From Paenibacillus harenae DSM 16969 (lineage in GTDB: Bacteria > Bacillota > Bacilli > Paenibacillales > Paenibacillaceae), in assembly GCF_000422465.1 (NCBI RefSeq), contig NZ_KE383842.1, positions 165,040 to 229,039 of the forward strand: a DNA stretch of 64,000 nt, read 5' to 3'. Under the pieces are notes generated by a model, which searched no databases, was not told the DNA's origin, and saw only the letters and a program-made list of their open reading frames with translations. Made by a program: the position numbers and the translations under genes. How positions within the stretch are numbered: the stretch's first letter is position 1; each line of letters opens with the position of its first letter. This document shows, in pieces, positions 1 through 64,000 of this stretch.

Positions 1-1290
1 GCGCTCAAAGCGGAAGCGGTACGCCGTTTGGTGCCGCTGCTCATGGAGGAGCTGAACCGCACGGATATGAGCAAGCTTTATTTTGAGCTGGAGCAGCCGC
101 TGTCCCGCATTCTTGCCGGCATGGAGCATTTGGGCATTAAGGTGGAGAAGGCGGAGCTGGAAGCGCTCGGAAGCGATCTGGAGCGGCAGTTGACCACAAT
201 CGTAAGCGATATATACAAGCATGCGGGAACCGAGTTCAATATCGGATCACCGAAGCAGCTTGGCGAAATCTTGTTCGAGAAGCTTGGTCTGCCTGCGAAG
301 AAGAAAACAAAAACAGGGTATTCGACCGATGCCGATGTGCTGGAGGAGCTTGCTCCCTATCATGAAATTATCCCTTCCATCCTGCACTACCGTCAGCTGG
401 CCAAGCTGCAGTCCACCTACGTGGAAGGCTTGCTGAAGGAGGTGCGGGAGGAGACCGGAAAAATCCATACGTATTACCGACAGACGATTGCCGCGACGGG
501 CCGGTTAAGCAGCCAGTTTCCTAATCTGCAGAACATTCCGATCCGGCTTGAGGAGGGCCGCAAGATCCGCAAAGCGTTCTTGCCTTCCGAGCCGGGGTGG
601 TACATTCTGGCGGCCGACTATTCGCAGATCGAGCTTCGCGTCCTCGCCCATATTTCCGGGGACGAGAACTTGAAGGAAGCGTTCATTCACGATATGGATA
701 TCCATACCAAGACGGCAATGGATGTATTCGGCGTATCGGCTGAGCAGGTGGATTCCAACATGAGACGTCAAGCGAAGGCCGTCAATTTCGGAATTGTATA
801 CGGCATCAGCGATTTCGGCCTGTCACAGAACCTGGGTATTAACCGGGCAGAGGCAGGCAAGTTTATCAATCAGTATCTCGAAGTATTTAAAGGCGTGCGC
901 CAATTTATGGATGATATCAAAAACGATGCGCGCCGCGACGGGTATGTAACGACATTGCTGGGACGCAGACGCTATTTGAACGATATCAAGGCGTCCAACT
1001 TCAACATCCGCTCCTTCGCGGAACGGACGGCAATGAATACGCCGATTCAAGGAACGGCCGCAGACATCATCAAGCTTGCGATGGTTCACATGGACACGGC
1101 GCTGCGCGAGCGCGGCTTGAAGAGCCGCATGCTGCTGCAGGTGCACGATGAGCTCGTCTTTGAGGTCCCGGAAGAAGAGCTCGAGCTGATGAAGCAGCTT
1201 GTTCCGGATGTGATGGCAGGCGCGTTGAAGCTTGACGTTCCTCTAAGGGCGGATGTCAGCTACGGATTGAATTGGTATGAGGCAAAGTAG
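1..1290 (+). CDS. polA: DNA polymerase I, C-terminal part (5' end outside window)
   Basis: The frame is open from base 1, so the start lies upstream; 429 residues remain. This is the polymerase domain of family A DNA polymerase I, which fills gaps in repair and removes Okazaki primers. Motif A (DYSQIELR) starts at residue 206 of the visible part with the metal-binding Asp. Motif B (RRQAKAVNFGIVYG) starts near residue 255 and motif C (QVHDE) near residue 380. The order polA-mutM-ytaF-coaE is typical of Paenibacillus/Bacillus chromosomes. Whether the N-terminal exonuclease domains are intact cannot be seen. Confidence 0.97.
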   Translation, partial: ALKAEAVRRLVPLLMEELNRTDMSKLYFELEQPLSRILAGMEHLGIKVEKAELEALGSDLERQLTTIVSDIYKHAGTEFNIGSPKQLGEILFEKLGLPAKKKTKTGYSTDADVLEELAPYHEIIPSILHYRQLAKLQSTYVEGLLKEVREETGKIHTYYRQTIAATGRLSSQFPNLQNIPIRLEEGRKIRKAFLPSEPGWYILAADYSQIELRVLAHISGDENLKEAFIHDMDIHTKTAMDVFGVSAEQVDSNMRRQAKAVNFGIVYGISDFGLSQNLGINRAEAGKFINQYLEVFKGVRQFMDDIKNDARRDGYVTTLLGRRRYLNDIKASNFNIRSFAERTAMNTPIQGTAADIIKLAMVHMDTALRERGLKSRMLLQVHDELVFEVPEEELELMKQLVPDVMAGALKLDVPLRADVSYGLNWYEAK

Positions 1291-1338
1291 CCCGCAGGCG
1301 TGCGGTTTCGGGTATAATGGTAGTTGAGGTGAGAAGAA

Positions 1339-2193
1339 ATGCCTGAATTGCCGGAGGTAGAAACGGTAAGAAGAACGTTAATCGAATTAGTCGCGGGCAA
1401 GCGGATTCAAGCCGTAACCGTCAATCTCCCGCGTATTATACAGCGGCCCGCAGAGCCGGAGCAGTTCGCAGGCGCGTTAGCCGGGCAACAGATCGAAACC
1501 ATTGAGCGGCGCGGCAAGTTTTTGCGGATTATATTGGACGGGCTTGTGCTCGTGTCTCACTTGCGAATGGAAGGCCGATACGGCGTTTTTGGATCGGATG
1601 AGCCTGTAGAGAAGCACACGCATGTCATTTTCCACTTTGACGACGGGACGGAGCTGCGTTATAAGGACGTGCGGCAATTCGGTACGATGCATTTATTCGA
1701 GCGGGGACGGGAGCTTGAGCTGCCGCCGCTTAATAAGCTCGGCATCGAGCCGCTCGAGGAGTCGTTCACGCTGGAGGCGCTGCGCGGCAAGCTCGCAAAG
1801 CGGACGACGAAGCTGAAGCCGCTCCTGCTCAATCAAGAGTATATTGTCGGCCTAGGCAATATTTATGTGGATGAAGCGTTATTTCAAGCCCGAATTCATC
1901 CGGAGCGCACGCCGGATACGTTGAAGCCCGCAGAGTGGAAGAAGCTCTACGAAGCGATTCGTGTTACGCTTGCACGCGCCGTAGAGGCGGGCGGCTCATC
2001 GATCAAATCTTACGTAAACGGGCAGGGCGAGATGGGCATGTTCCAGCATGAGCTGCTCGTTTACGGCAGGAAGGGCGATCCTTGCCCAAGCTGTGCGAGA
2101 CCGATCGAGAAATTTACGGTAGGCGGCAGAGGCACGCATATTTGCGGCAAATGCCAGCCTATCGTCAAGGCGAAGTCAACGGCGGTCAAGTAG
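1339..2193 (+). CDS. mutM: Formamidopyrimidine-DNA glycosylase
   Basis: A 284-aa bifunctional DNA glycosylase/AP lyase that removes 8-oxoguanine and other oxidised purines. The N-terminus PELPEVETV gives the catalytic Pro2 and Glu3, and RRGKF places the conserved Lys at position 60. The C-terminal zinc finger has CPSC and CGKC pairs (about residues 247-273). Length matches the family. The start follows a GGTGAG ribosome site 48 nt after polA, so it is probably co-transcribed with polA; ytaF and coaE follow in the same direction. Confidence 0.97.
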   Translation: MPELPEVETVRRTLIELVAGKRIQAVTVNLPRIIQRPAEPEQFAGALAGQQIETIERRGKFLRIILDGLVLVSHLRMEGRYGVFGSDEPVEKHTHVIFHFDDGTELRYKDVRQFGTMHLFERGRELELPPLNKLGIEPLEESFTLEALRGKLAKRTTKLKPLLLNQEYIVGLGNIYVDEALFQARIHPERTPDTLKPAEWKKLYEAIRVTLARAVEAGGSSIKSYVNGQGEMGMFQHELLVYGRKGDPCPSCARPIEKFTVGGRGTHICGKCQPIVKAKSTAVK

Positions 2194-2323
2194 CCGGAAC
2201 GGATCGACATGCACAGACAAATACTCCCCGCATATGATGTGGTGTTACGAACAATAGGCGGATGTCTACTCGCGAATACGGAAGCGATGCAGACAAAGGC
2301 TTGTGCGGGGAGGGGCTTTTCGA

Positions 2324-3052
2324 TTGTTCGCGCATGTTGCATCATTGCTAGTGCTTGCTTTTGCTGTTAGTTTGGATGGGTTCGGGGTAGGCGTTACTTA
2401 CGGTCTGCGGCGCATTCGCATCCCGTTCCTTTCGGTGTTTATTATCGCGTGCTGCTCGGGTATCATTATTTTTCTATCGATGCAGGTTGGCGGATGGCTG
2501 ACCGGCTTCCTGTCCGAGTTCGCGGCTCGGCTAATCGGCGCGTGCGTACTTATCGCGATTGGCGGCTGGGCGCTGTTCCAACTGAAGAGGGGAAAGCAGA
2601 CCCTCGAAGAGAGCGAAGCCGCCGAAACCGGTCTGGCAGGAAGCGTAAGCGGGAGTGGAGCGGTAACCGGCCCAGCAGCAGACAAAGGTCAAGGGGAGCT
2701 TGCCAATGCGGCGCTTATCGTCATGGTAGAGCTGAAGCGGTTAGGTTTAGTTATTCAGATTCTGCGTACGCCGCAGGCCGCCGATGTCGATAAATCAGGC
2801 ACGATCTCGGCTTCAGAAGCCGTAATGCTGGGCGTAGCGTTATCGCTTGACGCATTCGGCGCGGGTCTTGGCGCAGCCATGATCGGCTTGCCGGCATTGC
2901 TTACCTCGCTGACGATCGCTGCGGCGAGCGCCATGTTTCTCGTAGGCGGCATCCGCTTCGGATTCCGGTTCTCTACGTGGAAAGGGATGCACGCATTATC
3001 TTTGCTGCCAGGCATATTATTGATCATGATGGGAATCATGAAGCTGTTATAA
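2324..3052 (+). CDS. ytaF: YtaF-like sporulation membrane protein
   Basis: A 242-aa MntP/YtaF family protein with two hydrophobic halves of three helices. Each half carries a conserved Ser-Leu-Asp motif (AVSLDGFGVGV near the start, ALSLDAFGAG in the second half). Between them is an EF-hand-like loop DVDKSGTISASE, a usual feature of YtaF. I chose the TTG at 2324 because GGGGAGGGG lies about 6 nt upstream and it puts the first helix at the N-terminus; a GTG at 2303 would add seven residues. YtaF is a sporulation-associated protein of unclear biochemical role; its place between mutM and coaE is conserved. Confidence 0.85.
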   Translation: MFAHVASLLVLAFAVSLDGFGVGVTYGLRRIRIPFLSVFIIACCSGIIIFLSMQVGGWLTGFLSEFAARLIGACVLIAIGGWALFQLKRGKQTLEESEAAETGLAGSVSGSGAVTGPAADKGQGELANAALIVMVELKRLGLVIQILRTPQAADVDKSGTISASEAVMLGVALSLDAFGAGLGAAMIGLPALLTSLTIAAASAMFLVGGIRFGFRFSTWKGMHALSLLPGILLIMMGIMKLL

Positions 3053-3068
3053 TTCAGAGGTGAATAGG

Positions 3069-3665
3069 ATGAAAATCGGATTAACCGGCGGTATTGCCAG
3101 CGGTAAAAGCACAGTCGCCCGCATGCTCGCGGCGCGCGGCGCGCTGCTGGTCGATGCCGATCAAGTCGCCAGGGAGGTCGTTCTTCCCGGCGAGCCGGCA
3201 CTAGGGGCAATCGCCTCTACGTTCGGACAAGCCGTTCTGGAGGCTGACGGGTCTTTGAACCGCAAGGCGCTGGGCGAAATCGTCTTTCGGGATAAAACAT
3301 TACTCGCGAAGCTTGAGGCCATCACTCATCCTGCCATACGGGAGCGCATGCAGCGGCGGATACATAGCTATGAAGAGCAGGATCCGAACCGTTTAATCGT
3401 AGCGGATATTCCTCTCTTGTTCGAGACGGGGCAGCAGAACCTCTATGAAGGCGTAATGGTTGTGTACGTGCCTGCAGATTTGCAGCGTACCCGCTTGATG
3501 GAAAGGGATGCAGTATCGAAGGAAGAGGCGGAGCGCAGAATTTCTTTGCAGATGGATATCGAACGGAAGAAGCTTCTGGCCGATTGGGTGATTGATAACG
3601 GCGGAACGCTTGCGGAAACGGAGCAGCAGATTGATGATTTTTGGAAAAGCAAGTGTCTGCCATGA
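3069..3665 (+). CDS. coaE: Dephospho-CoA kinase
   Basis: A 198-aa enzyme that phosphorylates the 3'-hydroxyl of dephospho-CoA, the last step of coenzyme A synthesis. The P-loop GGIASGKS is at residues 7-14, followed by the DADQVAREVV segment typical of CoaE and a lid/core region RLMERDAVSKEEAERRI. The ATG at 3069 has GAGGTG about 5 nt upstream; a GTG at 3060 is an in-frame alternative. The stop overlaps the next start (ATGA), indicating translational coupling to the transglycosylase. Confidence 0.96.
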   Translation: MKIGLTGGIASGKSTVARMLAARGALLVDADQVAREVVLPGEPALGAIASTFGQAVLEADGSLNRKALGEIVFRDKTLLAKLEAITHPAIRERMQRRIHSYEEQDPNRLIVADIPLLFETGQQNLYEGVMVVYVPADLQRTRLMERDAVSKEEAERRISLQMDIERKKLLADWVIDNGGTLAETEQQIDDFWKSKCLP

Positions 3666-4228
3666 GGATATTAGTTAAAAAGAGAGTGTTATTGATCCTG
3701 CTGCTCGGATTGATTACTATATTATTTCTTAAATCCGACTGGCTGGCCGAATGGATGTATCCGGTTCATTACAAGCAGGATATACGCGCAAGCGCAGGCA
3801 ATTACGGCATCGAGCCTCATTTGGTCGCGGCCATCATACGAAGTGAAACCAATTACCGGACTGGCCGAGATTCGAAGAAGGGCGCTTTGGGATTAATGCA
3901 GATCATGCCGAATACGGCTGATTGGGTCATTCAGAAAGCGGGATTTACCGGGGTGACGGAGGACATGCTCAGGTATCGGGCCGATGTCAGCATCGAGGTA
4001 GGCTCCTGGTATTTAAATTCATTAACGCAGCAATTCGGGCAAAATAAAATTGCCGCCATAGCCGCATACAACGCAGGTCCGGGGAATGTTCAAAAGTGGC
4101 TTCATTCGGGCGTGTGGGATGGGAAAATGGAAACCGTCAAACAAATTCCATTCGGCGAGACCAGACACTATGTACAGCGGGTCATTTATTATTATAATAA
4201 GTACAAGGATTTGTATCCAAGCTTCTAA
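3662..4228 (+). CDS. Membrane-anchored lytic transglycosylase (SLT domain)
   Basis: A 188-aa protein with one N-terminal membrane segment (about residues 8-24) and an extracellular Slt70-like domain that cleaves peptidoglycan glycan strands. The catalytic Glu62 lies in IIRSETNY, followed by GALGLMQIMP and AAYNAGPGNV, the standard motifs of family 1 transglycosylases. The ATG at 3662 overlaps the coaE stop as ATGA. A homologue directly after coaE is common in Bacillaceae and Paenibacillaceae. A role in growth or sporulation cannot be decided from sequence. Confidence 0.93.
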   Translation: MRILVKKRVLLILLLGLITILFLKSDWLAEWMYPVHYKQDIRASAGNYGIEPHLVAAIIRSETNYRTGRDSKKGALGLMQIMPNTADWVIQKAGFTGVTEDMLRYRADVSIEVGSWYLNSLTQQFGQNKIAAIAAYNAGPGNVQKWLHSGVWDGKMETVKQIPFGETRHYVQRVIYYYNKYKDLYPSF

Positions 4229-4260
4229 ATTATTGATAACCAGCGAAATAAAAACGAGCC

Positions 4261-4300
4261 TTGGAGGCCCGCCGCTTCATGGACGGGCCCAGCCAAAGCG
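4261..4300. terminator. GC-rich hairpin between convergent genes
   Basis: GGCCCG..CGGGCC arms around a short loop lie between the convergent transglycosylase and SASP genes. On the minus strand a T run (GTTTTT) follows some 15 nt after the stem. It is a plausible but imperfect terminator. Confidence 0.4.
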
Positions 4301-4329
4301 TCTGTTATTCATACAAGCTTAATGAATCA

Positions 4330-4548
4330 TTATTTGAATTGACCAGCAAGGGATTGCTCGGCAATTTGAACGAGGCGGCGGGTAATAGAACCCCCGATGG
4401 AGCCTGCGTCTCTAGTCGCCATGTTGCCGTAGTATCCGTCTTGCGGAATCGCGATGCCTAGCTCTTGAGCCACTTCGAATTTCATTTGGTCAAGTGCTGC
4501 AGTCGCTTGCGGTACAACCAATTGGTTACTGCTACGATTTTGAGCCAT
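4330..4548 (-). CDS. Alpha/beta-type small acid-soluble spore protein
   Basis: A 72-aa SASP that coats and protects spore DNA and is degraded by the Gpr protease in germination. The conserved KFEVAQELG segment holds the Gpr cleavage site, and the C-terminal DNA-binding part GSITRRLVQIAEQSL is characteristic. The start is supported by a perfect AAGGAGGTG eight bases upstream. It is a single gene convergent to the coaE operon and should be expressed in the forespore (sigma-G), though I did not identify a clear promoter. Confidence 0.95.
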   Translation of the reverse strand: MAQNRSSNQLVVPQATAALDQMKFEVAQELGIAIPQDGYYGNMATRDAGSIGGSITRRLVQIAEQSLAGQFK

Positions 4549-4694
4549 TGTTGTTCACCTCCTTGCGGTTGGTAAAGGTATTATGTGCAAAAAATCAAAG
4601 GCTATAACAGGGATTACATGGAAAATTTATTTTTTTGAGAAAAAGTTTTTTTTAAGGCTATAAAACCGATAAAGGAAGGAGGCAAGTCAGCCGC

Positions 4695-5177
4695 ATGAAA
4701 TGTCCCTATTGCGACAATGCAGGAACGAAGGTTCTAGATTCCAGACCGGCAAACGAAAACAAATCGATTCGCCGCCGCCGTGAATGCGAGAGCTGCAGCC
4801 GGCGCTTTACAACCTTTGAAATGATTGAGGAAACGCCTCTGATTGTCATCAAGAAGGACGGCAGCCGCGAGGAATTCAGCCGTGACAAAATATTGCGCGG
4901 ATTGATTCGGGCGTGCGAGAAACGTCCCGTTCCCGTGGAACGGTTGGAGGTTATCGTATCCGAGGTTGAGAAAGAGCTTCGCACGACGGCTCTTGCCGAG
5001 GTGGACAGCAGCGAAATCGGCGGTCTCGTCATGAATGAACTATACCCTGTCGATGAGGTCGCGTATGTCCGATTCGCATCCGTATACCGGCAATTCAAAG
5101 ATATCGATATGTTCATGAAGGAGCTTAATCATCTTCTATCCAAGCATCCGCTCAACAGCATGATAGATAAGGATTGA
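4695..5177 (+). CDS. nrdR: Transcriptional repressor NrdR
   Basis: A 160-aa repressor of ribonucleotide reductase genes that senses ATP/dATP. The zinc ribbon cysteines are C3, C6, C31 and C34, with the basic RRRR stretch before the second pair. The ATP-cone domain runs from about residue 46 to 136 ([19 protein letters not shown]). Length and motif spacing are canonical. A GGAAGGAGG site precedes the ATG. The tRNA-Ala gene begins 43 bases after its stop. Confidence 0.97.
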
Positions 5178-5220
5178 CAGATTTGACGACAATATGCTAT
5201 TATCAATCTTGTCGCCATTT

Positions 5221-5296
5221 GGGGCCTTAGCTCAGCTGGGAGAGCGCATCGCTGGCAGCGATGAGGTCAGGGGTTCGATCCCCCTAGGCTCCACCA
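5221..5296 (+). tRNA. tRNA-Ala (anticodon GGC)
   Basis: A 76-nt cloverleaf with encoded CCA. Acceptor GGGGCCT pairs with AGGCTCC, the D-stem is GCTC/GAGC, the anticodon stem CATCG/CGATG holds loop CTGGCAG (anticodon GGC), and the T-arm is AGGGG-TTCGATC-CCCCT. Pairing is complete apart from one G-U in the acceptor stem. It is the intact reference copy for several 3' fragments found over the next 7.6 kb. Confidence 0.98.
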
Positions 5297-5308
5297 AACA
5301 CAAATATC

Positions 5309-5335
5309 AAACACGCCAAATAAGGCGTGTTTTTG
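5309..5335 (+). terminator. Terminator after tRNA-Ala
   Basis: ACACGCC and GGCGTGT form a 7-bp stem around AAATAA, followed by TTTTT. The hairpin can be extended outward, because GGCTCCACCAAAC at the tRNA 3' end is complementary to GTTTGGTGGAGCC beyond it. A near copy lies at about 7812-7840. Confidence 0.85.
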
Positions 5336-5340
5336 CGTTT

Positions 5341-5532
5341 GGTGGAGCCCGACAAGGGGGCGAACCCCGGGGTTCAGTCCGCGCGGACGTAGCGAATGCG
5401 GAGGAGCACGGCGTCTGAATCTACCGCTAAAAGTCCTCGTCGAGTAAGCTTCGTCAGCCATTCGATCAGGATTCGGACATCCCATAATGGAAAGACGAGC
5501 TTGTGCGAGTCATATCCCCCTAGGCTCCACCA
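5341..5532. repeat. tRNA-ended palindromic repeat, copy 1
   Basis: A non-coding repeat of about 190 bp. Its left end (GGTGGAGCC...GGGGGCGAACCCC) resembles the reverse complement of the tRNA-Ala 3' end, and its right end (TCCCCCTAGGCTCCACCA) is a direct copy of it. Bases 5362-5532 match 7624-7794 at 169 of 171 positions with no gaps. The open frames inside lack ribosome sites and are not credible genes. It could be a MITE-like element or a structured RNA left over from duplication of the tRNA region. Confidence 0.8.
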
Positions 5533-5785
5533 AAACAATACATCCAACACAACCTATATTTGCGATTTTTTTTGTGGAATGTCTAGAAACCCTAAAGTTT
5601 CACCTATGCGGATGTCCCTTTATCCGTTGAACGAATAAATCGAAAAACGATCAGGAATGGACCGCGAATCTTCCAGTGAGGGAGGAATATACGTTTTGTC
5701 TGTTGGTCTGATAAAAATAAAAAAATTTATAATTTATATATTTACAATCAAAGGCTTCTTACATATAATTGAAGTGGAGGTGATC
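5533..5785. other. AT-rich intergenic region before the TetR gene
   Basis: No gene is seen here. The stretch is clearly more AT-rich than its surroundings (for example 5708-5770) and leads into the ribosome site GTGGAGGTGATC of the TetR gene. It marks the left side of an accessory segment. Confidence 0.5.
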
Positions 5786-6421
5786 ATGATCGCACGAGGG
5801 TTCACGGAAGATAAAAAAGAAGCCATTCGTATGCTTCTAATCAAAGAAGGAAAACGATTGTTTGGTAAGTTCGGTTTGAAGAAAACAAGCATTGCCCAAT
5901 TGACGGAAGCGGCTGGTATATCGCCTGCAGCCTTTTACAAATTTTTCGAGTCCAAGGAAGAGCTATATTTTTTCATCTTTGAACATGAAGCTCTGGATTT
6001 TCAAAAAAAATTATTGGCTCAGCTCAACAGCGCTGAATCTCAATCGATGACCATGACATTTCAAAATATGTTTATATCCATCATGGATCAGTACAAACAC
6101 GATCCTTTTATGGAACAGTTATTTCGTGGGGATGATTTCAATCAAGTACTTCTCACGGTTTCAAAGCAGGATATTGATAAGCATGTACTATTGGGTTATA
6201 AACACTTTTCCCCTGTAATTGAAAACCTGCAGAAGGAAGGCAAATTGATTTCTACCAACCCGAAAGTTTTAATCACGATTATGCAAATAATCTTTTTGGT
6301 AAATGAACATAGGAAGAATTTCGATTCAGAACTATTCGATAAAGCGATGAAACTGATGGCTGGATGGATCGCGCAAGGCTTTACTCATAATAAATTTGAT
6401 ATCTGGGGTGAACCGGAATGA
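5786..6421 (+). CDS. TetR family transcriptional regulator
   Basis: A 211-aa regulator. The N-terminal helix-turn-helix (about residues 34-57, KKTSIAQLTEAAGISPAAFYKFF) is typical of TetR; the C-terminal ligand-binding part is not assignable. The ATG at 5786 has GGAGGTG at the right distance; longer upstream frames would cover AT-rich non-coding sequence. Its stop overlaps the start of the next gene (ATGA). Composition is more AT-rich than the housekeeping genes, and it lies between an intact and a partial tRNA-Ala, which suggests acquisition. Confidence 0.9.
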   Translation: MIARGFTEDKKEAIRMLLIKEGKRLFGKFGLKKTSIAQLTEAAGISPAAFYKFFESKEELYFFIFEHEALDFQKKLLAQLNSAESQSMTMTFQNMFISIMDQYKHDPFMEQLFRGDDFNQVLLTVSKQDIDKHVLLGYKHFSPVIENLQKEGKLISTNPKVLITIMQIIFLVNEHRKNFDSELFDKAMKLMAGWIAQGFTHNKFDIWGEPE

Positions 6422-6777
6422 GCGGTGTGTGGGAGTATTTTACTCCGGAGCAACAGGACTTTTTATCAAGGAGAATCGAACAGATTAGGCAGAGTTATGG
6501 TCCTGAAGAAATGAAAAGACTTAGAGTGGAATCAAATAAGCTCATCTCAAAATTACGTTCAGCTTACGAATCCGGACTGCCGTCTGATGCTCTAGAGGTT
6601 GTGGCTTTTGCCAAACGATTAGCCGAATCTCAGGCGATGTTTAACGGTGGTGATCGTGAGCTTGAGAAAGCCGTAGAACGTTTCCACGTTGAAAACCCAG
6701 ATGTAGAGGATCATGGAATCGACTTGAAGTTGTACAGATATATTGAGCAAGCGAAATCGTACTGTTCGGCAGAGTAA
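6418..6777 (+). CDS. TipAS-like antibiotic-recognition domain protein
   Basis: A 119-aa all-helical protein. The pattern YESGLPSDALEVVAFAKRLAESQAMF followed by a short helix and ERFHVENPDVEDHG resembles the C-terminal drug-binding domain of TipA-type MerR regulators, which binds thiopeptides. No DNA-binding domain is attached. It overlaps the TetR gene by 4 bp, so the two may work together as sensor and repressor. The TipAS assignment rests on pattern only. Confidence 0.6.
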   Translation: MSGVWEYFTPEQQDFLSRRIEQIRQSYGPEEMKRLRVESNKLISKLRSAYESGLPSDALEVVAFAKRLAESQAMFNGGDRELEKAVERFHVENPDVEDHGIDLKLYRYIEQAKSYCSAE

Positions 6778-6805
6778 TCTTCAATCTAATCATTCAGGAG
6801 ATAAT

Positions 6806-7243
6806 ATGGAAAATTCAAATCCAAATGGGTTACCCGACATTTGTAAGGTTCGAATTCTTGATGATCCAATTGATAAAGTATGGAAGGTTATCTCGACATC
6901 TGAAGGAATCGCTCTATGGTTTTACCCGACGAATTATTTTCAACCGGTTCTAGGATGTGAGTTTTTTGCAGAAATGGAGCTACCGCAAGGCAGAACAGCC
7001 TGCAAAGTTACTCAGGTTGATCCTCCTTATAATTTATCATACGAATTAGGAAACGATTGGAGTTGGTCGTTCAAATTGAAAGACCTTCAGGGCCGAACAG
7101 AATTAACATTCGTATGGTCGGGATGGAATGAGAAGAAGAGGACGGAGTTCGGAATGCCTCATACGAAGCTACATCCCCAATTAATGAGCGGCACGAATGT
7201 GTTGATGAAAGCATTGTCCAGATCAATAAAGAAATTGGATTAA
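6806..7243 (+). CDS. SRPBCC / AHSA1-like protein
   Basis: A 145-aa protein with the START-like fold of the AHSA1 family: DDPIDKVWKVISTSEGIALWF near the N-terminus, then a run of beta strands and a long C-terminal helix with MSGTNVLMKALSRSI. Such proteins bind small hydrophobic ligands; the substrate is unknown. The ATG at 6806 follows CAGGAG. It is 28 bp after the TipAS-like gene and probably in the same operon. Confidence 0.75.
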   Translation: MENSNPNGLPDICKVRILDDPIDKVWKVISTSEGIALWFYPTNYFQPVLGCEFFAEMELPQGRTACKVTQVDPPYNLSYELGNDWSWSFKLKDLQGRTELTFVWSGWNEKKRTEFGMPHTKLHPQLMSGTNVLMKALSRSIKKLD

Positions 7244-7268
7244 CGATTTATAACCTGGAGGGATGAAC

Positions 7269-7484
7269 TTGCAGCATGTTGTCATTCAAGTCATTGGGAT
7301 GTCCTGCGGGTATTGCGTCAAATCTGTAGAGAATGCTCTGAATAACATTGGAGCACGAGGGCGTGTTAACCTTAAAGAAGGATCCGTAAATGTCACGTAC
7401 GATGAAATCCGGCTTAAACTTGAAACGATTACGAATGCGATTGAGGATCTTGGTTATGACATAGACACTGGTTTCGATAGTTAA
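7269..7484 (+). CDS. Heavy-metal-associated (CopZ-like) protein
   Basis: A 71-aa ferredoxin-like metal-binding protein. The GMSCGYC motif (CxxC, near residue 10) would bind Cu(I) or a similar ion, and the rest shows the alternating beta-alpha pattern of HMA domains. The TTG at 7269 is six bases after GGAGGG; the ATG at 7263 directly abuts that site and is less likely. No copper ATPase is nearby, so its partner is unknown. It ends just before a partial tRNA-Ala. Confidence 0.8.
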   Translation: MQHVVIQVIGMSCGYCVKSVENALNNIGARGRVNLKEGSVNVTYDEIRLKLETITNAIEDLGYDIDTGFDS

Positions 7485-7496
7485 ACAGGTAATGGC

Positions 7497-7555
7497 GGGA
7501 GAGCGCATCGCTGGCAACGATGAGGTCAGGGGTTCGATCCCCCTAGGCTCCACCA
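7497..7555 (+). pseudogene. tRNA-Ala 3' fragment
   Basis: These 59 bases match the 3' part of the tRNA-Ala at 5221-5296 with one difference (loop G to A). The acceptor 5' strand and most of the D-arm are missing, so it cannot be a functional tRNA. The break point and orientation resemble an attachment site left by insertion at a tRNA 3' end. Confidence 0.85.
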
Positions 7556-7569
7556 AAACAATAAATTCA

Positions 7570-7598
7570 ACTACTTCATCCGGAGTGGTTTTTTTATT
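7570..7598 (+). terminator. Terminator after tRNA fragment
   Basis: ACTACT and AGTGGT form a short stem around TCATCCGG, followed by a run of seven T. It sits where the terminator of an intact tRNA would be. Confidence 0.65.
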
Positions 7599-7603
7599 GT
7601 TTT

Positions 7604-7794
7604 GATGGGGCCCATAAGGGGGTGAACCCCGGGGTTCAGTCCGCGCGGACGTAGCGAATGCGGAGGAGCACGGCGTCTGAATCTACCGCTAAAAGTCCTC
7701 GTCGAGTAAGCTTCGTCAGCTATTCGATCAGGATTCGGACATCCCATAATGGAAAGACGAGCTTGTGCGAGTTATATCCCCCTAGGCTCCACCA
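7604..7794. repeat. tRNA-ended palindromic repeat, copy 2
   Basis: Second copy of the repeat at 5341-5532. From 7624 to 7794 it differs at only two of 171 positions. The right end again is a tRNA-Ala 3' copy, and it runs into a copy of the tRNA terminator region (7795-7840). Confidence 0.8.
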
Positions 7795-7840
7795 AACACA
7801 AATATCAAACACGCCAAATAAAGCGTGTTTTTTTGCGTTT

Positions 7841-8018
7841 GGCGGAGCCCGACAAGGGGGCAGACCGCGCGCACGAAGCGATAGCGTAGGAGCACGGCAT
7901 CGAAATTTACCGCTAAGATCGCCATCGTGGGCTATGCTTCGTCAGCAAGTGAGATCAGGCTTCGGACATCCACTCCTGCGAAGCCGAGCAGCGCGAGGCG
8001 GAGCGAAAGGCTCCACCA
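7841..8018. repeat. Diverged copy of the tRNA-ended repeat
   Basis: Starts with GGCGGAGCCCGACAAGGGGG and ends with AGGCTCCACCA, as in the other copies. The interior keeps blocks such as AGGAGCACGGC, TACCGCTAAGA and CTTCGTCAGC but is otherwise diverged. A further weak remnant (GAAGCACGGCGTTTAGATC, TATCGCTGAAAGTCC) lies at about 8035-8150. Together 7485-8240 is a gene-free block of repeat material. Confidence 0.65.
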
Positions 8019-8240
8019 TGGACTTGGCCTAGAGGTGACAAGCCCGAAAGGTTCGCCCACACGGACAGGGTGGATGATAAGGCAAAATGAAAAACATCCC
8101 GTAGAAGCACGGCGTTTAGATCTATCGCTGAAAGTCCACAGAGTTATTTTTATGCCATTTTATATTTATTCGATTGGTGAAATAAGGTATGATCTTGGTG
8201 GTATTCGATTGATTGCGATTCAACGGTGGTGGTGAATAGA

Positions 8241-9923
8241 ATGTACGAGGATAAAAAGCTGCATTACAAGGACTTGCTTATACTGAAAACAATTGCAGAA
8301 ACGTTGAACCAGAACCATGACATGAAGCTGATGCTTCAAAGCACGCTGGAGAAGCTGCTCGAATTGACCGGACTTAAGACGGGGTGGATCTTTTTGGCGG
8401 ACGAAGAGCCGATCTATCACCATGCGGCGGACCATAACTTACCTCCAGCGCTTGCACGGAATGATAAAGAACCGATGCGGTGCGAAGTATGCTTCTGTCT
8501 GAAGCTATACTGGAAAGGCTCGCTTAATCAAGCCGTAAACATCATCGAATGCGAGCGCCTGCATAATTCCGTTATTTATTCACGCGGCGACACAAATAAA
8601 CTCACCCATCATGCCACAGTTCCGCTAACGATATGCGGGGAACGCTTCGGTCTTCTGAATGTCGGTTCGCCCGGCAAGGAGCATTTCAGCGACGAAGAGC
8701 TTGCCCTTCTTGAAGGGGTTGCGTTTCAGATCGGTACCGCAGTGGAACGAACAAGACTGCTGGAGCAAAAGGAGAAGCTCGCGGTCGACAATATTGCGCG
8801 TTACATCGTGGATTATTACGCCAGCACGAATGAAGTGACCAGACAGATCTGGACGATCAATAATTTAAACGAACTGTTATTAAACGTTGTCACAAACATC
8901 GGAACGTATTTCGACTGGCCGACGGTGGCCATTGCCATACATCAAGGCAATCGCTTAACGTTACGCGCCCTCTATGACAACGATAGCTCCAAATTATTAA
9001 ATGATTCCGTACTCCTGCAGCCAAAGGAATCTTCGGATGATATTATCCATAAGGCTTATACGGAACATAAAGTATGTCAGAGCAAGGATGAACCTTTCAC
9101 TTTTGCCGCACTCCATCAAAGCGAAAGTATGTTTTCGATCGCAATACCTCTAAAAAAACAAGAGCCCTTATTAAGAAACGAACCGCTCGGCATACTTCTC
9201 ATCGGAAGAGAATCTTCAATGTTCAGCGAGCTGGAGATTGAAATATTGACGATGTTGGCGGATCATATTTCGTGGGCAATGGAAAGAATTCGCTTGTATG
9301 ACGAATGGCAATACTTGCTGTTGTCGGAAGAACGGAACAGGCTTGCGCTCGATCTGCACGACTCCGTCAACCAGAAGCTGTTTTCACTTTCGTTGACAGC
9401 GCAAGGCATCAAAGAAATGATACAAGACCATAATCCGCTCGTCATAGATGGGATAAATGACATTCAACTGTTATCGCAAGAGACGTTGTCCGAAATGCGT
9501 ACGTTAATATGGCAGCTTCGCCCTTATAGTGCCGAAAAAGGAATGATTGCTTCTTTAAAGGAATACGCCGAAAAAATCGGATTGCACGTAACTTTACAGA
9601 TGAGGGATGACGTGCAATTCCCTGAGAAAGTAGAAGAAATTTTATGGCGAATCGGTCAGGAAGCATTAAATAATGTCAGTAAGCATGCTAGGACAAACCG
9701 CGCAACGATCAAAATTCAGTCGATCGAAGATCACATTCAAATGAGCGTAACGGACCATGGCTGCGGCTTTGTACCTGAGCAGATAGAGCAGAACTCGGCA
9801 AGGCTCGGCATTATCGGCATGAAAGAAAGAGTGTCGCAAATTAACGGAAGCTTAAAAATCAGCAGCATGGAAGGCAAAGGAACAATCATTTCTGTCACGG
9901 TGCCGCTCTCGAGGGAGAAATAA
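8241..9923 (+). CDS. GAF-domain sensor histidine kinase (NarL partner type)
   Basis: A 560-aa soluble kinase with no membrane segments. Two GAF-like domains (about residues 25-185 and 205-360) precede a HisKA_3 dimerisation region with phospho-acceptor His373 in LDLHDSVNQKL, and a HATPase_c domain (about 465-558; N-box EALNNVSKHA, G-box GIIGMKERV). Cysteines in CEVCFCLK of the first GAF might sense redox or bind a cofactor, but this is a guess. The ATG at 8241 follows GGTGGTGGTGA. The response regulator starts one base after its stop. Confidence 0.92.
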   Translation: MYEDKKLHYKDLLILKTIAETLNQNHDMKLMLQSTLEKLLELTGLKTGWIFLADEEPIYHHAADHNLPPALARNDKEPMRCEVCFCLKLYWKGSLNQAVNIIECERLHNSVIYSRGDTNKLTHHATVPLTICGERFGLLNVGSPGKEHFSDEELALLEGVAFQIGTAVERTRLLEQKEKLAVDNIARYIVDYYASTNEVTRQIWTINNLNELLLNVVTNIGTYFDWPTVAIAIHQGNRLTLRALYDNDSSKLLNDSVLLQPKESSDDIIHKAYTEHKVCQSKDEPFTFAALHQSESMFSIAIPLKKQEPLLRNEPLGILLIGRESSMFSELEIEILTMLADHISWAMERIRLYDEWQYLLLSEERNRLALDLHDSVNQKLFSLSLTAQGIKEMIQDHNPLVIDGINDIQLLSQETLSEMRTLIWQLRPYSAEKGMIASLKEYAEKIGLHVTLQMRDDVQFPEKVEEILWRIGQEALNNVSKHARTNRATIKIQSIEDHIQMSVTDHGCGFVPEQIEQNSARLGIIGMKERVSQINGSLKISSMEGKGTIISVTVPLSREK

Positions 9924-9924
9924 A

Positions 9925-10566
9925 ATGAAGACGATAAAGGTTCTGATCGTAGACGATCATTTGGTTGTGCTAAGAGGACTGCGGTTTTTCTTGCAAACAC
10001 AGGCCGTAATTGAAATTGTCGGCCAAGCCCATAACGGGGAAGAGGCTTTGCAGCAAGTGCAAGCGTTGCAACCCGATATTGTGCTCATGGATTTGATCAT
10101 GCCGGGATTGAGCGGAATCGAAGCCACAAGGAAGATAACGGAAAATTATCCTCAAGTAAAAGTCATTATACTTTCCAGCTACTCGGATCGCGATTCCGTT
10201 CTTCAAGCCATCAAAGCAGGAGCCATTGGCTACCAGCTTAAGGATGTGAAACCCGAAGTGTTGATCGAATCCATTCAAGCCGCCATGGACGGCGTAAAAA
10301 CGCTGCATCCGCAAGCAACACATCAACTGATGTCCCACGTTGTCTCGGAGAAAGAGGAAGGGAAGAGCATTGCTATTCTAACCGCGAAGGAAAAGGTGGT
10401 CCTGAAGCATATCACCTTGGGTCAAAGCAATAAGGAAATTGCGGCCGAGCTTCATATTTCCGAGAAAACGGTCAAGACGCATGTTACTCACATTTTAGCC
10501 AAATTAGAGATGCAGGATCGTACGCAAGCCGCACTGTTCGCGACCAAAAATAATTGGTTCGTTTAA
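9925..10566 (+). CDS. NarL/LuxR-family response regulator
   Basis: A 213-aa regulator with receiver domain (phospho-acceptor Asp56 in LMDLIMPGLSG, Lys in YQLKDVKPE) and C-terminal LuxR helix-turn-helix (about 148-205: LTAKEKVVLKHITLGQSNKEIA). It is the cognate partner of the upstream kinase, with which it is tightly linked. Targets are unknown; the NmrA-like gene 147 bp downstream, after a terminator-like hairpin, is a candidate. Confidence 0.94.
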   Translation: MKTIKVLIVDDHLVVLRGLRFFLQTQAVIEIVGQAHNGEEALQQVQALQPDIVLMDLIMPGLSGIEATRKITENYPQVKVIILSSYSDRDSVLQAIKAGAIGYQLKDVKPEVLIESIQAAMDGVKTLHPQATHQLMSHVVSEKEEGKSIAILTAKEKVVLKHITLGQSNKEIAAELHISEKTVKTHVTHILAKLEMQDRTQAALFATKNNWFV

Positions 10567-10581
10567 TCATTGGTCGTAGTC

Positions 10582-10607
10582 AAGGTCTTATCTCCGGATA
10601 AGACCTT
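10582..10607 (+). terminator. Hairpin after the two-component operon
   Basis: A perfect 11-bp stem AAGGTCTTATC/GATAAGACCTT with a 4-nt loop. The T tract after it is weak (ATTCTT). Confidence 0.7.
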
Positions 10608-10713
10608 ATTCTTATGCGTTCATTAGACGAATGCAGGGCGTAATAGTTTGAGGATTGAGGTAAATTGAAATGAGTTCGCTAATCTATTTATTCGATTTGA
10701 GGAGGAAGTACAA

Positions 10714-11535
10714 ATGACTATTTTAGTAACGGGAGCAACCGGAAATGTAGGACGGCATATCGTTGATCAGCTTATTCGATCGGGCGCTCGTGTTCGAGCC
10801 CTTACGCGCAATCCTGCAAGCGCGAATCTGCCGCAATCCGTGGAAGTCGTATACGGGGATCTTACCGATCCGGACACTATGGTTGAGGCGCTCCATGGCG
10901 CTACCGCCATGCACTTGATCACGTTCAACAGCGTCGACTCCGCTCCGCTGCACACCGGGCCTGAAATCGTAGAACTTGCAACGAAAGCAGGCATACGAAA
11001 AGTCACGCTATTGTGGAGCGGCACGAAAGGGCCGGTAGAAGAGGCGGTAGAAGCAAGCAGTCTGGAATGGACACATCTCCAGCCGGACGTTGAATTCATG
11101 TCCAATACGCTGGCATGGGCGGACTCCATCCGGTCGGAAGGTGTGGTTAGGCAGCTAAACGGCCAAGCATTAAATGCTATGATTCACGAGGCGGACATTG
11201 GAAGTGTCGCTGCGACCGTGCTATTAGGAGAAGGCCACGCTTTCAAGAGCTATTCGTTGACCGGACCTGAAGTGCTATCCGCATATGATAAGATTCGAAT
11301 AATCAGCTCAGAACTTGGCCGGGATCTAAGGTTCATTGAATTGTCCGAAGAAGAAGAGCGTGCCCGGATGCGCCAGTCCGGCGTTCAGGAAGAGATGATC
11401 GACTATGTCGTCGGATGGTACGCTAACCCACCTAAGGCAGCGTCTCGCGTGCTTCCGCTCGTCGAGGAAATTACCGGCCTTCCGGCTCGAACTTTTGCGC
11501 AATGGATAGCTGAAAACAAAACGAAATTTTTATAA
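10714..11535 (+). CDS. NmrA-like NAD(P)-binding protein
   Basis: A 273-aa atypical short-chain dehydrogenase/NmrA family protein. GATGNVG at residues 7-13 is the nucleotide-binding loop, followed by GDLTDPDTMVEAL, the usual acidic strand region. The canonical YxxxK pair is not evident, so it may act as a redox sensor or an NAD(P)H:quinone-type reductase rather than a classical SDR. A GAGGAGG site precedes the ATG. Single gene between hairpins. Confidence 0.85.
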   Translation: MTILVTGATGNVGRHIVDQLIRSGARVRALTRNPASANLPQSVEVVYGDLTDPDTMVEALHGATAMHLITFNSVDSAPLHTGPEIVELATKAGIRKVTLLWSGTKGPVEEAVEASSLEWTHLQPDVEFMSNTLAWADSIRSEGVVRQLNGQALNAMIHEADIGSVAATVLLGEGHAFKSYSLTGPEVLSAYDKIRIISSELGRDLRFIELSEEEERARMRQSGVQEEMIDYVVGWYANPPKAASRVLPLVEEITGLPARTFAQWIAENKTKFL

Positions 11536-11827
11536 TTCGATCATACGCAAAGGGATAGGACATGATTCTCCATTTGCTCGAGCGATGTAACGGGGAGCCA
11601 TGTATCGAGGAAATCCATATCCGGTGGGATGGGGCACATTGGGCAAGAATAGCATTTTTCCCATAGGGGCGAGGTCTGGGGGAGATTGACGGAATATCCT
11701 GAAATTCTCGGGACGGATCGGGGATTAGTGAGTATCACTGGCAACGATGAGTTATGGATTCAATTACACAAACAACCGAGCCTGTCCAGGAATCGGTTGT
11801 TTGCGATAGATATTCTTGACCACAAGT
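11536..11827. other. Intergenic remnant region with tRNA-like scrap and hairpin
   Basis: No credible gene is seen. Bases 11738-11751 (CTGGCAACGATGAG) equal the anticodon arm of the tRNA fragment at 7497-7555, including its variant A. A hairpin with arms CAAACAACCGA/TCGGTTGTTTG follows at 11769-11803. The same hairpin arms recur at 12868-12901 after another tRNA fragment. A 67-residue minus-strand frame at 11541-11744 lacks a ribosome site. Confidence 0.5.
11769..11803. terminator. Hairpin, copy 1 of a repeated terminator-like stem
   Basis: An 11-bp perfect stem CAAACAACCGA/TCGGTTGTTTG with a 13-nt loop. The arms are identical to those at 12868-12901 while the loops differ. Confidence 0.65.
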
Positions 11828-12391
11828 TTACACAATGGATTCCAATTTGGCAGCCAGTTGGCAGATAGGCTTCTCTACACGGTTGTGCAGCCGATACAGG
11901 AACGAAGGTCGCGGTTGTTCACTCAGCAGTTTCTTCACCGCACCCAAGTCATGCAGTTCACCCAAGCGAGCGGATAGCATGCGCGGCGTCACCTGCTGAA
12001 GAGCATGCCTTATATCTTGAAAGTGTTCGTGGTCAAAATGGAGTGCAAGCAAGACGGGCATATTCCAGGCTTTCGCAGACAATCTACCGTATCCAAGTTC
12101 GTTCTCAGCCGCTTTTACCGTTTCCGCCGCTGCTTGAAACAGTCGTCCTTCTTCCGTCAGCACGTATTCGGGTAATGCGGGATGGCGTCGTTCATAGGGG
12201 GACAGATGCTGGAGCAGTCCGCTTTCCGTCATCCGTTTTAGATTTTCGCTTAAGCGCGCAGGGGAAATTTGCAAATGTCGCTGCATAGGTGTAAAGCGCC
12301 CCCTGCATTTCTCCAACGCTAGCAAGATCGGTACCGTCCACTGCCCCGATAGCTCTTGAGATAGCTGGAGTACACGGCTTTCGGTACTCAG
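11828..12391 (-). CDS. HxlR/MarR-like regulator with two winged helices, atypical start
   Basis: The protein shows two winged-helix units in tandem: WTVPILLALEKCRGRF..SENLKRMTESGLL, and later MPVLLALHFDHEHF..LSARLGELHDLGAV. HxlR proteins normally have one. Coding-like sequence extends upstream of the first normal start (TTG at 12325), which would cut off the first helix. The natural boundary is CTG at 12391, overlapping the stop of the upstream VOC gene (CTGA) with GAGGA about ten bases before; this gives 187 aa. Either CTG is used by coupling or the ATG was lost. Function: DNA-binding regulator, target unknown. Confidence 0.65.
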   Translation of the reverse strand: MSTESRVLQLSQELSGQWTVPILLALEKCRGRFTPMQRHLQISPARLSENLKRMTESGLLQHLSPYERRHPALPEYVLTEEGRLFQAAAETVKAAENELGYGRLSAKAWNMPVLLALHFDHEHFQDIRHALQQVTPRMLSARLGELHDLGAVKKLLSEQPRPSFLYRLHNRVEKPICQLAAKLESIV

Positions 12392-12750
12392 AGCGGTCTC
12401 AATTCCTCGGATAACATCAGGCTGTGTCCGTCAGGGTCCGCAAATGTTGCCAGCTTCACCATGTCCGGTATGGTTTCTATCTCCCCAATAAACATTACGC
12501 CATTTTGTTCCAAAGATTTCCTGGCTGCCTCGATATCATAGACCTCAAATACGGTCGAGGAGGTGGAAGGAATAACCTCTTCTGCTTCCGAAAATCCAAT
12601 TATACAACCTTCGGTCGTTGTATTCATCATGGCCATTCCAGAGGCGGAGTCGTGGAATACGAGATCAAACCCCAATTTTTTCTTATAGAAATCAATCGTG
12701 TCGTTCAAGCTTTTTACGTTATACCATATCGTTACGCCTGGTTTAAACAT
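12388..12750 (-). CDS. VOC family protein (glyoxalase/bleomycin-resistance fold)
   Basis: A 120-aa protein with the paired beta-alpha-beta-beta-beta modules of the vicinal oxygen chelate superfamily (TIWYNVKSLNDTIDFYKKKLGF at the N-terminus, FADPDGHSLML near the C-terminus). It could bind or modify a small toxic compound. The ATG at 12750 has GGAGGTG upstream. It overlaps the HxlR-like gene by 4 bp, suggesting an operon of regulator and effector. Confidence 0.85.
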   Translation of the reverse strand: MFKPGVTIWYNVKSLNDTIDFYKKKLGFDLVFHDSASGMAMMNTTTEGCIIGFSEAEEVIPSTSSTVFEVYDIEAARKSLEQNGVMFIGEIETIPDMVKLATFADPDGHSLMLSEELRPL

Positions 12751-12825
12751 AGAGCACCTCCAGATTTTTAATATCGATATTATATCAAGTATATTTTCGG
12801 TAGTAAAGCGGCCTATGAAAATTTT

Positions 12826-12858
12826 CGATGAGGTCAGGGGTTCGATCCCCCTAGGCTC
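12826..12858 (+). pseudogene. tRNA-Ala 3' fragment
   Basis: 33 bases identical to the variable loop, T-arm and part of the acceptor of the tRNA-Ala at 5221-5296, ending before CCA. It lies just upstream of the VOC gene on the opposite strand. Confidence 0.85.
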
Positions 12859-12867
12859 AATAATATG

Positions 12868-12901
12868 CAAACAACCGATCCTAACTAGGGTCGGTTGTTT
12901 G
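12868..12901. terminator. Hairpin, copy 2 of a repeated terminator-like stem
   Basis: Same arms as at 11769-11803 (CAAACAACCGA/TCGGTTGTTTG), placed ten bases after a tRNA-Ala fragment. The following stretch to 12970 (TTGGAGTCCCACCAGG...CAAGGCTCCAA...GCGAATGCGG) may be a heavily diverged copy of the tRNA-ended repeat. Confidence 0.6.
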
Positions 12902-12989
12902 TATTTTGGAGTCCCACCAGGAGGTGTTTGGGAGATGAATCCTCAAGGCTCCAAACAGGCGAATGCGGAATATGCTGTAGTTCGGATTG

Positions 12990-13934
12990 TCAAATTCGAC
13001 CGGGAGGTGTCGGTACGGAACGGTTGATCATCGATTCGAAGACACGTTCGAAACCGTCATTTCCGAAACCTCTGGCTACCATCTGCTCAGTGACGGTCTG
13101 GATGGGCAGCAGCCAATCGGCCGGCACGCCCAATTCCCGGCTGCTCTTGACGATGTTATCCAGCGCAAGCTTGTTGACCGTCATGTTGGATACATCTGTA
13201 GTATAATTGCCTTCATCCAGGATGCGGGCGGCTTCCGGACTTGTCAGCATAGGCACAATCAAGTGCTGCAGCCAATTGCTTGCATAGGGCAAGAACTTCT
13301 CCGCGGAAATATTGGCCGTTCGCAGCAGCGCATGAGCGTGAAAATAACTGTACCAAGCGCCGTACAACATCGTAAGCATTGCCAAATCAAACAGCAACGC
13401 CACACCTGTATCTTCGCTCAGATAGGTCGTACCTCCGCCCATCACTTGTAGCACCGACTGATACGCTTCAAAGAGTTCCTTCCTGCCGCCATAAAGTATA
13501 AGCGCGTTAGGACTTCCGATCATCGGGGGAACCGCCATGATCGCCCCATCCAAATACTCGATGCCTTTCTCCTTAGCCCACATATCCAGGAGACGCGCTT
13601 CATCCGGCGTCCCGGTGGTCAAGTTGACGATGACGCGGCCGGTGAGTTCTGTCTCCAAGGGCATAAGCGTGCTTCTTACAACTTCATATGTCGACAAGCA
13701 GACCACAATCATACCGCTTGCCGCAATGGCCCCGGCTACTGTCTCAGCTCGAACCGCCCCGTTGCCGACAAGCCGGTCGGCTTTGTCCGCGGATCGATTC
13801 CAGACGGTCACAGGATGGCCGGCCGCCAGATATGCAGCCGCCAGCGCCTGTCCCATATTACCAAGCCCAATGACGGTTACTGGGATTAAATCGGTTTCCT
13901 TAACTAAAGCTTTGATCAACGAATTTTCGTTCAT
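12990..13934 (-). CDS. NAD(P)-dependent oxidoreductase, imine-reductase/6PGDH-like
   Basis: A 314-aa protein of the beta-hydroxyacid dehydrogenase/imine reductase group. The Rossmann motif VIGLGNMG is at residues 21-28, with WNRS following the second strand as expected for NADPH binding. The helical C-terminal half (YAPYSYFHAHAL-like region after residue 180) is of the type used for dimerisation in imine reductases. The ATG at 13934 follows AAGGAGAT. It is divergent from a MerR regulator 89 bp away, which probably controls it. Confidence 0.85.
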   Translation of the reverse strand: MNENSLIKALVKETDLIPVTVIGLGNMGQALAAAYLAAGHPVTVWNRSADKADRLVGNGAVRAETVAGAIAASGMIVVCLSTYEVVRSTLMPLETELTGRVIVNLTTGTPDEARLLDMWAKEKGIEYLDGAIMAVPPMIGSPNALILYGGRKELFEAYQSVLQVMGGGTTYLSEDTGVALLFDLAMLTMLYGAWYSYFHAHALLRTANISAEKFLPYASNWLQHLIVPMLTSPEAARILDEGNYTTDVSNMTVNKLALDNIVKSSRELGVPADWLLPIQTVTEQMVARGFGNDGFERVFESMINRSVPTPPGRI

Positions 13935-14023
13935 TTTTTCATCTCCTTGATATTGAACTCTTTCTTTCCAGAGAACAACGACATATAATTGGAATAAATT
14001 CTCGTGCGAGGAGGCCTCAAAAA

Positions 14024-14404
14024 ATGAAAATAAGCGAATTGTCCCGTCTGACAAATGTCAGCCCGCGCGCAATACGACATTATGAAGAAAAAGGTCTGCT
14101 TACGGCAGACAGACTTGACAACGACTACCGCGAATTCAGCGAATCTGCCGTCGAACGGGTCCGTTCGATTCAGCTCTACTTGAAGCTGGGATTTACGACG
14201 GATGAAATACGGAGCTTGTTCCAATGCGAGGTCGCGTCGCCGGACGATTATGAATACTGCGAAGAAATGCAGGAAATCTACGAAGAAAAACTGCGTAAGG
14301 TGAAAAGCCAGATCGATTCCATGCTGCAATTGAAGCGGCTGCTGGAGCGGCAGGTTGCGCTGACGGTTGCCGGCAAAAAGCAGAACCTGCGGATATCCGT
14401 CTAA
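14024..14404 (+). CDS. MerR family transcriptional regulator
   Basis: A 126-aa regulator with the N-terminal MerR helix-turn-helix (MKISELSRLTNVSPRAIRHYEEKGLL) and a C-terminal coiled coil (about residues 80-118). There is a CEV and a YCEEM cysteine but no clear metal site. It faces the oxidoreductase gene across 89 bp, the usual layout for a MerR activator and its target. A GAGGAGG site precedes the ATG. Confidence 0.92.
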   Translation: MKISELSRLTNVSPRAIRHYEEKGLLTADRLDNDYREFSESAVERVRSIQLYLKLGFTTDEIRSLFQCEVASPDDYEYCEEMQEIYEEKLRKVKSQIDSMLQLKRLLERQVALTVAGKKQNLRISV

Positions 14405-14455
14405 CGTGCATAAGCATCTTGGCAAGGACACGACGAACGTCTGCGCCAAAGTTCC

Positions 14456-15214
14456 TTATTCCACGGAAAGGCCTTGTCCTAGACCGCCGTCTACGGACAA
14501 TTCGGCGCCTGTTGTGAAGGTGGCCTCGAAGGCGAGAAAAAGCACTGCCTTGGCCACCTCCTCCGGCGAGCCGTGACGTTTCATTGGCGTCATCTGGTCG
14601 CCAAGCTCCTCAAAGGCGGCCCGTTCCGATTCCGAGAATCCTGCCACACCCATCGTCGGCGTATGGATGAAACCGGGTCTGACCACATTGACGCGAACTC
14701 CCCGCGGCAGCAGTTCAGCCGCAAAACCTGAGGCAAGCGAACGCAGCGCCGCTTTTGAAGCGCCGTAAACGCTCATTCCCGGAGTCCCGCCTTCATCTGC
14801 CACGGATGACGTAAATATGATCGATCCGCCTTCCCGAATGAGCGGAGCCAGGCGCTGAACCGTAAAGAATGCCCCTTTCGTGTTAACGTCAAATGTCTTG
14901 TCGTACGAGCTTTCGGTCACTTCCATGAAAGGTTCGAGCAGTGCGATTCCTGCATTGATGTGGACGAAATCGATCTCACCAAACCGTTCGGCGGCGTAAG
15001 CACCTAATGCATCGATATCCGCCATGAGCGACACATCGGATTGAATAACATGCGCCCGTTCTCCCAGTTCCCGTCTCGCTTTTTCTACATTTTCCGGACT
15101 GCGTCCTGTCAGTATGACTTCGGCTCCCCCCGCGAGCAATGATTTGGCCACAGCCATTCCCATACCGTGCGTACCTCCGGTTATAACAGCCTTCTTACCC
15201 TCAAACTCCCTCAT
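14456..15214 (-). CDS. Short-chain dehydrogenase/reductase
   Basis: A 252-aa classical [13 protein letters not shown] (residues 12-21) binds the cofactor, HINAG is the structural motif, Ser in FTSSVAD and Tyr-Lys in YGASK are catalytic, and NVVRPGFI follows. The C-terminal [10 protein letters not shown] is typical of 3-oxoacyl-reductase-like members. Substrate unknown. It points away from the MarR gene; the shared intergenic region holds MarR operator-like sites, but these lie nearer the MarR promoter. Confidence 0.92.
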
Positions 15215-15415
15215 GATCTTGTTCCTCCATGTTCAAAATGTTTGTTTCCAACTTTCTAGTGTCAGTATAAAGGTTCACGCCAGCGTGAAGGTCAATAGCT
15301 AATTTTCCGGTGATAAAAGGGATGTTCCCGTATTCGTATTGATTGGCAGCGTTTATCCACCAATAATCGGTACTTGGCGATCTTGTAACCGTTGAAGGCG
15401 TTGAATATCTTTCGG

Positions 15416-15444
15416 TTGACATTGCTACGAAAACGTATTAAATT
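15416..15444 (+). promoter_or_regulatory. MarR operon promoter with operator in the spacer
   Basis: TTGACA (15416-15421), a 17-bp spacer and TAAATT (15439-15444) form a sigma-A-type promoter. The spacer contains the palindrome TACGAAAACGTA (15426-15437), a variant of the operator core found at three other places in the locus. This fits repression by blocking RNA polymerase. Confidence 0.75.
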
Positions 15445-15459
15445 GAAAGTAGATTCATT

Positions 15460-15475
15460 ATTACGAGTTCGTAAT
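15460..15475. promoter_or_regulatory. MarR-type operator, main copy
   Basis: Perfect palindrome ATTACGA-GT-TCGTAAT, 20 bp before the MarR start. The core TACGA-NN-TCGTA recurs at 16005-16016 and 17997-18008. Confidence 0.8.
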
Positions 15476-15495
15476 AAAAAGGAGCTATCGGTAAT

Positions 15496-15972
15496 ATGCA
15501 TCAGTTGTATGAACTTTTCCTCAAGACCGGTTTGCGCCCTTTTGCTTTTGCGACTGACATGCTGCAACTTGAACAAAAAGTGACCCGTTCGGATCTGTCG
15601 ACGCTGCTTATTTTGCTAATCCGTGGAGATCTGACGATGACGGAGCTGGCAGACGAGATGGGGGCGCCGCTGAGTTCTATGACAAGCATCGCGAAGCGGC
15701 TTGAACGAAAAGGTTATATCGCCCGCGCTACTTCTGCAAAAGACCAGCGGGTTAAGATCGTCATGCTAACGCAGGAAGGTCTTCAGCTCGCGAAAGAATG
15801 GGAGCGTATTATGCTGGCGATGCTGAGCAAGTTGGAGTCGGCGTTTACTTCGGAAGAAATGGAGCAATTTACGCTGCTTTCATTTAAGGCATTCAAAGTA
15901 TTCCAAGACGAAGAACCTGTAAAGCAACAGGAGACAAAGAATCGCCCGGTAAAGATCAGGATCGAGGAGTGA
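15496..15972 (+). CDS. MarR family regulator
   Basis: A 158-aa winged-helix regulator: LTMTELADEMGAPLSSMTSIAKRLERKGYI is the recognition region and TSAKDQRVKIVMLTQEG the wing. The ATG follows AAAAAGGAGC. It is the first gene of a set with the ATPase and small proteins. Palindromes around its promoter and before the next gene suggest it represses itself and the ATPase. The ligand is unknown. Confidence 0.92.
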   Translation: MHQLYELFLKTGLRPFAFATDMLQLEQKVTRSDLSTLLILLIRGDLTMTELADEMGAPLSSMTSIAKRLERKGYIARATSAKDQRVKIVMLTQEGLQLAKEWERIMLAMLSKLESAFTSEEMEQFTLLSFKAFKVFQDEEPVKQQETKNRPVKIRIEE

Positions 15973-16004
15973 CTGATCCAACCGGTTTTATTTTAACCAA
16001 TTAC

Positions 16005-16016
16005 TACGATTTCGTA
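16005..16016. promoter_or_regulatory. MarR-type operator before the ATPase gene
   Basis: TACGA-TT-TCGTA in the 62-bp gap between marR and the ATPase gene, flanked by TTAC and CTAA. Same core and 2-nt spacing as the operator at 15460-15475. Confidence 0.75.
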
Positions 16017-16034
16017 CTAAAAGGAGAAGTGAAC

Positions 16035-17219
16035 ATGAGAATCATCATCTACACGGGCAAAGGCGGCGTAGGCAAGACGAGTATGGCCGCTGCGGCAGCG
16101 GTGAAAATGGCAAAGCAGGGGAAACGAACGCTCATTATGAGCACCGACGCAGCACATAGTTTGGCGGATTCACTGGACATGCGGATCGGGCCGGAACCGG
16201 TCCTGATCAGTGAAAACTTATGGGGGCAGGAAGTGAACAGCCTCCGGGAAACGGAAAAGAATTGGGGAATGGTCCAAGATTGGCTGACGGCAATGCTCGA
16301 CAAAGCAAAGCTTACCGACATTACAACGGAAGAAATGCTTGTGTTTCCCGGTATGGAAGAGCTGTTCAGTTTGTTGCAAATCAAGGAACAGGCTCAAAGC
16401 GGGCATTACGATGTGGTCGTCGTCGATTGTGCGCCGACCGGAGAGACGCTGCGGCTTCTAAGCTATCCTAATGTATTGAACTGGTGGCTTGAAAAAATTT
16501 TCCCGACCGAACGCAAGCTGATTAAGCTCGTTCGACCGGTTGCCAAGTTTGTTAATAATATGGAGCTTCCTTCGGACGATGTACTCGACAGCATTGAACG
16601 TTTGGCACGCAATTTGGAGGGAATGCAACAGATCGTTCTGGACCCGGAGATGACATCGGTGAGAATTGTTCTAAACCCTGAGAAGATGGTGCTTGCCGAA
16701 GCTAAACGCTCATTCACGTATCTGAATTTATTCGGGTTCAATACGGATGCGATCATTGTGAATCGCGTGCTGCCGGATGAGGCCGGGGAAGGATATTTCG
16801 CGAACTGGCGGAATCTTCAAAAGAAATATGAAGAAGAAATCGTCATGAACTTCCAGCCGCTGCCGATATTGAAAGCACCTATGATGCAAGAGGAGGTGAT
16901 CGGATTACCGGTCCTCGAACAATTGGCGGATATCGTTTTTAAAGATCAGGACCCTTCCGCGATATGTTATCGGGGCAGAACAGAAATGATCCGAGAGGAG
17001 AATGGGGAAATGCTGCTGGAGCTTATGATCCCTTTTGTGGAGAAGGCGGATTTGGATTTAACACAAACCGGCGACGAACTGACGGTAGATACAGGCGCCT
17101 ACAAACGGAAAGTTATTTTGCCAAGACCGCTAACAGGCCGGCAAGTTGCGGGTGCGAAGTTTACAGAGGACCGGTTGATCATCCGTTTTGGCGAACGGAA
17201 TACGACAGGAAGGGAATGA
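16035..17219 (+). CDS. Get3/ArsA-type ATPase with C-terminal HSP20-like domain
   Basis: A 394-aa ATPase of the ArsA/Get3 group. The deviant Walker A KGGVGKT is at residues 9-15, the switch I region STDAAHS at 36-42, and DCAPTGETLRLL near 130-142 corresponds to switch II. The last 75 residues (MLLELMIPFVEKADLDL... to the end) look like the alpha-crystallin/HSP20-type domain found in Get3d-like proteins. No CxxC zinc pair of eukaryotic Get3 was noticed. The ATG at 16035 follows AAAAGGAG. Likely a cytoplasmic homodimer handling hydrophobic clients rather than arsenite, since no ars genes are nearby. Confidence 0.85.
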   Translation: MRIIIYTGKGGVGKTSMAAAAAVKMAKQGKRTLIMSTDAAHSLADSLDMRIGPEPVLISENLWGQEVNSLRETEKNWGMVQDWLTAMLDKAKLTDITTEEMLVFPGMEELFSLLQIKEQAQSGHYDVVVVDCAPTGETLRLLSYPNVLNWWLEKIFPTERKLIKLVRPVAKFVNNMELPSDDVLDSIERLARNLEGMQQIVLDPEMTSVRIVLNPEKMVLAEAKRSFTYLNLFGFNTDAIIVNRVLPDEAGEGYFANWRNLQKKYEEEIVMNFQPLPILKAPMMQEEVIGLPVLEQLADIVFKDQDPSAICYRGRTEMIREENGEMLLELMIPFVEKADLDLTQTGDELTVDTGAYKRKVILPRPLTGRQVAGAKFTEDRLIIRFGERNTTGRE

Positions 17220-17224
17220 TAGCA

Positions 17225-17416
17225 ATGAGAAATGCTGCGCCTGGAATAGAATGGATATTAAAGTGTTTGGAGCGACATCAAGCTGACGGCCATGCACGAA
17301 CTGCGATGAAGGAATGGTTACTCGCGTCCCGGGCAGTGATCGATAGCTGCATTGACTCTTTGGAGAGGAAGTCAAATGCCTCGCATACACGCAAAATTGA
17401 TATTGCGGAAGAGTAA
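17225..17416 (+). CDS. Small protein of the ATPase operon, unknown function
   Basis: A 63-aa protein, mostly helical, with two Cys (LKCLERH, IDSCIDS). The ATG at 17225 lies five bases after the ATPase stop with GGAAGGGA upstream. Its 3' end overlaps the next small gene by about 40 bp. No family recognised. Position suggests a partner or adaptor of the ATPase. Confidence 0.7.
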   Translation: MRNAAPGIEWILKCLERHQADGHARTAMKEWLLASRAVIDSCIDSLERKSNASHTRKIDIAEE

Positions 17417-17531
17417 ACCATTTTCACAAATCGTGAGCGGGAGAGACCTATCTGAAAGTCCGGTCCCCGATGAATCTTTCAAAGAGCTGACACTCAAAAA
17501 CATTCAAAAATACTATAACGAGGTGCAATGA
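17376..17531 (+). CDS. 51-aa small basic protein of the ATPase operon
   Basis: A small gene with ATG at 17376 preceded by GGAGAGGAAG and a TGA stop that overlaps the next ATG (ATGA at 17528). The product is basic at the N-terminus (MPRIHAKLILRKSK) and ends in YYNEVQ. The tight overlaps on both sides and a good ribosome site argue that it is translated. No family recognised. Confidence 0.65.
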   Translation: MPRIHAKLILRKSKPFSQIVSGRDLSESPVPDESFKELTLKNIQKYYNEVQ

Positions 17532-17920
17532 ATATGGTTTTGCAAGATATCGCTTTGATCGTAGCCGCGGTTATCGGAAGCGTCGTCGCTGTGATTCATG
17601 GCGTAATCACCCAGCGGCGTATGGTCCACCCGGTTGAGGAGTACTTTCGCGCAGACGAGCGAGTAGGCGTTGTTATCAGAAGGCTTGTGCCGCTGATGCT
17701 GCATTACAGCACGATTTGCTGGTTTCTCGGCGGATTCGCTTTGATCGCCGCTGCAATCTGGTTCGGGCAGGAAGCAAGGTTCGCGACAGGCCTGTTCGTC
17801 GGGTTTTTGTACTTGTCTGGCGCTCTCATGGCCTTTTGGGCGACTCGCGGTCGCCATCCTGTTTGGATACCTTATGCCGTTGCGATTATTCTGATCGGTT
17901 TTGGGATCACGAATGTCTGA
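17528..17920 (+). CDS. Four-helix integral membrane protein, unknown function
   Basis: A 130-aa protein with four predicted membrane helices (about residues 6-26, 51-75, 82-102 and 108-127). Short charged loops include HGVITQRRMVHPVEEYF after the first helix. Translation is coupled to the 51-aa gene by an ATGA overlap. As the last gene of the MarR/ATPase operon it might be a membrane partner or client of the ATPase. I do not recognise the family with certainty. Confidence 0.75.
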   Translation: MNMVLQDIALIVAAVIGSVVAVIHGVITQRRMVHPVEEYFRADERVGVVIRRLVPLMLHYSTICWFLGGFALIAAAIWFGQEARFATGLFVGFLYLSGALMAFWATRGRHPVWIPYAVAIILIGFGITNV

Positions 17921-17996
17921 CATATGAACCGAATTTCGGATCGACAACCAAGAAGGTTTGACTGACGTATCGACTAAACAGAATTCAAGCATTTAC

Positions 17997-18008
17997 TACG
18001 AAATCGTA
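17997..18008. promoter_or_regulatory. MarR-type operator, downstream copy
   Basis: TACGA-AA-TCGTA, flanked by TTAC and TTAA, 76 bp after the membrane protein gene. It has the same core as the operators upstream of marR and the ATPase gene, but no intact gene follows on the plus strand. Confidence 0.7.
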
Positions 18009-18036
18009 TTAAATACAGTCCTGGCCTGTGTATGTA

Positions 18037-18229
18037 GCAGGATTCCGATGCAGTCTGGTTGAGAAAGCTTATTGACGAGTATGGTGCGGACACGCCGATT
18101 CTCGACGCTGTCCGCAGCCAGAACATTAATATCCGTAACCGGATATCGCTTATGATCTGTTCCGCACGAGCGGCATCACAGCACTTGGGAAAGCGCGGCG
18201 AGCTGGTTTGGAACGTACGCGACCTTTAG
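18037..18229 (+). pseudogene. Possible degenerate gene after the fourth operator
   Basis: An open stretch without a start codon reads DSDAVWLRKLIDEYGADTPILDAV and continues to a TAG at 18227. It looks protein-like, a little like the C-terminal helices of 6PGDH/ketopantoate-reductase-type dehydrogenases, but I cannot assign it. It may be what remains of a gene once controlled by the operator at 17997. Confidence 0.35.
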
Positions 18230-18236
18230 TGGAAAG

Positions 18237-18362
18237 CTAATAATTTCGATTGGACCTGCGCTTGCGGATGCCATAAGCAGCGGCGCCAACTCCTAAAGCT
18301 AATAATGAAATAATGCTTTTTCGGTTATTCATCTTCCCCAGTATGGACTTGCTCTTTTGCAT
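18237..18362 (-). CDS. 41-aa single-helix membrane protein
   Basis: A small gene on the minus strand with ATG at 18362, five bases after GGTGGTGAG. The product has one glycine/alanine-rich helix (SIISLLALGVGAAAYGI) and a basic tail RKRRSNRNY. This resembles the short DUF3918/YrzQ-like proteins of spore formers, by pattern only. An internal ATG at residue 11 is an alternative start. It lies head to head with the YhcN-like lipoprotein gene. Confidence 0.7.
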   Translation of the reverse strand: MQKSKSILGKMNNRKSIISLLALGVGAAAYGIRKRRSNRNY

Positions 18363-18525
18363 ATATGCTCACCACCTTTTTCCGGATTATCTCCTTCTTG
18401 CGGAACAAGCTCTATTCTGCGTAAAGACCATATCCTTTCATTCAGGCAATGTTTTACGGATAAATTTGTATGTATGGATAGCGGGCCGCAAGAGAGAATA
18501 AACAAAAAAAGGAGTGAGCCTGCTT

Positions 18526-19143
18526 ATGTTTAAGAAAAAGAAAACCGTAAAAGTACTCGTCGTCATGATGACAGGATTGATGTTTTTCGCAACTGGATGT
18601 ACTGGGAATAATCAAGTAAGGCAGCAGAATGTCCGTGATAATGACCGGGCACCGGAAATTTTCCGCAATAACGACAATACCGGTAACCGGATGAATCGTC
18701 CTTTCGGTGATGTCGATAATGACGGATTGAATGGCGACCGGAACAACCTGTTTAACGCAAACGACAACGGAACTCGCAACGGCGGCAACGATGGATTAGA
18801 TACGGCACAGGAGCGGGTTGAAGTAGCAGATCGGGCTGCGGAAAAAATTACGAATTTAAAAGGCGTAGAGCAGGCCAATGTGCTTGTTACGCGGCGCAAT
18901 GCTTACGTCGCGGCAGTGCTTGACGGCGACCAACAAAAAATGACTCGCGATATCGAAGATCAGATTGCGAAGCAAGTGAGAGCAACGAATCCCGATCTCC
19001 GGAATGTCTTCGTATCCACCAATCCGCAATTCGTGGATCGCATCAATGGATATGTCGACGACGTCCAACAAGGACGGCCTGTTACGGGGTTTATGGAACA
19101 ATTTAATGAAATGATCGCAAGAATATTCCCGAACGCAAGATAG
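18526..19143 (+). CDS. YhcN/YlaJ family sporulation lipoprotein
   Basis: A 205-aa lipoprotein: signal peptide ending in FFATGC with lipidated Cys25, then an Asn/Asp/Arg-rich linker (about 26-95) and a compact C-terminal domain (AEKITNLKGVEQANVLVTRRNAYVAAVL) typical of YhcN/YlaJ spore proteins. Such lipoproteins sit at the spore inner membrane and accompany DUF1657, DUF421 and spoVA genes in spoVA2mob-type clusters, as here. The ATG at 18526 follows AAAAGGAGTG; a GTG at 18514 is too close to it. Confidence 0.88.
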   Translation: MFKKKKTVKVLVVMMTGLMFFATGCTGNNQVRQQNVRDNDRAPEIFRNNDNTGNRMNRPFGDVDNDGLNGDRNNLFNANDNGTRNGGNDGLDTAQERVEVADRAAEKITNLKGVEQANVLVTRRNAYVAAVLDGDQQKMTRDIEDQIAKQVRATNPDLRNVFVSTNPQFVDRINGYVDDVQQGRPVTGFMEQFNEMIARIFPNAR

Positions 19144-19160
19144 TTCATTCTTACACGGAA

Positions 19161-19194
19161 AACAGCCATGCTCCGATGAGCATGGCTGTTTTTT
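19161..19194 (+). terminator. Terminator of the YhcN-like gene
   Basis: A 13-bp perfect stem AACAGCCATGCTC/GAGCATGGCTGTT, loop CGAT, followed by TTTTTT. Confidence 0.92.
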
Positions 19195-19299
19195 CGTTCA
19201 ATTCTAAAAATTTATAAGTTTTACACTTATATACGCTTAGAATTCTTCGCGAAACGGTATGCGTCCTCTGATAAGGACACCGACAGGCGTTTCTGCTTA

Positions 19300-19506
19300 T
19301 TAGAAACCTTTATATTGCGGTTCTTCATTTTCTAATTGCTGCACCCGTCCTTCAACTTCCTGCACAATTTGCTGGGTTTGTTGAGCCGCGTTCGTAAATA
19401 GAGTTTTGGCCTCTTGATTTTGAGTGCTCAAAGCGAATTGTTCCAGGCTGGCTTGAGCGCTCTTTAAGGATGCGACGCATGTTTTGACTTGGGAAGCTAC
19501 TGTCAT
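19300..19506 (-). CDS. DUF1657 domain protein
   Basis: A 68-aa helical protein, MTVASQVKTCVASLKSAQASLEQ.. followed by LSTQNQEAKTLFTNAAQQ, the hallmark of DUF1657. The start has GGAGGTG upstream. DUF1657 proteins occur with DUF421 and spoVA genes in spore formers. The same domain type is found at the C-terminus of the DUF421 protein encoded on the other strand, so the two may interact or share a partner. Confidence 0.9.
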   Translation of the reverse strand: MTVASQVKTCVASLKSAQASLEQFALSTQNQEAKTLFTNAAQQTQQIVQEVEGRVQQLENEEPQYKGF

Positions 19507-19752
19507 TTTTTGTTCACCTCCTTTTTCAAAAATACAAAATACAGCACAAACGAAAAGAGATTCCGTCTTTAAGGTGCACCGAATTTAATGTATCCCGTTT
19601 ATTGGAATTCATTCGTCAATGCGAGTTTTTAACCATAAATTTAAATATTAGAAAGGAATGAATAAAAATGTTGAAAAATGTCGATCTTGCTTATGTAACA
19701 TTTCCAACAAGTGGAAAGAGAAGAAATCGCAAAGAATACGGGAGGCTACACC

Positions 19753-20613
19753 ATGCCAGATTGGTTGCTTATTGGGTTACGGACATTGCTCGCGATCGCC
19801 ATCCTCTTTTTGATGACCAAGATATTGGGAAAGAGACAAGTCTCCGAGCTGTCCTTTTTTGAATACATAACCGGGATTACGATCGGAAGCTTAGCGGCCT
19901 ATATTTCGTTAGATTTGGATGCGAGATGGTATTTAGGAATTGTCTCATTATCGGTGTGGGTAGCCGTTTCCTTAGGAATCGAGTTTTTACAGCTCAAGAG
20001 CAAAAAAGCAAGGGATTTTATCGATAGCAAAGCAACAGTGCTGATTAAAGACGGAAAGATCATGGAAGATAACCTCAAGAAGGAACGAATATCAACCGAC
20101 GAATTGATGGAAAAGCTGAGGAAAAAAAATGTATTCCAAGCAGCGAACGTAGAATTTGCGCTCATGGAACCGAGTGGTGACATCAATGTGCTGCTCACGA
20201 AAGAAAATCAACCTCTTACGCCTAAGCATCTTGGCATTAAAGTGGCTCCCGAGCAGGAACCGCAGGCGGTTATCATGGATGGAAAGATCATTGATGAACC
20301 GCTTGCCACCATAGGACTTAGCCGGGAATGGCTGGATACGGAACTCGAGACGATAGGCGTCGCCATAGAAAATGTGTTTCTGGGCCAGGTAGACTCCTAC
20401 GGCCAGCTTTATGTCGACTTGTATGACGATCAGATTATAGTTCCTAAACCTCAGAAGAAAGCTTCTCTGCTGGCGACTTTAAAAAAATGCGAAGCGGATT
20501 TAGAAATGTTCAGTCTATCGACGAAAGCGCCCGAAGCAAAAAAAATGTATGGAGAATGCGCCAAAGAGCTGGAACGGGTTATTGAGGAAATCAAACCGCT
20601 TCTCATTCGTTAA
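19753..20613 (+). CDS. DUF421 membrane protein with C-terminal DUF1657-like domain
   Basis: A 286-aa YetF-like protein. Three N-terminal helices (about residues 5-80) are followed by the DUF421 soluble part (KATVLIKDGKIMEDNLKKERI and the ALMEPSGDINVLL strand) and a C-terminal segment LLATLKKCEADLEMFSLSTKAPEAKKMY that matches the DUF1657 pattern. The ATG at 19753 has GGGAGG upstream; a GTG at 19711 would add 14 unlikely residues. It is 32 bp before spoVAC and probably heads that operon. Confidence 0.9.
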   Translation: MPDWLLIGLRTLLAIAILFLMTKILGKRQVSELSFFEYITGITIGSLAAYISLDLDARWYLGIVSLSVWVAVSLGIEFLQLKSKKARDFIDSKATVLIKDGKIMEDNLKKERISTDELMEKLRKKNVFQAANVEFALMEPSGDINVLLTKENQPLTPKHLGIKVAPEQEPQAVIMDGKIIDEPLATIGLSREWLDTELETIGVAIENVFLGQVDSYGQLYVDLYDDQIIVPKPQKKASLLATLKKCEADLEMFSLSTKAPEAKKMYGECAKELERVIEEIKPLLIR

Positions 20614-20645
20614 ATAAGACGACCAGACGATCAGGAGGATTATAA

Positions 20646-21128
20646 ATGGCTAATAACAAGTTGAAGAAAGCAACCCCGGTCCAACAGGAGTATCAAAGGC
20701 TCGCCAAACAGATCGAACCGAAAAGGCCCATTCTCAAAAACTGTTTGCGTGCGTTTCTTACCGGGGGATTGATTTGCGTGGTCGGGCAAGCGATTCAGGA
20801 AATGTTTGTCCACTTTGCGGGCTTTGACGAGGAGAAAGCGTCCAACCCCACAGTAGCCGTGTTAATTTTCATTTCCGTTGTTTTAACGAGCCTTGGCGTG
20901 TATGACAAATTTGCGCAATGGGCGGGCGCCGGTTCGGCCGTTCCCGTGACGGGTTTTGCGAATTCTATGGCGTCGGCCGCTATTGAGCACCAAAGCGAAG
21001 GGATGGTGCTCGGCGTCGGCGGAAAAATGTTTAAACTTGCCGGCCCGGTTATTGTCTTTGGAACAGTAGCGGCTTTTTTTGTAGGTTTAGCCACGTATGT
21101 GCTCAAGGGTACTGGAGGAGGACACTGA
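20646..21128 (+). CDS. spoVAC: Stage V sporulation protein AC
   Basis: A 160-aa membrane protein of the SpoVA channel that moves Ca-dipicolinic acid into the forespore and out at germination. Family motifs: VQQEYQRLAKQIEPKRPIL..NCLRAFLTGGLICVVGQ near the N-terminus and GAGSAVPVTGFANSMASAAIE in the middle. Three to four helices. In SpoVA systems SpoVAC is a mechanosensitive channel. Ribosome site CAGGAGG. It lies directly before spoVAD. Confidence 0.96.
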   Translation: MANNKLKKATPVQQEYQRLAKQIEPKRPILKNCLRAFLTGGLICVVGQAIQEMFVHFAGFDEEKASNPTVAVLIFISVVLTSLGVYDKFAQWAGAGSAVPVTGFANSMASAAIEHQSEGMVLGVGGKMFKLAGPVIVFGTVAAFFVGLATYVLKGTGGGH

Positions 21129-21129
21129 A

Positions 21130-22146
21130 ATGCTAAAAGGACATCAAAGCTGGATCTTTGAGAATAAACCGGTTATCCGGGCTTCAGCCACCGTGGTTGG
21201 CCCTTTTGAAGGCAGCGGTCCTCTTGCCGACGATTTTGACATCATACACGGCGACTCCATGCTGGAAGAAGACAGCTGGGAGAAAGCGGAGAAAGTGTTA
21301 ATCGAAGAAGCCGCACAGCTTGCGATCGAAAATGCCGGCTTGACCAAGGAGCAGGTCCAATTTTATATCGGCGGAGACTTGATGAATCAGATTATCAGCA
21401 GCAGCTTTGCCGCACGTACGCTGACGATTCCTTACCTTGGCGTGTTTGGAGCCTGCTCAACCTCGATGGAAAGTCTGGCTCTTGCGTCGGCGCTCGTTAA
21501 CAGCGGAGCGGCGAATTTCATACTGGCAGGAACCTGCAGCCATAATGCAAGCGTAGAGAAGCAGTTTCGGTATCCGACGGAATATGGTTCCCAGAAGCCG
21601 CCTACTGCCCAATATACCGTAACGGGCGCCGGTGCGGCGATCGTATCTCGTGAAGGGGACGGACCTGTCGTAACGTCCGCGACCATAGGCCGGGTTATCG
21701 ATATGGGGATTACGGATCCGTTTAATATGGGAGCGGCCATGGCGCCCGCCGCGGTCGACACTATTCAAGCTCATTTCCGCGATTTACAAATCGAGCCGGG
21801 TTATTATGACCTGATCGTAACAGGCGACCTGGCGAAGGTAGGTTATGAGATCGCATGCAAATTATTCGAGAAACACAACTTTCCGATTCATCAAACGGAG
21901 TATAACGACTGCGGCATGATGATTTACGATTACGATACCCAGATGGTACAGGCCGGCGCAAGCGGATGCGGCTGTTCCGCCGTCGTCACCTACGGTCATT
22001 TGCTGAAACGGATGCGTAAGGGCGAAATCAAACGCATGCTTGTTGTTGCGACGGGAGCTCTATTATCGCCGCTTTCGTTCCAACAAGGAGAAAGCATTCC
22101 ATGTATCGCGCATGCCGTAGCCATCGAAGAAGGAGGGAATAGGTGA
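21130..22146 (+). CDS. spoVAD: Stage V sporulation protein AD
   Basis: A 338-aa soluble thiolase-like protein that binds dipicolinic acid in SpoVA systems. GACSTSMESLALAS carries the position of the thiolase Cys; further motifs are AGTCSHNASVEKQFRYPTEYG and NDCGMMIYD. The ATG at 21130, one base after the spoVAC stop, has GGAGGAGGA upstream. The stop overlaps the next ATG (TGATG), so spoVAC-D-Eb are translationally coupled. Confidence 0.96.
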   Translation: MLKGHQSWIFENKPVIRASATVVGPFEGSGPLADDFDIIHGDSMLEEDSWEKAEKVLIEEAAQLAIENAGLTKEQVQFYIGGDLMNQIISSSFAARTLTIPYLGVFGACSTSMESLALASALVNSGAANFILAGTCSHNASVEKQFRYPTEYGSQKPPTAQYTVTGAGAAIVSREGDGPVVTSATIGRVIDMGITDPFNMGAAMAPAAVDTIQAHFRDLQIEPGYYDLIVTGDLAKVGYEIACKLFEKHNFPIHQTEYNDCGMMIYDYDTQMVQAGASGCGCSAVVTYGHLLKRMRKGEIKRMLVVATGALLSPLSFQQGESIPCIAHAVAIEEGGNR

Positions 22147-22496
22147 TGATTTTTTTATGGGCCTTTCTTGTAGGGGGGGCAATTTGCGTCTTCGGACAGA
22201 TTTGTTTCGATGCGTTTAAACTGACTCCCGCGCATACCATGACGCTGCTCGTCGTATTGGGAGCGATAGCGGACGGACTTGGCTTCTATGACCCCCTCGT
22301 AAAATTTGCCGGAGCCGGAGCTTCCGTTCCGATCACCAGCTTCGGGAACGCTCTGGTTCACGGCGCTTTGGAGGAAATACAGAGCAGCGGATGGATTGGA
22401 ATCATTACAGGAATATTCAAGGTGACCAGCGCAGGTATTTCGGCAGCCATTATTTTCTCTTTTCTGGCGGCTTTGCTGGTTAAGCCTAAAGGGTAG
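22146..22496 (+). CDS. spoVAE: Stage V sporulation protein AEb
   Basis: A 116-aa membrane protein with about four helices: FLWAFLVGGAICVFGQICFD, LLVVLGAIADGLGFYDPLVKFAGAGASVPITSFGNALVHGA and a C-terminal helix pair. It resembles SpoVAEb and shares the GAGxxVPITxFGN motif with SpoVAC. Start ATG at 22146 overlaps the spoVAD stop; AGGAGGG lies upstream. Last gene of the spoVA cluster. Confidence 0.94.
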   Translation: MIFLWAFLVGGAICVFGQICFDAFKLTPAHTMTLLVVLGAIADGLGFYDPLVKFAGAGASVPITSFGNALVHGALEEIQSSGWIGIITGIFKVTSAGISAAIIFSFLAALLVKPKG

Positions 22497-22527
22497 GCCG
22501 AATTCGCAGGCTGCCTTGCTTTAACGA

Positions 22528-22562
22528 CTTAAGTTGAACGAAAGAAAATCTTTCGTTCAACT
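22528..22562. terminator. Long hairpin after spoVAE
   Basis: AAGTTGAACGAAAG and CTTTCGTTCAACTT form a 14-bp perfect stem with a 4-nt loop. It lacks a T run on the plus strand. It lies between the convergent spoVAE and YqeG-like genes. Confidence 0.6.
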
Positions 22563-22607
22563 TATATCGTAAGATCCCAAGGAGAATCCCCGCGTTATCA
22601 GCTTCTT

Positions 22608-23084
22608 TTATACGCGAAGTACTTTTACGACTAACCGTTTTAATGCCCCAATAACCCGAGGTTTTGTCCATGACGGAGACACAAAAATCGTATACAAGCC
22701 TAATCGGTTTCCGCCCCATAAATCTGTAATTATGCCATTGCCGATAACAGCTGTTTCATTTTTTTTGGTTCCAAGTATATTCAAGGCGGCCATAAATGCT
22801 TTTTTCTTCGGCTTACCCGCCTCGAATAAAGCCGGAATCTCTTCAACCAGCCCGTTTTCATGCGAAGGAGGTTTGCTGTTCGAGACGATAATCAGCTTAT
22901 TCGCATATCGGGACTTAAAGTCTATAAGCCATTTCTTCATTGAATCCGATGCCGACGTCGCATCCCTTGGAATTAATGTATTACTCCAGTCTAATATGAT
23001 TCCTTTAATTCCTGCCCGCTGCAGCGCGTCGACGTCTATGTCATAAACTGACCGCACAATTTGCGACGGCTTGAAAATAGTCAT
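22608..23084 (-). CDS. YqeG-like HAD-superfamily protein with altered catalytic motifs
   Basis: A 158-aa homologue of the YqeG phosphatase family: SVYDIDVDALQRAGIKGIILD at the N-terminus, IVSNSKPP (motif II), the Lys region AGKPKKKAF and LLTD-like IITDLWGGNRLGLYTIFV near the C-terminus. The usual DxDNT motif reads DWSNT here, so the second catalytic Asp is Ser, and the usual GDQ of motif IV reads GNG. It may have lost phosphatase activity or use another chemistry. The start is preceded by GGAGGAAGC. It is convergent to the spoVA genes. Confidence 0.8.
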   Translation of the reverse strand: MTIFKPSQIVRSVYDIDVDALQRAGIKGIILDWSNTLIPRDATSASDSMKKWLIDFKSRYANKLIIVSNSKPPSHENGLVEEIPALFEAGKPKKKAFMAALNILGTKKNETAVIGNGIITDLWGGNRLGLYTIFVSPSWTKPRVIGALKRLVVKVLRV

Positions 23085-23290
23085 AAGCTTCCTCCATTCA
23101 GTTTCAAAAAAAGCTGTTTATAGGTTTCCTTTACCTTCATATTTAATACCTTATTTGATCCATATAAATCGAATGCATGTCATTAGTGATTTACATATTT
23201 TTATTTCGATTTGGGGAAAATGTGGACATAAAAGTTGGACAACGATCACGTCTGCTGTTATTACTATATGAAAAGTCGAGGTGTCAGCAA

Positions 23291-23584
23291 TTGGACAAAT
23301 ATCATGACCTGAAAAACACACTATCTTACATTCACTCCGAATTGAATCGTGTTGAAACAATGGCTGGAACGCTGTCTGCAATCGAACGCGATCACTACAA
23401 TAAGCTTACAAATTTTGACCATCGCGAACTAGTGGATATTGCTGTTGAAGAACAAAATGCTGCACGCCAACTGGGAACAATGAAGCATATGTGTCTGGCG
23501 ATGGCTGAAAAAATTGAAGGAATAAAGAATGCCATTGACCGTGGTGAGCTTGGGGAGAGTGCTCAACATGCTGAAACCCATTGA
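23291..23584 (+). CDS. Small helical/coiled-coil protein
   Basis: A 97-aa protein predicted to be mainly helical (LKNTLSYIHSELNRVETMAGTLSAIERDHYNKL). The TTG at 23291 has GAGGTG six bases upstream; a longer frame from 23177 covers AT-rich non-coding DNA. It overlaps the next gene by 17 bp. No family recognised with certainty; it probably works with the adjacent glutamate synthase family protein. Confidence 0.65.
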   Translation: MDKYHDLKNTLSYIHSELNRVETMAGTLSAIERDHYNKLTNFDHRELVDIAVEEQNAARQLGTMKHMCLAMAEKIEGIKNAIDRGELGESAQHAETH

Positions 23585-24989
23585 AAATTTTATTCGTTAC
23601 GTTATTAACGAAACCGTAGACAAGGCGATTACGAGAGCTATTAGAGATCAATATACGGAGAACCTGTACGAAATGATTCCCGCAACCAGGAAGGTAGGCG
23701 TAACCAACCTTATGGAGATCGTCATGCGGGCTAATCAAGGCACACCCGTCTCACGGCCTCTTGGAAGCCCTTTACATCTATCTCCTTGGGAGAAAATCCT
23801 TTTCAATCCGGTTCACCTCTTTCGTTTGCCGACGCCTGAGAACGTCGGAATACGCACTTCAACTTCAATCGGTCACCGCGCAAGAAAACCAATGACCCTT
23901 TCGATTCCTATTATGATTGCCGCCATGTCTTTTGGGGGGGCGTTAAGTAAAAGCACGAAAATCGCTTTGGCCAAGGCGGCTTCCGCCGCCGGAACGGCAA
24001 CAAATACAGGCGAGGCCGGGCTGGTTGAGGAAGAAAGGGAAGCGGCTCAATTGTTAATTGGGCAGTACAACCGTGGCGGATGGATGAACACCCCCGACAA
24101 ATACAACCGTCTGGATGCCATTGAAATTCAGCTAGGGCAAGGAGCGCAAGGTTCAACGCCGCAGCGGACGACATCCAAAAATATTGGCGAGGATTTTCGA
24201 GAGGTTTTTGGCCTAAAGGAAGGGGAAGACGCTTTGATACATTCCCGGCTTCCGGGAGTAAATTCAAAAGATGATTTTATTCAATTGGTAAGGCGATTAC
24301 GTGATGAAACCGGCGTTCCCATAGGTTTGAAAATTGCCGCGACCCATCACCTTGAGAAAGAATTGCAAATCGCTGTTGAAGCGGATGTTGATTTCGTAAC
24401 CCTAGACGGTGCGGAGGGCGGAACACATGGGGGGTCGCCAACCTTGCAGGATGACGTTGGATTGCCTACTTTATTTGCGATTACAAGAGCAACTGAGTTT
24501 TTTGAGCGAAAAGGGGTATTTCGGGATATTAACCTAATTGCAACAGGGGGATTAGTAACGCCGGGTCAAATGCTGAAGGCGATCGCGTTGGGGGCGGATG
24601 GCGTCTATATCGGCACGGCTGCCATTATGGCGCTAGTAAGCGAGCAGATGGTGAAAGCCGTGCCTTTCGAGCCGCCAACAAGCTTAGTCGTCTATACTGG
24701 GAAACTGACAGACAAGTTAGACATAGACCTGTCGGCAATGAATTTGGTCAGATACTTGAACGCTTGCGTCATGGAGATGGAACAAGTGGCGATGACACTC
24801 GGTAAAACGGCTTTAACCGACATATCCAAATCGGACCTATGTACGATTGACCCCTTTATTGCCAAAGCAAGCGGAATCCAGCTTGGATACGTTGCCCCGG
24901 AAAATCAAGACCGATTCTTTGAAGAAACCAAACCGTTATTTCATCCTTATGAGGACCAAGCGGAGGAACAACAAACAAACCTTCATTAG
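23568..24989 (+). CDS. FMN-binding glutamate synthase family protein (YerD-like)
   Basis: A 473-aa protein equivalent to the FMN/glutamate synthase domain of GltB. Motifs: PIMIAAMSFGGALSKSTKIALAKAA, NTGEAGL, EIQLGQGAQGS, DFVTLDGAEGGTHGGSPTLQDDVGLPT and ATGGLVTPGQM. It lacks the amidotransferase and C-terminal GXGXG domains, like B. subtilis YerD. An N-terminal 60-residue extension precedes the barrel. The ATG at 23568 has GGGGAGA upstream. Its position among spore genes hints at a spore role, but the substrate is unknown. Confidence 0.88.
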   Translation: MLKPIENFIRYVINETVDKAITRAIRDQYTENLYEMIPATRKVGVTNLMEIVMRANQGTPVSRPLGSPLHLSPWEKILFNPVHLFRLPTPENVGIRTSTSIGHRARKPMTLSIPIMIAAMSFGGALSKSTKIALAKAASAAGTATNTGEAGLVEEEREAAQLLIGQYNRGGWMNTPDKYNRLDAIEIQLGQGAQGSTPQRTTSKNIGEDFREVFGLKEGEDALIHSRLPGVNSKDDFIQLVRRLRDETGVPIGLKIAATHHLEKELQIAVEADVDFVTLDGAEGGTHGGSPTLQDDVGLPTLFAITRATEFFERKGVFRDINLIATGGLVTPGQMLKAIALGADGVYIGTAAIMALVSEQMVKAVPFEPPTSLVVYTGKLTDKLDIDLSAMNLVRYLNACVMEMEQVAMTLGKTALTDISKSDLCTIDPFIAKASGIQLGYVAPENQDRFFEETKPLFHPYEDQAEEQQTNLH

Positions 24990-25031
24990 AGGGGTTACAG
25001 ACTAAGGAAGAAAAGGGGAGAAGATCAACAT

Positions 25032-25178
25032 ATGAGCGGTAAAAAAGAAAGTGTAAACAGCTCTTCAGCGGAAAAGCCCGAAATTGAACAATCAACGGAC
25101 CGGTCAGTAGATAAAGGGCAAAAACAGATCAAATCGGAAAAGCTTCGCTATGAAAATGCCGATGAAATTTATGAATAA
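25032..25178 (+). CDS. 48-aa hydrophilic protein
   Basis: A small gene with GGGGAG upstream of ATG 25032, 42 bp after the glutamate synthase family gene. The product is highly charged and low in hydrophobic residues (Ser/Glu/Lys/Gln-rich, ending RYENADEIYE), as in many small spore proteins. No family recognised. Confidence 0.6.
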   Translation: MSGKKESVNSSSAEKPEIEQSTDRSVDKGQKQIKSEKLRYENADEIYE

Positions 25179-25241
25179 AATAGCGGGAAGCATAAGGGAG
25201 ATGGAAGTGATGATTACGTTTCGGAAAAAGGTGAGGAATGT

Positions 25242-25457
25242 ATGAGCCGTTTGGCGGACATCCTTGATAACCATCAAAATCTGGATCATTTTTTCTCGAT
25301 TATTAAACATTACGGGGTCAGCGCCGAGTATCTCTCTCTTGCCCTCATTCGTCAGTTTGAGAGCGAATCGGAGGGTAACGAAGATGACGAGGAAGGAAAT
25401 AGCGGCTATTCGCAAGAACTGGTCGATGACTTGAAGCAGTTTTGCGCAAGATTCTGA
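25242..25457 (+). CDS. 71-aa small acidic protein
   Basis: ATG at 25242 follows GGTGAGGA. The product has a helical N-terminus (LADILDNHQNLDHFFSIIKHYG) and an acidic linker ESESEGNEDDEEG. Function unknown. It lies in a run of small genes after the YerD-like gene and may be in the same transcript. Confidence 0.65.
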   Translation: MSRLADILDNHQNLDHFFSIIKHYGVSAEYLSLALIRQFESESEGNEDDEEGNSGYSQELVDDLKQFCARF

Positions 25458-25559
25458 AGCCGTCTCAAGGATACAGTCTGTAAGGGCTCGCTGCCCGTCA
25501 CGGCAAAGGCTGCTTTTTGCAGACGAAACGCAGTTATCATAAAGTTAAAGGAGAATATC

Positions 25560-25805
25560 ATGAAAAAAAATGAAGATGAAAAAGACGCAGGGTTTTCCGA
25601 GCTCGCTACAGTTGAATCACGAAGAAATGAGTTGACCGCAGAAGAATTTCCTGAAGGCCCTTATGGTTCCAGTATTCCATCCGTTGATATCGGCAAAAGT
25701 ACGCCTTGGCGTAAAGACCAACGTGTATCTAATCCATATGGTTATGAGAATAAAGATTTGCATGAGGATTTGCCGCGCGAGTATCCGCCGGATTATGAGC
25801 CTTAA
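25560..25805 (+). CDS. 81-aa hydrophilic protein
   Basis: ATG at 25560 follows AAAGGAG. The product is Pro/Tyr/charged-rich, with LTAEEFPEGPYGSSI, STPWRKDQR and LHEDLPREYPP; it seems disordered and reminds me of small conserved proteins of Bacillales, though I cannot name the family. A strong terminator follows. Confidence 0.7.
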   Translation: MKKNEDEKDAGFSELATVESRRNELTAEEFPEGPYGSSIPSVDIGKSTPWRKDQRVSNPYGYENKDLHEDLPREYPPDYEP

Positions 25806-25843
25806 AGGAGCAAGTAAGACATAGGTATCGAAAGGCAATGAAA

Positions 25844-25870
25844 ATGGCTGCCCGTCGGCAGCCGTTTTTT
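25844..25870 (+). terminator. Terminator after the 81-aa gene
   Basis: GGCTGCC/GGCAGCC stem with loop CGTC and a run of six T. Confidence 0.9.
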
Positions 25871-25888
25871 GGCTTGTCCCAAGCTGAT

Positions 25889-26338
25889 TTAATTGGATAT
25901 CCATTCATATTCAATATCCGGCAAATTTTCTTCATTTTCATAACCGCGCCCAATGATGCTAAATCCATGCTTTTCATAAAATCGCCGAGCATTTTTATTT
26001 ACTTCAAATGTGTATAATGTTAATCTCCCGATTGATTGTTTCTTTGCTCTATCAAGCAACCTCCGACCTATGCCGATTCCTTGATATTCGTTATGAATAT
26101 AAAGCTGGCTTATCTCCTTTTTATTATAGGCAATCATACCGGCTACTTTATCACCAATTAACGCGATTTCAATTTGAAACTGTTCGGGTAAAATATGATT
26201 TAAAAAATAAACATGATTTTCAAAGCTGTGCGTTTCTTTCTTACCGATCGCCTTTTCCTTGCTACCTCTCCACATTTCAACCGTTTGCTCAGCGTACATA
26301 GAATGATACGGAATAATTTTGATTTCCTGCTGGTTCAC
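25889..26338 (-). CDS. GNAT family N-acetyltransferase
   Basis: A 149-aa acetyltransferase: strand ISQLYIHNEYQGIGIGRRLLDRA contains the acetyl-CoA binding Q/RxxGxG/A motif, followed by LYTFEVNKNARRFYEKHGF. The substrate is unknown. GTG at 26338 is chosen because AGGAGGG lies four to five bases before it; the ATG at 26353 overlaps that site. Convergent to the small spore genes. Confidence 0.88.
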   Translation of the reverse strand: MNQQEIKIIPYHSMYAEQTVEMWRGSKEKAIGKKETHSFENHVYFLNHILPEQFQIEIALIGDKVAGMIAYNKKEISQLYIHNEYQGIGIGRRLLDRAKKQSIGRLTLYTFEVNKNARRFYEKHGFSIIGRGYENEENLPDIEYEWISN

Positions 26339-26478
26339 AAGAGCCCTCCTCATGTTTTAAGCGTTATAGCCAATCTATGCTTGCCGCAAATGAGCAATCC
26401 ATAAGAAACATCGTACTTGCCGCTATGATATATTAAACGCAAGCTAGTACACAATGCAAATCGAAAGGATGTTGGAAG

Positions 26479-26640
26479 ATGGGAGCATTGAAGCCTTATC
26501 TCATGTCGGAGGATGCAAGAGCGCAAGCGGAATTCTACACGAAAGCACTCGGAGGCGAGATCGTATCTATTATTACGCATGAATGGTTATGTGGATGATT
26601 ACGGCCGAGCAGAAGGCGGAATAACGAGAATAAAGCAGAG
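26479..26640 (+). pseudogene. Broken PhnB-like VOC gene
   Basis: ATG 26479 opens a PhnB-like N-terminus (LKPYLMSEDARAQAEFYTKALGGEI) that ends at a stop at 26596-26598 after 39 residues. In another frame, DDYGRAEGG follows. The middle of the gene seems deleted, leaving its first and possibly last parts. Confidence 0.6.
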
Positions 26641-26690
26641 TTTGCGCGGTTAACATAACATGAACGGAAAGCGATAGATGACCAGAGAGA

Positions 26691-26722
26691 AAGGGCTGCC
26701 GAATGGCAGCCCCTTCACATTT
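26691..26722. terminator. Hairpin with GGGCTGCC/GGCAGCCC arms
   Basis: An 8-bp stem with loop GAAT and a weak T tract (CTTCACATTTTT). It lies between the PhnB remnant and the convergent 61-aa gene. Confidence 0.6.
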
Positions 26723-26751
26723 TTGCCGGTTACCCAAAATCACGAGCCGCC

Positions 26752-26937
26752 TTAGCGGTCTATTCCTTCAAAATGATCTTTTTGAGTAATAAACTCGTTC
26801 GGCACATCTTCACCATCCGGGTTATTATTCTTAATCTGGCTAAGACGTCCGTTGCGAAACTCACCGCCATGAACTTTATTCTGTCTTTGGTCATTATTAT
26901 CCGTTCGATTATGCTGGTTATGGTTATAGTTAGTCAT
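26752..26937 (-). CDS. 61-aa Asn-rich hydrophilic protein
   Basis: ATG at 26937 has AAAAAAGGAG eight bases upstream. The product is rich in Asn, Gln, Asp and His (TNYNHNQHNRTDNNDQRQ) with HGGEFRNGRLSQIKNNNPDGEDVP. It looks like a small disordered spore protein, but the family is unknown. Confidence 0.6.
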   Translation of the reverse strand: MTNYNHNQHNRTDNNDQRQNKVHGGEFRNGRLSQIKNNNPDGEDVPNEFITQKDHFEGIDR

Positions 26938-27018
26938 GTTGTCATACTCCTTTTTTCAATGTGACTTTAGGATGCGTATTCCCTTTTAGAAGTATACAAA
27001 TAACTGTTATCGATTCGA

Positions 27019-27567
27019 TTAAGCCGGACAGCCGTACGGCGGTTTAGGAAAGCCCAACCGGTCCAGGTTGCCGCATACGACGCTTTGCCAATAGGCCAAT
27101 TGATCGCTCAAATCTTTTGCCGCATGCTGCTGAACGATTTGCAGGGATGCCGTTGCCGCAGCTACTTGCGGGTCGAAGGACCAGCTCCAGTAGTCGGTGC
27201 GGTCGTAGCGGCCGATCCACTTGCCGTCGACCCCGTATTTCTGCATGCCGGTTACGCCGATTACGGCGCCATCCACATTACGGAGCAAGATGAATACGCC
27301 GCCCGTAAAGCCCGTCATGAGTACATTATTTTTCGTGCGAGTCATGACGTCCAACTGTCCGGCAAGCGGTCCCGAGCGCTGCAGCGTCGCATGCGTATAC
27401 ATATTCCGTCCGCCGTCGGAACTTTTCCACGAAGCTTCTTGCGTTAACGGCCCTTCATACGCATACGCGTTGGTCGCGGTGGCCGGGAATATGGCGATCA
27501 TCGCCATGCAGGATATAGTTACCATCACCAATAGAGCCTTGAATTTACTTTTAATCATCGTCGTCAT
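27019..27567 (-). CDS. Secreted protein of unknown function
   Basis: A 182-aa protein with a clear signal peptide (basic start MIKSKFK, hydrophobic core, cleavage near NAYA-YEG at about residue 37). The mature part has a repeated aromatic/beta pattern (WKSSDGGRNMYTHATL, MTGFTGGVFILLRNVDG) and two Cys near the C-terminus (VVCGNLD, PYGCPA) that may form a disulphide. GGAGG precedes the ATG. Not recognised. Confidence 0.7.
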   Translation of the reverse strand: MTTMIKSKFKALLVMVTISCMAMIAIFPATATNAYAYEGPLTQEASWKSSDGGRNMYTHATLQRSGPLAGQLDVMTRTKNNVLMTGFTGGVFILLRNVDGAVIGVTGMQKYGVDGKWIGRYDRTDYWSWSFDPQVAAATASLQIVQQHAAKDLSDQLAYWQSVVCGNLDRLGFPKPPYGCPA

Positions 27568-27909
27568 TATTATAATCCTCCTTATTATTCTTACAAATCA
27601 TTTCCTTGCAGGTTTAAAACGGAACGTCTCGACCATACCGGTTCTTTCGATTACTTCATTCGCAATGACCTCCTGTATTCCAGATTTAAGTTGCTGAGCA
27701 CATAAGCAAATATATAACAGGATAGCATTAGCGGATATTATACGAAGGTATACTTTAAGGATAGTATGGGGTATACGTTTGTTCACGGCGTCCGCGATTT
27801 AAATTCGTGGGCTATTTATTTTAGGTGAAAGGCGCCGACTTCTGTTTAAATTCTGTTTAAATAGGTGAGTTATCATCGCTGCATAATCGGTTGTTTAGGA
27901 GGAATTGCA
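27568..27909. other. Intergenic region with tandem TTCTGTTTAAA repeats
   Basis: No gene is seen. Two adjacent copies of TTCTGTTTAAA occupy 27840-27861, about 50 bp before the ABC transporter start. The 11-bp period is one helical turn, as in binding sites of OmpR/PhoP-type regulators. The rest is AT-rich promoter-like DNA between divergent genes. Confidence 0.5.
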
Positions 27910-28941
27910 GTGGGTGTTGAACACAAAGAGAAAATACGGATAACGGATGGAGACTGGGCCGTCGAAGCAAGCGGACTCGTCAAAGCATTTGGCGCAAATC
28001 GCGCGGTGGACGGCGTAAATCTGAATGTGCGCGCCGGTACGATTTACGGCGTGCTTGGTCCGAATGGGGCAGGCAAAACCACCACGATTCGAATGTTGGC
28101 GACCCTGCTTCGGCCGGATACGGGAACGGCGCGAATTTTCGGACACGATGCGGTGAAGGAGTCGCAGATTGTCCGGCAGTTGATCGGGGTGACAGGCCAA
28201 TATGCTTCGGTCGATGAGTCGCTTAGCGCAACCGAGAACCTGATTATCTTCTCTCGGCTGCTTGGGCTGGGACGCGCAGAATCGCGGCGTAAGGCGGGAG
28301 AGCTGCTTGAGGAATTCGGTTTAACGGAAGCCGCGAGGCGGCCGCTCAAAGATTTCTCCGGAGGCATGCGGCGCCGGCTGGATCTGGCGGCAAGCCTTAT
28401 TGCCCAGCCGCCGCTAATCTTCCTGGACGAGCCGACTACCGGGCTCGACCCGCGCACACGTTCGCAGATGTGGGACACGATCCGCCGGCTGGTGAAGACG
28501 GGGTCAACCGTACTGCTAACTACGCAGTACCTCGAGGAAGCGGATCAATTGGCAGACCGGATCGCGGTTATCGATCGCGGCCAAGTCGTTGCCGAGGGCA
28601 CCGTGGATGAACTGAAATCGTCAGTAGGGACCTCATCGTTGCATTTGTCAGTCCAAAATCCGCAAGACATCGAGACCGCTCGTCAGACCGTCGAACGGAT
28701 GCTCAAGGTCCAATCCATCGTATCGTACGAAGCCGGAAAAATTACTGCCCCGATGGCGAACGCCGATTTGGTCACAGACCTGCTTATCGCCCTGCGCGAG
28801 GCGGGGATTCGGTTGGCCGAGATGAGCGTGCAGAAGCCGACCCTTGACGAAGTATTTCTAACCATCACAGGCCATGGCGTTAAGGATGAAGGGTCACTTG
28901 CTTCCTATGAATACGGTAAAGCGGAGGTTGCAAAGGTATGA
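27910..28941 (+). CDS. DrrA-type ABC transporter ATP-binding protein
   Basis: A 343-aa ATPase of the daunorubicin-resistance (DrrA) group, which exports drugs or lipids. Walker A GPNGAGKTT, signature FSGGMRRRLDLA, Walker B LIFLDEPTTGLD and the H-loop replaced by Gln (TTQYLEEAD), as is normal for DrrA. The C-terminal regulatory part (about 230-330) is typical. GTG at 27910 with TAGGAGGA upstream is chosen over an upstream ATG. Its stop overlaps the permease start (ATGA). Confidence 0.93.
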   Translation: MGVEHKEKIRITDGDWAVEASGLVKAFGANRAVDGVNLNVRAGTIYGVLGPNGAGKTTTIRMLATLLRPDTGTARIFGHDAVKESQIVRQLIGVTGQYASVDESLSATENLIIFSRLLGLGRAESRRKAGELLEEFGLTEAARRPLKDFSGGMRRRLDLAASLIAQPPLIFLDEPTTGLDPRTRSQMWDTIRRLVKTGSTVLLTTQYLEEADQLADRIAVIDRGQVVAEGTVDELKSSVGTSSLHLSVQNPQDIETARQTVERMLKVQSIVSYEAGKITAPMANADLVTDLLIALREAGIRLAEMSVQKPTLDEVFLTITGHGVKDEGSLASYEYGKAEVAKV

Positions 28942-29753
28942 GGAATACGATAATGAAACCGGGCGTCTCACGCGAACTGAAAAACTACACAAGCTTCGGC
29001 CAGTCGGTACGCAACTCGTTAACGATGGCCTATCGAGGTCTGCTGAAGTTACGGCGCACGCCCGAGCAATTGTTCGACGTTACGTTTCAGCCCATCATCT
29101 TCACCTTGATGTTTACCTACATTTTTGGCGGGGCCATCTCCGGCGACGTACAGAGCTATTTGCCCGTTATCATTCCAGGCATCCTCGTGCAGACCGTGAT
29201 CACAACCTCCATCGTCACCGGCGTTCAATTGCGCGAGGATATGGATAAAGGCGTGTTCGACCGATTCAAATCGCTGCCTATCGCGCGCATAGCGCCGCTC
29301 GCGGGAGCTTTGCTCGCAGATACCGTCCGGTATACCATCGCGACCGTGCTTACCTTTGCTATGGGCTATATAATGGGCTATCGTCCCGAAGGAGGCCTTG
29401 ATGCTGTCGCCATCGCCGCGGTTCTTGTCATTGTCTGCTCCTGGTCGATTAGCTGGATCTTCGCGTTCTTCGGCGTAATTGCCCGTACTGCCTCAAGCGT
29501 ACAGGGGATATCGATGATCGTGCTGTTCCCGCTCACTTTTCTATCGAACGCATTCGTGCCTGTCGATACCATGCCCGGCTGGCTCCAGTGGTTCGTAAAC
29601 ATGAATCCCATCTCGCATCTGGTCACTGCCGTCCGGGATCTTGCCGACTCCGGAACCGTTGGATGGGATCTTGCGATTTCTCTCGCCGGAGCCGCAGCCA
29701 TTGTGGCCATATTCGCACCGATCACGGTACGCGCCTATATGCGCAGGACATAA
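28938..29753 (+). CDS. DrrB-type ABC transporter permease
   Basis: A 271-aa ABC-2 family permease with six helices: motif TPEQLFDVTFQPIIFTLMFTYIFGGAI, then LPVIIPGILVQTVI and the C-terminal LTFLSNAFVPVDTMPGWLQWFVNMNPISH, which is diagnostic for the DrrB group. It pairs with the overlapping ATPase gene. Confidence 0.94.
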   Translation: MRNTIMKPGVSRELKNYTSFGQSVRNSLTMAYRGLLKLRRTPEQLFDVTFQPIIFTLMFTYIFGGAISGDVQSYLPVIIPGILVQTVITTSIVTGVQLREDMDKGVFDRFKSLPIARIAPLAGALLADTVRYTIATVLTFAMGYIMGYRPEGGLDAVAIAAVLVIVCSWSISWIFAFFGVIARTASSVQGISMIVLFPLTFLSNAFVPVDTMPGWLQWFVNMNPISHLVTAVRDLADSGTVGWDLAISLAGAAAIVAIFAPITVRAYMRRT

Positions 29754-29889
29754 GCGCAGTACCGCTGTCGCTCCCGGATCGCGTTGCATAAGGAAACCTA
29801 TTCTTCCAAAACTTTACATCGGTGAATGCCGGTGTCTGCTAGACTGTTCAAACTGCGGAATGATATACTGGGTACGGGTGAAGCAGACG

Positions 29890-30513
29890 ATGAACAATGA
29901 GACGAAAAACAGGGAAGAGAGCGGCGAACAAACGGCCGAAAACCAGGAAAAATTGGCTGAACTGATCAAGGCCGTGCATCATAACGGCCTTACGGCTCTG
30001 AAAATGCACTTCGATGATGTAGAAGGACAGGTAATGCATCAGAAAGATTACGGTCCGGTTTTTATCTATCAAGTGAAGGATCCTTCGAATAACGTATATG
30101 CGTGCGGTTTTTTTCTCGGCGAGCTGATTGCCAAGTTTCAGTCGGGCAATGATCCTTCCTTATGGATGTCTTCGTTTTTTGTCGAGCTGATGAAGACCGA
30201 AGGGGGAAGAGCGCTTCCCAAACCTCCGGCCGGGGAAGACGAGGCGAAAGCTTTGATCGATAAGGTGATTGTTCCGCAATGCATCACGGCGCTGCACGAT
30301 GAGTTTGCGCCGGAGAAGGTTCATGCGGGCCTTCAAATGCACGAAGAGCATGGTCCGGTCTTCGAAGCGGGATTTCCGGAGATCAAAGACGGCAATAACG
30401 TATGTGCGGTTCCTCTACATCTATTGTTTACGCACCTGCTGCTGAACCGGGATCCATCGGAGTTGCTCTTGCAGGGCATGTACAATATTCGTGAAGAACA
30501 TAGCATAAATTAA
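29890..30513 (+). CDS. Protein of unknown function with an internal duplication
   Basis: A 207-aa soluble protein. Two halves share a pattern: MHFDDVEGQVMHQKDYGPVFIYQV...YACGFFLGELIAKF in the first and LQMHEEHGPVFEAGFPEI...VCAVPLHLLFTHLL in the second, suggesting a duplicated alpha/beta domain. The ATG at 29890 has only a weak ribosome site (GGGTGAAG). No family recognised. A terminator follows. Confidence 0.65.
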   Translation: MNNETKNREESGEQTAENQEKLAELIKAVHHNGLTALKMHFDDVEGQVMHQKDYGPVFIYQVKDPSNNVYACGFFLGELIAKFQSGNDPSLWMSSFFVELMKTEGGRALPKPPAGEDEAKALIDKVIVPQCITALHDEFAPEKVHAGLQMHEEHGPVFEAGFPEIKDGNNVCAVPLHLLFTHLLLNRDPSELLLQGMYNIREEHSIN

Positions 30514-30517
30514 GAGA

Positions 30518-30543
30518 AAGCAGCCCAATCGGCTGCTTTTTCT
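30518..30543 (+). terminator. Terminator after the duplicated-domain gene
   Basis: AAGCAGCC/GGCTGCTT stem, loop CAATC, followed by TTTTCTT. Confidence 0.88.
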
Positions 30544-30686
30544 TAATATAAGCGCGCGTAATCCGAAGCAAGAACAGGGCGGTAATCCGTAAAGATCGGG
30601 TAAGGAAATAAAGAATTGTTGCTTGAATTATTAAGATGCTATCAGGATAATGGTAATCATATAGCTGGTCCATATCAATAGGTGAA

Positions 30687-32384
30687 ATGAGGTCATATCT
30701 GTTGCGGATACCAATCATGAATAAGGCCATGCTTATGCTCACCGCATTATTGTCTGTTCTTATGTTAACGGCATGCAGCCAAAACGGCGGTGCGAATAAT
30801 CAAATTTCAGATGAAAACGATAACGCAATCGAGTATCAAGAACGCGGGCTAAGCAAGTATAATCCGCCGATTGAAGTTACCTTTGTGAGGGAAACCGGCG
30901 TCGGGTTGAAAAATTTATTAAGCCAGCTGCCGGGCCAAACGTTGGAGGACAACACCTGGAGCCGCCTTTATGAGCGGGTATTGGGCATTAAAATAAAGTA
31001 TGATTGGGTCGCCAAAGGCGATCTCTATTATCAAAAATTAGGCGTTGCGCTTGCTTCGGGAGATATACCCGATATAGTAAAGGTCAATGCCCAGCAGCTC
31101 AGACTGCTCAGCAACGCAGGATTAATTCAAGATTTATCCGAAACCTACGAGAAATACGCAACTCCGTTTACCAAGCAAATCCTTAGTCAGGAAGGGACCG
31201 GTCCTTTCGATACGGCAACGATTGACGGAAAATTGATGGGAATTCCGGAAGTTGGCTCTTCTATTGAAGGAGCCCAGTTCCTATGGATCCGAACGGATTG
31301 GCTGGATCGGCTTGGCATGAAGCCGCCCCGAACCATGGATGACCTATTAGCCGTTTCGAAAGCGTTTACAGAAAATGACCCTGATCATAACGGCGATAAT
31401 GATACGTTTGGACTTGCGATTACGAATTATTTATGGGATCCCGTTATGGGGTTGACGGACTTCATGGCAGGCTACGATGCGTTCCCGAGAATTTGGATTA
31501 AGGATGATTCAGGGAAACTCGCATATGGAGGCGTCCAACCGGAGGCGAAACCGGCATTAAAAGCGCTGCAAGATATGTATCGATATGGTCAAATCGACAG
31601 CGAATTCGGATTTAAGGACGGCAATAAAGTGAAGGAGCAAGTCGCTGCCGGGAAGATCGGAATGCTGTACGGGGAGCAATGGGGATCGTTTTTGGTTCAA
31701 TCGAGCCGTGAGAACAATTCTAATGCCGAGTGGCAGGCGTTTCCGATTGTTTCCGCATCGGGAGATGCTCCGAAGGTTCCGCTCAGATTTAGCACAAGCC
31801 GGTTTCTTGCGGTGAGAAAAGACTATAAGCATCCCGAAGCGGTCATTAAACTAATTAATTTGCACCTTGAGAAGAATTGGGGAGAAACGGCTGAATACGA
31901 AACCTACTATAGTTCTCCGTTCCCGATATGGCAGCTTTCTCCCGTAACCCCTTATCCGATAAGGAAAAACCTGGAGGCGTTTCATCAACTTAACGAAGCC
32001 CGCCGCACCGGGGATGCTTCCGTGTTAAAGGACGAAGCCAAAGCTATACAGAAAAACATCGATACCTATCTGGCTGGAGAAGAAAATAAAGAATCAGGTT
32101 GGGGCTGGGAAAGGATATACGGTCCTTCGGGAGCCTTTGCCATACTTGACCAATACGAAAAGAATAATCAGTTATTGTATGAAAATTTTGTCGGAGCCCC
32201 AACGGAAACGATGATTGAGAAGCAAGCCATGCTGGATAATCTCCAACACGAGACTTTCGTTAATATCATACTCGGCAGATCCATTGACGAATTCGACCAA
32301 TTCGTTGAGGAATGGCATAAGCTTGGCGGGGAGAAGATGACAGCCGAGGTAAACCGGTGGTTTGCAGAAAGAGGCAGTGAGTAA
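30687..32384 (+). CDS. Extracellular solute-binding lipoprotein (LplA-type)
   Basis: A 565-aa family 1 binding protein of the LplA/YtcQ group. The signal peptide ends in LMLTAC with lipidated Cys30; DPDHNGDNDTFGLA is the calcium-binding-like loop common in this group. No permease genes are adjacent. Instead it is followed by a YesM-like kinase and YesN-like regulator, so it may deliver a sugar signal to the kinase or share permeases encoded elsewhere. Start: ATG 30687 has GGTGA very close; ATG 30717 is an alternative. Confidence 0.88.
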   Translation: MRSYLLRIPIMNKAMLMLTALLSVLMLTACSQNGGANNQISDENDNAIEYQERGLSKYNPPIEVTFVRETGVGLKNLLSQLPGQTLEDNTWSRLYERVLGIKIKYDWVAKGDLYYQKLGVALASGDIPDIVKVNAQQLRLLSNAGLIQDLSETYEKYATPFTKQILSQEGTGPFDTATIDGKLMGIPEVGSSIEGAQFLWIRTDWLDRLGMKPPRTMDDLLAVSKAFTENDPDHNGDNDTFGLAITNYLWDPVMGLTDFMAGYDAFPRIWIKDDSGKLAYGGVQPEAKPALKALQDMYRYGQIDSEFGFKDGNKVKEQVAAGKIGMLYGEQWGSFLVQSSRENNSNAEWQAFPIVSASGDAPKVPLRFSTSRFLAVRKDYKHPEAVIKLINLHLEKNWGETAEYETYYSSPFPIWQLSPVTPYPIRKNLEAFHQLNEARRTGDASVLKDEAKAIQKNIDTYLAGEENKESGWGWERIYGPSGAFAILDQYEKNNQLLYENFVGAPTETMIEKQAMLDNLQHETFVNIILGRSIDEFDQFVEEWHKLGGEKMTAEVNRWFAERGSE

Positions 32385-32466
32385 GGAAAGGAGGTCTTTC
32401 TCCGAATTTGTCTGCTAATAGGCATAAATCCGGTTCATTCATTACAGCAGCAACGGAGGCGTTTTC

Positions 32467-34215
32467 TTGCTAAAATTTCCCGCTATATCAGTGCGCAATA
32501 CCATCTTCGCCCGACTGGTTTTTACTTACCTCATCGTTGTCGTCCCCATTATATTACTGGGGGTATATTTGTATAACTGGAGTTACAAAAATGCTAGCCA
32601 AGATATATCAAGAGCAACCGTTAAGCAATTGACTTATTATTTGGAAGGTTTAAATCGCGAACTTGAGTGGATGGAGCTTCAGCAGTTCGATATTATGGAT
32701 GACAGCGAGCTGAACAAGCTTGCCGTCACTTGGGAGATGATGGATAACGCCGAAAGAAGATCAAGCTTGAATGACTTGCTGCACCGGCTTACTTCCTTTC
32801 AAAATAGCAGCCCGTATATTAAAGATATCTATGTGCATATCCGTTCCATCGACAAAACGGTCTCGGCGGCTAATGCCATCTACGATTTTGACACCGAAAG
32901 GTTCGATTTTTTTCGATCCAGTGCCGGAAGCAGCGTAAACCGGTTGATTAATTGGAATAACACGCTTCACCTCAGCGCCTCTAAACTAAGCGTGAAAAAG
33001 GGAGAAGAGCCTTTATTCCTTGTCCAGATCGAGTTGGATACGGAGAGGCTGAGGGATTCTTTGCATCAAGTCAACATTTATCCCGACAGCGGCTCTTTCC
33101 TTATCTCGGAGACAACGGGATTTGCGTTAATGAGCCAGGAGGAGTCAGACCCTATTATCCAAGACTACGCGAGGGAAGCAAATGCATCAGGCGGCAACAC
33201 TTATTTACTGAATAGGAACGGCAAGAAATATCATATCGATAAAGCCTATTCCGAGAAACTGGGACTTTCCGTCGCTACGTATTTACCGGAAGAAACCGTC
33301 AAAAGACCTTTGAGCATGTTTTACAAATGGGCCTGGGTGTTCGCCATAACGTCTTTATTTGCCGTCGTCATTTTCTCCTATTCTTCTTATACGTTTATTC
33401 ATAAACCGTTGCTATTTCTCGTTCAGAGCTTTAAACGGATGGAAGGAGGCGCGTTAAACATTCAAATCGAGCACGAACAAAAAGATGAATTCGGCTATTT
33501 GTATACGAGATTCAACCATATGCTTACGAAATTGCAAAGCTTGATCGATCAGGATTACAAACAAAAAATGATGATGCAAAGGGCGGAGCTAAAGCAGCTG
33601 CAATCCCAGATTAACCCGCATTTTCTATATAACAGCTTCTTCATACTGAACTCATTGGCAAAAACCGGGGATATAGACAGGGTCGAACAATTTACCAATA
33701 TGCTTGGCGAGTATTTCAGGTTTATTACCCGAAACGGGGAAGACCAGGTTCCGCTGTCGGAAGAAACGAGACACTCCCGCATGTATACGGAGATCCAAAA
33801 ACTCCGGTTCTCAAGACGCATTCGAGTTCAATTCGACGACTTGCCGAAGGAAATGGAACAAATCAAGGTGCCAAGATTAATCATTCAGCCTATCATCGAG
33901 AACGCATACGAGCACAGTCTCGAGAAAATGACGGAGGAAGGGATGCTTCGCGTTTCGTTCGAGACGGATCAAGCCGAAGCCCGGATCATCGTAGAGGATA
34001 ACGGAGACAGCATAAGCGATTCCGAGATTGAAGCGTTAAAGGATCGACTGGTTCATACTGCCGAATCCTACGAAATGACGGGCATAATCAACATTCACCG
34101 GCGCCTTGTTCTAACTTACGGGGAAGGCAGCGGCCTGTTCCTGTCAAGAAGCGGGCTGAAGGGCCTGAAAGTCGTTATTCGAATCAAGCTGCAGGAGGAG
34201 ACTCAGAATGTATAG
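32467..34215 (+). CDS. YesM-like sensor histidine kinase
   Basis: A 582-aa membrane kinase. Helix 1 (about residues 15-37) and helix 2 (about 285-307) enclose an extracellular sensor domain, followed by HAMP, the His_kinase domain with His385 in QINPHFLYNSFF, and a HATPase_c domain (IIQPIIENAYEHS). TTG at 32467 follows CGGAGG. It overlaps the response regulator gene by 8 bp. Such pairs control sugar-uptake and glycoside hydrolase genes in Paenibacillus. Confidence 0.93.
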   Translation: MLKFPAISVRNTIFARLVFTYLIVVVPIILLGVYLYNWSYKNASQDISRATVKQLTYYLEGLNRELEWMELQQFDIMDDSELNKLAVTWEMMDNAERRSSLNDLLHRLTSFQNSSPYIKDIYVHIRSIDKTVSAANAIYDFDTERFDFFRSSAGSSVNRLINWNNTLHLSASKLSVKKGEEPLFLVQIELDTERLRDSLHQVNIYPDSGSFLISETTGFALMSQEESDPIIQDYAREANASGGNTYLLNRNGKKYHIDKAYSEKLGLSVATYLPEETVKRPLSMFYKWAWVFAITSLFAVVIFSYSSYTFIHKPLLFLVQSFKRMEGGALNIQIEHEQKDEFGYLYTRFNHMLTKLQSLIDQDYKQKMMMQRAELKQLQSQINPHFLYNSFFILNSLAKTGDIDRVEQFTNMLGEYFRFITRNGEDQVPLSEETRHSRMYTEIQKLRFSRRIRVQFDDLPKEMEQIKVPRLIIQPIIENAYEHSLEKMTEEGMLRVSFETDQAEARIIVEDNGDSISDSEIEALKDRLVHTAESYEMTGIINIHRRLVLTYGEGSGLFLSRSGLKGLKVVIRIKLQEETQNV

Positions 34216-35848
34216 GCTGTTGATCGTCGACGATGAAGAAATTATTACGGATGGTCTATACGAGGTATTTAATCAGCTTATGCCGGAAACGTTGGATATT
34301 TGCAAAGCCTATTCCGGTAAAGAAGCGCTAAATTGGATGTCGCGCACCAGAATCGATATCGTGCTAACCGACATCCGCATGCCGGGAATGAGCGGCATGG
34401 AATTAACCAAAGAAATTCAAACCTATTGGCCAAGATGCAGAATCATTTTTCTCACCGGATACAGCGAGTTTGATTATGCTTATAAAGCCATTCAAATGCC
34501 AAATGTCCGGTATTTGTTGAAGACGGAAGGCTATGCGAAGGTAATCGAAACCATGCAAGAGGTCATGCAAGAATTAAATCACGGCATTCAAATGAATAAA
34601 TTAGCGGAGCAATCCCGCGAACAGAAGGATACGCTTGAAGTTCTGGCGCAAGGGGATTATTTTAGGCATTTCCTCCAAGATAGCCATTGTTTTTATGTAA
34701 ACCAAGAAGCGTTAGTCCAGGAATTTGACGTATTGAATATTGGTTTGGATCCAGAAGCGCCCGTCGTGCTTGCCCTTGGCCGCTTATCGTATCCCGCCGG
34801 AACTTCCTATACCGAGAGAAGCCGAATTCTAGCTTCGTCCAGAATCATATGGAACTCCTTTATGGCGGAGCAGTCGCGAAGCATTGGAATCGTTGATAAG
34901 CATGGGGACATCGTGTGGTTCCTTCAGACGTCGCTGCGCTCCGAAGAGAAGTTCAACAATCATTTCATGCGCTATTTGGAGGGAACGCTTGAACTGATCC
35001 AAGAAGCATGTCTTGCATCCTTGGGTCTGACGATAGGATTTACGATAAGCGGCACTTCCTGCGAATGGGGAGTCGTGACCTCGCAGTACGAGAGGCTCCG
35101 CCAGCTGCAGCAGTTAAAAATCGGCGACGGCATTTCCATGATTTTGATGGACCGTTCCGACCGGTTCGATAGCTCGTCTATGAAAGAAGGTTATTTATTT
35201 AGCCATAAAGCCGAGATCATGGAGGCGCACCTTGAGGCAGGCAGGGCGGCGGAATTTTTTGAGGATTTGGAAGAAATATCGAAGTCTATGCTGTTTGTAA
35301 ACGGAAAAGTCCAGCGAACGATCGAAGGGTATTATTCAATCGCGCTTGTTCTGCTCTCTTATATCAACCGAATGGGTCTGCACGGTCAACTCGACGATAT
35401 CGGAAAGCTTATGCGTTTGGATGATCATGCCTCCATGAAAGAGGGATTCCTCTATCTGAAACAAATCGCGGATGCGATATTTAAGTTCAAGCGCAAGGAC
35501 GAGCGTGACAGATCCTCGCATGTTATCCAGCGGATATGCCAATTTATCGATGAGCATTTAAGCGAGGACTTGTCTTTGGTTCGATTGGCGGAGATCCATT
35601 ATTTCAATCCGTCGTATTTATCCCGCTTTTTCAAACAGGAGCGGGGGATCAATTTATCCGAATATATCGATAAATGCCGGATCAGAAAAGCAAAGGAGCT
35701 TCTTAGAGACGCGGATTTGAAAGTGCGGGAAGTGGCGCTGCGCGTCGGTTACGAGGCTGCCCATTCCTTTACGCGTTTTTTTAAAAAATCCACGGGAATG
35801 ACACCCCAGGAATTCCGTGACAGCCTGTCTGGCGGCGATAGTTATTAA
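34208..35848 (+). CDS. YesN-like AraC-type response regulator
   Basis: A 546-aa regulator: receiver domain with Asp55 in LTDIRMPGMSG, a long middle region, and a C-terminal AraC DNA-binding domain (about 440-545; LVRLAEIHYFNPSYLSRFFKQERG and VALRVGYEAAHSFTRFFKKSTGMTPQEFR). It works with the overlapping kinase gene. Its likely targets are the GH43 gene downstream and other genes of the polysaccharide locus. Confidence 0.94.
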   Translation: MYRLLIVDDEEIITDGLYEVFNQLMPETLDICKAYSGKEALNWMSRTRIDIVLTDIRMPGMSGMELTKEIQTYWPRCRIIFLTGYSEFDYAYKAIQMPNVRYLLKTEGYAKVIETMQEVMQELNHGIQMNKLAEQSREQKDTLEVLAQGDYFRHFLQDSHCFYVNQEALVQEFDVLNIGLDPEAPVVLALGRLSYPAGTSYTERSRILASSRIIWNSFMAEQSRSIGIVDKHGDIVWFLQTSLRSEEKFNNHFMRYLEGTLELIQEACLASLGLTIGFTISGTSCEWGVVTSQYERLRQLQQLKIGDGISMILMDRSDRFDSSSMKEGYLFSHKAEIMEAHLEAGRAAEFFEDLEEISKSMLFVNGKVQRTIEGYYSIALVLLSYINRMGLHGQLDDIGKLMRLDDHASMKEGFLYLKQIADAIFKFKRKDERDRSSHVIQRICQFIDEHLSEDLSLVRLAEIHYFNPSYLSRFFKQERGINLSEYIDKCRIRKAKELLRDADLKVREVALRVGYEAAHSFTRFFKKSTGMTPQEFRDSLSGGDSY

Positions 35849-35861
35849 AACGACTTAAAAT

Positions 35862-35897
35862 GACTGGATGAGCCAAAGCTTATCCGGTCGTTTTTTT
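35862..35897 (+). terminator. Terminator of the SBP-kinase-regulator operon
   Basis: GACTGGAT/ATCCGGTC stem followed by a run of seven T. Confidence 0.85.
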
Positions 35898-35958
35898 ACT
35901 AATAATACCTATAATTTGCCGGGTAATTCATCATATATCGGCAGGTTGTTGCCGTTAA

Positions 35959-35975
35959 TTGCAAGCGTTACACTT
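35959..35975. promoter_or_regulatory. cre-like site upstream of the GH43 gene
   Basis: TTGCAAGCGTTACACTT resembles the CcpA operator consensus (WTGNAARCGNWWWCA) and closely matches the sequence at 53693-53709. It would give catabolite repression of the GH43 gene. Confidence 0.5.
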
Positions 35976-36086
35976 TTTACATATCGGAAGAGGAGGCGAG
36001 CAATGGGATGACTATCACTTATTTGCCGGTTACCCTACGCTTCATCGTTCAACTTATATAGCAATCGGGCGGGAGGCTGGCGGATC

Positions 36087-38066
36087 ATGCTTGTCAAAAG
36101 GAAGCCGTTCCTATTATTAGCTGCGGCTTTGGCCGTCATAGCGGCAGTGCTCTTTCTATTAACTCGACCGCTAGATTCCAATCCCATTTCGGAGAAGAGG
36201 AAGGCTTATTTGAAAGAGGAAGCCATAGAGCTTAGTAAAGAAAAAGGATCCATGTATGATTTTCGGCTATTAATAGATGAATTCCCGAATGGCAGGGAAG
36301 TGCATCGAATCAACGCAACCGTTCGTATACCGGCATCATTCGAGGTCGTTCGCATTGTTCCGAATCCAAATCATCTAACGGCAACGAATGTGGAAGTTAT
36401 TTCGGGTAGCGGCGGGTTTGAAATTCATATCCATAACGCTGATGATTCCGCAATTTTATCAGCGAATTCGGACGCAAGCATGGAACTGGCGACCATCAGA
36501 TTAAAATTGAAACGGGAGTTGACAGAAGGGATGAATGAAGAGATCAAACTGAATAGCTTGGAGATCGGTTATTCCGGCAACAAAACGGAATCGTACGACG
36601 TCAGCGGCGCCGCTGCAAAATTGAGTTTCACTCCGCCTGTCAAGGCGATCGGGAAGCTTCCTCCTAACGGCAACCCGGTTGTCTCCCATAAATTCGGCGC
36701 CGACCCTTACGCATTGGTATTCAAGGATCGCGTATACCTGTATAATACGAACGACGTGCTGGAGTATGACGGGGAAGGCAGCGTCAAGGAAAATAGTTAC
36801 GGTACGATAAACAAGCTGTCGGTCATTTCCTCCGATGACTTGGCGAACTGGACGGATCACGGCGTGATCAATGCCGCGGGCCCGGAAGGCGCAGCCAAAT
36901 GGGCGACGCAATCGTGGGCGCCCGCAGCGGTCCACAAAGTCGTTAACGGCCAAGACAAGTTTTTCTTATACTTCGCCAATAATGCCAGCGGCATCGGCGT
37001 GTTGACGAGCAACAGTCCGACCGGGCCTTGGGTGGATCCGATCGGGAAGCCGCTCATTTCGAGATCCATGCCCGCCGCGGCGGATGTGACCTGGCTATTC
37101 GACCCTGCCGTGCTGGTAGATGACGATGGCAAAGCCTATATCTACTTCGGCGGGGGCGTTCCGGAAGGGAAGGATGAATGGCCGAATACCGCTCGGGTGA
37201 TGCAATTGGGCGATGATATGATTAGCGTCGTCGGCGAAGCGGCGGCCATACCGGCTCCTTTTATGTTCGAGGATGCCGGCATCCATAAATACAACGGCGT
37301 TTATTACTATACTTATTGTTCGAACTTCTACAACGGCGTTCGTCCGGAAGGCAGCCCTCCGGCCGGCGAGATTGCCTATATGACGAGCGACAATCCGATG
37401 GGGCCATGGACGTACCAAGGAACGATATTAAAAAATCCCGGGCACTTCTTTGGGGTCGGAGGCAATAACCATCATGCCATTTTCCAATTCCATGACGCTT
37501 GGTATATTGCTTACCATGCCCAAACCTTATCTAAAGCGATGGGCGTTCCGAAAGGCTACCGTTCGACCCATCTGAACCGGGTTCACTTTAACGAGGACGG
37601 TTCAATCGTGGAAATCGCCGCGGACTTGAAAGGCGTAGAACAAATCAAACCTTTCGATCCGTATGCTCGCGTCGAAGCGGAGACGATGGCATGGAGCGCA
37701 GGGATTGACGCGCAGCCGCTCTTGGCGGATGACAACGGGGATGCGCCCGTGAATCTGGCGGTCGCCGATATCCATGACGGGGATTGGACGGCGGTGTCCA
37801 AAGTAAACTTCGGCAGCGGGGCATCCTCCTTCATGGCATTGGTATCAAGCGCGGAGGACGGCGGCATCGTGGAGCTGCGCTTGGACGATCCGGAAGGCAA
37901 GCTGATCGGGAAGCTGGCCGTGCCTTCGACGAACGGATGGGATCAATGGATTGAAGCGAGAACGGAAGTCACGGGCGCCGAGGGCATTCACGATCTCTAT
38001 TTTGTGTTTAAAGGAAAACCCGGAACGGAGTTAGTTTCAATCAATTCCTGGCAGTTTAGTAAATAA
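36087..38066 (+). CDS. Glycoside hydrolase family 43 enzyme with N-terminal anchor and CBM6-like domain
   Basis: A 659-aa enzyme, probably an arabinofuranosidase or xylosidase acting on arabinoxylan. The N-terminal helix (residues 8-27) lacks an obvious cleavage site, so it may be anchored. A beta-sandwich domain (about 45-180) precedes the GH43 propeller: Asp in KFGADPYALVF, Asp in WLFDPAVLVDDDGKAYIYF and Glu in MFEDAGIHKYNGVYYYTYC are the expected catalytic trio. A CBM6-like domain (ARVEAETMAWSAGI onward) ends the protein. GGGAGG precedes the ATG. Confidence 0.9.
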   Translation: MLVKRKPFLLLAAALAVIAAVLFLLTRPLDSNPISEKRKAYLKEEAIELSKEKGSMYDFRLLIDEFPNGREVHRINATVRIPASFEVVRIVPNPNHLTATNVEVISGSGGFEIHIHNADDSAILSANSDASMELATIRLKLKRELTEGMNEEIKLNSLEIGYSGNKTESYDVSGAAAKLSFTPPVKAIGKLPPNGNPVVSHKFGADPYALVFKDRVYLYNTNDVLEYDGEGSVKENSYGTINKLSVISSDDLANWTDHGVINAAGPEGAAKWATQSWAPAAVHKVVNGQDKFFLYFANNASGIGVLTSNSPTGPWVDPIGKPLISRSMPAAADVTWLFDPAVLVDDDGKAYIYFGGGVPEGKDEWPNTARVMQLGDDMISVVGEAAAIPAPFMFEDAGIHKYNGVYYYTYCSNFYNGVRPEGSPPAGEIAYMTSDNPMGPWTYQGTILKNPGHFFGVGGNNHHAIFQFHDAWYIAYHAQTLSKAMGVPKGYRSTHLNRVHFNEDGSIVEIAADLKGVEQIKPFDPYARVEAETMAWSAGIDAQPLLADDNGDAPVNLAVADIHDGDWTAVSKVNFGSGASSFMALVSSAEDGGIVELRLDDPEGKLIGKLAVPSTNGWDQWIEARTEVTGAEGIHDLYFVFKGKPGTELVSINSWQFSK

Positions 38067-38334
38067 GCTGCCTGCCACAGTCAGCATGTCGTAAATAGAG
38101 GGAAAATTTCCCTCTAAAGTAGCGTTTACGCTTTTATACTTACAATTAGGGGAGATTTTCTCTCTAATTGACACAAAGGCAGTCGCGGCATTCATTCAAA
38201 ATCTCCTTTCAGGAGATTTTGCTTGCAGGCGGATAGCCGCTTAGGCATCTCGACTGGATATATTCGACATGGATCCGAACATGTTGATGCCTTCTACCGG
38301 CCTATTATTGACCCTTTCACCCTAAGAAGGTAGG
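38067..38334. other. Intergenic region with several hairpins
   Basis: It holds a perfect palindrome AGAGGGAAAATTTCCCTCT (about 38097-38115) and a terminator-like stem AAAATCTCCT/AGGAGATTTT at about 38199-38222. Between them, GTAGCGTTTACGCTTTTA may be a weak cre site. No gene is seen. Confidence 0.55.
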
Positions 38335-39258
38335 ATGGTACTCAACAGATACCATGATGGAAGGATGCTAGCAGACATGTCACTGGAACACCAAAGAGGC
38401 ACATACGGGTTTCGTTTCGCCGAATCGGCCGCCCAGCCGCTGTGCGGATTGTTCGCTGTGGGACATGAACGGGAAACCGGACCCGCTTATGATTGGAACG
38501 GACTCACGCGAACGGACGGCCCTTTGCTGCTCTTCCAGTACACGTTGGACGGAATTGGCGAGCTCGAAGTTGACGGGCGGATTCACCGGCCCGACCCGGG
38601 AAGGGCCTTTCTTGTGGAAATACCCGGCAATCACCGATACCGGCTTCCCGCCGGTTCGCCGGCTTGGGAATTCATCTTTATCCTGCTTCGTCCGCGTCTG
38701 GTTGCTCCGCTATGGGAGGATATCAAGAATCGTCTTGGCGAGGTTCCCTACCTGCCGCAGGGCAGCGGACCGATCTCCGTACTGAACGATCTGTATCGGG
38801 AAGCGCGGGCGGGCAGAATTACGGACCCGTATACCGCGTCCTCGCACACTTACCGCTTCATGATGGAGCTCTCGCGTTTCTCCACGAATAAAGGAATGTC
38901 GGATTCGATGTGGCCGCAAGCCGTGAAAACTGCCGTTCAATTTATGGAGCGGCACTACGACCGGATGATTGGCCAGGAGCAATTGTCCTTGGAGCTCGGC
39001 GTATCCAAATACCATTTTCTCCGGACGTTCACAAGATTCGTCGGTATGACGCCAGGCGAATACTTGAGCAGGATTCGAATCGAGAAGGCCGTAGGGCTGC
39101 TTCGGCAAACGGATTGGAGCATGGAGCAAATCGCAGCCTCCGTCGGCTACTCCAGCGGCAGTTACTTTATTAAAGTATTCCGCAAGCTGACCGGCCAGAC
39201 GCCTGCCCAATTCCGGTCAGACACCGAGCTTCCGTACAGCCGTCTCTTCTTTGATTAA
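38335..39258 (+). CDS. AraC family transcriptional regulator
   Basis: A 307-aa regulator with an N-terminal cupin-like sensing domain (GELEVDGRIHRPDPGRAFLVEIPGNHRY) and a C-terminal pair of helix-turn-helix motifs (LSLELGVSKYHFLRTFTRFVGMTPGEYL and IAASVGYSSGSYFIKVFRKLTGQTPAQFR). The ATG follows AGAAGGTAGG. It lies directly before the GH27 gene, which it probably activates in response to a galactoside or related sugar. Confidence 0.92.
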   Translation: MVLNRYHDGRMLADMSLEHQRGTYGFRFAESAAQPLCGLFAVGHERETGPAYDWNGLTRTDGPLLLFQYTLDGIGELEVDGRIHRPDPGRAFLVEIPGNHRYRLPAGSPAWEFIFILLRPRLVAPLWEDIKNRLGEVPYLPQGSGPISVLNDLYREARAGRITDPYTASSHTYRFMMELSRFSTNKGMSDSMWPQAVKTAVQFMERHYDRMIGQEQLSLELGVSKYHFLRTFTRFVGMTPGEYLSRIRIEKAVGLLRQTDWSMEQIAASVGYSSGSYFIKVFRKLTGQTPAQFRSDTELPYSRLFFD

Positions 39259-39385
39259 AGAAGGGGAATGATCCCGCAATTTTGTGCTATTTCTGAGACA
39301 AAATTACGGTAGTATTGAACTTTGTAAGCGGATAATATGATATTGTATCCGCAATAAATGACTATACTACCGGGAGGTTGACTTT

Positions 39386-40666
39386 ATGAATCATCGGGAT
39401 TTTGCCCCGACTCCGCCTATGGGCTGGAATAGCTGGGACTGCTACGGCGCCGCCGTCACCGAGTCGGAGGTGCGCGGGAACGCCGATTACATGGCCCGCA
39501 ATCTGAAGGAATACGGCTGGGAGTACGTCGTTGTCGACATTCAATGGTACGAGCCCGGAGCGGTTTCCGACCTCTATCGGCCTTTCGTCCGGCTGGAAAC
39601 CGACGGATATTCGCGGCTCATTCCCGCGGTTAACCGCTTTCCTTCCGCGGAGGGCGGAGAAGGGTTCAAGCCGCTTGCGGACTACGTTCATAGCCTCGGA
39701 TTAAAGTTCGGCATTCACATCATGCGCGGCATTCCGCGTCAGGCGGTTCATGACAATACGCCGATCAAGGGGACGAACGTGACGGCGCGCGACATCGCGC
39801 ATACATGCTCCTTCTGCGGGTGGAATACGGACATGTACGGCGTCGACGCCTCAAAGGAAGGTGCGCAGACCTATTACAATTCCCTGTTCGAACTGTACGC
39901 CGAATGGGGCGTCGACTATATCAAGGTAGACGATATCGCGGATTCATGGCTGCATGGCGGGCCTCATCTTGCGGAGATCGAACTGATTCGCAAAGCGATC
40001 GACCATGTCGGCCGACCGATGGTGCTTAGCCTGTCGCCAGGGCCGGCGCCCGTGAAACATGCCGAATTCCTCGAATCCACAGCCAATATGTGGCGAATGA
40101 CCGACGACTTCTGGGATCGATGGCCGCTGCTGCTGGACATGTTCGACCGATGCGAGACATGGCAGGGACGGCCGAAGCCCGGCTGCTGGCCGGATTGCGA
40201 TATGCTGCCGCTCGGCCGTATCGGCGTTCGCTGCTCCCACCCCGATCGCCGGACGAACTTTACCCAAGACGAGCAATTGACGATGATGACGTTGTGGACG
40301 ATATTCCGCTCGCCGCTCATGTTCGGAGGCGAGATGCGCGACAACGACGAGTGGACGATATCGCTCCTGACGAACCGGGATGTGCTGCACATGCATCGGT
40401 ACAGCTTCGGCGCCCGTCAAGTGAGCCGGATCGAAGGCAAGATCGTCTGGTTGGCCGAAGGACCGGACGGAGAGCGCTACGCGGCATTATTCAATACCGG
40501 CGAGGAGCCGGCGAAGGTATCCGTAACGCTTGCCGACCTCGGGATATTCGGCGGGGGTTACGCCAAGGAGCTATGGACCGGCAAGGAGACCAGTTCGCTG
40601 AAGGACGCATTATCTCGCGCGGTTCCGCCGCATGGGGCAGCCTTGTTCAGAATCTCTACGGAATAA
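39386..40666 (+). CDS. Glycoside hydrolase family 27 (alpha-galactosidase-type)
   Basis: A 426-aa cytoplasmic enzyme (no signal peptide). PPMGWNSWDCYGA is the GH27 N-terminal signature; Asp182 in YIKVDDI is the nucleophile and the Asp pair at 240-241 in WRMTDDFWD the acid/base. A C-terminal beta domain (about 330-426) follows. It would hydrolyse imported alpha-galactosyl or beta-L-arabinopyranosyl oligosaccharides. GGGAGG precedes the ATG. Confidence 0.93.
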   Translation: MNHRDFAPTPPMGWNSWDCYGAAVTESEVRGNADYMARNLKEYGWEYVVVDIQWYEPGAVSDLYRPFVRLETDGYSRLIPAVNRFPSAEGGEGFKPLADYVHSLGLKFGIHIMRGIPRQAVHDNTPIKGTNVTARDIAHTCSFCGWNTDMYGVDASKEGAQTYYNSLFELYAEWGVDYIKVDDIADSWLHGGPHLAEIELIRKAIDHVGRPMVLSLSPGPAPVKHAEFLESTANMWRMTDDFWDRWPLLLDMFDRCETWQGRPKPGCWPDCDMLPLGRIGVRCSHPDRRTNFTQDEQLTMMTLWTIFRSPLMFGGEMRDNDEWTISLLTNRDVLHMHRYSFGARQVSRIEGKIVWLAEGPDGERYAALFNTGEEPAKVSVTLADLGIFGGGYAKELWTGKETSSLKDALSRAVPPHGAALFRISTE

Positions 40667-40724
40667 ACGCCATCGCAAAAAAACAGCTACTTCTCATACA
40701 AGAGAACAGAATGCAGATCGCAGC

Positions 40725-40760
40725 CCCGGCCGTTTGGCCAAGCGGCCGCGGTCTTTTTTT
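40725..40760 (+). terminator. Terminator of the GH27 gene
   Basis: CGGCCG/CGGCCG stem around TTGGCCAAG-like loop, followed by a run of seven T. Confidence 0.85.
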
Positions 40761-40924
40761 ATTGAAAAAACCTATCGTTTATAAGGGAATAAACAAGAAA
40801 CGAACGGGTATTGTTTGCTAAATGATAGCGCTAAAATGATGGGAGACAGAACCGGAGGATCGGCTTCAATTACGTGAGGATATGAATTTACGTCAACAAT
40901 AATGAGATGAACTGGGGGATCGCA

Positions 40925-41662
40925 ATGTCGGCGAAGGCAGATAGACGGGAAGAAGAAAACGGCGGAACGATTCTATCGGCAACCGGCATTAAACGTGTGT
41001 TCGGCAGGGGCAACGCCGTCGTTACAGCGCTGACGGACATTCATCTGGTCATTCCTGCCGGGTCCATGGTGGCGCTCAAAGGCCGGTCGGGCTCCGGCAA
41101 GACGACGCTGCTGAATATTCTAGGCACGCTTGACGAGCCGACGGAGGGCCTGGTGTTCCTCCGGGGACGGGAGATTACCGGACTATCCGGCGCGCAGCGC
41201 AGCGCGCTGCGGCGCAAGGAGATCGGCCTGGTATTCCAGTCGTTCGGCCTGATCCCGTTGATGTCCGCATACGAGAACGTGGAGTTCGGGCTGCGAATCG
41301 CGGGAACTCCGGCCAATAGCAACCGAGAGGCCGCTGAGCGTGCGCTGGAGCGCGTCGGCATGCGGGAAAGAATGAAGCACCGGCCGACGGAGCTGTCCGG
41401 CGGCGAACAGCAGCGCGTGGCGATCGCCCGCGCCATTGCGCACGAGCCCGCGCTGCTGATCGCGGACGAGCCGACCGCGGAGCTGGACAGCAAGATGGGG
41501 CTGCAGATCATGCGCGTATTCCGCGATCTTGTGAATCGGTCCGGCATGACGGTCGTTCTGACGACGCACGACCCGGGCATTATGGAGCTTGCCGATTACG
41601 TTATCGCATTGGAGGATGGAAAAATTGTATCCCAGACGACTCATGAATCGCCCGTTGTTTAA
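40925..41662 (+). CDS. MacB/LolD-type ABC transporter ATP-binding protein
   Basis: A 245-aa ATPase: Walker A GRSGSGKTT, signature LSGGEQQRVAIARAI, Walker B LLIADEPTAELD and H-loop TTHD. The order ATPase, adaptor lipoprotein, FtsX-type permease is that of MacAB-like mechanotransmission transporters that export peptides, antibiotics or lipoproteins. The ATG at 40925 has TGGGGGA upstream. Its 3' end overlaps the adaptor gene. Confidence 0.92.
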   Translation: MSAKADRREEENGGTILSATGIKRVFGRGNAVVTALTDIHLVIPAGSMVALKGRSGSGKTTLLNILGTLDEPTEGLVFLRGREITGLSGAQRSALRRKEIGLVFQSFGLIPLMSAYENVEFGLRIAGTPANSNREAAERALERVGMRERMKHRPTELSGGEQQRVAIARAIAHEPALLIADEPTAELDSKMGLQIMRVFRDLVNRSGMTVVLTTHDPGIMELADYVIALEDGKIVSQTTHESPVV

Positions 41663-42683
41663 TTTCATTCCCCGCGCAAAGCACGCGGCCGTCGTGCTGG
41701 CCGCCTCGCTTGCGCTTTCCGGCTGCTCGCTGCTGCCCATCGAGGAGGAGGCTCTGCAGCCGCCGCTAATCCAACCGGCCGAGGAGGAACTGGACATCGT
41801 GGACGCTGCCAAAGGGAACATTCAGACGTTCCTCAAAGGAACGGCGAATTTCGTATCCGCCAGCATGGATTCGCTTTCATTCAAGGAATCAGGCGGGCGC
41901 TTGAAATCCATTAACGTGACGGTCGGCCAAGAGGTGAAAGCCGGCGACCTGCTAGCCGAGCTGGAGACGGGCGACCTGGAGCTTCAGATTCGCTTGCAGC
42001 GCCTTAACGTGGAGCGCGCGCAACTTCAATACAAGCAGGCCAGGGCTTCCGGCGCGAATGAAACCGAATTGCGCTTGAAGGAGATCGACATGGAGCGGGA
42101 GTCGATGCTTCTGGAATCCATGGAGAGCCGGCTAGATCAATCGCAGCTGTACGCTCCGATCACAGGGATCGTCACCTTCGTCGAATCGTTGAACGCGGGC
42201 AACTTGGTGGGCGCCTACCAATCGATCGTAACCGTTGCGGATCCGTCAAAAATGCAGCTGACTTATGTAGCGGCGAATTCGAAGGACCTGTTTCCGGTAG
42301 AAGCGGGAATGCCCGTCAGCCTGAAGTATAAGGGCAAGAATTATAAAGGGAAAGTGCTGCAATCCCCTTCCAATGCGCCCCTCGCCGCCGACGATGCGAA
42401 GGCCGAACGGAACGCGGTAACCATCGTTATCGGTATGGACGACGCGCCGGGCGGGGTCCAGATCGGCCATAGCGCGGAACTCGTTATCGAGCTCCAGAAT
42501 CGCGAGAACGTCATCGTGCTGCCGCGTTCGGCGATCCGCTCTTATATGGGCCGCAGCTACGTGCAGATCGCGGATGGCGATCGCCGCAAGGAGGTCGACG
42601 TCGAATTGGGACTCACGACGGCGACCGAGGTGGAGATCGTTCGCGGGCTGGAAGAAGGCCAGAAGGTCATCCTGAACAACTAA
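41643..42683 (+). CDS. MacA/HlyD-like adaptor lipoprotein
   Basis: A 346-aa lipoprotein, signal peptide ending in LALSGC (Cys28). It contains the lipoyl-like hairpin halves (GRLKSINVTVGQEVKAGDLLAELETGDLEL and DQSQLYAPITGIVTFVE) around a coiled coil (about 110-155), then beta-barrel and membrane-proximal domains. ATG 41643 and TTG 41625 (nine bases after GGAGG) are both possible starts. It links the ATPase/permease to substrates at the outer membrane face. Confidence 0.9.
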   Translation: MNRPLFNFIPRAKHAAVVLAASLALSGCSLLPIEEEALQPPLIQPAEEELDIVDAAKGNIQTFLKGTANFVSASMDSLSFKESGGRLKSINVTVGQEVKAGDLLAELETGDLELQIRLQRLNVERAQLQYKQARASGANETELRLKEIDMERESMLLESMESRLDQSQLYAPITGIVTFVESLNAGNLVGAYQSIVTVADPSKMQLTYVAANSKDLFPVEAGMPVSLKYKGKNYKGKVLQSPSNAPLAADDAKAERNAVTIVIGMDDAPGGVQIGHSAELVIELQNRENVIVLPRSAIRSYMGRSYVQIADGDRRKEVDVELGLTTATEVEIVRGLEEGQKVILNN

Positions 42684-42730
42684 TGGAACAAAGATTCCCG
42701 GATTGCCCGGGCGCATGAAGGGGTGTACGT

Positions 42731-45595
42731 ATGGCCTTATGGACGATGATCCTCCGCAAGATGGCAAACAACAAATGGCTGCAGCTGAATCTGTGGTTCG
42801 GCCTTACCGTGTGCGTGGCCCTGTTCAGCTCCATGCCGCTCTATTCCGAAGCCATTCTACAGCGGACATTGTTGAAGGAGCTCCAGCTGCTGCAAAGTCA
42901 AAGTGCCGTATACCCGGGTTTTGTCCGGGCCAGCACGACCGTTTCTTCGTCAACGATGGACCCAGAGACGGCGGAGGCGATTGCGCGGGCCGACCGGTTC
43001 GTTCAGACGATCCCGGACCGGACGGGACTTGAGGCGCTGTCGTTCTATCAGCAGCGGTTCACGCAAAAAATGAAAGTGTACGGCGCCGACGCAACGGAGC
43101 AGGAAAGGCAGTCGCAGAAAACGGCGGGCAGCTTCAAATCGCTGTCCGACATGGAGAAGCGCGTGCGGCTAATCGACGGCCGGATGCCGGTTGACCGGCC
43201 GGACGGCGTCTTCGAAGCGCTCGTTACACAGAAATTCCTGTTCGCGACGAAGCGGGATCTCGGGGAAGAACTGGTAGCGGAATCGCCGGAAGGGGACCGG
43301 AACACCTTCCGTGTCGTTCCGGTCGGAGTCATTGAGACAGACCCGGCCGCCGATCCGTATTTGCCGTATTTGACGTCGGAGGCCGAAGACGGCTTTATTA
43401 TCCCGTTCGAACAATTCGAGCGTGAATTTACGAAGGGCGGCAAGGCAAGGCTGACCGACCTGGAATGGCGCTTCGCTCTGAACTACGAACAGCTGAGCGT
43501 CGACAATATCGACCGATTCATCACTGCCAACACGGACATCCGCCGCTATTTCCGGGGACGGCTCGGGGTGGAAGACGTAAACGTCCCGGCGATCGTGACG
43601 GTCAAGTCTTATCAGGGAAAACAAGCAAAGCTCGACGTTATGATGCTGTCCCTCTACACCCCCGTCATGCTCATGCTGTCCTTCTATTTGTATATGGCCG
43701 CCAATCTCATCATCGAACGGCAAAAAACGGAAATTTCCGTTCTTCGCAGCCGCGGAGCCAGCCGCCTGCAGATCATGACGGCCTACGCGGCGGAGAGCCT
43801 GATGCTCGGGCTTAGCGCGCTGGCCGCGGGACCGTTCCTCGGCGTTTGGTTCACGAAGGTGCTGGGCGCCTCAAGCGGCTTCCTGGAGTTCGTGCAGCGA
43901 TCGGCGCTTGAAGTCAGCCTGACCAGCACCGCTTATAAGATCGCGGCGCTTGCCGTCGGCGCGGCGATCGCGCTTATTCTGATTCCGGCTTTTCTGGCGA
44001 CAAGGGCAAGCATCGTGGGCCATAAGCAGCAGATGGCGCGCCTGACCAGGATGTCGTTCTGGCACAAGACCGGGCTCGATATTATTCTCGTCTGCCTGGC
44101 GGTCTATCTGCTGTACAATTTCAACAAACGGCAGGAGGACATGAAGCGGCTGGCGCTCGATGCAGGCGCCTTGCAGCTTGACCCGCTGCTGTTCCTGATG
44201 CCGGCGCTGTTCGCCCTTGGCGGCGGTCTGCTTGTGCTTCGCGTGTACCCGTGGTTCATCCGCCTCATCTTCTGGGCGGGCCGCAGGTGGTGGTCGCCGG
44301 CGCTTTACAATACGCTGGTTCAAATCAGCCGTTCGTCCGGGCAGTATTTGACCATTAAGGTGTTCCTGATCTTGACGGTCGCGACTGGCCTCTTCAGCGC
44401 GAATGCGGCCCGGACGATCAACGACAACATGGAGAGCAAGATTCAGTACGCCGTCGGCGCCGACATCGCGCTGACGACGCGGTGGGAGAACGACGCGCCG
44501 CCTTCGCTGCCGGCCGGCTCCCCGCAGCAGCCGCAGACCGCGGAAACGAGGCGGATTCAGTATACCGAGCCGCCGTTCCAGCCGTTTCAGGAGCTGGGGG
44601 GAATAAAGGCGGTCGCTCAAGTGTTTAAGAAGGAAGGGGTCAGATTCAATGCAGGCGGCAGCGGTAAGACAGGCCAGACCATGCTGTTCGGCATCGATAC
44701 GATGGATTTCGGCATAACGGCCTGGATGAAGAACGGGCTGCTCGAATACCCCATTAACAGTTATCTGAATCTAATGGCGCCGAATCCGAAGGCGGTGCTG
44801 ATTTCACGATCGCTCGCCAAAGCGGCAGCCGTCAAGCCGGGTGATCCGATCCGTGTCTCCTGGGACGGGCTCGATCAGGCACAGTTCACCGTTTACGGAA
44901 TTATCGACTACTGGCCGAGCTGGAATCCGCTTTCGGCCGGCGAAGACGCGAACACAGGCGAGGCTGCAGTGTCTCATCTGATCGTCGGCCATCTGGGCAC
45001 GATCCAGAACCGGCTTGCGGTCGAGCCCTATGAGGTATGGCTCAAGCTGCAAGACGGCGTCTCCAGTCAGACGGTCTACGACCAGCTGGCGGAGAGAAAG
45101 GTGCCTGTCACTGGCCTTCGCGACGTGAAACAGGAGCTGATCTTGTCCCAGAACGATCCTTTCCGGCTGGCGATCAACGGCGTCATGACGCTGGGCTTCG
45201 TGATCTCCATGTTGATCAGCTTCTTCGGCTTCTTGCTCTTCTGGATGCTGACCCTCTCGGGAAGGAAGCTCCAATACGGAGTACTGATGGCCATGGGTAT
45301 TCCATTCCCGCAGATTATCGGCATGCTAGTCAGCGAGCAGCTGTTCACCTCGGGAGCGGCTGTTCTCATAGGCGTGTTGATCGGCAACCTGATTAGCGAA
45401 ATGTTCGTCCCCTTGTTCGAAATGTCGTTCACGGCAACCGAGCAGGTGCCGCCGTTCGAGATCATCTATCAGCCTAGCGATTACGTGCAGCTATACGGCA
45501 TCGTCGGGGCCATGCTGACGATCGGCCTGTTGATTCTCGGCTACCGCTTGTCGCGGACCCGGATCGCTGAGGCGCTGAAGCTGGGAGAGGAGTAA
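42731..45595 (+). CDS. FtsX-like ABC transporter permease
   Basis: A 954-aa permease with two FtsX-type units. Helices lie near residues 20-40, around 310-330, 355-375, 410-430, 450-470, 490-510 and 545-560, and again in the last 150 residues (LAINGVMTLGFVISMLISFFGFLLFWMLTLSG). Two large extracellular domains fill the gaps. The size fits Firmicute permeases that act with one ATPase and an adaptor. Start follows AGGGGTG. Confidence 0.92.
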   Translation: MALWTMILRKMANNKWLQLNLWFGLTVCVALFSSMPLYSEAILQRTLLKELQLLQSQSAVYPGFVRASTTVSSSTMDPETAEAIARADRFVQTIPDRTGLEALSFYQQRFTQKMKVYGADATEQERQSQKTAGSFKSLSDMEKRVRLIDGRMPVDRPDGVFEALVTQKFLFATKRDLGEELVAESPEGDRNTFRVVPVGVIETDPAADPYLPYLTSEAEDGFIIPFEQFEREFTKGGKARLTDLEWRFALNYEQLSVDNIDRFITANTDIRRYFRGRLGVEDVNVPAIVTVKSYQGKQAKLDVMMLSLYTPVMLMLSFYLYMAANLIIERQKTEISVLRSRGASRLQIMTAYAAESLMLGLSALAAGPFLGVWFTKVLGASSGFLEFVQRSALEVSLTSTAYKIAALAVGAAIALILIPAFLATRASIVGHKQQMARLTRMSFWHKTGLDIILVCLAVYLLYNFNKRQEDMKRLALDAGALQLDPLLFLMPALFALGGGLLVLRVYPWFIRLIFWAGRRWWSPALYNTLVQISRSSGQYLTIKVFLILTVATGLFSANAARTINDNMESKIQYAVGADIALTTRWENDAPPSLPAGSPQQPQTAETRRIQYTEPPFQPFQELGGIKAVAQVFKKEGVRFNAGGSGKTGQTMLFGIDTMDFGITAWMKNGLLEYPINSYLNLMAPNPKAVLISRSLAKAAAVKPGDPIRVSWDGLDQAQFTVYGIIDYWPSWNPLSAGEDANTGEAAVSHLIVGHLGTIQNRLAVEPYEVWLKLQDGVSSQTVYDQLAERKVPVTGLRDVKQELILSQNDPFRLAINGVMTLGFVISMLISFFGFLLFWMLTLSGRKLQYGVLMAMGIPFPQIIGMLVSEQLFTSGAAVLIGVLIGNLISEMFVPLFEMSFTATEQVPPFEIIYQPSDYVQLYGIVGAMLTIGLLILGYRLSRTRIAEALKLGEE

Positions 45596-45633
45596 CCTAC
45601 ACCAAGACCGACAGACGTTTATGATGCCATGCG

Positions 45634-45658
45634 AAACGTCTCCGAAAGAGGCGTTTTT
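45634..45658 (+). terminator. Terminator of the ABC operon
   Basis: AACGTCTC/GAGGCGTT stem with loop CGAAA and TTTTT. Only 33 bases separate it from the GH10 start, so the xylanase promoter must overlap it or read-through occurs. Confidence 0.8.
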
Positions 45659-45691
45659 GATGGAATATAAAAACTAAGGCGAGGTGCATTA

Positions 45692-48364
45692 ATGAAGACA
45701 GATCGATTGAAAAGCAGCATTTCCAAGGTAATGGCCGCTATGCTTGTTCTCATGTCCTTAACGGTGGTCCCGTTGCCGAAGGTTTCTTATGCGGAAGAGC
45801 CGTTACCCTTTTCCAGCGACTTTGAGGACGGAACGACGCAGGGCTGGCACGGCCGCGGCGGCAATGAGATTTTGACGGCCTCCGCCCCTGCGGCCCATTC
45901 GGGATCATACGGCCTTCAGGTAACGGGAAGAACGCAGGGCTGGAACGGCCCGCAGCTCGAGTTGTCGTCGTTTATGAAGGCCGGCACAAACTATGCGCTT
46001 TCGGCCTGGGTCCGTCTGCCTGCAGGGACGGCCGATGCTCCCGTATCGATGCTGGTCCAGCGGACGACGGAAGGGACGACGTACTATGAGCGCGTCACGG
46101 CCAAAACGGCAAACGAAAACGGATGGGTAAAGCTGTCGGGGGAGTATAAGCTGCTTCATCCCGCAGAGTACATCGGCGTTTATTTCGAATCGTTTGACAA
46201 CCCGACGCTTGATTTCTACATGGACGATTTTCGGATTGAGCTAACCCCTGATCCGGTTCCGATCGAAATCGAGCTGGATATTCCGAATTTGAAGGATGTG
46301 TTCGCAAGCGACTTCCTGCTTGGCTCGTCCTTGCTCGTTAACGAAATCGAGAATCCCGCAGGGCCGGATTCGCAGCTGCTGAAGAAGCATTTCAACAGTC
46401 TGACGGCGGGCAACGAGCTGAAATGGGACGCCACCGAGCCGGTTGAAGGTCTGTTCGAATTTACGCGTTCGGACAAAATCGTCGAATTCGCCGTGGAGAA
46501 CGGCATCGCCGTCCGCGGCCACACGCTGATCTGGCACTCGCAAACGCCGAACGGGGTGTTCTACGACGGAAATGGCAATCTTGCAAGCAAGGAATTGCTG
46601 TATGAGCGGATGAAGCGGCATATCGACGCGGTAGTCGGCCGCTACAAAGGCCAAATTTATGCTTGGGACGTCGTTAATGAGGTTATTGAGCCCGGCGATC
46701 ATCAGCCTAACGGCCTGAGGAACAGCCTATGGTACCAAATCGCGGGCGAGGAATTCATCGAGAAGGCGTTCGAATATGCACATGCGGCGGACCCGGATGC
46801 CAAGCTGTTCATCAACGATTACAACACGCATCAGCCCGAGAAGAGGCAGTTTTTGTATGATATGATCAAGCGGCTGCAGGCTAAAGGCATCCCGGTGCAT
46901 GGCGTCGGACACCAGACGCATATCGGCATTGAATACCCCGCGGTGCAGGAACTTGACGATATGCTTCAAGCTTTCCGGGATCTGGGCATCGAGCAGCAGA
47001 TTACGGAGCTGGACATGAGCATTTATACGGATAATTCCCAATCCTACGAGACGTTCCCGCTCGAGCTGCAGATTAAGCAAGCGGGCCGTTACAAGGCTGT
47101 TTTCGACGTGTTCAAGAAGCATGCGGATCAAATCACAGCCGTTATCTTCTGGGGCAAGGATGATGGAAACACCTGGCTCCGATCTTTCCCGGTTACGCGC
47201 AATAACTGGCCGCTGCTGTTCGATGAAAGGCTTCAGGCGAAATATGCTTACTGGGCACTCGTAGATCCGGTCAAGGTGCCGGTGGAGACGAAAGCGGAGA
47301 AGGCTGCCGCCGGCAGCGTAAAGGTCGACGGAATAATGGACGCGGCGTGGAATTGGGCGAAGCAGGTATCCGTTCAGGAGGCCGGCGAAACCGCAGCGTC
47401 CTATAAAACCTTATGGGAAGCGGGGCGTCTTCATGTATGGGTCGATGTGTTCGATACAACCGTGAACGGCAGTGACGCGGTCGAGATTTTTATCGACGGC
47501 AATAACGGCAAAACGGATTCGTACGAGGCGGACGACAAGAAGTACGAATTCCGGCGCAGCGGGGCGAATCCGCATAAGCCTGCCGATTACGCGGCGGTCA
47601 AGACCGATGCCGGCTATCGGATCGAAGCCTCGATTCCGGCGGACGGCGCGGCGGTCGGCCAAACGATCGGCTTCGACGTGCGTATTGCCGACCGCTCCGG
47701 CGATGTCGTGACAAAGACGTCGTGGAACGACATCCATGACGGCCAGGATACCGATACGTCCAGGTTCGGCACGTTAACGCTCATCGAAGGACCCCGCACA
47801 GCAAAGGCTGTGAAGGGAACGCCAGTCATCGATGGCAGCATTGATGCGCTGTGGAGCGGCGCGCAAGAGCTCGCGACCGACCGCTGGGTGCAAGGATCGT
47901 CCGGTTCGACCGCGAACGTGCGGACGCTGTGGGATGGCAGCCGCTTGTACGTGCTGGCAGAGGTGACCGATGCGCTTCTGACGAAGCGCAGTCCCAATGC
48001 GTGGGAGCAGGATTCCGTTGAATTCTTCATCGACCAGAATCATGCAAGAACCGGCACTTACGATTCGGACGATGGGCAATACCGGGTTAATTTCGACAAC
48101 GAAAAGTCCGTCAGCCCCGGTTCGTCCGGCGGCAAGCTGATCTCCGCCGCTCAGCGTACGGCTGACGGCTACGTGATTGAAGCGTCCATCGATTGGACGG
48201 GTACTCCTCCGCAGGCTGGCAGCCTGATCGGCTTTGACGTCCAGGTCAACAACGACGAGAATGACGACGGGGTTCGCGACAGCGTCGCCATCTGGAACGA
48301 TGCGTCGGGCATGTCGTGGATGAGCATGTCAGGTATTGGAGTCCTGGAGCTTGCGGCAAATTAA
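45692..48364 (+). CDS. Multidomain GH10 endo-beta-1,4-xylanase
   Basis: An 890-aa secreted xylanase. Signal peptide ends near SYA-EE (residue 35). Domains in order: CBM22/CBM4_9-like (about 38-185), GH10 catalytic barrel (about 195-530; acid/base Glu330 in DVVNEVIE, nucleophile Glu439 in ITELDMS), and two CBM9-like domains (about 535-700 and 703-890). GLRNSLWYQIAG and WWHSQTP-like HTLIWHSQTP are family motifs. It would cut xylan outside the cell. No S-layer homology domains are present, so it is probably released. GGCGAGGTG precedes the ATG. Confidence 0.95.
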   Translation: MKTDRLKSSISKVMAAMLVLMSLTVVPLPKVSYAEEPLPFSSDFEDGTTQGWHGRGGNEILTASAPAAHSGSYGLQVTGRTQGWNGPQLELSSFMKAGTNYALSAWVRLPAGTADAPVSMLVQRTTEGTTYYERVTAKTANENGWVKLSGEYKLLHPAEYIGVYFESFDNPTLDFYMDDFRIELTPDPVPIEIELDIPNLKDVFASDFLLGSSLLVNEIENPAGPDSQLLKKHFNSLTAGNELKWDATEPVEGLFEFTRSDKIVEFAVENGIAVRGHTLIWHSQTPNGVFYDGNGNLASKELLYERMKRHIDAVVGRYKGQIYAWDVVNEVIEPGDHQPNGLRNSLWYQIAGEEFIEKAFEYAHAADPDAKLFINDYNTHQPEKRQFLYDMIKRLQAKGIPVHGVGHQTHIGIEYPAVQELDDMLQAFRDLGIEQQITELDMSIYTDNSQSYETFPLELQIKQAGRYKAVFDVFKKHADQITAVIFWGKDDGNTWLRSFPVTRNNWPLLFDERLQAKYAYWALVDPVKVPVETKAEKAAAGSVKVDGIMDAAWNWAKQVSVQEAGETAASYKTLWEAGRLHVWVDVFDTTVNGSDAVEIFIDGNNGKTDSYEADDKKYEFRRSGANPHKPADYAAVKTDAGYRIEASIPADGAAVGQTIGFDVRIADRSGDVVTKTSWNDIHDGQDTDTSRFGTLTLIEGPRTAKAVKGTPVIDGSIDALWSGAQELATDRWVQGSSGSTANVRTLWDGSRLYVLAEVTDALLTKRSPNAWEQDSVEFFIDQNHARTGTYDSDDGQYRVNFDNEKSVSPGSSGGKLISAAQRTADGYVIEASIDWTGTPPQAGSLIGFDVQVNNDENDDGVRDSVAIWNDASGMSWMSMSGIGVLELAAN

Positions 48365-48459
48365 TAGGTTCAATAAGTGTCCACTGATAATAAAGTCGAT
48401 ACCATGCCTTTATTGAACGACAAGAACGGCAGCTTCGTAAAATAAAATCCGATAAATGA

Positions 48460-48510
48460 AACAGCGGCGGCTAAGACCAGAAAATAAAGTCTTAGACTGC
48501 CGCTGTTTTA
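48460..48510 (+). terminator. Terminator of the xylanase gene
   Basis: AACAGCGGC...TAAGAC pairs with GTCTTAG...GCCGCTGTT, with two small mismatches, then TTTTAA. Confidence 0.85.
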
Positions 48511-48547
48511 ATTGAACACGTGTTGGTAATAAAGGAGGCGAACCATT

Positions 48548-49330
48548 TTGGAACTTGAAGATCATCCCCACCTTGTACCGAATATCTTTCTATTTGTAGA
48601 CCGCAGATGTTATCCGGGTTGGAGGATTCAAAAGGCGAGAATCGGCTTTCATGATCTCACGTTTGTAGTTGAGGGCAGGGCCAACTACTATGTTAACGGA
48701 ATGAAATTCGCCGTAGAGGAGGGAGATCTTATCTACGTCCCGGGGGGCAGCGTTCGGGAAGCACATACGTTTAAGGAGTCTCCCATGCATGCGTATCCGT
48801 TCAATTTTTTCTGGGCTGATCCGCATAATCATGTCCATCTTCCGTTCGGAGTCGTAACGAAGAATGTGATCACCAAAGAGATTCTTGGCTACATTCGTGA
48901 ATTCAACCAGGTATGGATGAGCAAACAACCATTCTATATGATCCAAGCGCGCGCATTGTTCGAACTCATCCTCCACCGTCTGCTCAGCAGCTTTAATCGG
49001 CAATCGGCGACGCGTATCGATCTGCGGATCAAGAAACTAACCGCATTCATCGCAGATCATTATTCGGAAGATATCACGATTAACGATTTGGCGGAAAGGT
49101 TTAACCTTCACCCCGTTTACTTAGGTAAATTATTTAAAGTAAACACCGGTTCGACCTTCAAGGAATATTTACACCGTATTCGCATCAACAACGCAGAAAT
49201 AATGCTGTCGGCAGGCGATTTTACCGTGGCGGAAGCCACTGAACGCTGCGGCTTTCACGATATATCCTATTTCAGCAAAGTGTTCAAGGAGATGAAGGGC
49301 TATCCTCCGTCAGCTGCTAAGAAGCATTAA
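48548..49330 (+). CDS. AraC family regulator with cupin domain
   Basis: A 260-aa regulator. The N-terminal cupin-like domain (GRANYYVNGMKFAVEEGDLIYVPGG) is followed by a C-terminal AraC domain (INDLAERFNLHPVYLGKLFKVNTGSTFKEYLHRIRI). The TTG at 48548 follows AGGAGGCG. It is placed between the xylanase and the convergent binding-protein gene and may control either. Confidence 0.9.
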   Translation: MELEDHPHLVPNIFLFVDRRCYPGWRIQKARIGFHDLTFVVEGRANYYVNGMKFAVEEGDLIYVPGGSVREAHTFKESPMHAYPFNFFWADPHNHVHLPFGVVTKNVITKEILGYIREFNQVWMSKQPFYMIQARALFELILHRLLSSFNRQSATRIDLRIKKLTAFIADHYSEDITINDLAERFNLHPVYLGKLFKVNTGSTFKEYLHRIRINNAEIMLSAGDFTVAEATERCGFHDISYFSKVFKEMKGYPPSAAKKH

Positions 49331-49362
49331 TAGGCAACGCTTCTCTCCTCAGCAAGGAATGA

Positions 49363-49401
49363 AGCAGTCCCTTCAATCGAAATGTATGAGTAGGGACTGC
49401 T
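49363..49401. terminator. Hairpin between convergent AraC and binding-protein genes
   Basis: AGCAGTCCCT/AGGGACTGCT, 10 bp, with a 19-nt loop. It lies 20 bases after the minus-strand binding protein gene. The plus-strand paralogue has a stem with a similar core (CAGTCCC) after its stop. Confidence 0.6.
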
Positions 49402-49420
49402 GATCAAATAAGATCAATTG

Positions 49421-50821
49421 TTACTTCTTCCAGATTTCGTCAACCGCCGCCTGGAACGGCACTTTATATTTCTCGACGACAGTCGATACCGAAACGCCTT
49501 CCAGTAATTCTCCGGAAAATTCGTAATAAGGCATGGAAGGATACCCGCTATTGTTATCGATAACTTTGATGCTCTCTCCGGCCATCTTTGCGTTATTGAT
49601 ATCGTCCTCGTTGCTGAATAACGTTTCAAGCGTAGCTTGTTTCGGGTAGTCGTAGATCGAATCGATATCGTTGATCTTCTCATAGATGTATACCAACTGC
49701 TCAGGATGTTCGACTACACTAGGAATCGTCAAGTAGTTCGGAATCGTATTATGGGAATGATATTGGGTAGCGCTGGGCCCTTTAGGGAATGGCAGGAAAC
49801 CGATGTCATGATCGGGCATATCCTTTTTAAGATTTTCCATTTCATAATCGTTGCCTGCATACAACAACGTGTTGCCTTGGCGGAAAAATTGACCGGGCTC
49901 TGTCCAATCCCCGCCTTCCGTAGGTCTGGCGACGGCCTCGGTTGCGAGTCGTGATAAGAAGTTCAATACTTCCAACGTTTTGGGATCCTCGAGATTTTGC
50001 TTATCCAGTGCGACCAGATTCGCTTCATTCGAAGCCATGGCTTGGACAAGAATCGAAGCTGTGGCAAGCCCCCAAGTATCCAGCTTCCCGTCGTTATTCG
50101 TATCTTTGTTCGCATCTTTCGCAACCTGAACGAAAGTGTCCCAATTCCAGTTGTCTTCGTTCACATATTCCTGCACTGGCTTCAAGCTTAATTGATTCAG
50201 CAACGTGCGGTTATAGAAAATGCCCGATGAAGCGCCGTTGATGCCTGCCCTGAATCCGTAACCTCTGCCTTCGTACTGAGAATACTCGTTCGTGTATTGC
50301 TGAATAAACACTTTCTCGTTTTTCGTGTATTCATCGACCGGCGAGAACAAGCCCTGATTGACCAGCGTTGGAATCATCCATGGTCTAGCTACCCGGATAA
50401 TATCGCCGATCGGCTCTCCCGCTACCAGCGAAGCCGTTACCTTCTCCTGATACTCTCCGTAATCGACAACAACGTATTCCATTTTAAAATTATGCTTCTC
50501 CATTAAAGCGTCTATATTTTCTTTCTTCTTGATATTGTCCGGATTATCTTCCTTAATCGACTCATCGTACCAAGATACCCATTTGATCGTCCGGCCGCCC
50601 ATATCGAACTCCATCTCAGGCGTGCCGCTCACTTCTTCATCTCCAGTCGATTCGTTTTCTCCGTTTTCCGTTGCATTCGAAGCTGCAGGGGCGTTAACGG
50701 CTTTATTGCCCGAATTGCCTGATTTATTCGTATTTGCACCTCCGCCTGAGCCGCTGCTGCATGCCGCCATAAATACCAAGATTAGACTACAGAATAGCAG
50801 CATCGTATTGCGCATCCACAT
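49421..50821 (-). CDS. Extracellular solute-binding lipoprotein, paralogue 1
   Basis: A 466-aa sugar-binding lipoprotein. Signal ends FMAAC (Cys21), followed by a Gly/Asn/Ser linker and the binding domain. DTNNDGKLDTWGLA is an EF-hand-like calcium loop. The sequence closely parallels the 466-aa protein at 53744-55144 (both contain NEDNWNWDTF, RPTEGGDWTEPGQFFRQGNTL and SVSTVVEKYK), so they arose by duplication, but they are in opposite orientation and this one lacks permease neighbours. Start ATG 50821 after GGGGG. Confidence 0.92.
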   Translation of the reverse strand: MWMRNTMLLFCSLILVFMAACSSGSGGGANTNKSGNSGNKAVNAPAASNATENGENESTGDEEVSGTPEMEFDMGGRTIKWVSWYDESIKEDNPDNIKKKENIDALMEKHNFKMEYVVVDYGEYQEKVTASLVAGEPIGDIIRVARPWMIPTLVNQGLFSPVDEYTKNEKVFIQQYTNEYSQYEGRGYGFRAGINGASSGIFYNRTLLNQLSLKPVQEYVNEDNWNWDTFVQVAKDANKDTNNDGKLDTWGLATASILVQAMASNEANLVALDKQNLEDPKTLEVLNFLSRLATEAVARPTEGGDWTEPGQFFRQGNTLLYAGNDYEMENLKKDMPDHDIGFLPFPKGPSATQYHSHNTIPNYLTIPSVVEHPEQLVYIYEKINDIDSIYDYPKQATLETLFSNEDDINNAKMAGESIKVIDNNSGYPSMPYYEFSGELLEGVSVSTVVEKYKVPFQAAVDEIWKK

Positions 50822-50854
50822 GTAAATACCCCCTTAGGAATTGGCTGCATCGAA

Positions 50855-50871
50855 AAATGCAGCGCTTTCAA
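50855..50871. promoter_or_regulatory. cre-like site upstream of paralogue 1
   Basis: On the minus strand TTGAAAGCGCTGCATTT, 34 bp before the start of the binding-protein gene, resembles a CcpA operator (TGAAAGCGCT matches the first ten positions; the rest is imperfect). Confidence 0.4.
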
Positions 50872-51054
50872 ATTGAAATTCTTCTTCCTTCTACATGGTT
50901 GCCTTTCGCGCGATTCAGATCAGAAGCTTGATCGTCCCCAGCGAGGCAGCCGCCATATTGAAAATGATATAACAACTCACGATAACGAACCATGGAGGAA
51001 TTAAATACTATTTGTAGTTATTAAATATCACATGTTACAGGACCGGCTGAACGT
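50872..51054. other. Promoter region between minus-strand genes
   Basis: No gene seen. It holds AT-rich DNA upstream of the 49421-50821 gene, and the terminator of the beta-propeller gene lies at its right end. Confidence 0.4.
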
Positions 51055-51083
51055 CAAAAAGCTGCCGGTCGACCGGCAGCTGG
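51055..51083 (-). terminator. Terminator of the beta-propeller gene
   Basis: A fully symmetric stem, AGCTGCCGGTC/GACCGGCAGCT at 51060-51081, followed on the minus strand by TTTTTG. Confidence 0.85.
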
Positions 51084-51169
51084 ATTTATCGAACGTTCTA
51101 TTAGAGGTGACAATTTTAGCTGCAGGCTGCGGATGCCCGCCGAAAAAACCAGCCATCAATGAAGACCGG

Positions 51170-52543
51170 CTAAAGGAACGACAGCCGCCTGCCAATTTGG
51201 CGGATATGGTTGACGTCGGCCCACAGAATAAAATAATTGTAAAACGTTTCCCCGATTTGGATAGGGCGGGGATATCTCACAATGAGGGCGGCCTGTTTGT
51301 TCATCTCCGGCGGTTGGTCGGACGACGGAAAAATGAAGCAAGCCTCTTGGTTTTGTATCGTTATCATGATAATCCGAGGAGAAGAGCCGTAAGGCAACAA
51401 TGGATGAAAAGCTTCGGAGCTGCATATATCGGCAATCCGGTCGCCCGCTGAAATCGCGGATACCTGGAAAAAACCACCGGGCCCTTCGTACCTCTCTTCA
51501 CTGACCCGGCGCCAGTTTGCGGGATACGGAAAGGATACCCGGTACACGAAGCTTGTGTAGATATTTTCCGGAACCTTTCTGACGAGAGGAGACCACTGCA
51601 GGGCGGTAATTCGACCGCCGCTGATAACGCTCTCCGGCATCGGCTCCCTGATATCGGCAATCCAGAGCTGACTTGCGCTTTCTACACCTGCGCATCCCGA
51701 TAAATACGCAATTTTGCTGCCGTCCGGCGACCAGCCGACGGGAGTGGCGAAACAGTCCGAAGCCGCCAACGTTCTTTGATTCTGACCGTTACGGCTATCG
51801 ACTTGGATGAGAGAATAATAATTCGGCTCCTTATAGGCGGTTGCGCTATAGGCGATGCTCCGGGAGTCCGGGGACCATGCCGGAAAATAGTTTTTGGCGA
51901 GCGGTCCGCCATCCAGCGTGTAGGTGGTGCCGGTAGCCAGATCCACCGTCGAAATGATGGAGATGCTGACACCTGGAAACGTATAGAGTACGAAGGTTCC
52001 GTCCGGGGAAAGGCGAACGTCATGGAGCGGTCCGTCCGCATTTTTCGTGATTTGTCTCCGGTCTGTACCATCGGTCCGAATGCGGAAGAGCTGGGTGATG
52101 CCGTTGGAATCCGGAGCCGCGAACAGAAGCTCTGTACCCGAAGGAAACCACTGGACATCGCTGGCGCCCGGCTCCGTGATGGCATAGCTGCCATGTGAGA
52201 AAGTATCATAGATGACGATTCGCCCGTTTTTGACATACGCGAGAAGCCGGCTGTCCGGGGACCAGTCCAGCAGCGTGTAGGGTTCGATTTGGTCGATCCG
52301 GGCGACGGCGAGGGTGACGATATCCAGCAGGTGGACCACGTTGCCAATGCCGATGAAAGCGATTCTCCTGCTGTCCGGAGACCAATAAGGGACGGAAAAT
52401 TCCGCACCAAGCCCCTGTGTAAGTTGAAAATTAAGACCGTCCTGCGGTCGGTACAGCCAAATGTCGAACGTTCCGCCGCGGTTCGACGTGTAGGCGATCC
52501 ATCCTTGAACGAGATCATGAGGAATAGCTTGCACGGTCAACAT
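51170..52543 (-). CDS. TolB/DPP6-like beta-propeller protein
   Basis: A 457-aa protein with at least six blades marked by WSPDSRRIAFI, WSPDSRLLAYV, LSPDGTFVLYT, WSPDSRSIAYS and WSPDGSKIAYL. The last third (from about residue 325) is a separate domain (FVYRVSFPYPANWRRVSEERYEGPGGFFQV). No signal peptide is seen, so it seems cytoplasmic. Function unknown; its location between two binding-protein paralogues suggests a link to the glycan system. The ATG at 52543 abuts AGGAGAGG; a GTG at 52534 is an alternative start. Confidence 0.8.
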   Translation of the reverse strand: MLTVQAIPHDLVQGWIAYTSNRGGTFDIWLYRPQDGLNFQLTQGLGAEFSVPYWSPDSRRIAFIGIGNVVHLLDIVTLAVARIDQIEPYTLLDWSPDSRLLAYVKNGRIVIYDTFSHGSYAITEPGASDVQWFPSGTELLFAAPDSNGITQLFRIRTDGTDRRQITKNADGPLHDVRLSPDGTFVLYTFPGVSISIISTVDLATGTTYTLDGGPLAKNYFPAWSPDSRSIAYSATAYKEPNYYSLIQVDSRNGQNQRTLAASDCFATPVGWSPDGSKIAYLSGCAGVESASQLWIADIREPMPESVISGGRITALQWSPLVRKVPENIYTSFVYRVSFPYPANWRRVSEERYEGPGGFFQVSAISAGDRIADICSSEAFHPLLPYGSSPRIIMITIQNQEACFIFPSSDQPPEMNKQAALIVRYPRPIQIGETFYNYFILWADVNHIRQIGRRLSFL

Positions 52544-52624
52544 CCTCTCCTGATTTATCTAATACTACAGATGTATTCAGTGGAGGGTGGTTAGGCGACA
52601 GTCCCGAAGCATATCAATCAATAA

Positions 52625-52665
52625 CAAAAAAAGCCGCTTGCTTCGGCGAACAAAGCAAGCGGCTT
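52625..52665 (-). terminator. Terminator of the degenerate response regulator gene
   Basis: A 13-bp stem AAGCCGCTTGCTT/AAGCAAGCGGCTT; on the minus strand it is followed by a run of T. Confidence 0.9.
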
Positions 52666-52704
52666 CCTTTATATCGGATAAATTAATTCTCAATCCATCG
52701 CGGA

Positions 52705-53466
52705 TTATGCCGTAATCGAAATCATCTTCCTGTATTCGTTAGCGCTTACACCGGTGTACGATTTGAATTTTTTGTAGAACCAGTCCATTTCGGAGTATCC
52801 GACAACGTTCGCGATTTCATAAACTTTCATGTCGGTATGCTGGAGCAAGGATTTGGCTTTCTCCATTCGCTGCTGAAGCAGGTATTCGTTGAAGGTCATG
52901 TTCACGTGACATTTGAATTTTTGCCCCAGGTAAGAACAGTTAAAGTGCAAGATATTGGAAATCTCCTTTAAGGTAATGTTCTGATGCAGCGCTTCCTCCA
53001 CATATTCCTTCACTTTATCGATCACGTTGGTCTGCGCGGAAGAATCATTCTCGGATGAGGACAAGGCATGCGCATGATGATCCGCTTGCAGGGCGGAGTC
53101 AAGCTTATGCTTCAAGGTCAGCAAGCTTGCCGTTAAATCATCGGCCGACAAGGGATCGGGCAAATAGTCGCTGACTTGATAGTACATCGCTTTTCTCGCA
53201 AGCTGGAAGTCGCTGACTCCGCCGATAAGAATGATCGGCACGAAGCTTTGGCAGCGAATTCGTCCGCACAGCTCGATCCCTTCCGCTTGCGCTTCATTCA
53301 TGTTAATCGCGACAAGCGAGAAATGATCCTTGCCGCATAAAGACAGGGCGGCTGCGGACGTGTCGGCATAACCTTCCAAGGCAAAGCCTGCACGGTTCCA
53401 ATCAAGCGTATATGGTATCTTTTCTCTCGAATGTTGATTCAGATCGACAAACAGAACTTTATACAC
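52705..53466 (-). CDS. AraC-type response regulator with degenerate receiver
   Basis: A 253-aa protein: N-terminal receiver-like domain (about 1-118) and C-terminal AraC DNA-binding domain (about 150-250: LKEISNILHFNCSYLGQKFKCHVNMTFNEYL). The position of the phospho-acceptor Asp holds Asn55 (AINMNEAQAEG), and the conserved Lys region reads DYLPDP instead of DYLLKP. It therefore probably does not accept phosphate in the normal way. GTG at 53466 is chosen because GGGGGG lies five to seven bases upstream; ATG 53481 is the alternative. No kinase gene is adjacent. Confidence 0.88.
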   Translation of the reverse strand: MYKVLFVDLNQHSREKIPYTLDWNRAGFALEGYADTSAAALSLCGKDHFSLVAINMNEAQAEGIELCGRIRCQSFVPIILIGGVSDFQLARKAMYYQVSDYLPDPLSADDLTASLLTLKHKLDSALQADHHAHALSSSENDSSAQTNVIDKVKEYVEEALHQNITLKEISNILHFNCSYLGQKFKCHVNMTFNEYLLQQRMEKAKSLLQHTDMKVYEIANVVGYSEMDWFYKKFKSYTGVSANEYRKMISITA

Positions 53467-53692
53467 AATGTTACCCCCCATGCATTTGCGGCACGCCGGA
53501 TCTATTCATGCCTGCAAAAGATTACGCTTTCATTATGTAAAACACGCGAATGATAAACAATGTGCTTTTCTTTATATCGCTAACCGTTGTTTACTTCTTC
53601 TCTTTCCTTGCGGATTCGGATTCGAAATTTCAGCGTCCGACCTATAATTAGACAGGTGGAATATCTCGTTTTCGACAGGTTGCTGCTGCAAA

Positions 53693-53709
53693 ATGTAAGC
53701 GCTAAACTT
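53693..53709. promoter_or_regulatory. cre-like site upstream of paralogue 2
   Basis: ATGTAAGCGCTAAACTT, 34 bp before the binding-protein start. It shares the pattern TGYAAGCGYTAMACTT with the site at 35959-35975 and resembles the CcpA operator. Confidence 0.55.
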
Positions 53710-53743
53710 TGATTGTGTTTACAAATCTTAAGGGGGATTAAGC

Positions 53744-55144
53744 ATGCGGATTCGCAAGATGATGATTCTGTTATGCGCGTTGGTTCTGGTTCTCGCAGCA
53801 TGCAGCAGCGGTTCAAACAGCGGCGCCGGCACGAACGCCGACGCCAACGCAAGCACCAACAACGGAACCAATGCCGCTACGAACAACGGCGCGGCCGATA
53901 CGCCGGACAATGCCGCGGGGAACAATGCAGAAGAAGCGTACAGCACGCCGGAGATGGATTTCGACCTAGGCGGCAAAACGATCAAAATCGTATCTTGGTG
54001 GGACATGACGATTCCGGAAGACAATCCGGACAACATTCAGCGCAAGAAAAACCTGGATGAACTAATGAAGAAGCACAACTTCAAAGTGGAATATGTCGCT
54101 ATCGATTACGGCGAGTACCAGGAGAAAGCCACTGCATCCTTGCTGGCGGGCGAGCCGATCGGCGATATCGTCCGGATGGGCAAAACGTATACGGTTCCAA
54201 CGCTTGTGAAACAAGATCTGTTGTGGCCGATCGACGAGTATACGAAGAACCCCAGGGCATTCAACCAAAAAGTCACGAATGAATATTACCAGTATGAGGG
54301 CAGAGGGTACGGATTCAGCGAGGGCCACGCCAATCTGGTTCAGGGCATCTTCTACAACCGCACGCTTTTGAATCAGCTGGGTCTGAAACCGCTTCAAGAA
54401 TATGTGAACGAAGATAACTGGAATTGGGATACGTTCATTCAGGTTGCCAAAGAGGCCAACAAGGATACGAATAACGATGGCAAGCTGGATACATGGGGGC
54501 TCGCAAATCTATCGCTTATGGATCACGCTCTGTATTCCAACAATACGGGCCTCACCAAAGGAGATAAGCAAAATTTGGAGGATCCCGCGACGCTTGACGC
54601 GCTTAATTTCGTTTCCCGCCTGGCAACCGAGCAAGTGGCCAGACCGACGGAGGGCGGCGATTGGACGGAGCCCGGCCAATTTTTCCGTCAAGGCAACACG
54701 CTGATGTATGCGGGCGCGCTATGGGAACTTGGCGGCATGCAGACGGATATGCCGGACTATGAGCTCGGTTTCGTTCCGTTTCCGAAGGGACCGAATGCTA
54801 CCGAATATCATTCCTATGAAGGGCTCTTCCAGGCTTTGACGATTCCGAAAGCGGTCGAGAATCCCGAGCAGCTCATGTATATCTGGGAAAAGATCAACGA
54901 CATCGAATCCATGTATGATTATCCGGATCAAGGCTGGTATGAAACTTTGTTTACCAACGAAGATGACATCAACAATGCCAAGATGGTTGCGCCTAACATG
55001 ATCATTCTCGACCACAATACGTTCCCGAATCTGAAATACTATGATTTCGTCGGAGAATTGAATAGCGGGGTTTCGGTTTCCACCGTCGTCGAGAAGTATA
55101 AATCGGCGTTCCAGGCGGCGATTGACGAAGTGTATGCCCCATAA
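53744..55144 (+). CDS. Extracellular solute-binding lipoprotein, paralogue 2
   Basis: A 466-aa binding lipoprotein. Signal ends VLAAC (Cys20), followed by an Asn/Ala/Thr-rich linker (about 22-68) and the binding domain with the calcium-like loop DTNNDGKLDTWGLA. It is the first gene of an operon containing a second, fused binding protein and two permeases, so it is probably the main oligosaccharide receptor of that importer. AAGGGGG precedes the ATG. See the paralogue at 49421-50821. Confidence 0.94.
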   Translation: MRIRKMMILLCALVLVLAACSSGSNSGAGTNADANASTNNGTNAATNNGAADTPDNAAGNNAEEAYSTPEMDFDLGGKTIKIVSWWDMTIPEDNPDNIQRKKNLDELMKKHNFKVEYVAIDYGEYQEKATASLLAGEPIGDIVRMGKTYTVPTLVKQDLLWPIDEYTKNPRAFNQKVTNEYYQYEGRGYGFSEGHANLVQGIFYNRTLLNQLGLKPLQEYVNEDNWNWDTFIQVAKEANKDTNNDGKLDTWGLANLSLMDHALYSNNTGLTKGDKQNLEDPATLDALNFVSRLATEQVARPTEGGDWTEPGQFFRQGNTLMYAGALWELGGMQTDMPDYELGFVPFPKGPNATEYHSYEGLFQALTIPKAVENPEQLMYIWEKINDIESMYDYPDQGWYETLFTNEDDINNAKMVAPNMIILDHNTFPNLKYYDFVGELNSGVSVSTVVEKYKSAFQAAIDEVYAP

Positions 55145-55164
55145 CCATTGATATGGATTGACGG

Positions 55165-55202
55165 ACAGTCCCCATTAAGAAATTTTCTATAATGGGGACT
55201 GT
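55165..55202 (+). other. Intercistronic hairpin after binding-protein gene
   Basis: ACAGTCCCCATTA/TAATGGGGACTGT, 13-bp perfect stem with a 12-nt loop and no T run. It lies between a binding-protein gene and the rest of its operon, a common site for hairpins that stabilise the upstream mRNA or give partial termination. Confidence 0.7.
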
Positions 55203-55245
55203 TAGCGGATTGAAATACTTCTTGCTGCAGAAGGGGGAGAAAAAG

Positions 55246-58137
55246 TTGAACATCAGAAAGAAGAACTATGTAATCGTCATACTGGTTCTAGCCGTATTTT
55301 TTTTGTCCATTTGGGCGTTCAACCCTTCGAATCCGGCAGGAAACGGGCAAGTTCGGGCCATGGCAGATTTTGAAGCGGTTACGGAATCGGCCGGAGAAGG
55401 CGGGTATGACGATTATTTAAACGTCCACCAGGCTGCGGAGCGGCCTGAAGGGGTCATCCGAATCGAGGGGGAGAAATATGCCGAAACCGTCGGGGACGGT
55501 TTCGAAGTCGCGGAACAGCTGCATGGATTGGACGGAAAAGCGGTCATTACGCCGGAGACGGGGTCCATTGGCTGGGACGTGCAGATCGGTCAGCCGGGCC
55601 TGTACAACGTTAGAATTCATTATTATCCGATCGAGGGAAAGAGCTCCGCGATTGAAAGAGAGTTTGCCATTAATCGGGAAATCCCCTTTAAGGGCGCCGA
55701 TATTATTTTGTTTGACCGGGTTTGGGGAAATCGGCATGACGAGATCAAGAGAGACGACAGAGGAAACGAGCTGCGTCCGAGACAGGTCGAGAAGCCCGCA
55801 TGGCAAATCTCGGCGATCACCGACAGATACGGTTATTACGATGAGCCTTATTCCTTCTATTTCGACAAAGGCGCGCAAAGGCTATCCTTGACGGCATTAC
55901 GGGAGCCGATGGCTATTGATTATATCGAGCTTTACCAGGATCAGGGCTTGAAGACGTACGAACAACTGAAGAGCGAATATGAAGCCGAAGGCATTAAGCC
56001 TGTCAAGGATCAATCGATTCTCATCCAAGCGGAGGACGCGGCGCTCAAGTCTTCCCCGACCTTATACCCGATGTCCGACAGGTCCAGCCCGACGGTTATT
56101 CCATATGATGTTTCCAAAATCAGAATCAACGCGATCGGAGGACTGAACTGGAAGCTGCCCGGGCAGTGGATCGAATGGGAATTCGAGGCGGAAGAGGACG
56201 GATTATATCAAATTGCGTTAAAACAAAAGCAGGACCAGCTTCGCGGCGTCTACGCCACGCGGAGTCTTATGATCGACGGGAAATATCCGTTTCAGGAAAT
56301 GAAGCGGATCCGGTTTAACTTTGAAAGGGATTGGAAGATGAACGTACTGGGCGGCGACGAGCCCTTTTTGTACCATTTGACCAAGGGCACGCATCGCATT
56401 CGAATGATAGTCTCCCTGGGCGAAATCGCTCCGCTGCTTCAGACGATCGAGTCAAGCGTGCTGCAGTTGAATGAGATGTACCGGAAAATCTTGATGATTA
56501 CGTCGAATACGCCGGATCCGTTCCGCGATTATCAGCTCGAGAAACGGATTCCCGATATGATTGAGGTTTTCACTAAACAAGCCGAAACGATTCAAAGCGT
56601 TGCCGATTATCTCGAACAAGCGACGGGCGAGAAGAGCGACAAGGTAGCCGTCCTTCATTCGATGGTCCGCCAGCTGAAGGATATGGTGGAATATCCCGAG
56701 ACGGTTGCCAAGCGATTGGATGCATACAAGATCAATGTCGGCGGTCTGGGAACTTGGCTCCTGACCGTGCGGGAACAACCGCTTTCGCTTGATTATCTTG
56801 TCGTTGCTTCGCCTGACCGGGAGCTTCCGAGAGCGGAAGCAACCTTCCTGGAAGAGGCGGGACACGAGCTTGGCGCCTATGCGGCCTCTTATACGGAGGA
56901 TTATGACAGCATCGGCAATACCGGAGAGAAGGATCGTTCGGTAACGGTCTGGATTACGACCGGCCGCGATCAGGCGCAAGTATTGAAGGGCTTGATCGAC
57001 GATTCCTTTACGCCGGATACCGATATTTCCGTTCAGCTTAGGCTCGTCCCGGGCAACATTCTTCTGCCGGCTACGCTTGCCGGCGAAGGGCCGGACGTAG
57101 CGATGCAGATCGGCGAAGACGTTCCGGTGAACTATGCGATGAGGGGCGCTGCGGCCGATTTGTCGACGTTTGAGGATTTCGATGAAGTCGCTTCCCGTTT
57201 CCGAGACAGCGGCCTGGTGCCGTATAAATACGATGAGGGAGTCTATGCCCTCCCGGAGCAGCAGACCTTCCCGATGTTGTTCTACCGCAAGGATATCCTC
57301 GAGGAGCTGAAATTGACTCCGCCAAAGACCTGGCAGGACATCTATAACATGATATCGGTTCTTCAGAAGCACAATATGGCGTTTTATTTGCCGCTTGAAG
57401 CCACGAACGCGAGCCTGGTTCCGAATGCGGCATTCTCCATGCTGCTCTATCAGAATGGCGGCGAATTTTACCGGGATGACGATAAGAAAAGCGCACTTGA
57501 TTCCGAAATTTCGATGAGTGCATTTAAAAAATGGACGCAATTTTATACAAGCTATAAATTCCCGCTGCAAGCGGATTTCCCGAACCGGTTCAGAACGGGC
57601 GAGATGCCGGTCGGGATTGCGGACTATACGACGTATAACATGCTTACGGTCCTGGCTCCGGAGATCAAAGGCCTATGGGATTTTACCATTGTTCCGGGCA
57701 CGAAGCTTGCGGACGGTACGATAAACAATGAAGTAGCCAGCCACACGACCGCGGTCATGCTGCTGGAGAATTCGGATGACAAAGAGGCGGCATGGCAATT
57801 TATGAAATGGTGGACGGACAAGGAAACCCAAATTGCTTACGGACGCGAGATGGAAGGTCTTATGGGCGAGGCGGCCCGGTATCCGACGGCTAATATGGAA
57901 GCGCTCGAAGAATTGCCTTGGCCGGTCAAGGACTATAACAACTTAGAGAGCCAGTGGAAGTGGGTCAGAGGCATTCCGCAGGTTCCGGGCGGTTACTTTA
58001 CGGGCAGGCATTTGGACAATGCCTTCAGGAAAGTCGTCAACGCGAATGAGAATCCTCGCGAAGCCCTTTCGGACTATATCCTCTATATCAACGATGAAAT
58101 CGAAATTAAGCGGAAGGAATTTAATTTACCGTATTAG
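55246..58137 (+). CDS. Binding protein fused to two carbohydrate-binding-like domains
   Basis: A 963-aa protein with an N-terminal membrane helix or uncleaved signal (YVIVILVLAVFFLSIWAF, no lipobox). Two beta-sandwich regions follow (about 60-235, opening VIRIEGEKYAE; about 255-400, opening SILIQAEDAAL), similar to CBM35/CBM6 openings. A helical linker (about 400-550) leads to a full family 1 solute-binding domain (about 563-963). TTG at 55246 has AAGGGGGAG upstream. Such a fusion could hold long glycans at the membrane and pass fragments to the permeases. Confidence 0.85.
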   Translation: MNIRKKNYVIVILVLAVFFLSIWAFNPSNPAGNGQVRAMADFEAVTESAGEGGYDDYLNVHQAAERPEGVIRIEGEKYAETVGDGFEVAEQLHGLDGKAVITPETGSIGWDVQIGQPGLYNVRIHYYPIEGKSSAIEREFAINREIPFKGADIILFDRVWGNRHDEIKRDDRGNELRPRQVEKPAWQISAITDRYGYYDEPYSFYFDKGAQRLSLTALREPMAIDYIELYQDQGLKTYEQLKSEYEAEGIKPVKDQSILIQAEDAALKSSPTLYPMSDRSSPTVIPYDVSKIRINAIGGLNWKLPGQWIEWEFEAEEDGLYQIALKQKQDQLRGVYATRSLMIDGKYPFQEMKRIRFNFERDWKMNVLGGDEPFLYHLTKGTHRIRMIVSLGEIAPLLQTIESSVLQLNEMYRKILMITSNTPDPFRDYQLEKRIPDMIEVFTKQAETIQSVADYLEQATGEKSDKVAVLHSMVRQLKDMVEYPETVAKRLDAYKINVGGLGTWLLTVREQPLSLDYLVVASPDRELPRAEATFLEEAGHELGAYAASYTEDYDSIGNTGEKDRSVTVWITTGRDQAQVLKGLIDDSFTPDTDISVQLRLVPGNILLPATLAGEGPDVAMQIGEDVPVNYAMRGAAADLSTFEDFDEVASRFRDSGLVPYKYDEGVYALPEQQTFPMLFYRKDILEELKLTPPKTWQDIYNMISVLQKHNMAFYLPLEATNASLVPNAAFSMLLYQNGGEFYRDDDKKSALDSEISMSAFKKWTQFYTSYKFPLQADFPNRFRTGEMPVGIADYTTYNMLTVLAPEIKGLWDFTIVPGTKLADGTINNEVASHTTAVMLLENSDDKEAAWQFMKWWTDKETQIAYGREMEGLMGEAARYPTANMEALEELPWPVKDYNNLESQWKWVRGIPQVPGGYFTGRHLDNAFRKVVNANENPREALSDYILYINDEIEIKRKEFNLPY

Positions 58138-58154
58138 TTAGGGGGTGGAAGAGG

Positions 58155-59111
58155 GTGCAAGCAGAAACAACCGCTCAAGCCATAAAGGGCTCCATTCATC
58201 CGAAGAAGAGATCCCGATTGGCTTATGTCAGGAACGAGTTGAAACGAAACAAGCATTATTACATTTTGATGAGTCCTTACATGATTATTTTCTTTTTATT
58301 TACCGTTATTCCGGTCGTCTTCTCGTTAGGCCTCAGTTTCTTCTATTTCAATATGCTTGAATTTCCGCGGTTTGTCGGATGGCAGAACTATTCAAGGCTG
58401 TTTCTTAACGACGATATTTTTATGATCGCCTTGAAGAATACGTTTATGTTCGCGGTCATTACCGGTCCTGTCAGCTATATCGCCTGTTTCGTGTTTGCAT
58501 GGATTATCAATGAGCTTGCGCCCAAGGTGCGCGCATTCATGACGTTGATTTTTTATGCGCCGGCGATTTCGGGAAATGTGTTCTTCATTTGGCTGATCGT
58601 GTTTTCCGGGGACAGCTACGGCTATTTGAACGGTTTTCTGATGAAGACCGGGTTTATATTGGAACCGATTCAATGGCTGCTGGACGAGAAATATATTTTG
58701 ACCATCGTCATGATCGTACAGCTTTGGCTCAGCCTGGGAACCAGCTTCCTGGCCTTTATCGCCGGTCTGCAAACGATTGATAGAACGCTGGTTGAAGCGG
58801 GCGCGGTAGACGGGATTAAGAACCGCTGGCAGGAGCTGTGGTTCATTACGCTGCCTTCGATGAGGCCTCAGCTTCTGTTCGGCGCGGTCATGCAGATTAC
58901 CGCTTCGTTCGCGGTTGCCGACATATCGATCGCGCTTGCGGGATTTCCAAGCGTCAACTACGCGGCGCATACCGTCGTGACGCATCTGATGGACTTCGGC
59001 ACCATCCGTTTCGAGATGGGCTACGCGTCCGCCATCGCGACGGTTCTCTTCGGCCTTATGATCGGGACCAACATGCTGACGCAAAAAATGTTGAGAAAGA
59101 TAGGTGAGTGA
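58155..59111 (+). CDS. Sugar ABC transporter permease (LplB type)
   Basis: A 318-aa MalF/UgpA-family permease with six helices. The EAA loop reads EAGAVDGIKNRWQELWFITLPSMRP (about residues 215-240), the contact site for the ATPase. GTG at 58155 follows GGGGTGGAAGAGG. It pairs with the overlapping next permease; the ATPase is probably a shared MsmX-type protein encoded elsewhere. Confidence 0.94.
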   Translation: MQAETTAQAIKGSIHPKKRSRLAYVRNELKRNKHYYILMSPYMIIFFLFTVIPVVFSLGLSFFYFNMLEFPRFVGWQNYSRLFLNDDIFMIALKNTFMFAVITGPVSYIACFVFAWIINELAPKVRAFMTLIFYAPAISGNVFFIWLIVFSGDSYGYLNGFLMKTGFILEPIQWLLDEKYILTIVMIVQLWLSLGTSFLAFIAGLQTIDRTLVEAGAVDGIKNRWQELWFITLPSMRPQLLFGAVMQITASFAVADISIALAGFPSVNYAAHTVVTHLMDFGTIRFEMGYASAIATVLFGLMIGTNMLTQKMLRKIGE

Positions 59112-59113
59112 CG

Positions 59114-59989
59114 TTGGTCATGAAAATGATGGCGGTCTTCCGAACGCCCAAAAAGCTTAATCGCTCCTTTACCGTCAGCTTTTTGCTGTTCGTGCTCCTT
59201 GCCTTATTCGGGTCCTTCATGGCGTTGCCATTAATCTATGCGGTGAACAACGCCTTTAAGCCGCTTGACGAATTGTTCATTTTTCCGCCGCGGTTTTTCG
59301 TGAACAATCCGACGCTGGATAACTTCTACGACCTGCTGGCCTTGATGGGGAATTCGTGGGTGCCGCTCTCGCGCTATCTTGCCAATACATTGCTGATTAC
59401 GATTGTCGGTACCGCGGGGCATATCTTACTGGCATCCGCAGCGGCTTATCCGCTTGCGAAATACCGGTTCCTGGGCTCGAAAACGCTTTTCTCCATCGTC
59501 GTGCTGTCCTTGATGTTTTCTCCGCATGTAACGGCCATTCCCAATTATATGGTCATGTCCTGGCTGGGATGGATCAATACGCATGCGTCGATCATCGTGC
59601 CGTCGTTAGCCTTTCCGTTAGGTTTGTTCCTGATGAAGCAATTTATGGAGCAAATCCCGGATGCCTTGCTGGAAGCGGCCAAGATTGACGGAGCGAACGA
59701 GTACCGCATTTACTGGAGCATCGTCATGCCCAATGTCAAGCCTGCATGGCTTACACTTATGATTTTGCAATTTCCGATGCTGTGGGGCACCGATGGAGGC
59801 AGCTTTATCTACAGTGAAAATCTAAAGACGCTTCACTATGCATTGGGGCAGATTACGCTCGGGGGAATTGCCAGGGCAGGGGTTGGAGCGGCAGTCGCGC
59901 TGATCTTGATGATTGTCCCGATTTCGCTCTTTATTATTTCCCAGAGCAGCGTCATTCAGACGATGGCGACATCCGGGATGAAGGATTAG
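59114..59989 (+). CDS. Sugar ABC transporter permease (LplC type)
   Basis: A 291-aa MalG/UgpE-family permease with six helices. The EAA loop is EAAKIDGANEYRIYWSIVMPNVKP. It follows the first permease immediately; TTG 59114 is five bases after GGTGAG, while GTG 59108 and ATG 59120 are other possible starts. Together with the two binding proteins it forms an oligosaccharide importer. Confidence 0.93.
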   Translation: MVMKMMAVFRTPKKLNRSFTVSFLLFVLLALFGSFMALPLIYAVNNAFKPLDELFIFPPRFFVNNPTLDNFYDLLALMGNSWVPLSRYLANTLLITIVGTAGHILLASAAAYPLAKYRFLGSKTLFSIVVLSLMFSPHVTAIPNYMVMSWLGWINTHASIIVPSLAFPLGLFLMKQFMEQIPDALLEAAKIDGANEYRIYWSIVMPNVKPAWLTLMILQFPMLWGTDGGSFIYSENLKTLHYALGQITLGGIARAGVGAAVALILMIVPISLFIISQSSVIQTMATSGMKD

Positions 59990-60004
59990 GGGGGGCCGCG
60001 CACG

Positions 60005-61483
60005 ATGTTGAGACGCATACGAAGAGGGAGAGCAAGCCTCCTGATTGCGCTTTGCTGCATACTGGGCGCAAGTTTGGGCGGAACGCTTGTTCAGGCCGAA
60101 GACGGAACCGCCGCTTCCTATAATTACTCTTTCTGGGGAGATACCGTCGCTTCCCCTGCGGCCTATCAGGCGACGGCTCTGCTCAGCGGGCCGGACCTGG
60201 GGGTAGGGCCGTTCAAGGAGCCGAACGATATTCACGTTACGAAGGACAAACAAATCTATGTGCTGGATTCCGGCAACAATCGGATTGTTATTCTGGATGA
60301 ACGGTTCAAGCCGGTCGCCACGATCGATTCCTTTGATCGGGACGGGCAAGCGGATAAGTTCCAAAATCCGCAAGGCCTTTTCGTAACGGAAGAGAAGCAT
60401 GTGATTGTAGCCGATACGGGAAATAAACGCGTCGTGCATCTCGATCAGCATATTAAACTGGTGAAGATCGTCGAAGCGCCGGAATCCGAGCTGCTGCAAG
60501 CCCATTTCCAGTTCCAGCCCGTTCGGGTCGTGATGGACGAGGCGCAGCGGATTTATGCGATGGCGACCGGCATATTCGACGGTTTTATGGAATTTAACGC
60601 GGACGGGGCGTTCACTTCTTTTATCGGAGCTAACCGCGTTTATGTCGATCCGGTCGAATACCTTTGGAAACGGCTGTCGACGCGGGCGCAGCGAAGTCAG
60701 ATGGTCATGTTTACGCCGACGGAATTTACGAACCTGGATATCGACGACGAAGGGTTCATCTATGCAACCAACGGGGATCTTTGGGGCGACAATATCAAAA
60801 AGCTGAATGCCCAGGGCAACGACATTTTAAGGAGAACGGGGTATTTCAACCCGCAAGGCGATGTTCGTTATACGCCCGAAGCCGGCCCCTCAAGACTCGT
60901 GGATATCGATGTCGCGGACAGCGAGATGTATTCCGTTCTCGATTCCAAACGGGGCCGGGTCTTCACCTATAGCGGAGACGGTCACTTCATGTACGTATTC
61001 GGGGGCATAGGCAACCAATTGGGCGAATTCAATACGCCGGCGGCGATTGAGCGGGTTGGCGACGATTTCCTTGTCCTGGATAAGGCGCTTGGCGAGATAA
61101 CGGTATTTCAAACGACGGCGTATGGCCGGACGCTCAATGAAGCCGTTAGAAGCTATTACAGCGGCGAGGAAGAGGAAGCCTTTCAATTATTCAATCAGAC
61201 GATCAATATGAACGCGAATCTGGAATTCGCTTATGCCGGCATCGGCAAGTCGCTTCTCAGGCAAGGCGATTACGACGAGGCGATGAAGCATTTTAAACGA
61301 AGCATGGATCAGCCGAATTATTCGAAGGCGTTCCTGCTCTTCCGGAAGCAAGTGATGAGGGAGCACTTCGCCACGATCATGACCGTTATCGTCGTGCTTG
61401 CAGCCTGTGCGCTATTGCTGAGAAATTATCGGAAAACGTCGGTAAGAAAGAGGGGTGTTTCCATTGAGCAAAGAGTGGATTAA
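60005..61483 (+). CDS. NHL-repeat and TPR protein with membrane anchor
   Basis: A 492-aa exported protein: signal peptide (cleavage near VQA-ED, residue 31), an NHL beta-propeller (about 60-385; PNDIHVTKDKQIYVLDSGNNRIVIL, NPQGLFVTEEKHVIVADTGNKRV), a TPR-like helical segment (about 395-450; LEFAYAGIGKSLLRQGDYDEAMKHF) and a C-terminal helix (about 455-475) with a basic tail. It is held outside the cell and probably acts as a scaffold. Ends 20 bases into the next gene. Confidence 0.9.
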   Translation: MLRRIRRGRASLLIALCCILGASLGGTLVQAEDGTAASYNYSFWGDTVASPAAYQATALLSGPDLGVGPFKEPNDIHVTKDKQIYVLDSGNNRIVILDERFKPVATIDSFDRDGQADKFQNPQGLFVTEEKHVIVADTGNKRVVHLDQHIKLVKIVEAPESELLQAHFQFQPVRVVMDEAQRIYAMATGIFDGFMEFNADGAFTSFIGANRVYVDPVEYLWKRLSTRAQRSQMVMFTPTEFTNLDIDDEGFIYATNGDLWGDNIKKLNAQGNDILRRTGYFNPQGDVRYTPEAGPSRLVDIDVADSEMYSVLDSKRGRVFTYSGDGHFMYVFGGIGNQLGEFNTPAAIERVGDDFLVLDKALGEITVFQTTAYGRTLNEAVRSYYSGEEEEAFQLFNQTINMNANLEFAYAGIGKSLLRQGDYDEAMKHFKRSMDQPNYSKAFLLFRKQVMREHFATIMTVIVVLAACALLLRNYRKTSVRKRGVSIEQRVD

Positions 61484-62090
61484 ATATCCGTTACACCTCA
61501 TCGTACATCCTTTCAACGGCTACTGGGACCTGAAATATGACCGCAGTCAGAGGTTCAATTTGATCATTTCCTTTACGGTTTTGTTCCTGCTGGCCGTTAC
61601 CAATATCTTGAGCAGCCAATACAGCGGTTTCCTGGTTAATTTGTTCAATCCGAACGAAATGAACAGCTTCCTGGAAGTCGTGTACGTGGTCGTGCCGATC
61701 TTGTTCTGGTGCGTGGCCAATTGGTCGCTTACGACCTTGATGGACGGGGAAGGAAAGTTTGTTGAAATCTTCACCTCGACATGCTTTGCCCTCATTCCGC
61801 TGGTCGTTGTTAATTTCCCGTGGATCTGGCTTAGCAACGTCATTTCGATGCAGGAGACGGCATTTTATTATTTTTCGAACAGCGTTGCCGTGATCTGGTT
61901 TATGTTTCTGTTATTTGTCGGGAATATGACGGTGCATCAATTTACGCCGTCCAAGACGATCGGGATCCTCATTCTGACTGTCGTTGCAATGGGCTTTATG
62001 GCCTTTATCAGTTTATTGTTCTTTAGCTTGGTCCAACAGATTATCGCTTTCATATCCGTTATCTATCAAGAAATCGTGATGAGGAGTTAA
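61464..62090 (+). CDS. Yip1-family-like membrane protein
   Basis: A 208-aa membrane protein with five helices (about 28-48, 70-90, 105-130, 140-160 and 168-198) and the N-terminal PLHLIVHPFNGYWDLKYDR typical of bacterial YIP1-domain proteins. Its job is unknown. TTG at 61464 lies nine bases after AGAGGGG and overlaps the NHL gene. Consistently next to NHL and DUF5696 genes in such clusters as far as I recall. Confidence 0.85.
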   Translation: MSKEWIKYPLHLIVHPFNGYWDLKYDRSQRFNLIISFTVLFLLAVTNILSSQYSGFLVNLFNPNEMNSFLEVVYVVVPILFWCVANWSLTTLMDGEGKFVEIFTSTCFALIPLVVVNFPWIWLSNVISMQETAFYYFSNSVAVIWFMFLLFVGNMTVHQFTPSKTIGILILTVVAMGFMAFISLLFFSLVQQIIAFISVIYQEIVMRS

Positions 62091-62107
62091 GAAAGGAGGG
62101 GGGAGAG

Positions 62108-64000
62108 ATGAGCACAGCTGCCAGATATGCCCTGCTTATTGCATGTTTACTGGCCTGCATCATCGCTGCAGGCTGTATGAATGAAAGTCCGGCTAATCAG
62201 ACGGCAGAAAGCGAACAGCTTGCCGAGGCATTCACGCAAGGAAAGGCTCTTAGCGCTTCCTTCACGGATTCCCGCGCGGACGGCATGAAGGGGATAGCCG
62301 AAAATGATTTTCTACAATTGTATGCGGATGATCAGACGGGCGCGGTTGCGGTCATTCATAAGCAAAGCGGCGAAATATGGCACAGCAATCCGCCTGAGCG
62401 CCAATCGGATCCGTTGGCCGCAGGGGTTAACAAAGGCGTATTGTCGTCGCAATTGAAACTCGATTTTTATAATTTGTTCGGCCAGCTTAACGCAGTCAAT
62501 TCCTATTCGGACAGCGTTGTCCACAAACAAATCAAATTCGAAGAGATTACGAATGGCATAAGGGTGTCCTATCAGTTCGGAACGAGCGCCAAAACAATGG
62601 ACGACATGCCCATGAAGATCGGCAAAGCCCGTTTTGAAGAAAAGGTGCTAAGCAAATTGGATCATACGGGGCAGCGGGCATTGAAAATCGCCTATACCGA
62701 AGATAAAGAAACTTCCGTTTATGTAAGAAACGACGGCGCGCTGAAAGGTCTTCAGCTTGACCGGGCGCTTAAGGCATTCGAGGATTCGGGTTATACGGAG
62801 GAGGATCTTGCGGCGGATATCACGGAGAACAATCTGGCTCAGACGAAGCCGGAACCGCGGGTGTTCCTTGCATCGATCGAATATGTTCTCGATGGGGATA
62901 GTCTCGTTGCCAAAGTACCGGTTTCGAGCATCCGTTATCCGGAGGAATATCCGGTAAATACGATTTCTCTTCTGAGCTTCTTTGGCGCGGGGGGAACGGA
63001 TACGAAGGGATCCATTCTTGTCCCTGACGGGTCGGGAGCGCTTATCCGCTTTAACAACGGCAAAACCCGGTATCCGGCCTACCTGCAGCAGGTATACGGA
63101 ACGGATCAGACGATGATCACGACCGAAGATGCGGTCAGAACGCAAGAGGTCAGGCTTCCGGTATTCGGAATCATCCGCGAGGGCGGAGCTTTTATCGGCA
63201 TTATTGAAGAAGGCGAATCCGTTGCGGCCATTAATGCCGATATCAGCGGCAGGCTGAACAGCTATAACTATGTCTATCCGAGCTTCTCCTTTCTGAACAA
63301 AGGCGATCTAAGCCTGGATGCGAACGGACAGCAGCGCTCGCTGCCGAAGTTTCAAGAAAATCCGATGAAGACCGACTTCACGGTCCGATATGCTTTTCTG
63401 GACGGCGAAGACGCTTCTTATCAAGGATTGGCTGCGTACTATCAGGACTATTTGAAGCGGAATAACGGACTCCCCCAAGCGGGGACGAAAGACGATCCGG
63501 GAGATACGCCATTCTACTTGCAACTGATCGGAAGCATTTCCAAGAAGAAGCATTTCGCAGGAATTCCATATCGGGCGCTTGAGCCGCTTACGACATTCGA
63601 CCAAGCCCAGAGCATTGTTGCTCAGATGCAGCAGCGCAATATTCAACAAATCAAGCTCAAGTACTCCGGATGGTTTAACAAAGGGCTTGATCACGAGGTT
63701 CCGGATAACCTGTCGGTCGACCGGGCGATCGGCGGGAGCGAAGGCTTGCGGGATTTTGTTTCGTTTGCGCGGAACGAGGGGATTTCATTCTATCCGGATG
63801 TGGCGATTCTTACTGCCCATTCAAGCTCAGGGTTCGACGAGACGAAGGAAGCTTCCAGGACGTTAAGAGGCGTTCCCGCAACGCTTTATCCGCTAGACAT
63901 GGCTTTGAACCGACGCGATCGAAACCGGTCGCCGTCTTATGTCGTCTCGCCGAGGGAGGCCGGCAAATACGCGGATGCCATGCTGAAGGATTTCAGCGAC
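62108..64000 (+). CDS. DUF5696-like lipoprotein (3' end outside window)
   Basis: The frame runs open to the last base: 631 residues without a stop. ATG 62108 has AGGAGGGGGGAGAG upstream, 17 bp after the Yip1-like gene. Signal peptide ends IIAAGC (Cys23). The sequence has beta-rich regions (LQLYADDQTGAVAVIHKQSGEIWHSNP; GSILVPDGSGALIRFNNGKT) and, from about residue 440, what looks like a barrel-type domain (YLQLIGSISKKKHFAGIPY, KLKYSGWFNKGLDH, SFYPDVAIL). This fits DUF5696, whose barrel may be an unclassified glycosidase. Activity is unknown. Confidence 0.8.
   Translation, partial: MSTAARYALLIACLLACIIAAGCMNESPANQTAESEQLAEAFTQGKALSASFTDSRADGMKGIAENDFLQLYADDQTGAVAVIHKQSGEIWHSNPPERQSDPLAAGVNKGVLSSQLKLDFYNLFGQLNAVNSYSDSVVHKQIKFEEITNGIRVSYQFGTSAKTMDDMPMKIGKARFEEKVLSKLDHTGQRALKIAYTEDKETSVYVRNDGALKGLQLDRALKAFEDSGYTEEDLAADITENNLAQTKPEPRVFLASIEYVLDGDSLVAKVPVSSIRYPEEYPVNTISLLSFFGAGGTDTKGSILVPDGSGALIRFNNGKTRYPAYLQQVYGTDQTMITTEDAVRTQEVRLPVFGIIREGGAFIGIIEEGESVAAINADISGRLNSYNYVYPSFSFLNKGDLSLDANGQQRSLPKFQENPMKTDFTVRYAFLDGEDASYQGLAAYYQDYLKRNNGLPQAGTKDDPGDTPFYLQLIGSISKKKHFAGIPYRALEPLTTFDQAQSIVAQMQQRNIQQIKLKYSGWFNKGLDHEVPDNLSVDRAIGGSEGLRDFVSFARNEGISFYPDVAILTAHSSSGFDETKEASRTLRGVPATLYPLDMALNRRDRNRSPSYVVSPREAGKYADAMLKDFSD

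Follow-up and report, generated by a model that had tools for sequence, protein, structure and literature searches.

A tandem array of gene cassettes, tRNA-Ala fragments, and structured repeats on the 3′ side of tRNA-Ala(GGC) in Paenibacillus harenae

Bacterial genomes carry short, non-coding, folded repeats that are dispersed in multiple copies, such as bcr1, REP/BIME, and BOX. Among mobile elements, CIMEs related to ICESt1 were reportedly described in Streptococcus thermophilus by Pavlovic in 2004. Islands at the ssrA gene of Dehalococcoides lie in tandem, and direct repeats derived from the 3′ end of this RNA gene mark their borders (PMC3146451). The same account describes a serine recombinase, DsiB, along with a conserved 15-bp motif just 5′ of the direct repeats, and it interprets islands without an integrase as cis-mobilizable elements that arose by accretion (PMC3146451).

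We analyzed a 64,000-nucleotide stretch of the P. harenae DSM 16969 genome, referred to here as the window. It contains a tandem array on the 3′ side of tRNA-Ala(GGC) that was probably built by several integrases and then decayed, and that also includes R elements, a repeat described below. The array is anchored by an intact tRNA-Ala(GGC) gene (5221..5296, plus strand; Rfam tRNA, 62.4 bits), which is the sole tRNA that ARAGORN identified in the window. Its conserved left neighbor is nrdR (4695..5177, plus strand; tblastn), which is up to 96% identical in relatives and is adjoined by the same tRNA in most of them. Three fragments of the tRNA follow, all in its own orientation, and the cassettes lie in tandem between these direct repeats of the 3′ end. 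The fragment at 7497..7555 (plus strand) matches tRNA positions 18 to 76 at 98%, and that at 12826..12858 (plus strand) matches positions 39 to 71 at 100%. The third, at 11727..11764 (plus strand), is a degenerate 39-column match with a score that none of 1,000 mononucleotide shuffles of 11536-11827 reached; it includes a 14-nt piece at 11738. The fragments reported by a first-pass annotation of this DNA are therefore genuine, and the observation is larger than first reported, with the R repeat also present.

A hairpin lies 3′ of the tRNA and of each fragment. Using repeat searches and folding, we identified a terminator hairpin and, behind it, the acceptor and T-arm 3′ end of the tRNA in inverted form (5297..5368, plus strand; -17.0 kcal/mol for 5297-5345), a terminator hairpin with an inverted tRNA 3′ end (7556..7630, plus strand), and a terminator-like hairpin (11769..11803, plus strand). 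The right end of the array consists of a hairpin and a degenerate remnant (12868..12953, plus strand; repeat search and sequence reading), which places its boundary at about 12953. As the first-pass annotation had noted, the hairpins at 11769 and 12868 have identical arms (CAAACAACCGA...TCGGTTGTTTG). It had missed the R repeat, the right boundary, the motif resembling a recombinase gene end before 7497, and the position of 7497 at the edge of the D-arm zone.

The fragments separate three cassettes, which we annotated with Pfam. The first (5657..7484, plus strand) encodes TetR, TipAS-like, SRPBCC/AHSA1, and HMA proteins, with the TipAS match falling just below the cut-off; its G+C content is 39.7% (0.397 over 5560-7480) versus 0.527 over 1-5177. 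The second (8226..11535, plus strand) encodes a GAF/HisKA_3 histidine kinase, a LuxR-type response regulator, and an NmrA-like protein. The third (11828..12750, minus strand) is a pair of HxlR regulator and VOC/glyoxalase genes that is also present elsewhere in the genus. In three other genomes, the VOC gene's own upstream sequence extends to ~12810. This stretch includes GGTAGTAAAGCGGCC (12799-12813), which we had considered as a recombinase arm before the 12826 fragment; we rejected that candidate and assign the stretch to the HxlR-VOC cassette because it occurs upstream of VOC in those three genomes. Beyond the array are reductive-aminase-like, MerR, and SDR genes (12990..15214; Pfam). This cluster stays together in three relatives (G005, G023, and G046), and in another (G063) a shorter array has MerR-SDR joined to its end.

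Many of the tRNA-Ala fragments in the window's genome and its relatives are integration scars. A 15-nt arm, GGTAGTGAAACCGAC, precedes 24 of the 58 fragment sites in a fixed register, at offsets of 24 to 26 and in 20 of the 24 cases at offset 25 (threshold, 10 of 15 at the common register). Shuffled controls gave a mean of 0.165 and a maximum of 2 in 200 mononucleotide shuffles, and the arm was found at only 1 of 65 sites that retain the 5′ part of the tRNA. A gene for a large serine recombinase (PF00239, PF07508, and PF13408) has this arm as its 3′ end. The other 34 fragment sites lack the arm; at least three of them are prophage-borne tRNA genes, and several represent other junction types. 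Relatives of the recombinase are scarce (3 of 51 genomes). For the P. algorifonticola recombinase, the predicted attP would have inverted halves, ATGGTAGTGAA and TTCACTACCAT. In one relative (G041), a prophage of ~58 kb splits tRNA-Ala and ends in the arm. Its attL consists of tRNA positions 1 to 33 and its attR of the arm plus tRNA positions 18 to 76. Rejoining the flanks of this one prophage, from attL and attR to attB, restores an intact tRNA-Ala (73 of 73 bases). A substitute tRNA-Ala gene adjoins three of four such serine recombinases.

Within the window, the arm occurs only before the 7497 fragment, where 7476..7490 (plus strand) sits exactly at the threshold (10 of 15 to GGTAGTGAAACCGAC) and is probably a degenerate large serine recombinase gene end, or half attachment site. 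The fragment itself starts at the edge of the D-arm crossover zone and appears to be the scar of a D-arm integration; the 12826 fragment has no arm. Splitting of the tRNA by a serine recombinase does not account for the intact first tRNA next to a D-arm scar. Later repair or exchange would be needed, and we saw no sign of either. We also found neither a large serine recombinase nor a tyrosine integrase there, since none of the genome's three PF07508 or seven PF00589 matches falls within it, in agreement with the first-pass annotation.

Tyrosine integrases are associated with the same tRNA elsewhere. Specifically, we found the remnant of a tyrosine integrase in G015, flanked by tRNA/R and a tRNA fragment, a near full-length tyrosine integrase match adjoining tRNA-Ala in G020, and an integrase-like gene adjoining tRNA-Ala on an IMG/VR contig. 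The arrays of relatives thus contain integrases that target tRNA-Ala(GGC). The 3′ side of this gene is an integration hotspot in Paenibacillaceae.

Array content varies among relatives, and the array of one holds a Thoeris anti-phage system. The block at 7478-7802 is 87% identical in G060, which has the junction before the 7497 fragment (7476/7478) in common with the window but different DNA on its left. Together with the integrases in relatives' arrays, these observations support the original proposal of stepwise accretion at one tRNA. An exact empty-site allele was not found for any window cassette (cassette 2 was searched by protein in the retrieved loci only), so the main check proposed at the outset, a comparison of junctions in relatives, was borne out only in part.

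Accretion by several integrases followed by decay is the best reading of the locus, with a precedent in the ssrA islands of Dehalococcoides. Large serine recombinases would cross over in the D-arm (tRNA positions ~18 to 33), the crossover of tyrosine integrases would be close to the anticodon loop (~32), and each integration would leave a 3′ tRNA fragment plus its terminator. Integrase genes would later be lost while short cargo cassettes remained between the scars. Each of the window's cassettes may have entered by way of an integrase. R copies would multiply within the array, most likely via unequal homologous recombination, and would pass occasionally between tRNA-Ala and tmRNA loci.

R first appeared in our repeat search as a 221-nt repeat at 5330 and 7592 (91% identical) with additional diverged copies. 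It is a strand-oriented unit of ~115 to 145 nt, or about 215 to 235 nt with the terminator, that lies inside the T-loop of tRNA-Ala or tmRNA genes and terminates with the 3′ end of its host gene. The window contains four copies, all on the plus strand. The R1 core (5369..5484) scored 138.8 bits against a covariance model whose alignment includes R1 itself, and its tail (5514..5532) matches the tRNA-Ala 3′ end at 15 of 15. The R2 core (7631..7746; 138.4 bits) likewise has a tRNA-Ala tail (7776-7794; 15 of 15). R3 (7855..7973; 70.3 bits) is diverged, and its nearest tree rows by path are three P. piri tRNA-Ala copies followed by one tmRNA copy; R4 (8031..8144; nhmmer, 28.9 bits) is degenerate and partial. 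We found R in 54 of 149 genomes of the Paenibacillus order, representing 22 of 38 sampled genera, and outside the two T-loops only as dispersed fragments.

R is a structured element, probably at the level of RNA. In an alignment fitted to the covariance model (A3), 301 cells showed two-sided changes versus 93.8 ± 7.2 after shuffling, and each of the 10 long-helix pairs had such changes. Among 3,521 cells, wobble pairs outnumbered A-C mismatches 303 to 78, i.e., about fourfold. In a MAFFT alignment (A2), which was not itself fitted to the structure but served to derive it, there were 9 two-sided pairs versus 4.8 after shuffling (1 of 500), and the covariation score was 0.175 versus 0.115 (0 of 500), with shuffles that do not keep relatedness. 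RNAalifold returned no structure for 87 full-length copies and a structure after trimming to the core.

The tail of R corresponds to its host gene. Of the classifiable copies that have a tRNA-Ala or tmRNA gene upstream, 62 of 63 carry a tail matching that gene, and one copy behind tmRNA carries a tail of the tRNA-Ala type; in 37 of 121 copies the tail did not reach 12 of 15. In the R tree, the host label changes eight times, and at least three changes are forced by well-supported branches, in a tree of 136 columns with 44 of 112 inner branches open and bootstrap values not settled. An initial suggestion of recombination among tRNA loci was thus right in part, in that R is common to tRNA-Ala and tmRNA loci.

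Searches for known counterparts of R were negative. At E ≤ 1 in Rfam 15, positions 4000-14500 of the window yielded only the tRNA gene at gathering score, plus four matches below their gathering scores over tRNA-like parts. Six relatives' loci matched tRNA, tmRNA, and a c-di-GMP riboswitch and nothing else, so R had no match to an Rfam family. No phage or plasmid record covered 80% of the query; matches among the best 20 of 82 for phages and the best 20 of 367 for plasmids end no more than 16 nt from the tRNA end. The exact R pattern was found in 0 stretches of viral contigs. We rejected R as part of the serine recombinase prophage because it lies on the host side of attR in G041 and G054. We also rejected the idea that R forms the 3′ end of a gene on the minus strand: some copies do have an open frame, but differences among copies, namely one-base indels and changes at second positions, disrupt it. 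In the literature that we searched, which included few subscription papers, no title or opening part of an abstract described R or the array.

Other origins of the array are less convincing. It is improbable that homologous recombination and template switching at repeated tRNA ends and palindromic terminators produced most of it with little site-specific integration. Such exchange agrees with the 94 to 99% similarity among copies of one R type in seven of nine compared arrays, with the alternation of 118-nt and 147-nt forms in one array (L109), as expected of block duplication, and with the palindromic acceptor-terminator-acceptor part carried by the units. However, it does not account for the fixed register of the recombinase arm, the empty site of the prophage, or the integrases at the tRNA. 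We give very little credence to an integron-like cassette system in which the tRNA would act as attI and R as attC. The single orientation of the scars, the folded repeat between cassettes, and the absence of an integrase would suit such a system, but relatives' scars bear serine recombinase ends, in places R copies follow one another too closely for a gene to fit between them, and the window has no PF00589 match.

R itself could be a new kind of mobile non-coding RNA element, although we consider this less likely than not. Such an element would insert into T-loops, bring along the 3′ end of its target gene, which would thereby remain functional, form tandem arrays of tRNA ends, and offer landing pads for cassettes. 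It is also unlikely that R is only the integrase-binding DNA arm of a decayed integrative element with a T-loop crossover, conserved through protein binding. R is placed between the gene's 3′ end and displaced 3′ ends, as an attachment arm would be; it comes first before a tyrosine integrase or remnant in some arrays; and T-loop crossovers are described for ssrA islands (PMC3146451). Yet the two-sided changes along the entire long helix, the excess of G-U over A-C, and the presence of the element in 22 of 38 sampled genera speak against a DNA-level role, and we found no integrase constantly linked to R. It is similarly doubtful that R is an ordinary gene for a non-coding RNA that serves the cell, merely sits beside tRNA-Ala and tmRNA, and is shuffled by concerted evolution. 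Its structure is kept across many genera and its tails and orientation are tied to the host gene, but copy number at tRNA-Ala ranges from none (L060 and L061) to six full and one partial (L109), and 95 of the 149 genomes lack R at the threshold used.

If R is a mobile RNA element, its arrays would provide landing pads and homology where cassettes such as the Thoeris system accumulate. R may act as RNA, and its target-matched tails make its mode of movement experimentally answerable. The locus illustrates the way in which variable gene arrays are built behind one tRNA in a bacterial order, provides a case in which a tRNA gene is split by a serine recombinase that brings a substitute copy along, and exposes a structured element hosted so far in the T-loops of two essential RNA genes.

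The array can be compared with several known systems. The ICESt1-related CIMEs differ in host and integrase, and to our knowledge R is not known from those of S. thermophilus; related complete elements with an integrase of the island family, as expected for a CIME-type origin, do exist here (the serine recombinase prophage and the tyrosine integrases at the same tRNA). Prophages of tRNA-targeting tyrosine integrases have the whole tRNA on one side and a 3′ fragment of it on the opposite side, an arrangement also seen at tRNA-Ala, where they represent one of several integrase types. What sets R apart from bcr1, REP/BIME, and BOX is its link to the T-loops of two genes and its inclusion of the 3′ end of the host gene. 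The Dehalococcoides islands use ssrA with a T-loop crossover, whereas the site here is tRNA-Ala with a serine recombinase crossover in the D-arm, a substitute tRNA-Ala beside three of four recombinases, and R present.

The only tRNA in the window is a tRNA-Ala(GGC) at 5221-5296 (ARAGORN), immediately preceded by nrdR. BLAST of this tRNA against the genome recovered two 3' fragments claimed by the first-pass annotation, one of 59 nt at 7497-7555 (tRNA positions 18-76, 98%) and one of 33 nt at 12826-12858 (positions 39-71, 100%), along with more fragments on contigs C4, C5, and C7. The 14-nt piece claimed at 11738 proved to be part of a 39-column match at 11727-11764, the score of which was equalled in none of 1,000 mononucleotide shuffles. 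A hairpin stands behind the tRNA and, as had also been described, behind each of the three fragments, and the window lacks tyrosine integrase and large serine recombinase genes: it holds none of the seven PF00589 and none of the three PF07508 matches of its genome. Two minus-strand open frames (7248-7556 and 12388-12870) begin within tRNA fragments (VEPRGIEPLTSS...), and the longest ORF probably puts the start of the VOC gene too early. On contig C5 (L068:14045-14903), a tRNA-Ala piece (positions 1-59) adjoins genes that by eye resemble IS66 transposition genes.

The first-pass annotation overlooked a repeat, here called R. The 221 nt at 5330-5550 are 91% identical to those at 7592-7812, beyond which lie diverged copies. 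A covariance model placed the cores of R1, R2, and R3 at 5369-5484, 7631-7746, and 7855-7973; R4 was found at 8031-8144 by nhmmer (28.9 bits). At R1 and R2, a gene 3' end comes first, then a terminator hairpin, the acceptor and T-arm in inverted orientation, GGGGTTC, R, and a tail that matches the tRNA 3' end exactly. R2 is then followed by a second example of the first terminator, and R1 only by a weak fold (-3.0 kcal/mol).

R is a conserved folded element in T-loops, and no Rfam family matched it. Folding of R1 as RNA gave z = -3.9. Across 34 copies aligned by MAFFT, two-sided changes affected nine pairs versus 4.8 after shuffling (1 of 500 shuffles was as high), and the covariation score was 0.175 versus 0.115 (0 of 500). 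When 121 copies were aligned to the model, which biases the alignment toward structure, two-sided changes occurred in all 10 long-helix pairs, with 301 two-sided cells versus 93.8 +- 7.2. A helix swap from GUCUGAAUC/GAUUCGGAC to AUUGAAAUG/CAUUUCAAU is evident in the raw sequences. Among 3,521 paired cells, there were 303 G-U and 78 A-C combinations, which favors RNA of the tRNA strand, rather than the other strand or DNA, as the form in which R would act. Because same-type copies within an array were 94-99% alike in 7 of the 9 arrays compared (exceptions: L233, 61-82%; L240, mixed, 75-96%), R arrays must enlarge largely through duplication. Different-type copies within one array were ~70-75% alike (L109 and L090).

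The position of R was examined using 121 copies from 68 hand-chosen sources, with tails compared to the 3' ends of tRNA-Ala and tmRNA. With tRNA-Ala upstream (n = 56), the tail was of the tRNA-Ala type in 41 copies, the tmRNA type in none, and neither in 15; with tmRNA upstream (n = 28), 21 tails were of the tmRNA type, 1 of the tRNA-Ala type, and 6 of neither. These counts place R in the T-loop, at about position 56-58, ending in the host gene's own 3' part. The 37 copies with neither gene within 1.5 kb had 16 tRNA-Ala-type tails, 5 tmRNA-type tails, and 16 of neither type. Among the best order-wide matches (29 fetched loci), the associated gene was tRNA-Ala in 16, tmRNA in 4, and neither in 9; the corresponding counts for 20 further chosen places, mostly weaker matches and including one duplicate of a locus among the 29, were 2, 13, and 5. 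After removing tail-adjacent columns and 6 short copies from the set of 121, we built a tree of the remaining 115 and labeled 101 of them by tail, or by gene where the tail failed. The tree implied at least 8 changes of host label, at least 3 of them forced by well-supported branches, versus ~27 with shuffled labels; it rests on 136 columns, with 44 of 112 inner branches open and the bootstrap not settled. One array at tRNA-Ala, from Paenibacillus sp. H1-7 (L109), combines four copies of the tRNA-Ala-type group with two that group with tmRNA copies; with six full copies and one partial, it is the longest R tandem. Behind a tmRNA in another relative (L232), the R copies have between them one gene, a 3' piece of tmRNA with its terminator, and a pair of small genes resembling, by eye, a toxin-antitoxin system, a repetition of the cassette pattern at another RNA gene.

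Within the window's genus, 39 of 51 genomes gave R in a DNA search. Covariance searches, whose strict filters lost weak copies, found it in 54 of 149 genomes and 22 of 38 genera of the order; among 250 genomes sampled across the class, 3 had it, namely the window's genome, a same-family member, and one other. A single copy in a different order (L244), ~0.9 kb from tmRNA, is a possible horizontal transfer. An exact 20-nt R pattern occurred in 57 stretches of the GTDB set, mostly titled Paenibacillus; the rest comprised one Cohnella, one Paenibacillaceae bacterium, one titled Bacillus, and two from a Bacilli metagenome assembly. By our own count, R lies within ~150 nt behind a full-length tRNA-Ala match on the same strand in 32 of these; in the other 25 it is behind a tRNA-Ala fragment or more distant, or the stretch has no tRNA-Ala match. 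In one relative (L071-L076), six dispersed tRNA-Ala 5' parts are joined straight to R, most with a common upstream region and a T-run behind, and the fetched stretch contains no full-length tRNA-Ala match. These fusions look like stand-alone transcription units.

Non-genic tRNA-Ala fragments often start at tRNA position 17 or 18 and have a common left flank. From the fetched loci, with the window's genome included, we assembled 58 distinct sites that lack the tRNA 5' part, and scored a 15-nt arm, requiring at least 10 of 15 positions to match GGTAGTGAAACCGAC at one register. At least 3 of the 58 are actually prophage tRNA genes. The arm was found at 24 of the 58 sites (shuffles: mean 0.165, maximum 2), and at 1 of 65 sites retaining the 5' part. 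The window's 7497 fragment is among the 24, exactly at threshold. An apparent arm before the 12826 fragment was rejected, since three other genomes have the look-alike as part of the sequence upstream of the VOC gene.

In P. algorifonticola, the arm is the 3' end of a gene for a 580-residue large serine recombinase (PF00239, PF07508, and PF13408), the reading frame of which terminates within the tRNA fragment. The prophage has tRNA 1-33 at one end and the arm plus tRNA 18-76 at the other, and its ends bear inverted half-sites ATGGTAGTGAA/TTCACTACCAT; rejoining its flanks yields a sequence identical to tRNA-Ala over 73 bases. The same recombinase lies at the end of a 57,967-bp IMG/VR contig, and it or its relatives occur in 3 of 51 genus genomes, with one more in P. 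piri. Each of the three genus recombinases has, just upstream on the opposite strand, a complete tRNA-Ala(GGC) whose D-loop is altered and which likely substitutes for the gene split by integration. One genome (G023) has the order nrdR, substitute tRNA-Ala, recombinase, and the native tRNA-Ala was not detected in the 12-kb stretch read; an 8-kb stretch of P. piri showed no substitute beside the recombinase. Besides the end arm, recombinase genes (L099:1905, L173:16206, and L175:10258) have the motif ATGGTAGT(G/T)AAAC at their start or immediately ahead of it, perhaps an operator or second attachment site.

Tyrosine integrases use the same tRNA. A broken one lies between tRNA/R and a fragment beginning at position 32 (G015), a near full-length match lies 290 bp behind the tRNA (G020), and an intact one lies within the ~20 kb that separate tRNA from fragment (G012); an integrase-like gene also adjoins tRNA-Ala on an IMG/VR contig. 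The tRNA-Ala is an integration hotspot, with two integrase types and their scars in relatives.

Stepwise accretion of cassettes at the tRNA, as first proposed, is borne out in part. G060, near the window by nrdR (96%), shares block 7478-7802 (arm motif, fragment, terminator, and R) at 87%, and to its left has a truncated HxlR gene, matching window 11797-12076 at 82%, rather than the HMA gene. The flank with MerR and SDR genes (window 13950-15331, 88%) directly follows an R end in G063, so the array of that genome is ~1.5 kb versus 7.7 kb in the window. The reductive-aminase-MerR-SDR cluster stays intact in three relatives (G005, G023, and G046), which puts the array's right boundary near 12953. 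The DNA of cassette 1 (TetR/TipAS-like/SRPBCC/HMA) is AT-rich (G+C 39.7% versus 52.7%) and was found in just 1 other of 51 genomes (65% over 377 bp). Cassette 2 (histidine kinase/response regulator/NmrA-like) had no close match in protein comparison with the fetched loci. The HxlR-VOC region (cassette 3) occurs elsewhere in the genus; of five genus matches reaching VOC, four stop at 12808-12823, immediately short of the 12826 fragment, and one stops at 12761. Upstream of the VOC gene, window 12790-12810 reads TTTTCGGTAGTAAAG, present slightly changed in three other genomes and resembling a conserved operator of the pair. In P. curdlanolyticus (L098:122-2702), R and a tRNA scar enclose a cassette with the genes for ThsA and ThsB, which form a Thoeris anti-phage system, so tRNA-anchored arrays can carry defense genes.

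For the window's own cassettes, we infer entry by integrase: all three would have come in by integration at tRNA-Ala and then lost their integrases. The window's first tRNA, intact beside a D-arm scar, might reflect exchange between strains via repeated ends, which is a guess. In mycobacteria, tyrosine integrases are the enzymes linked to sites in tRNA and tmRNA genes (PMC10654092). The closest precedent for the array is the Dehalococcoides ssrA array, where the direct repeat lies within the serine recombinase gene and the repeats are preceded by a short motif (PMC3146451).
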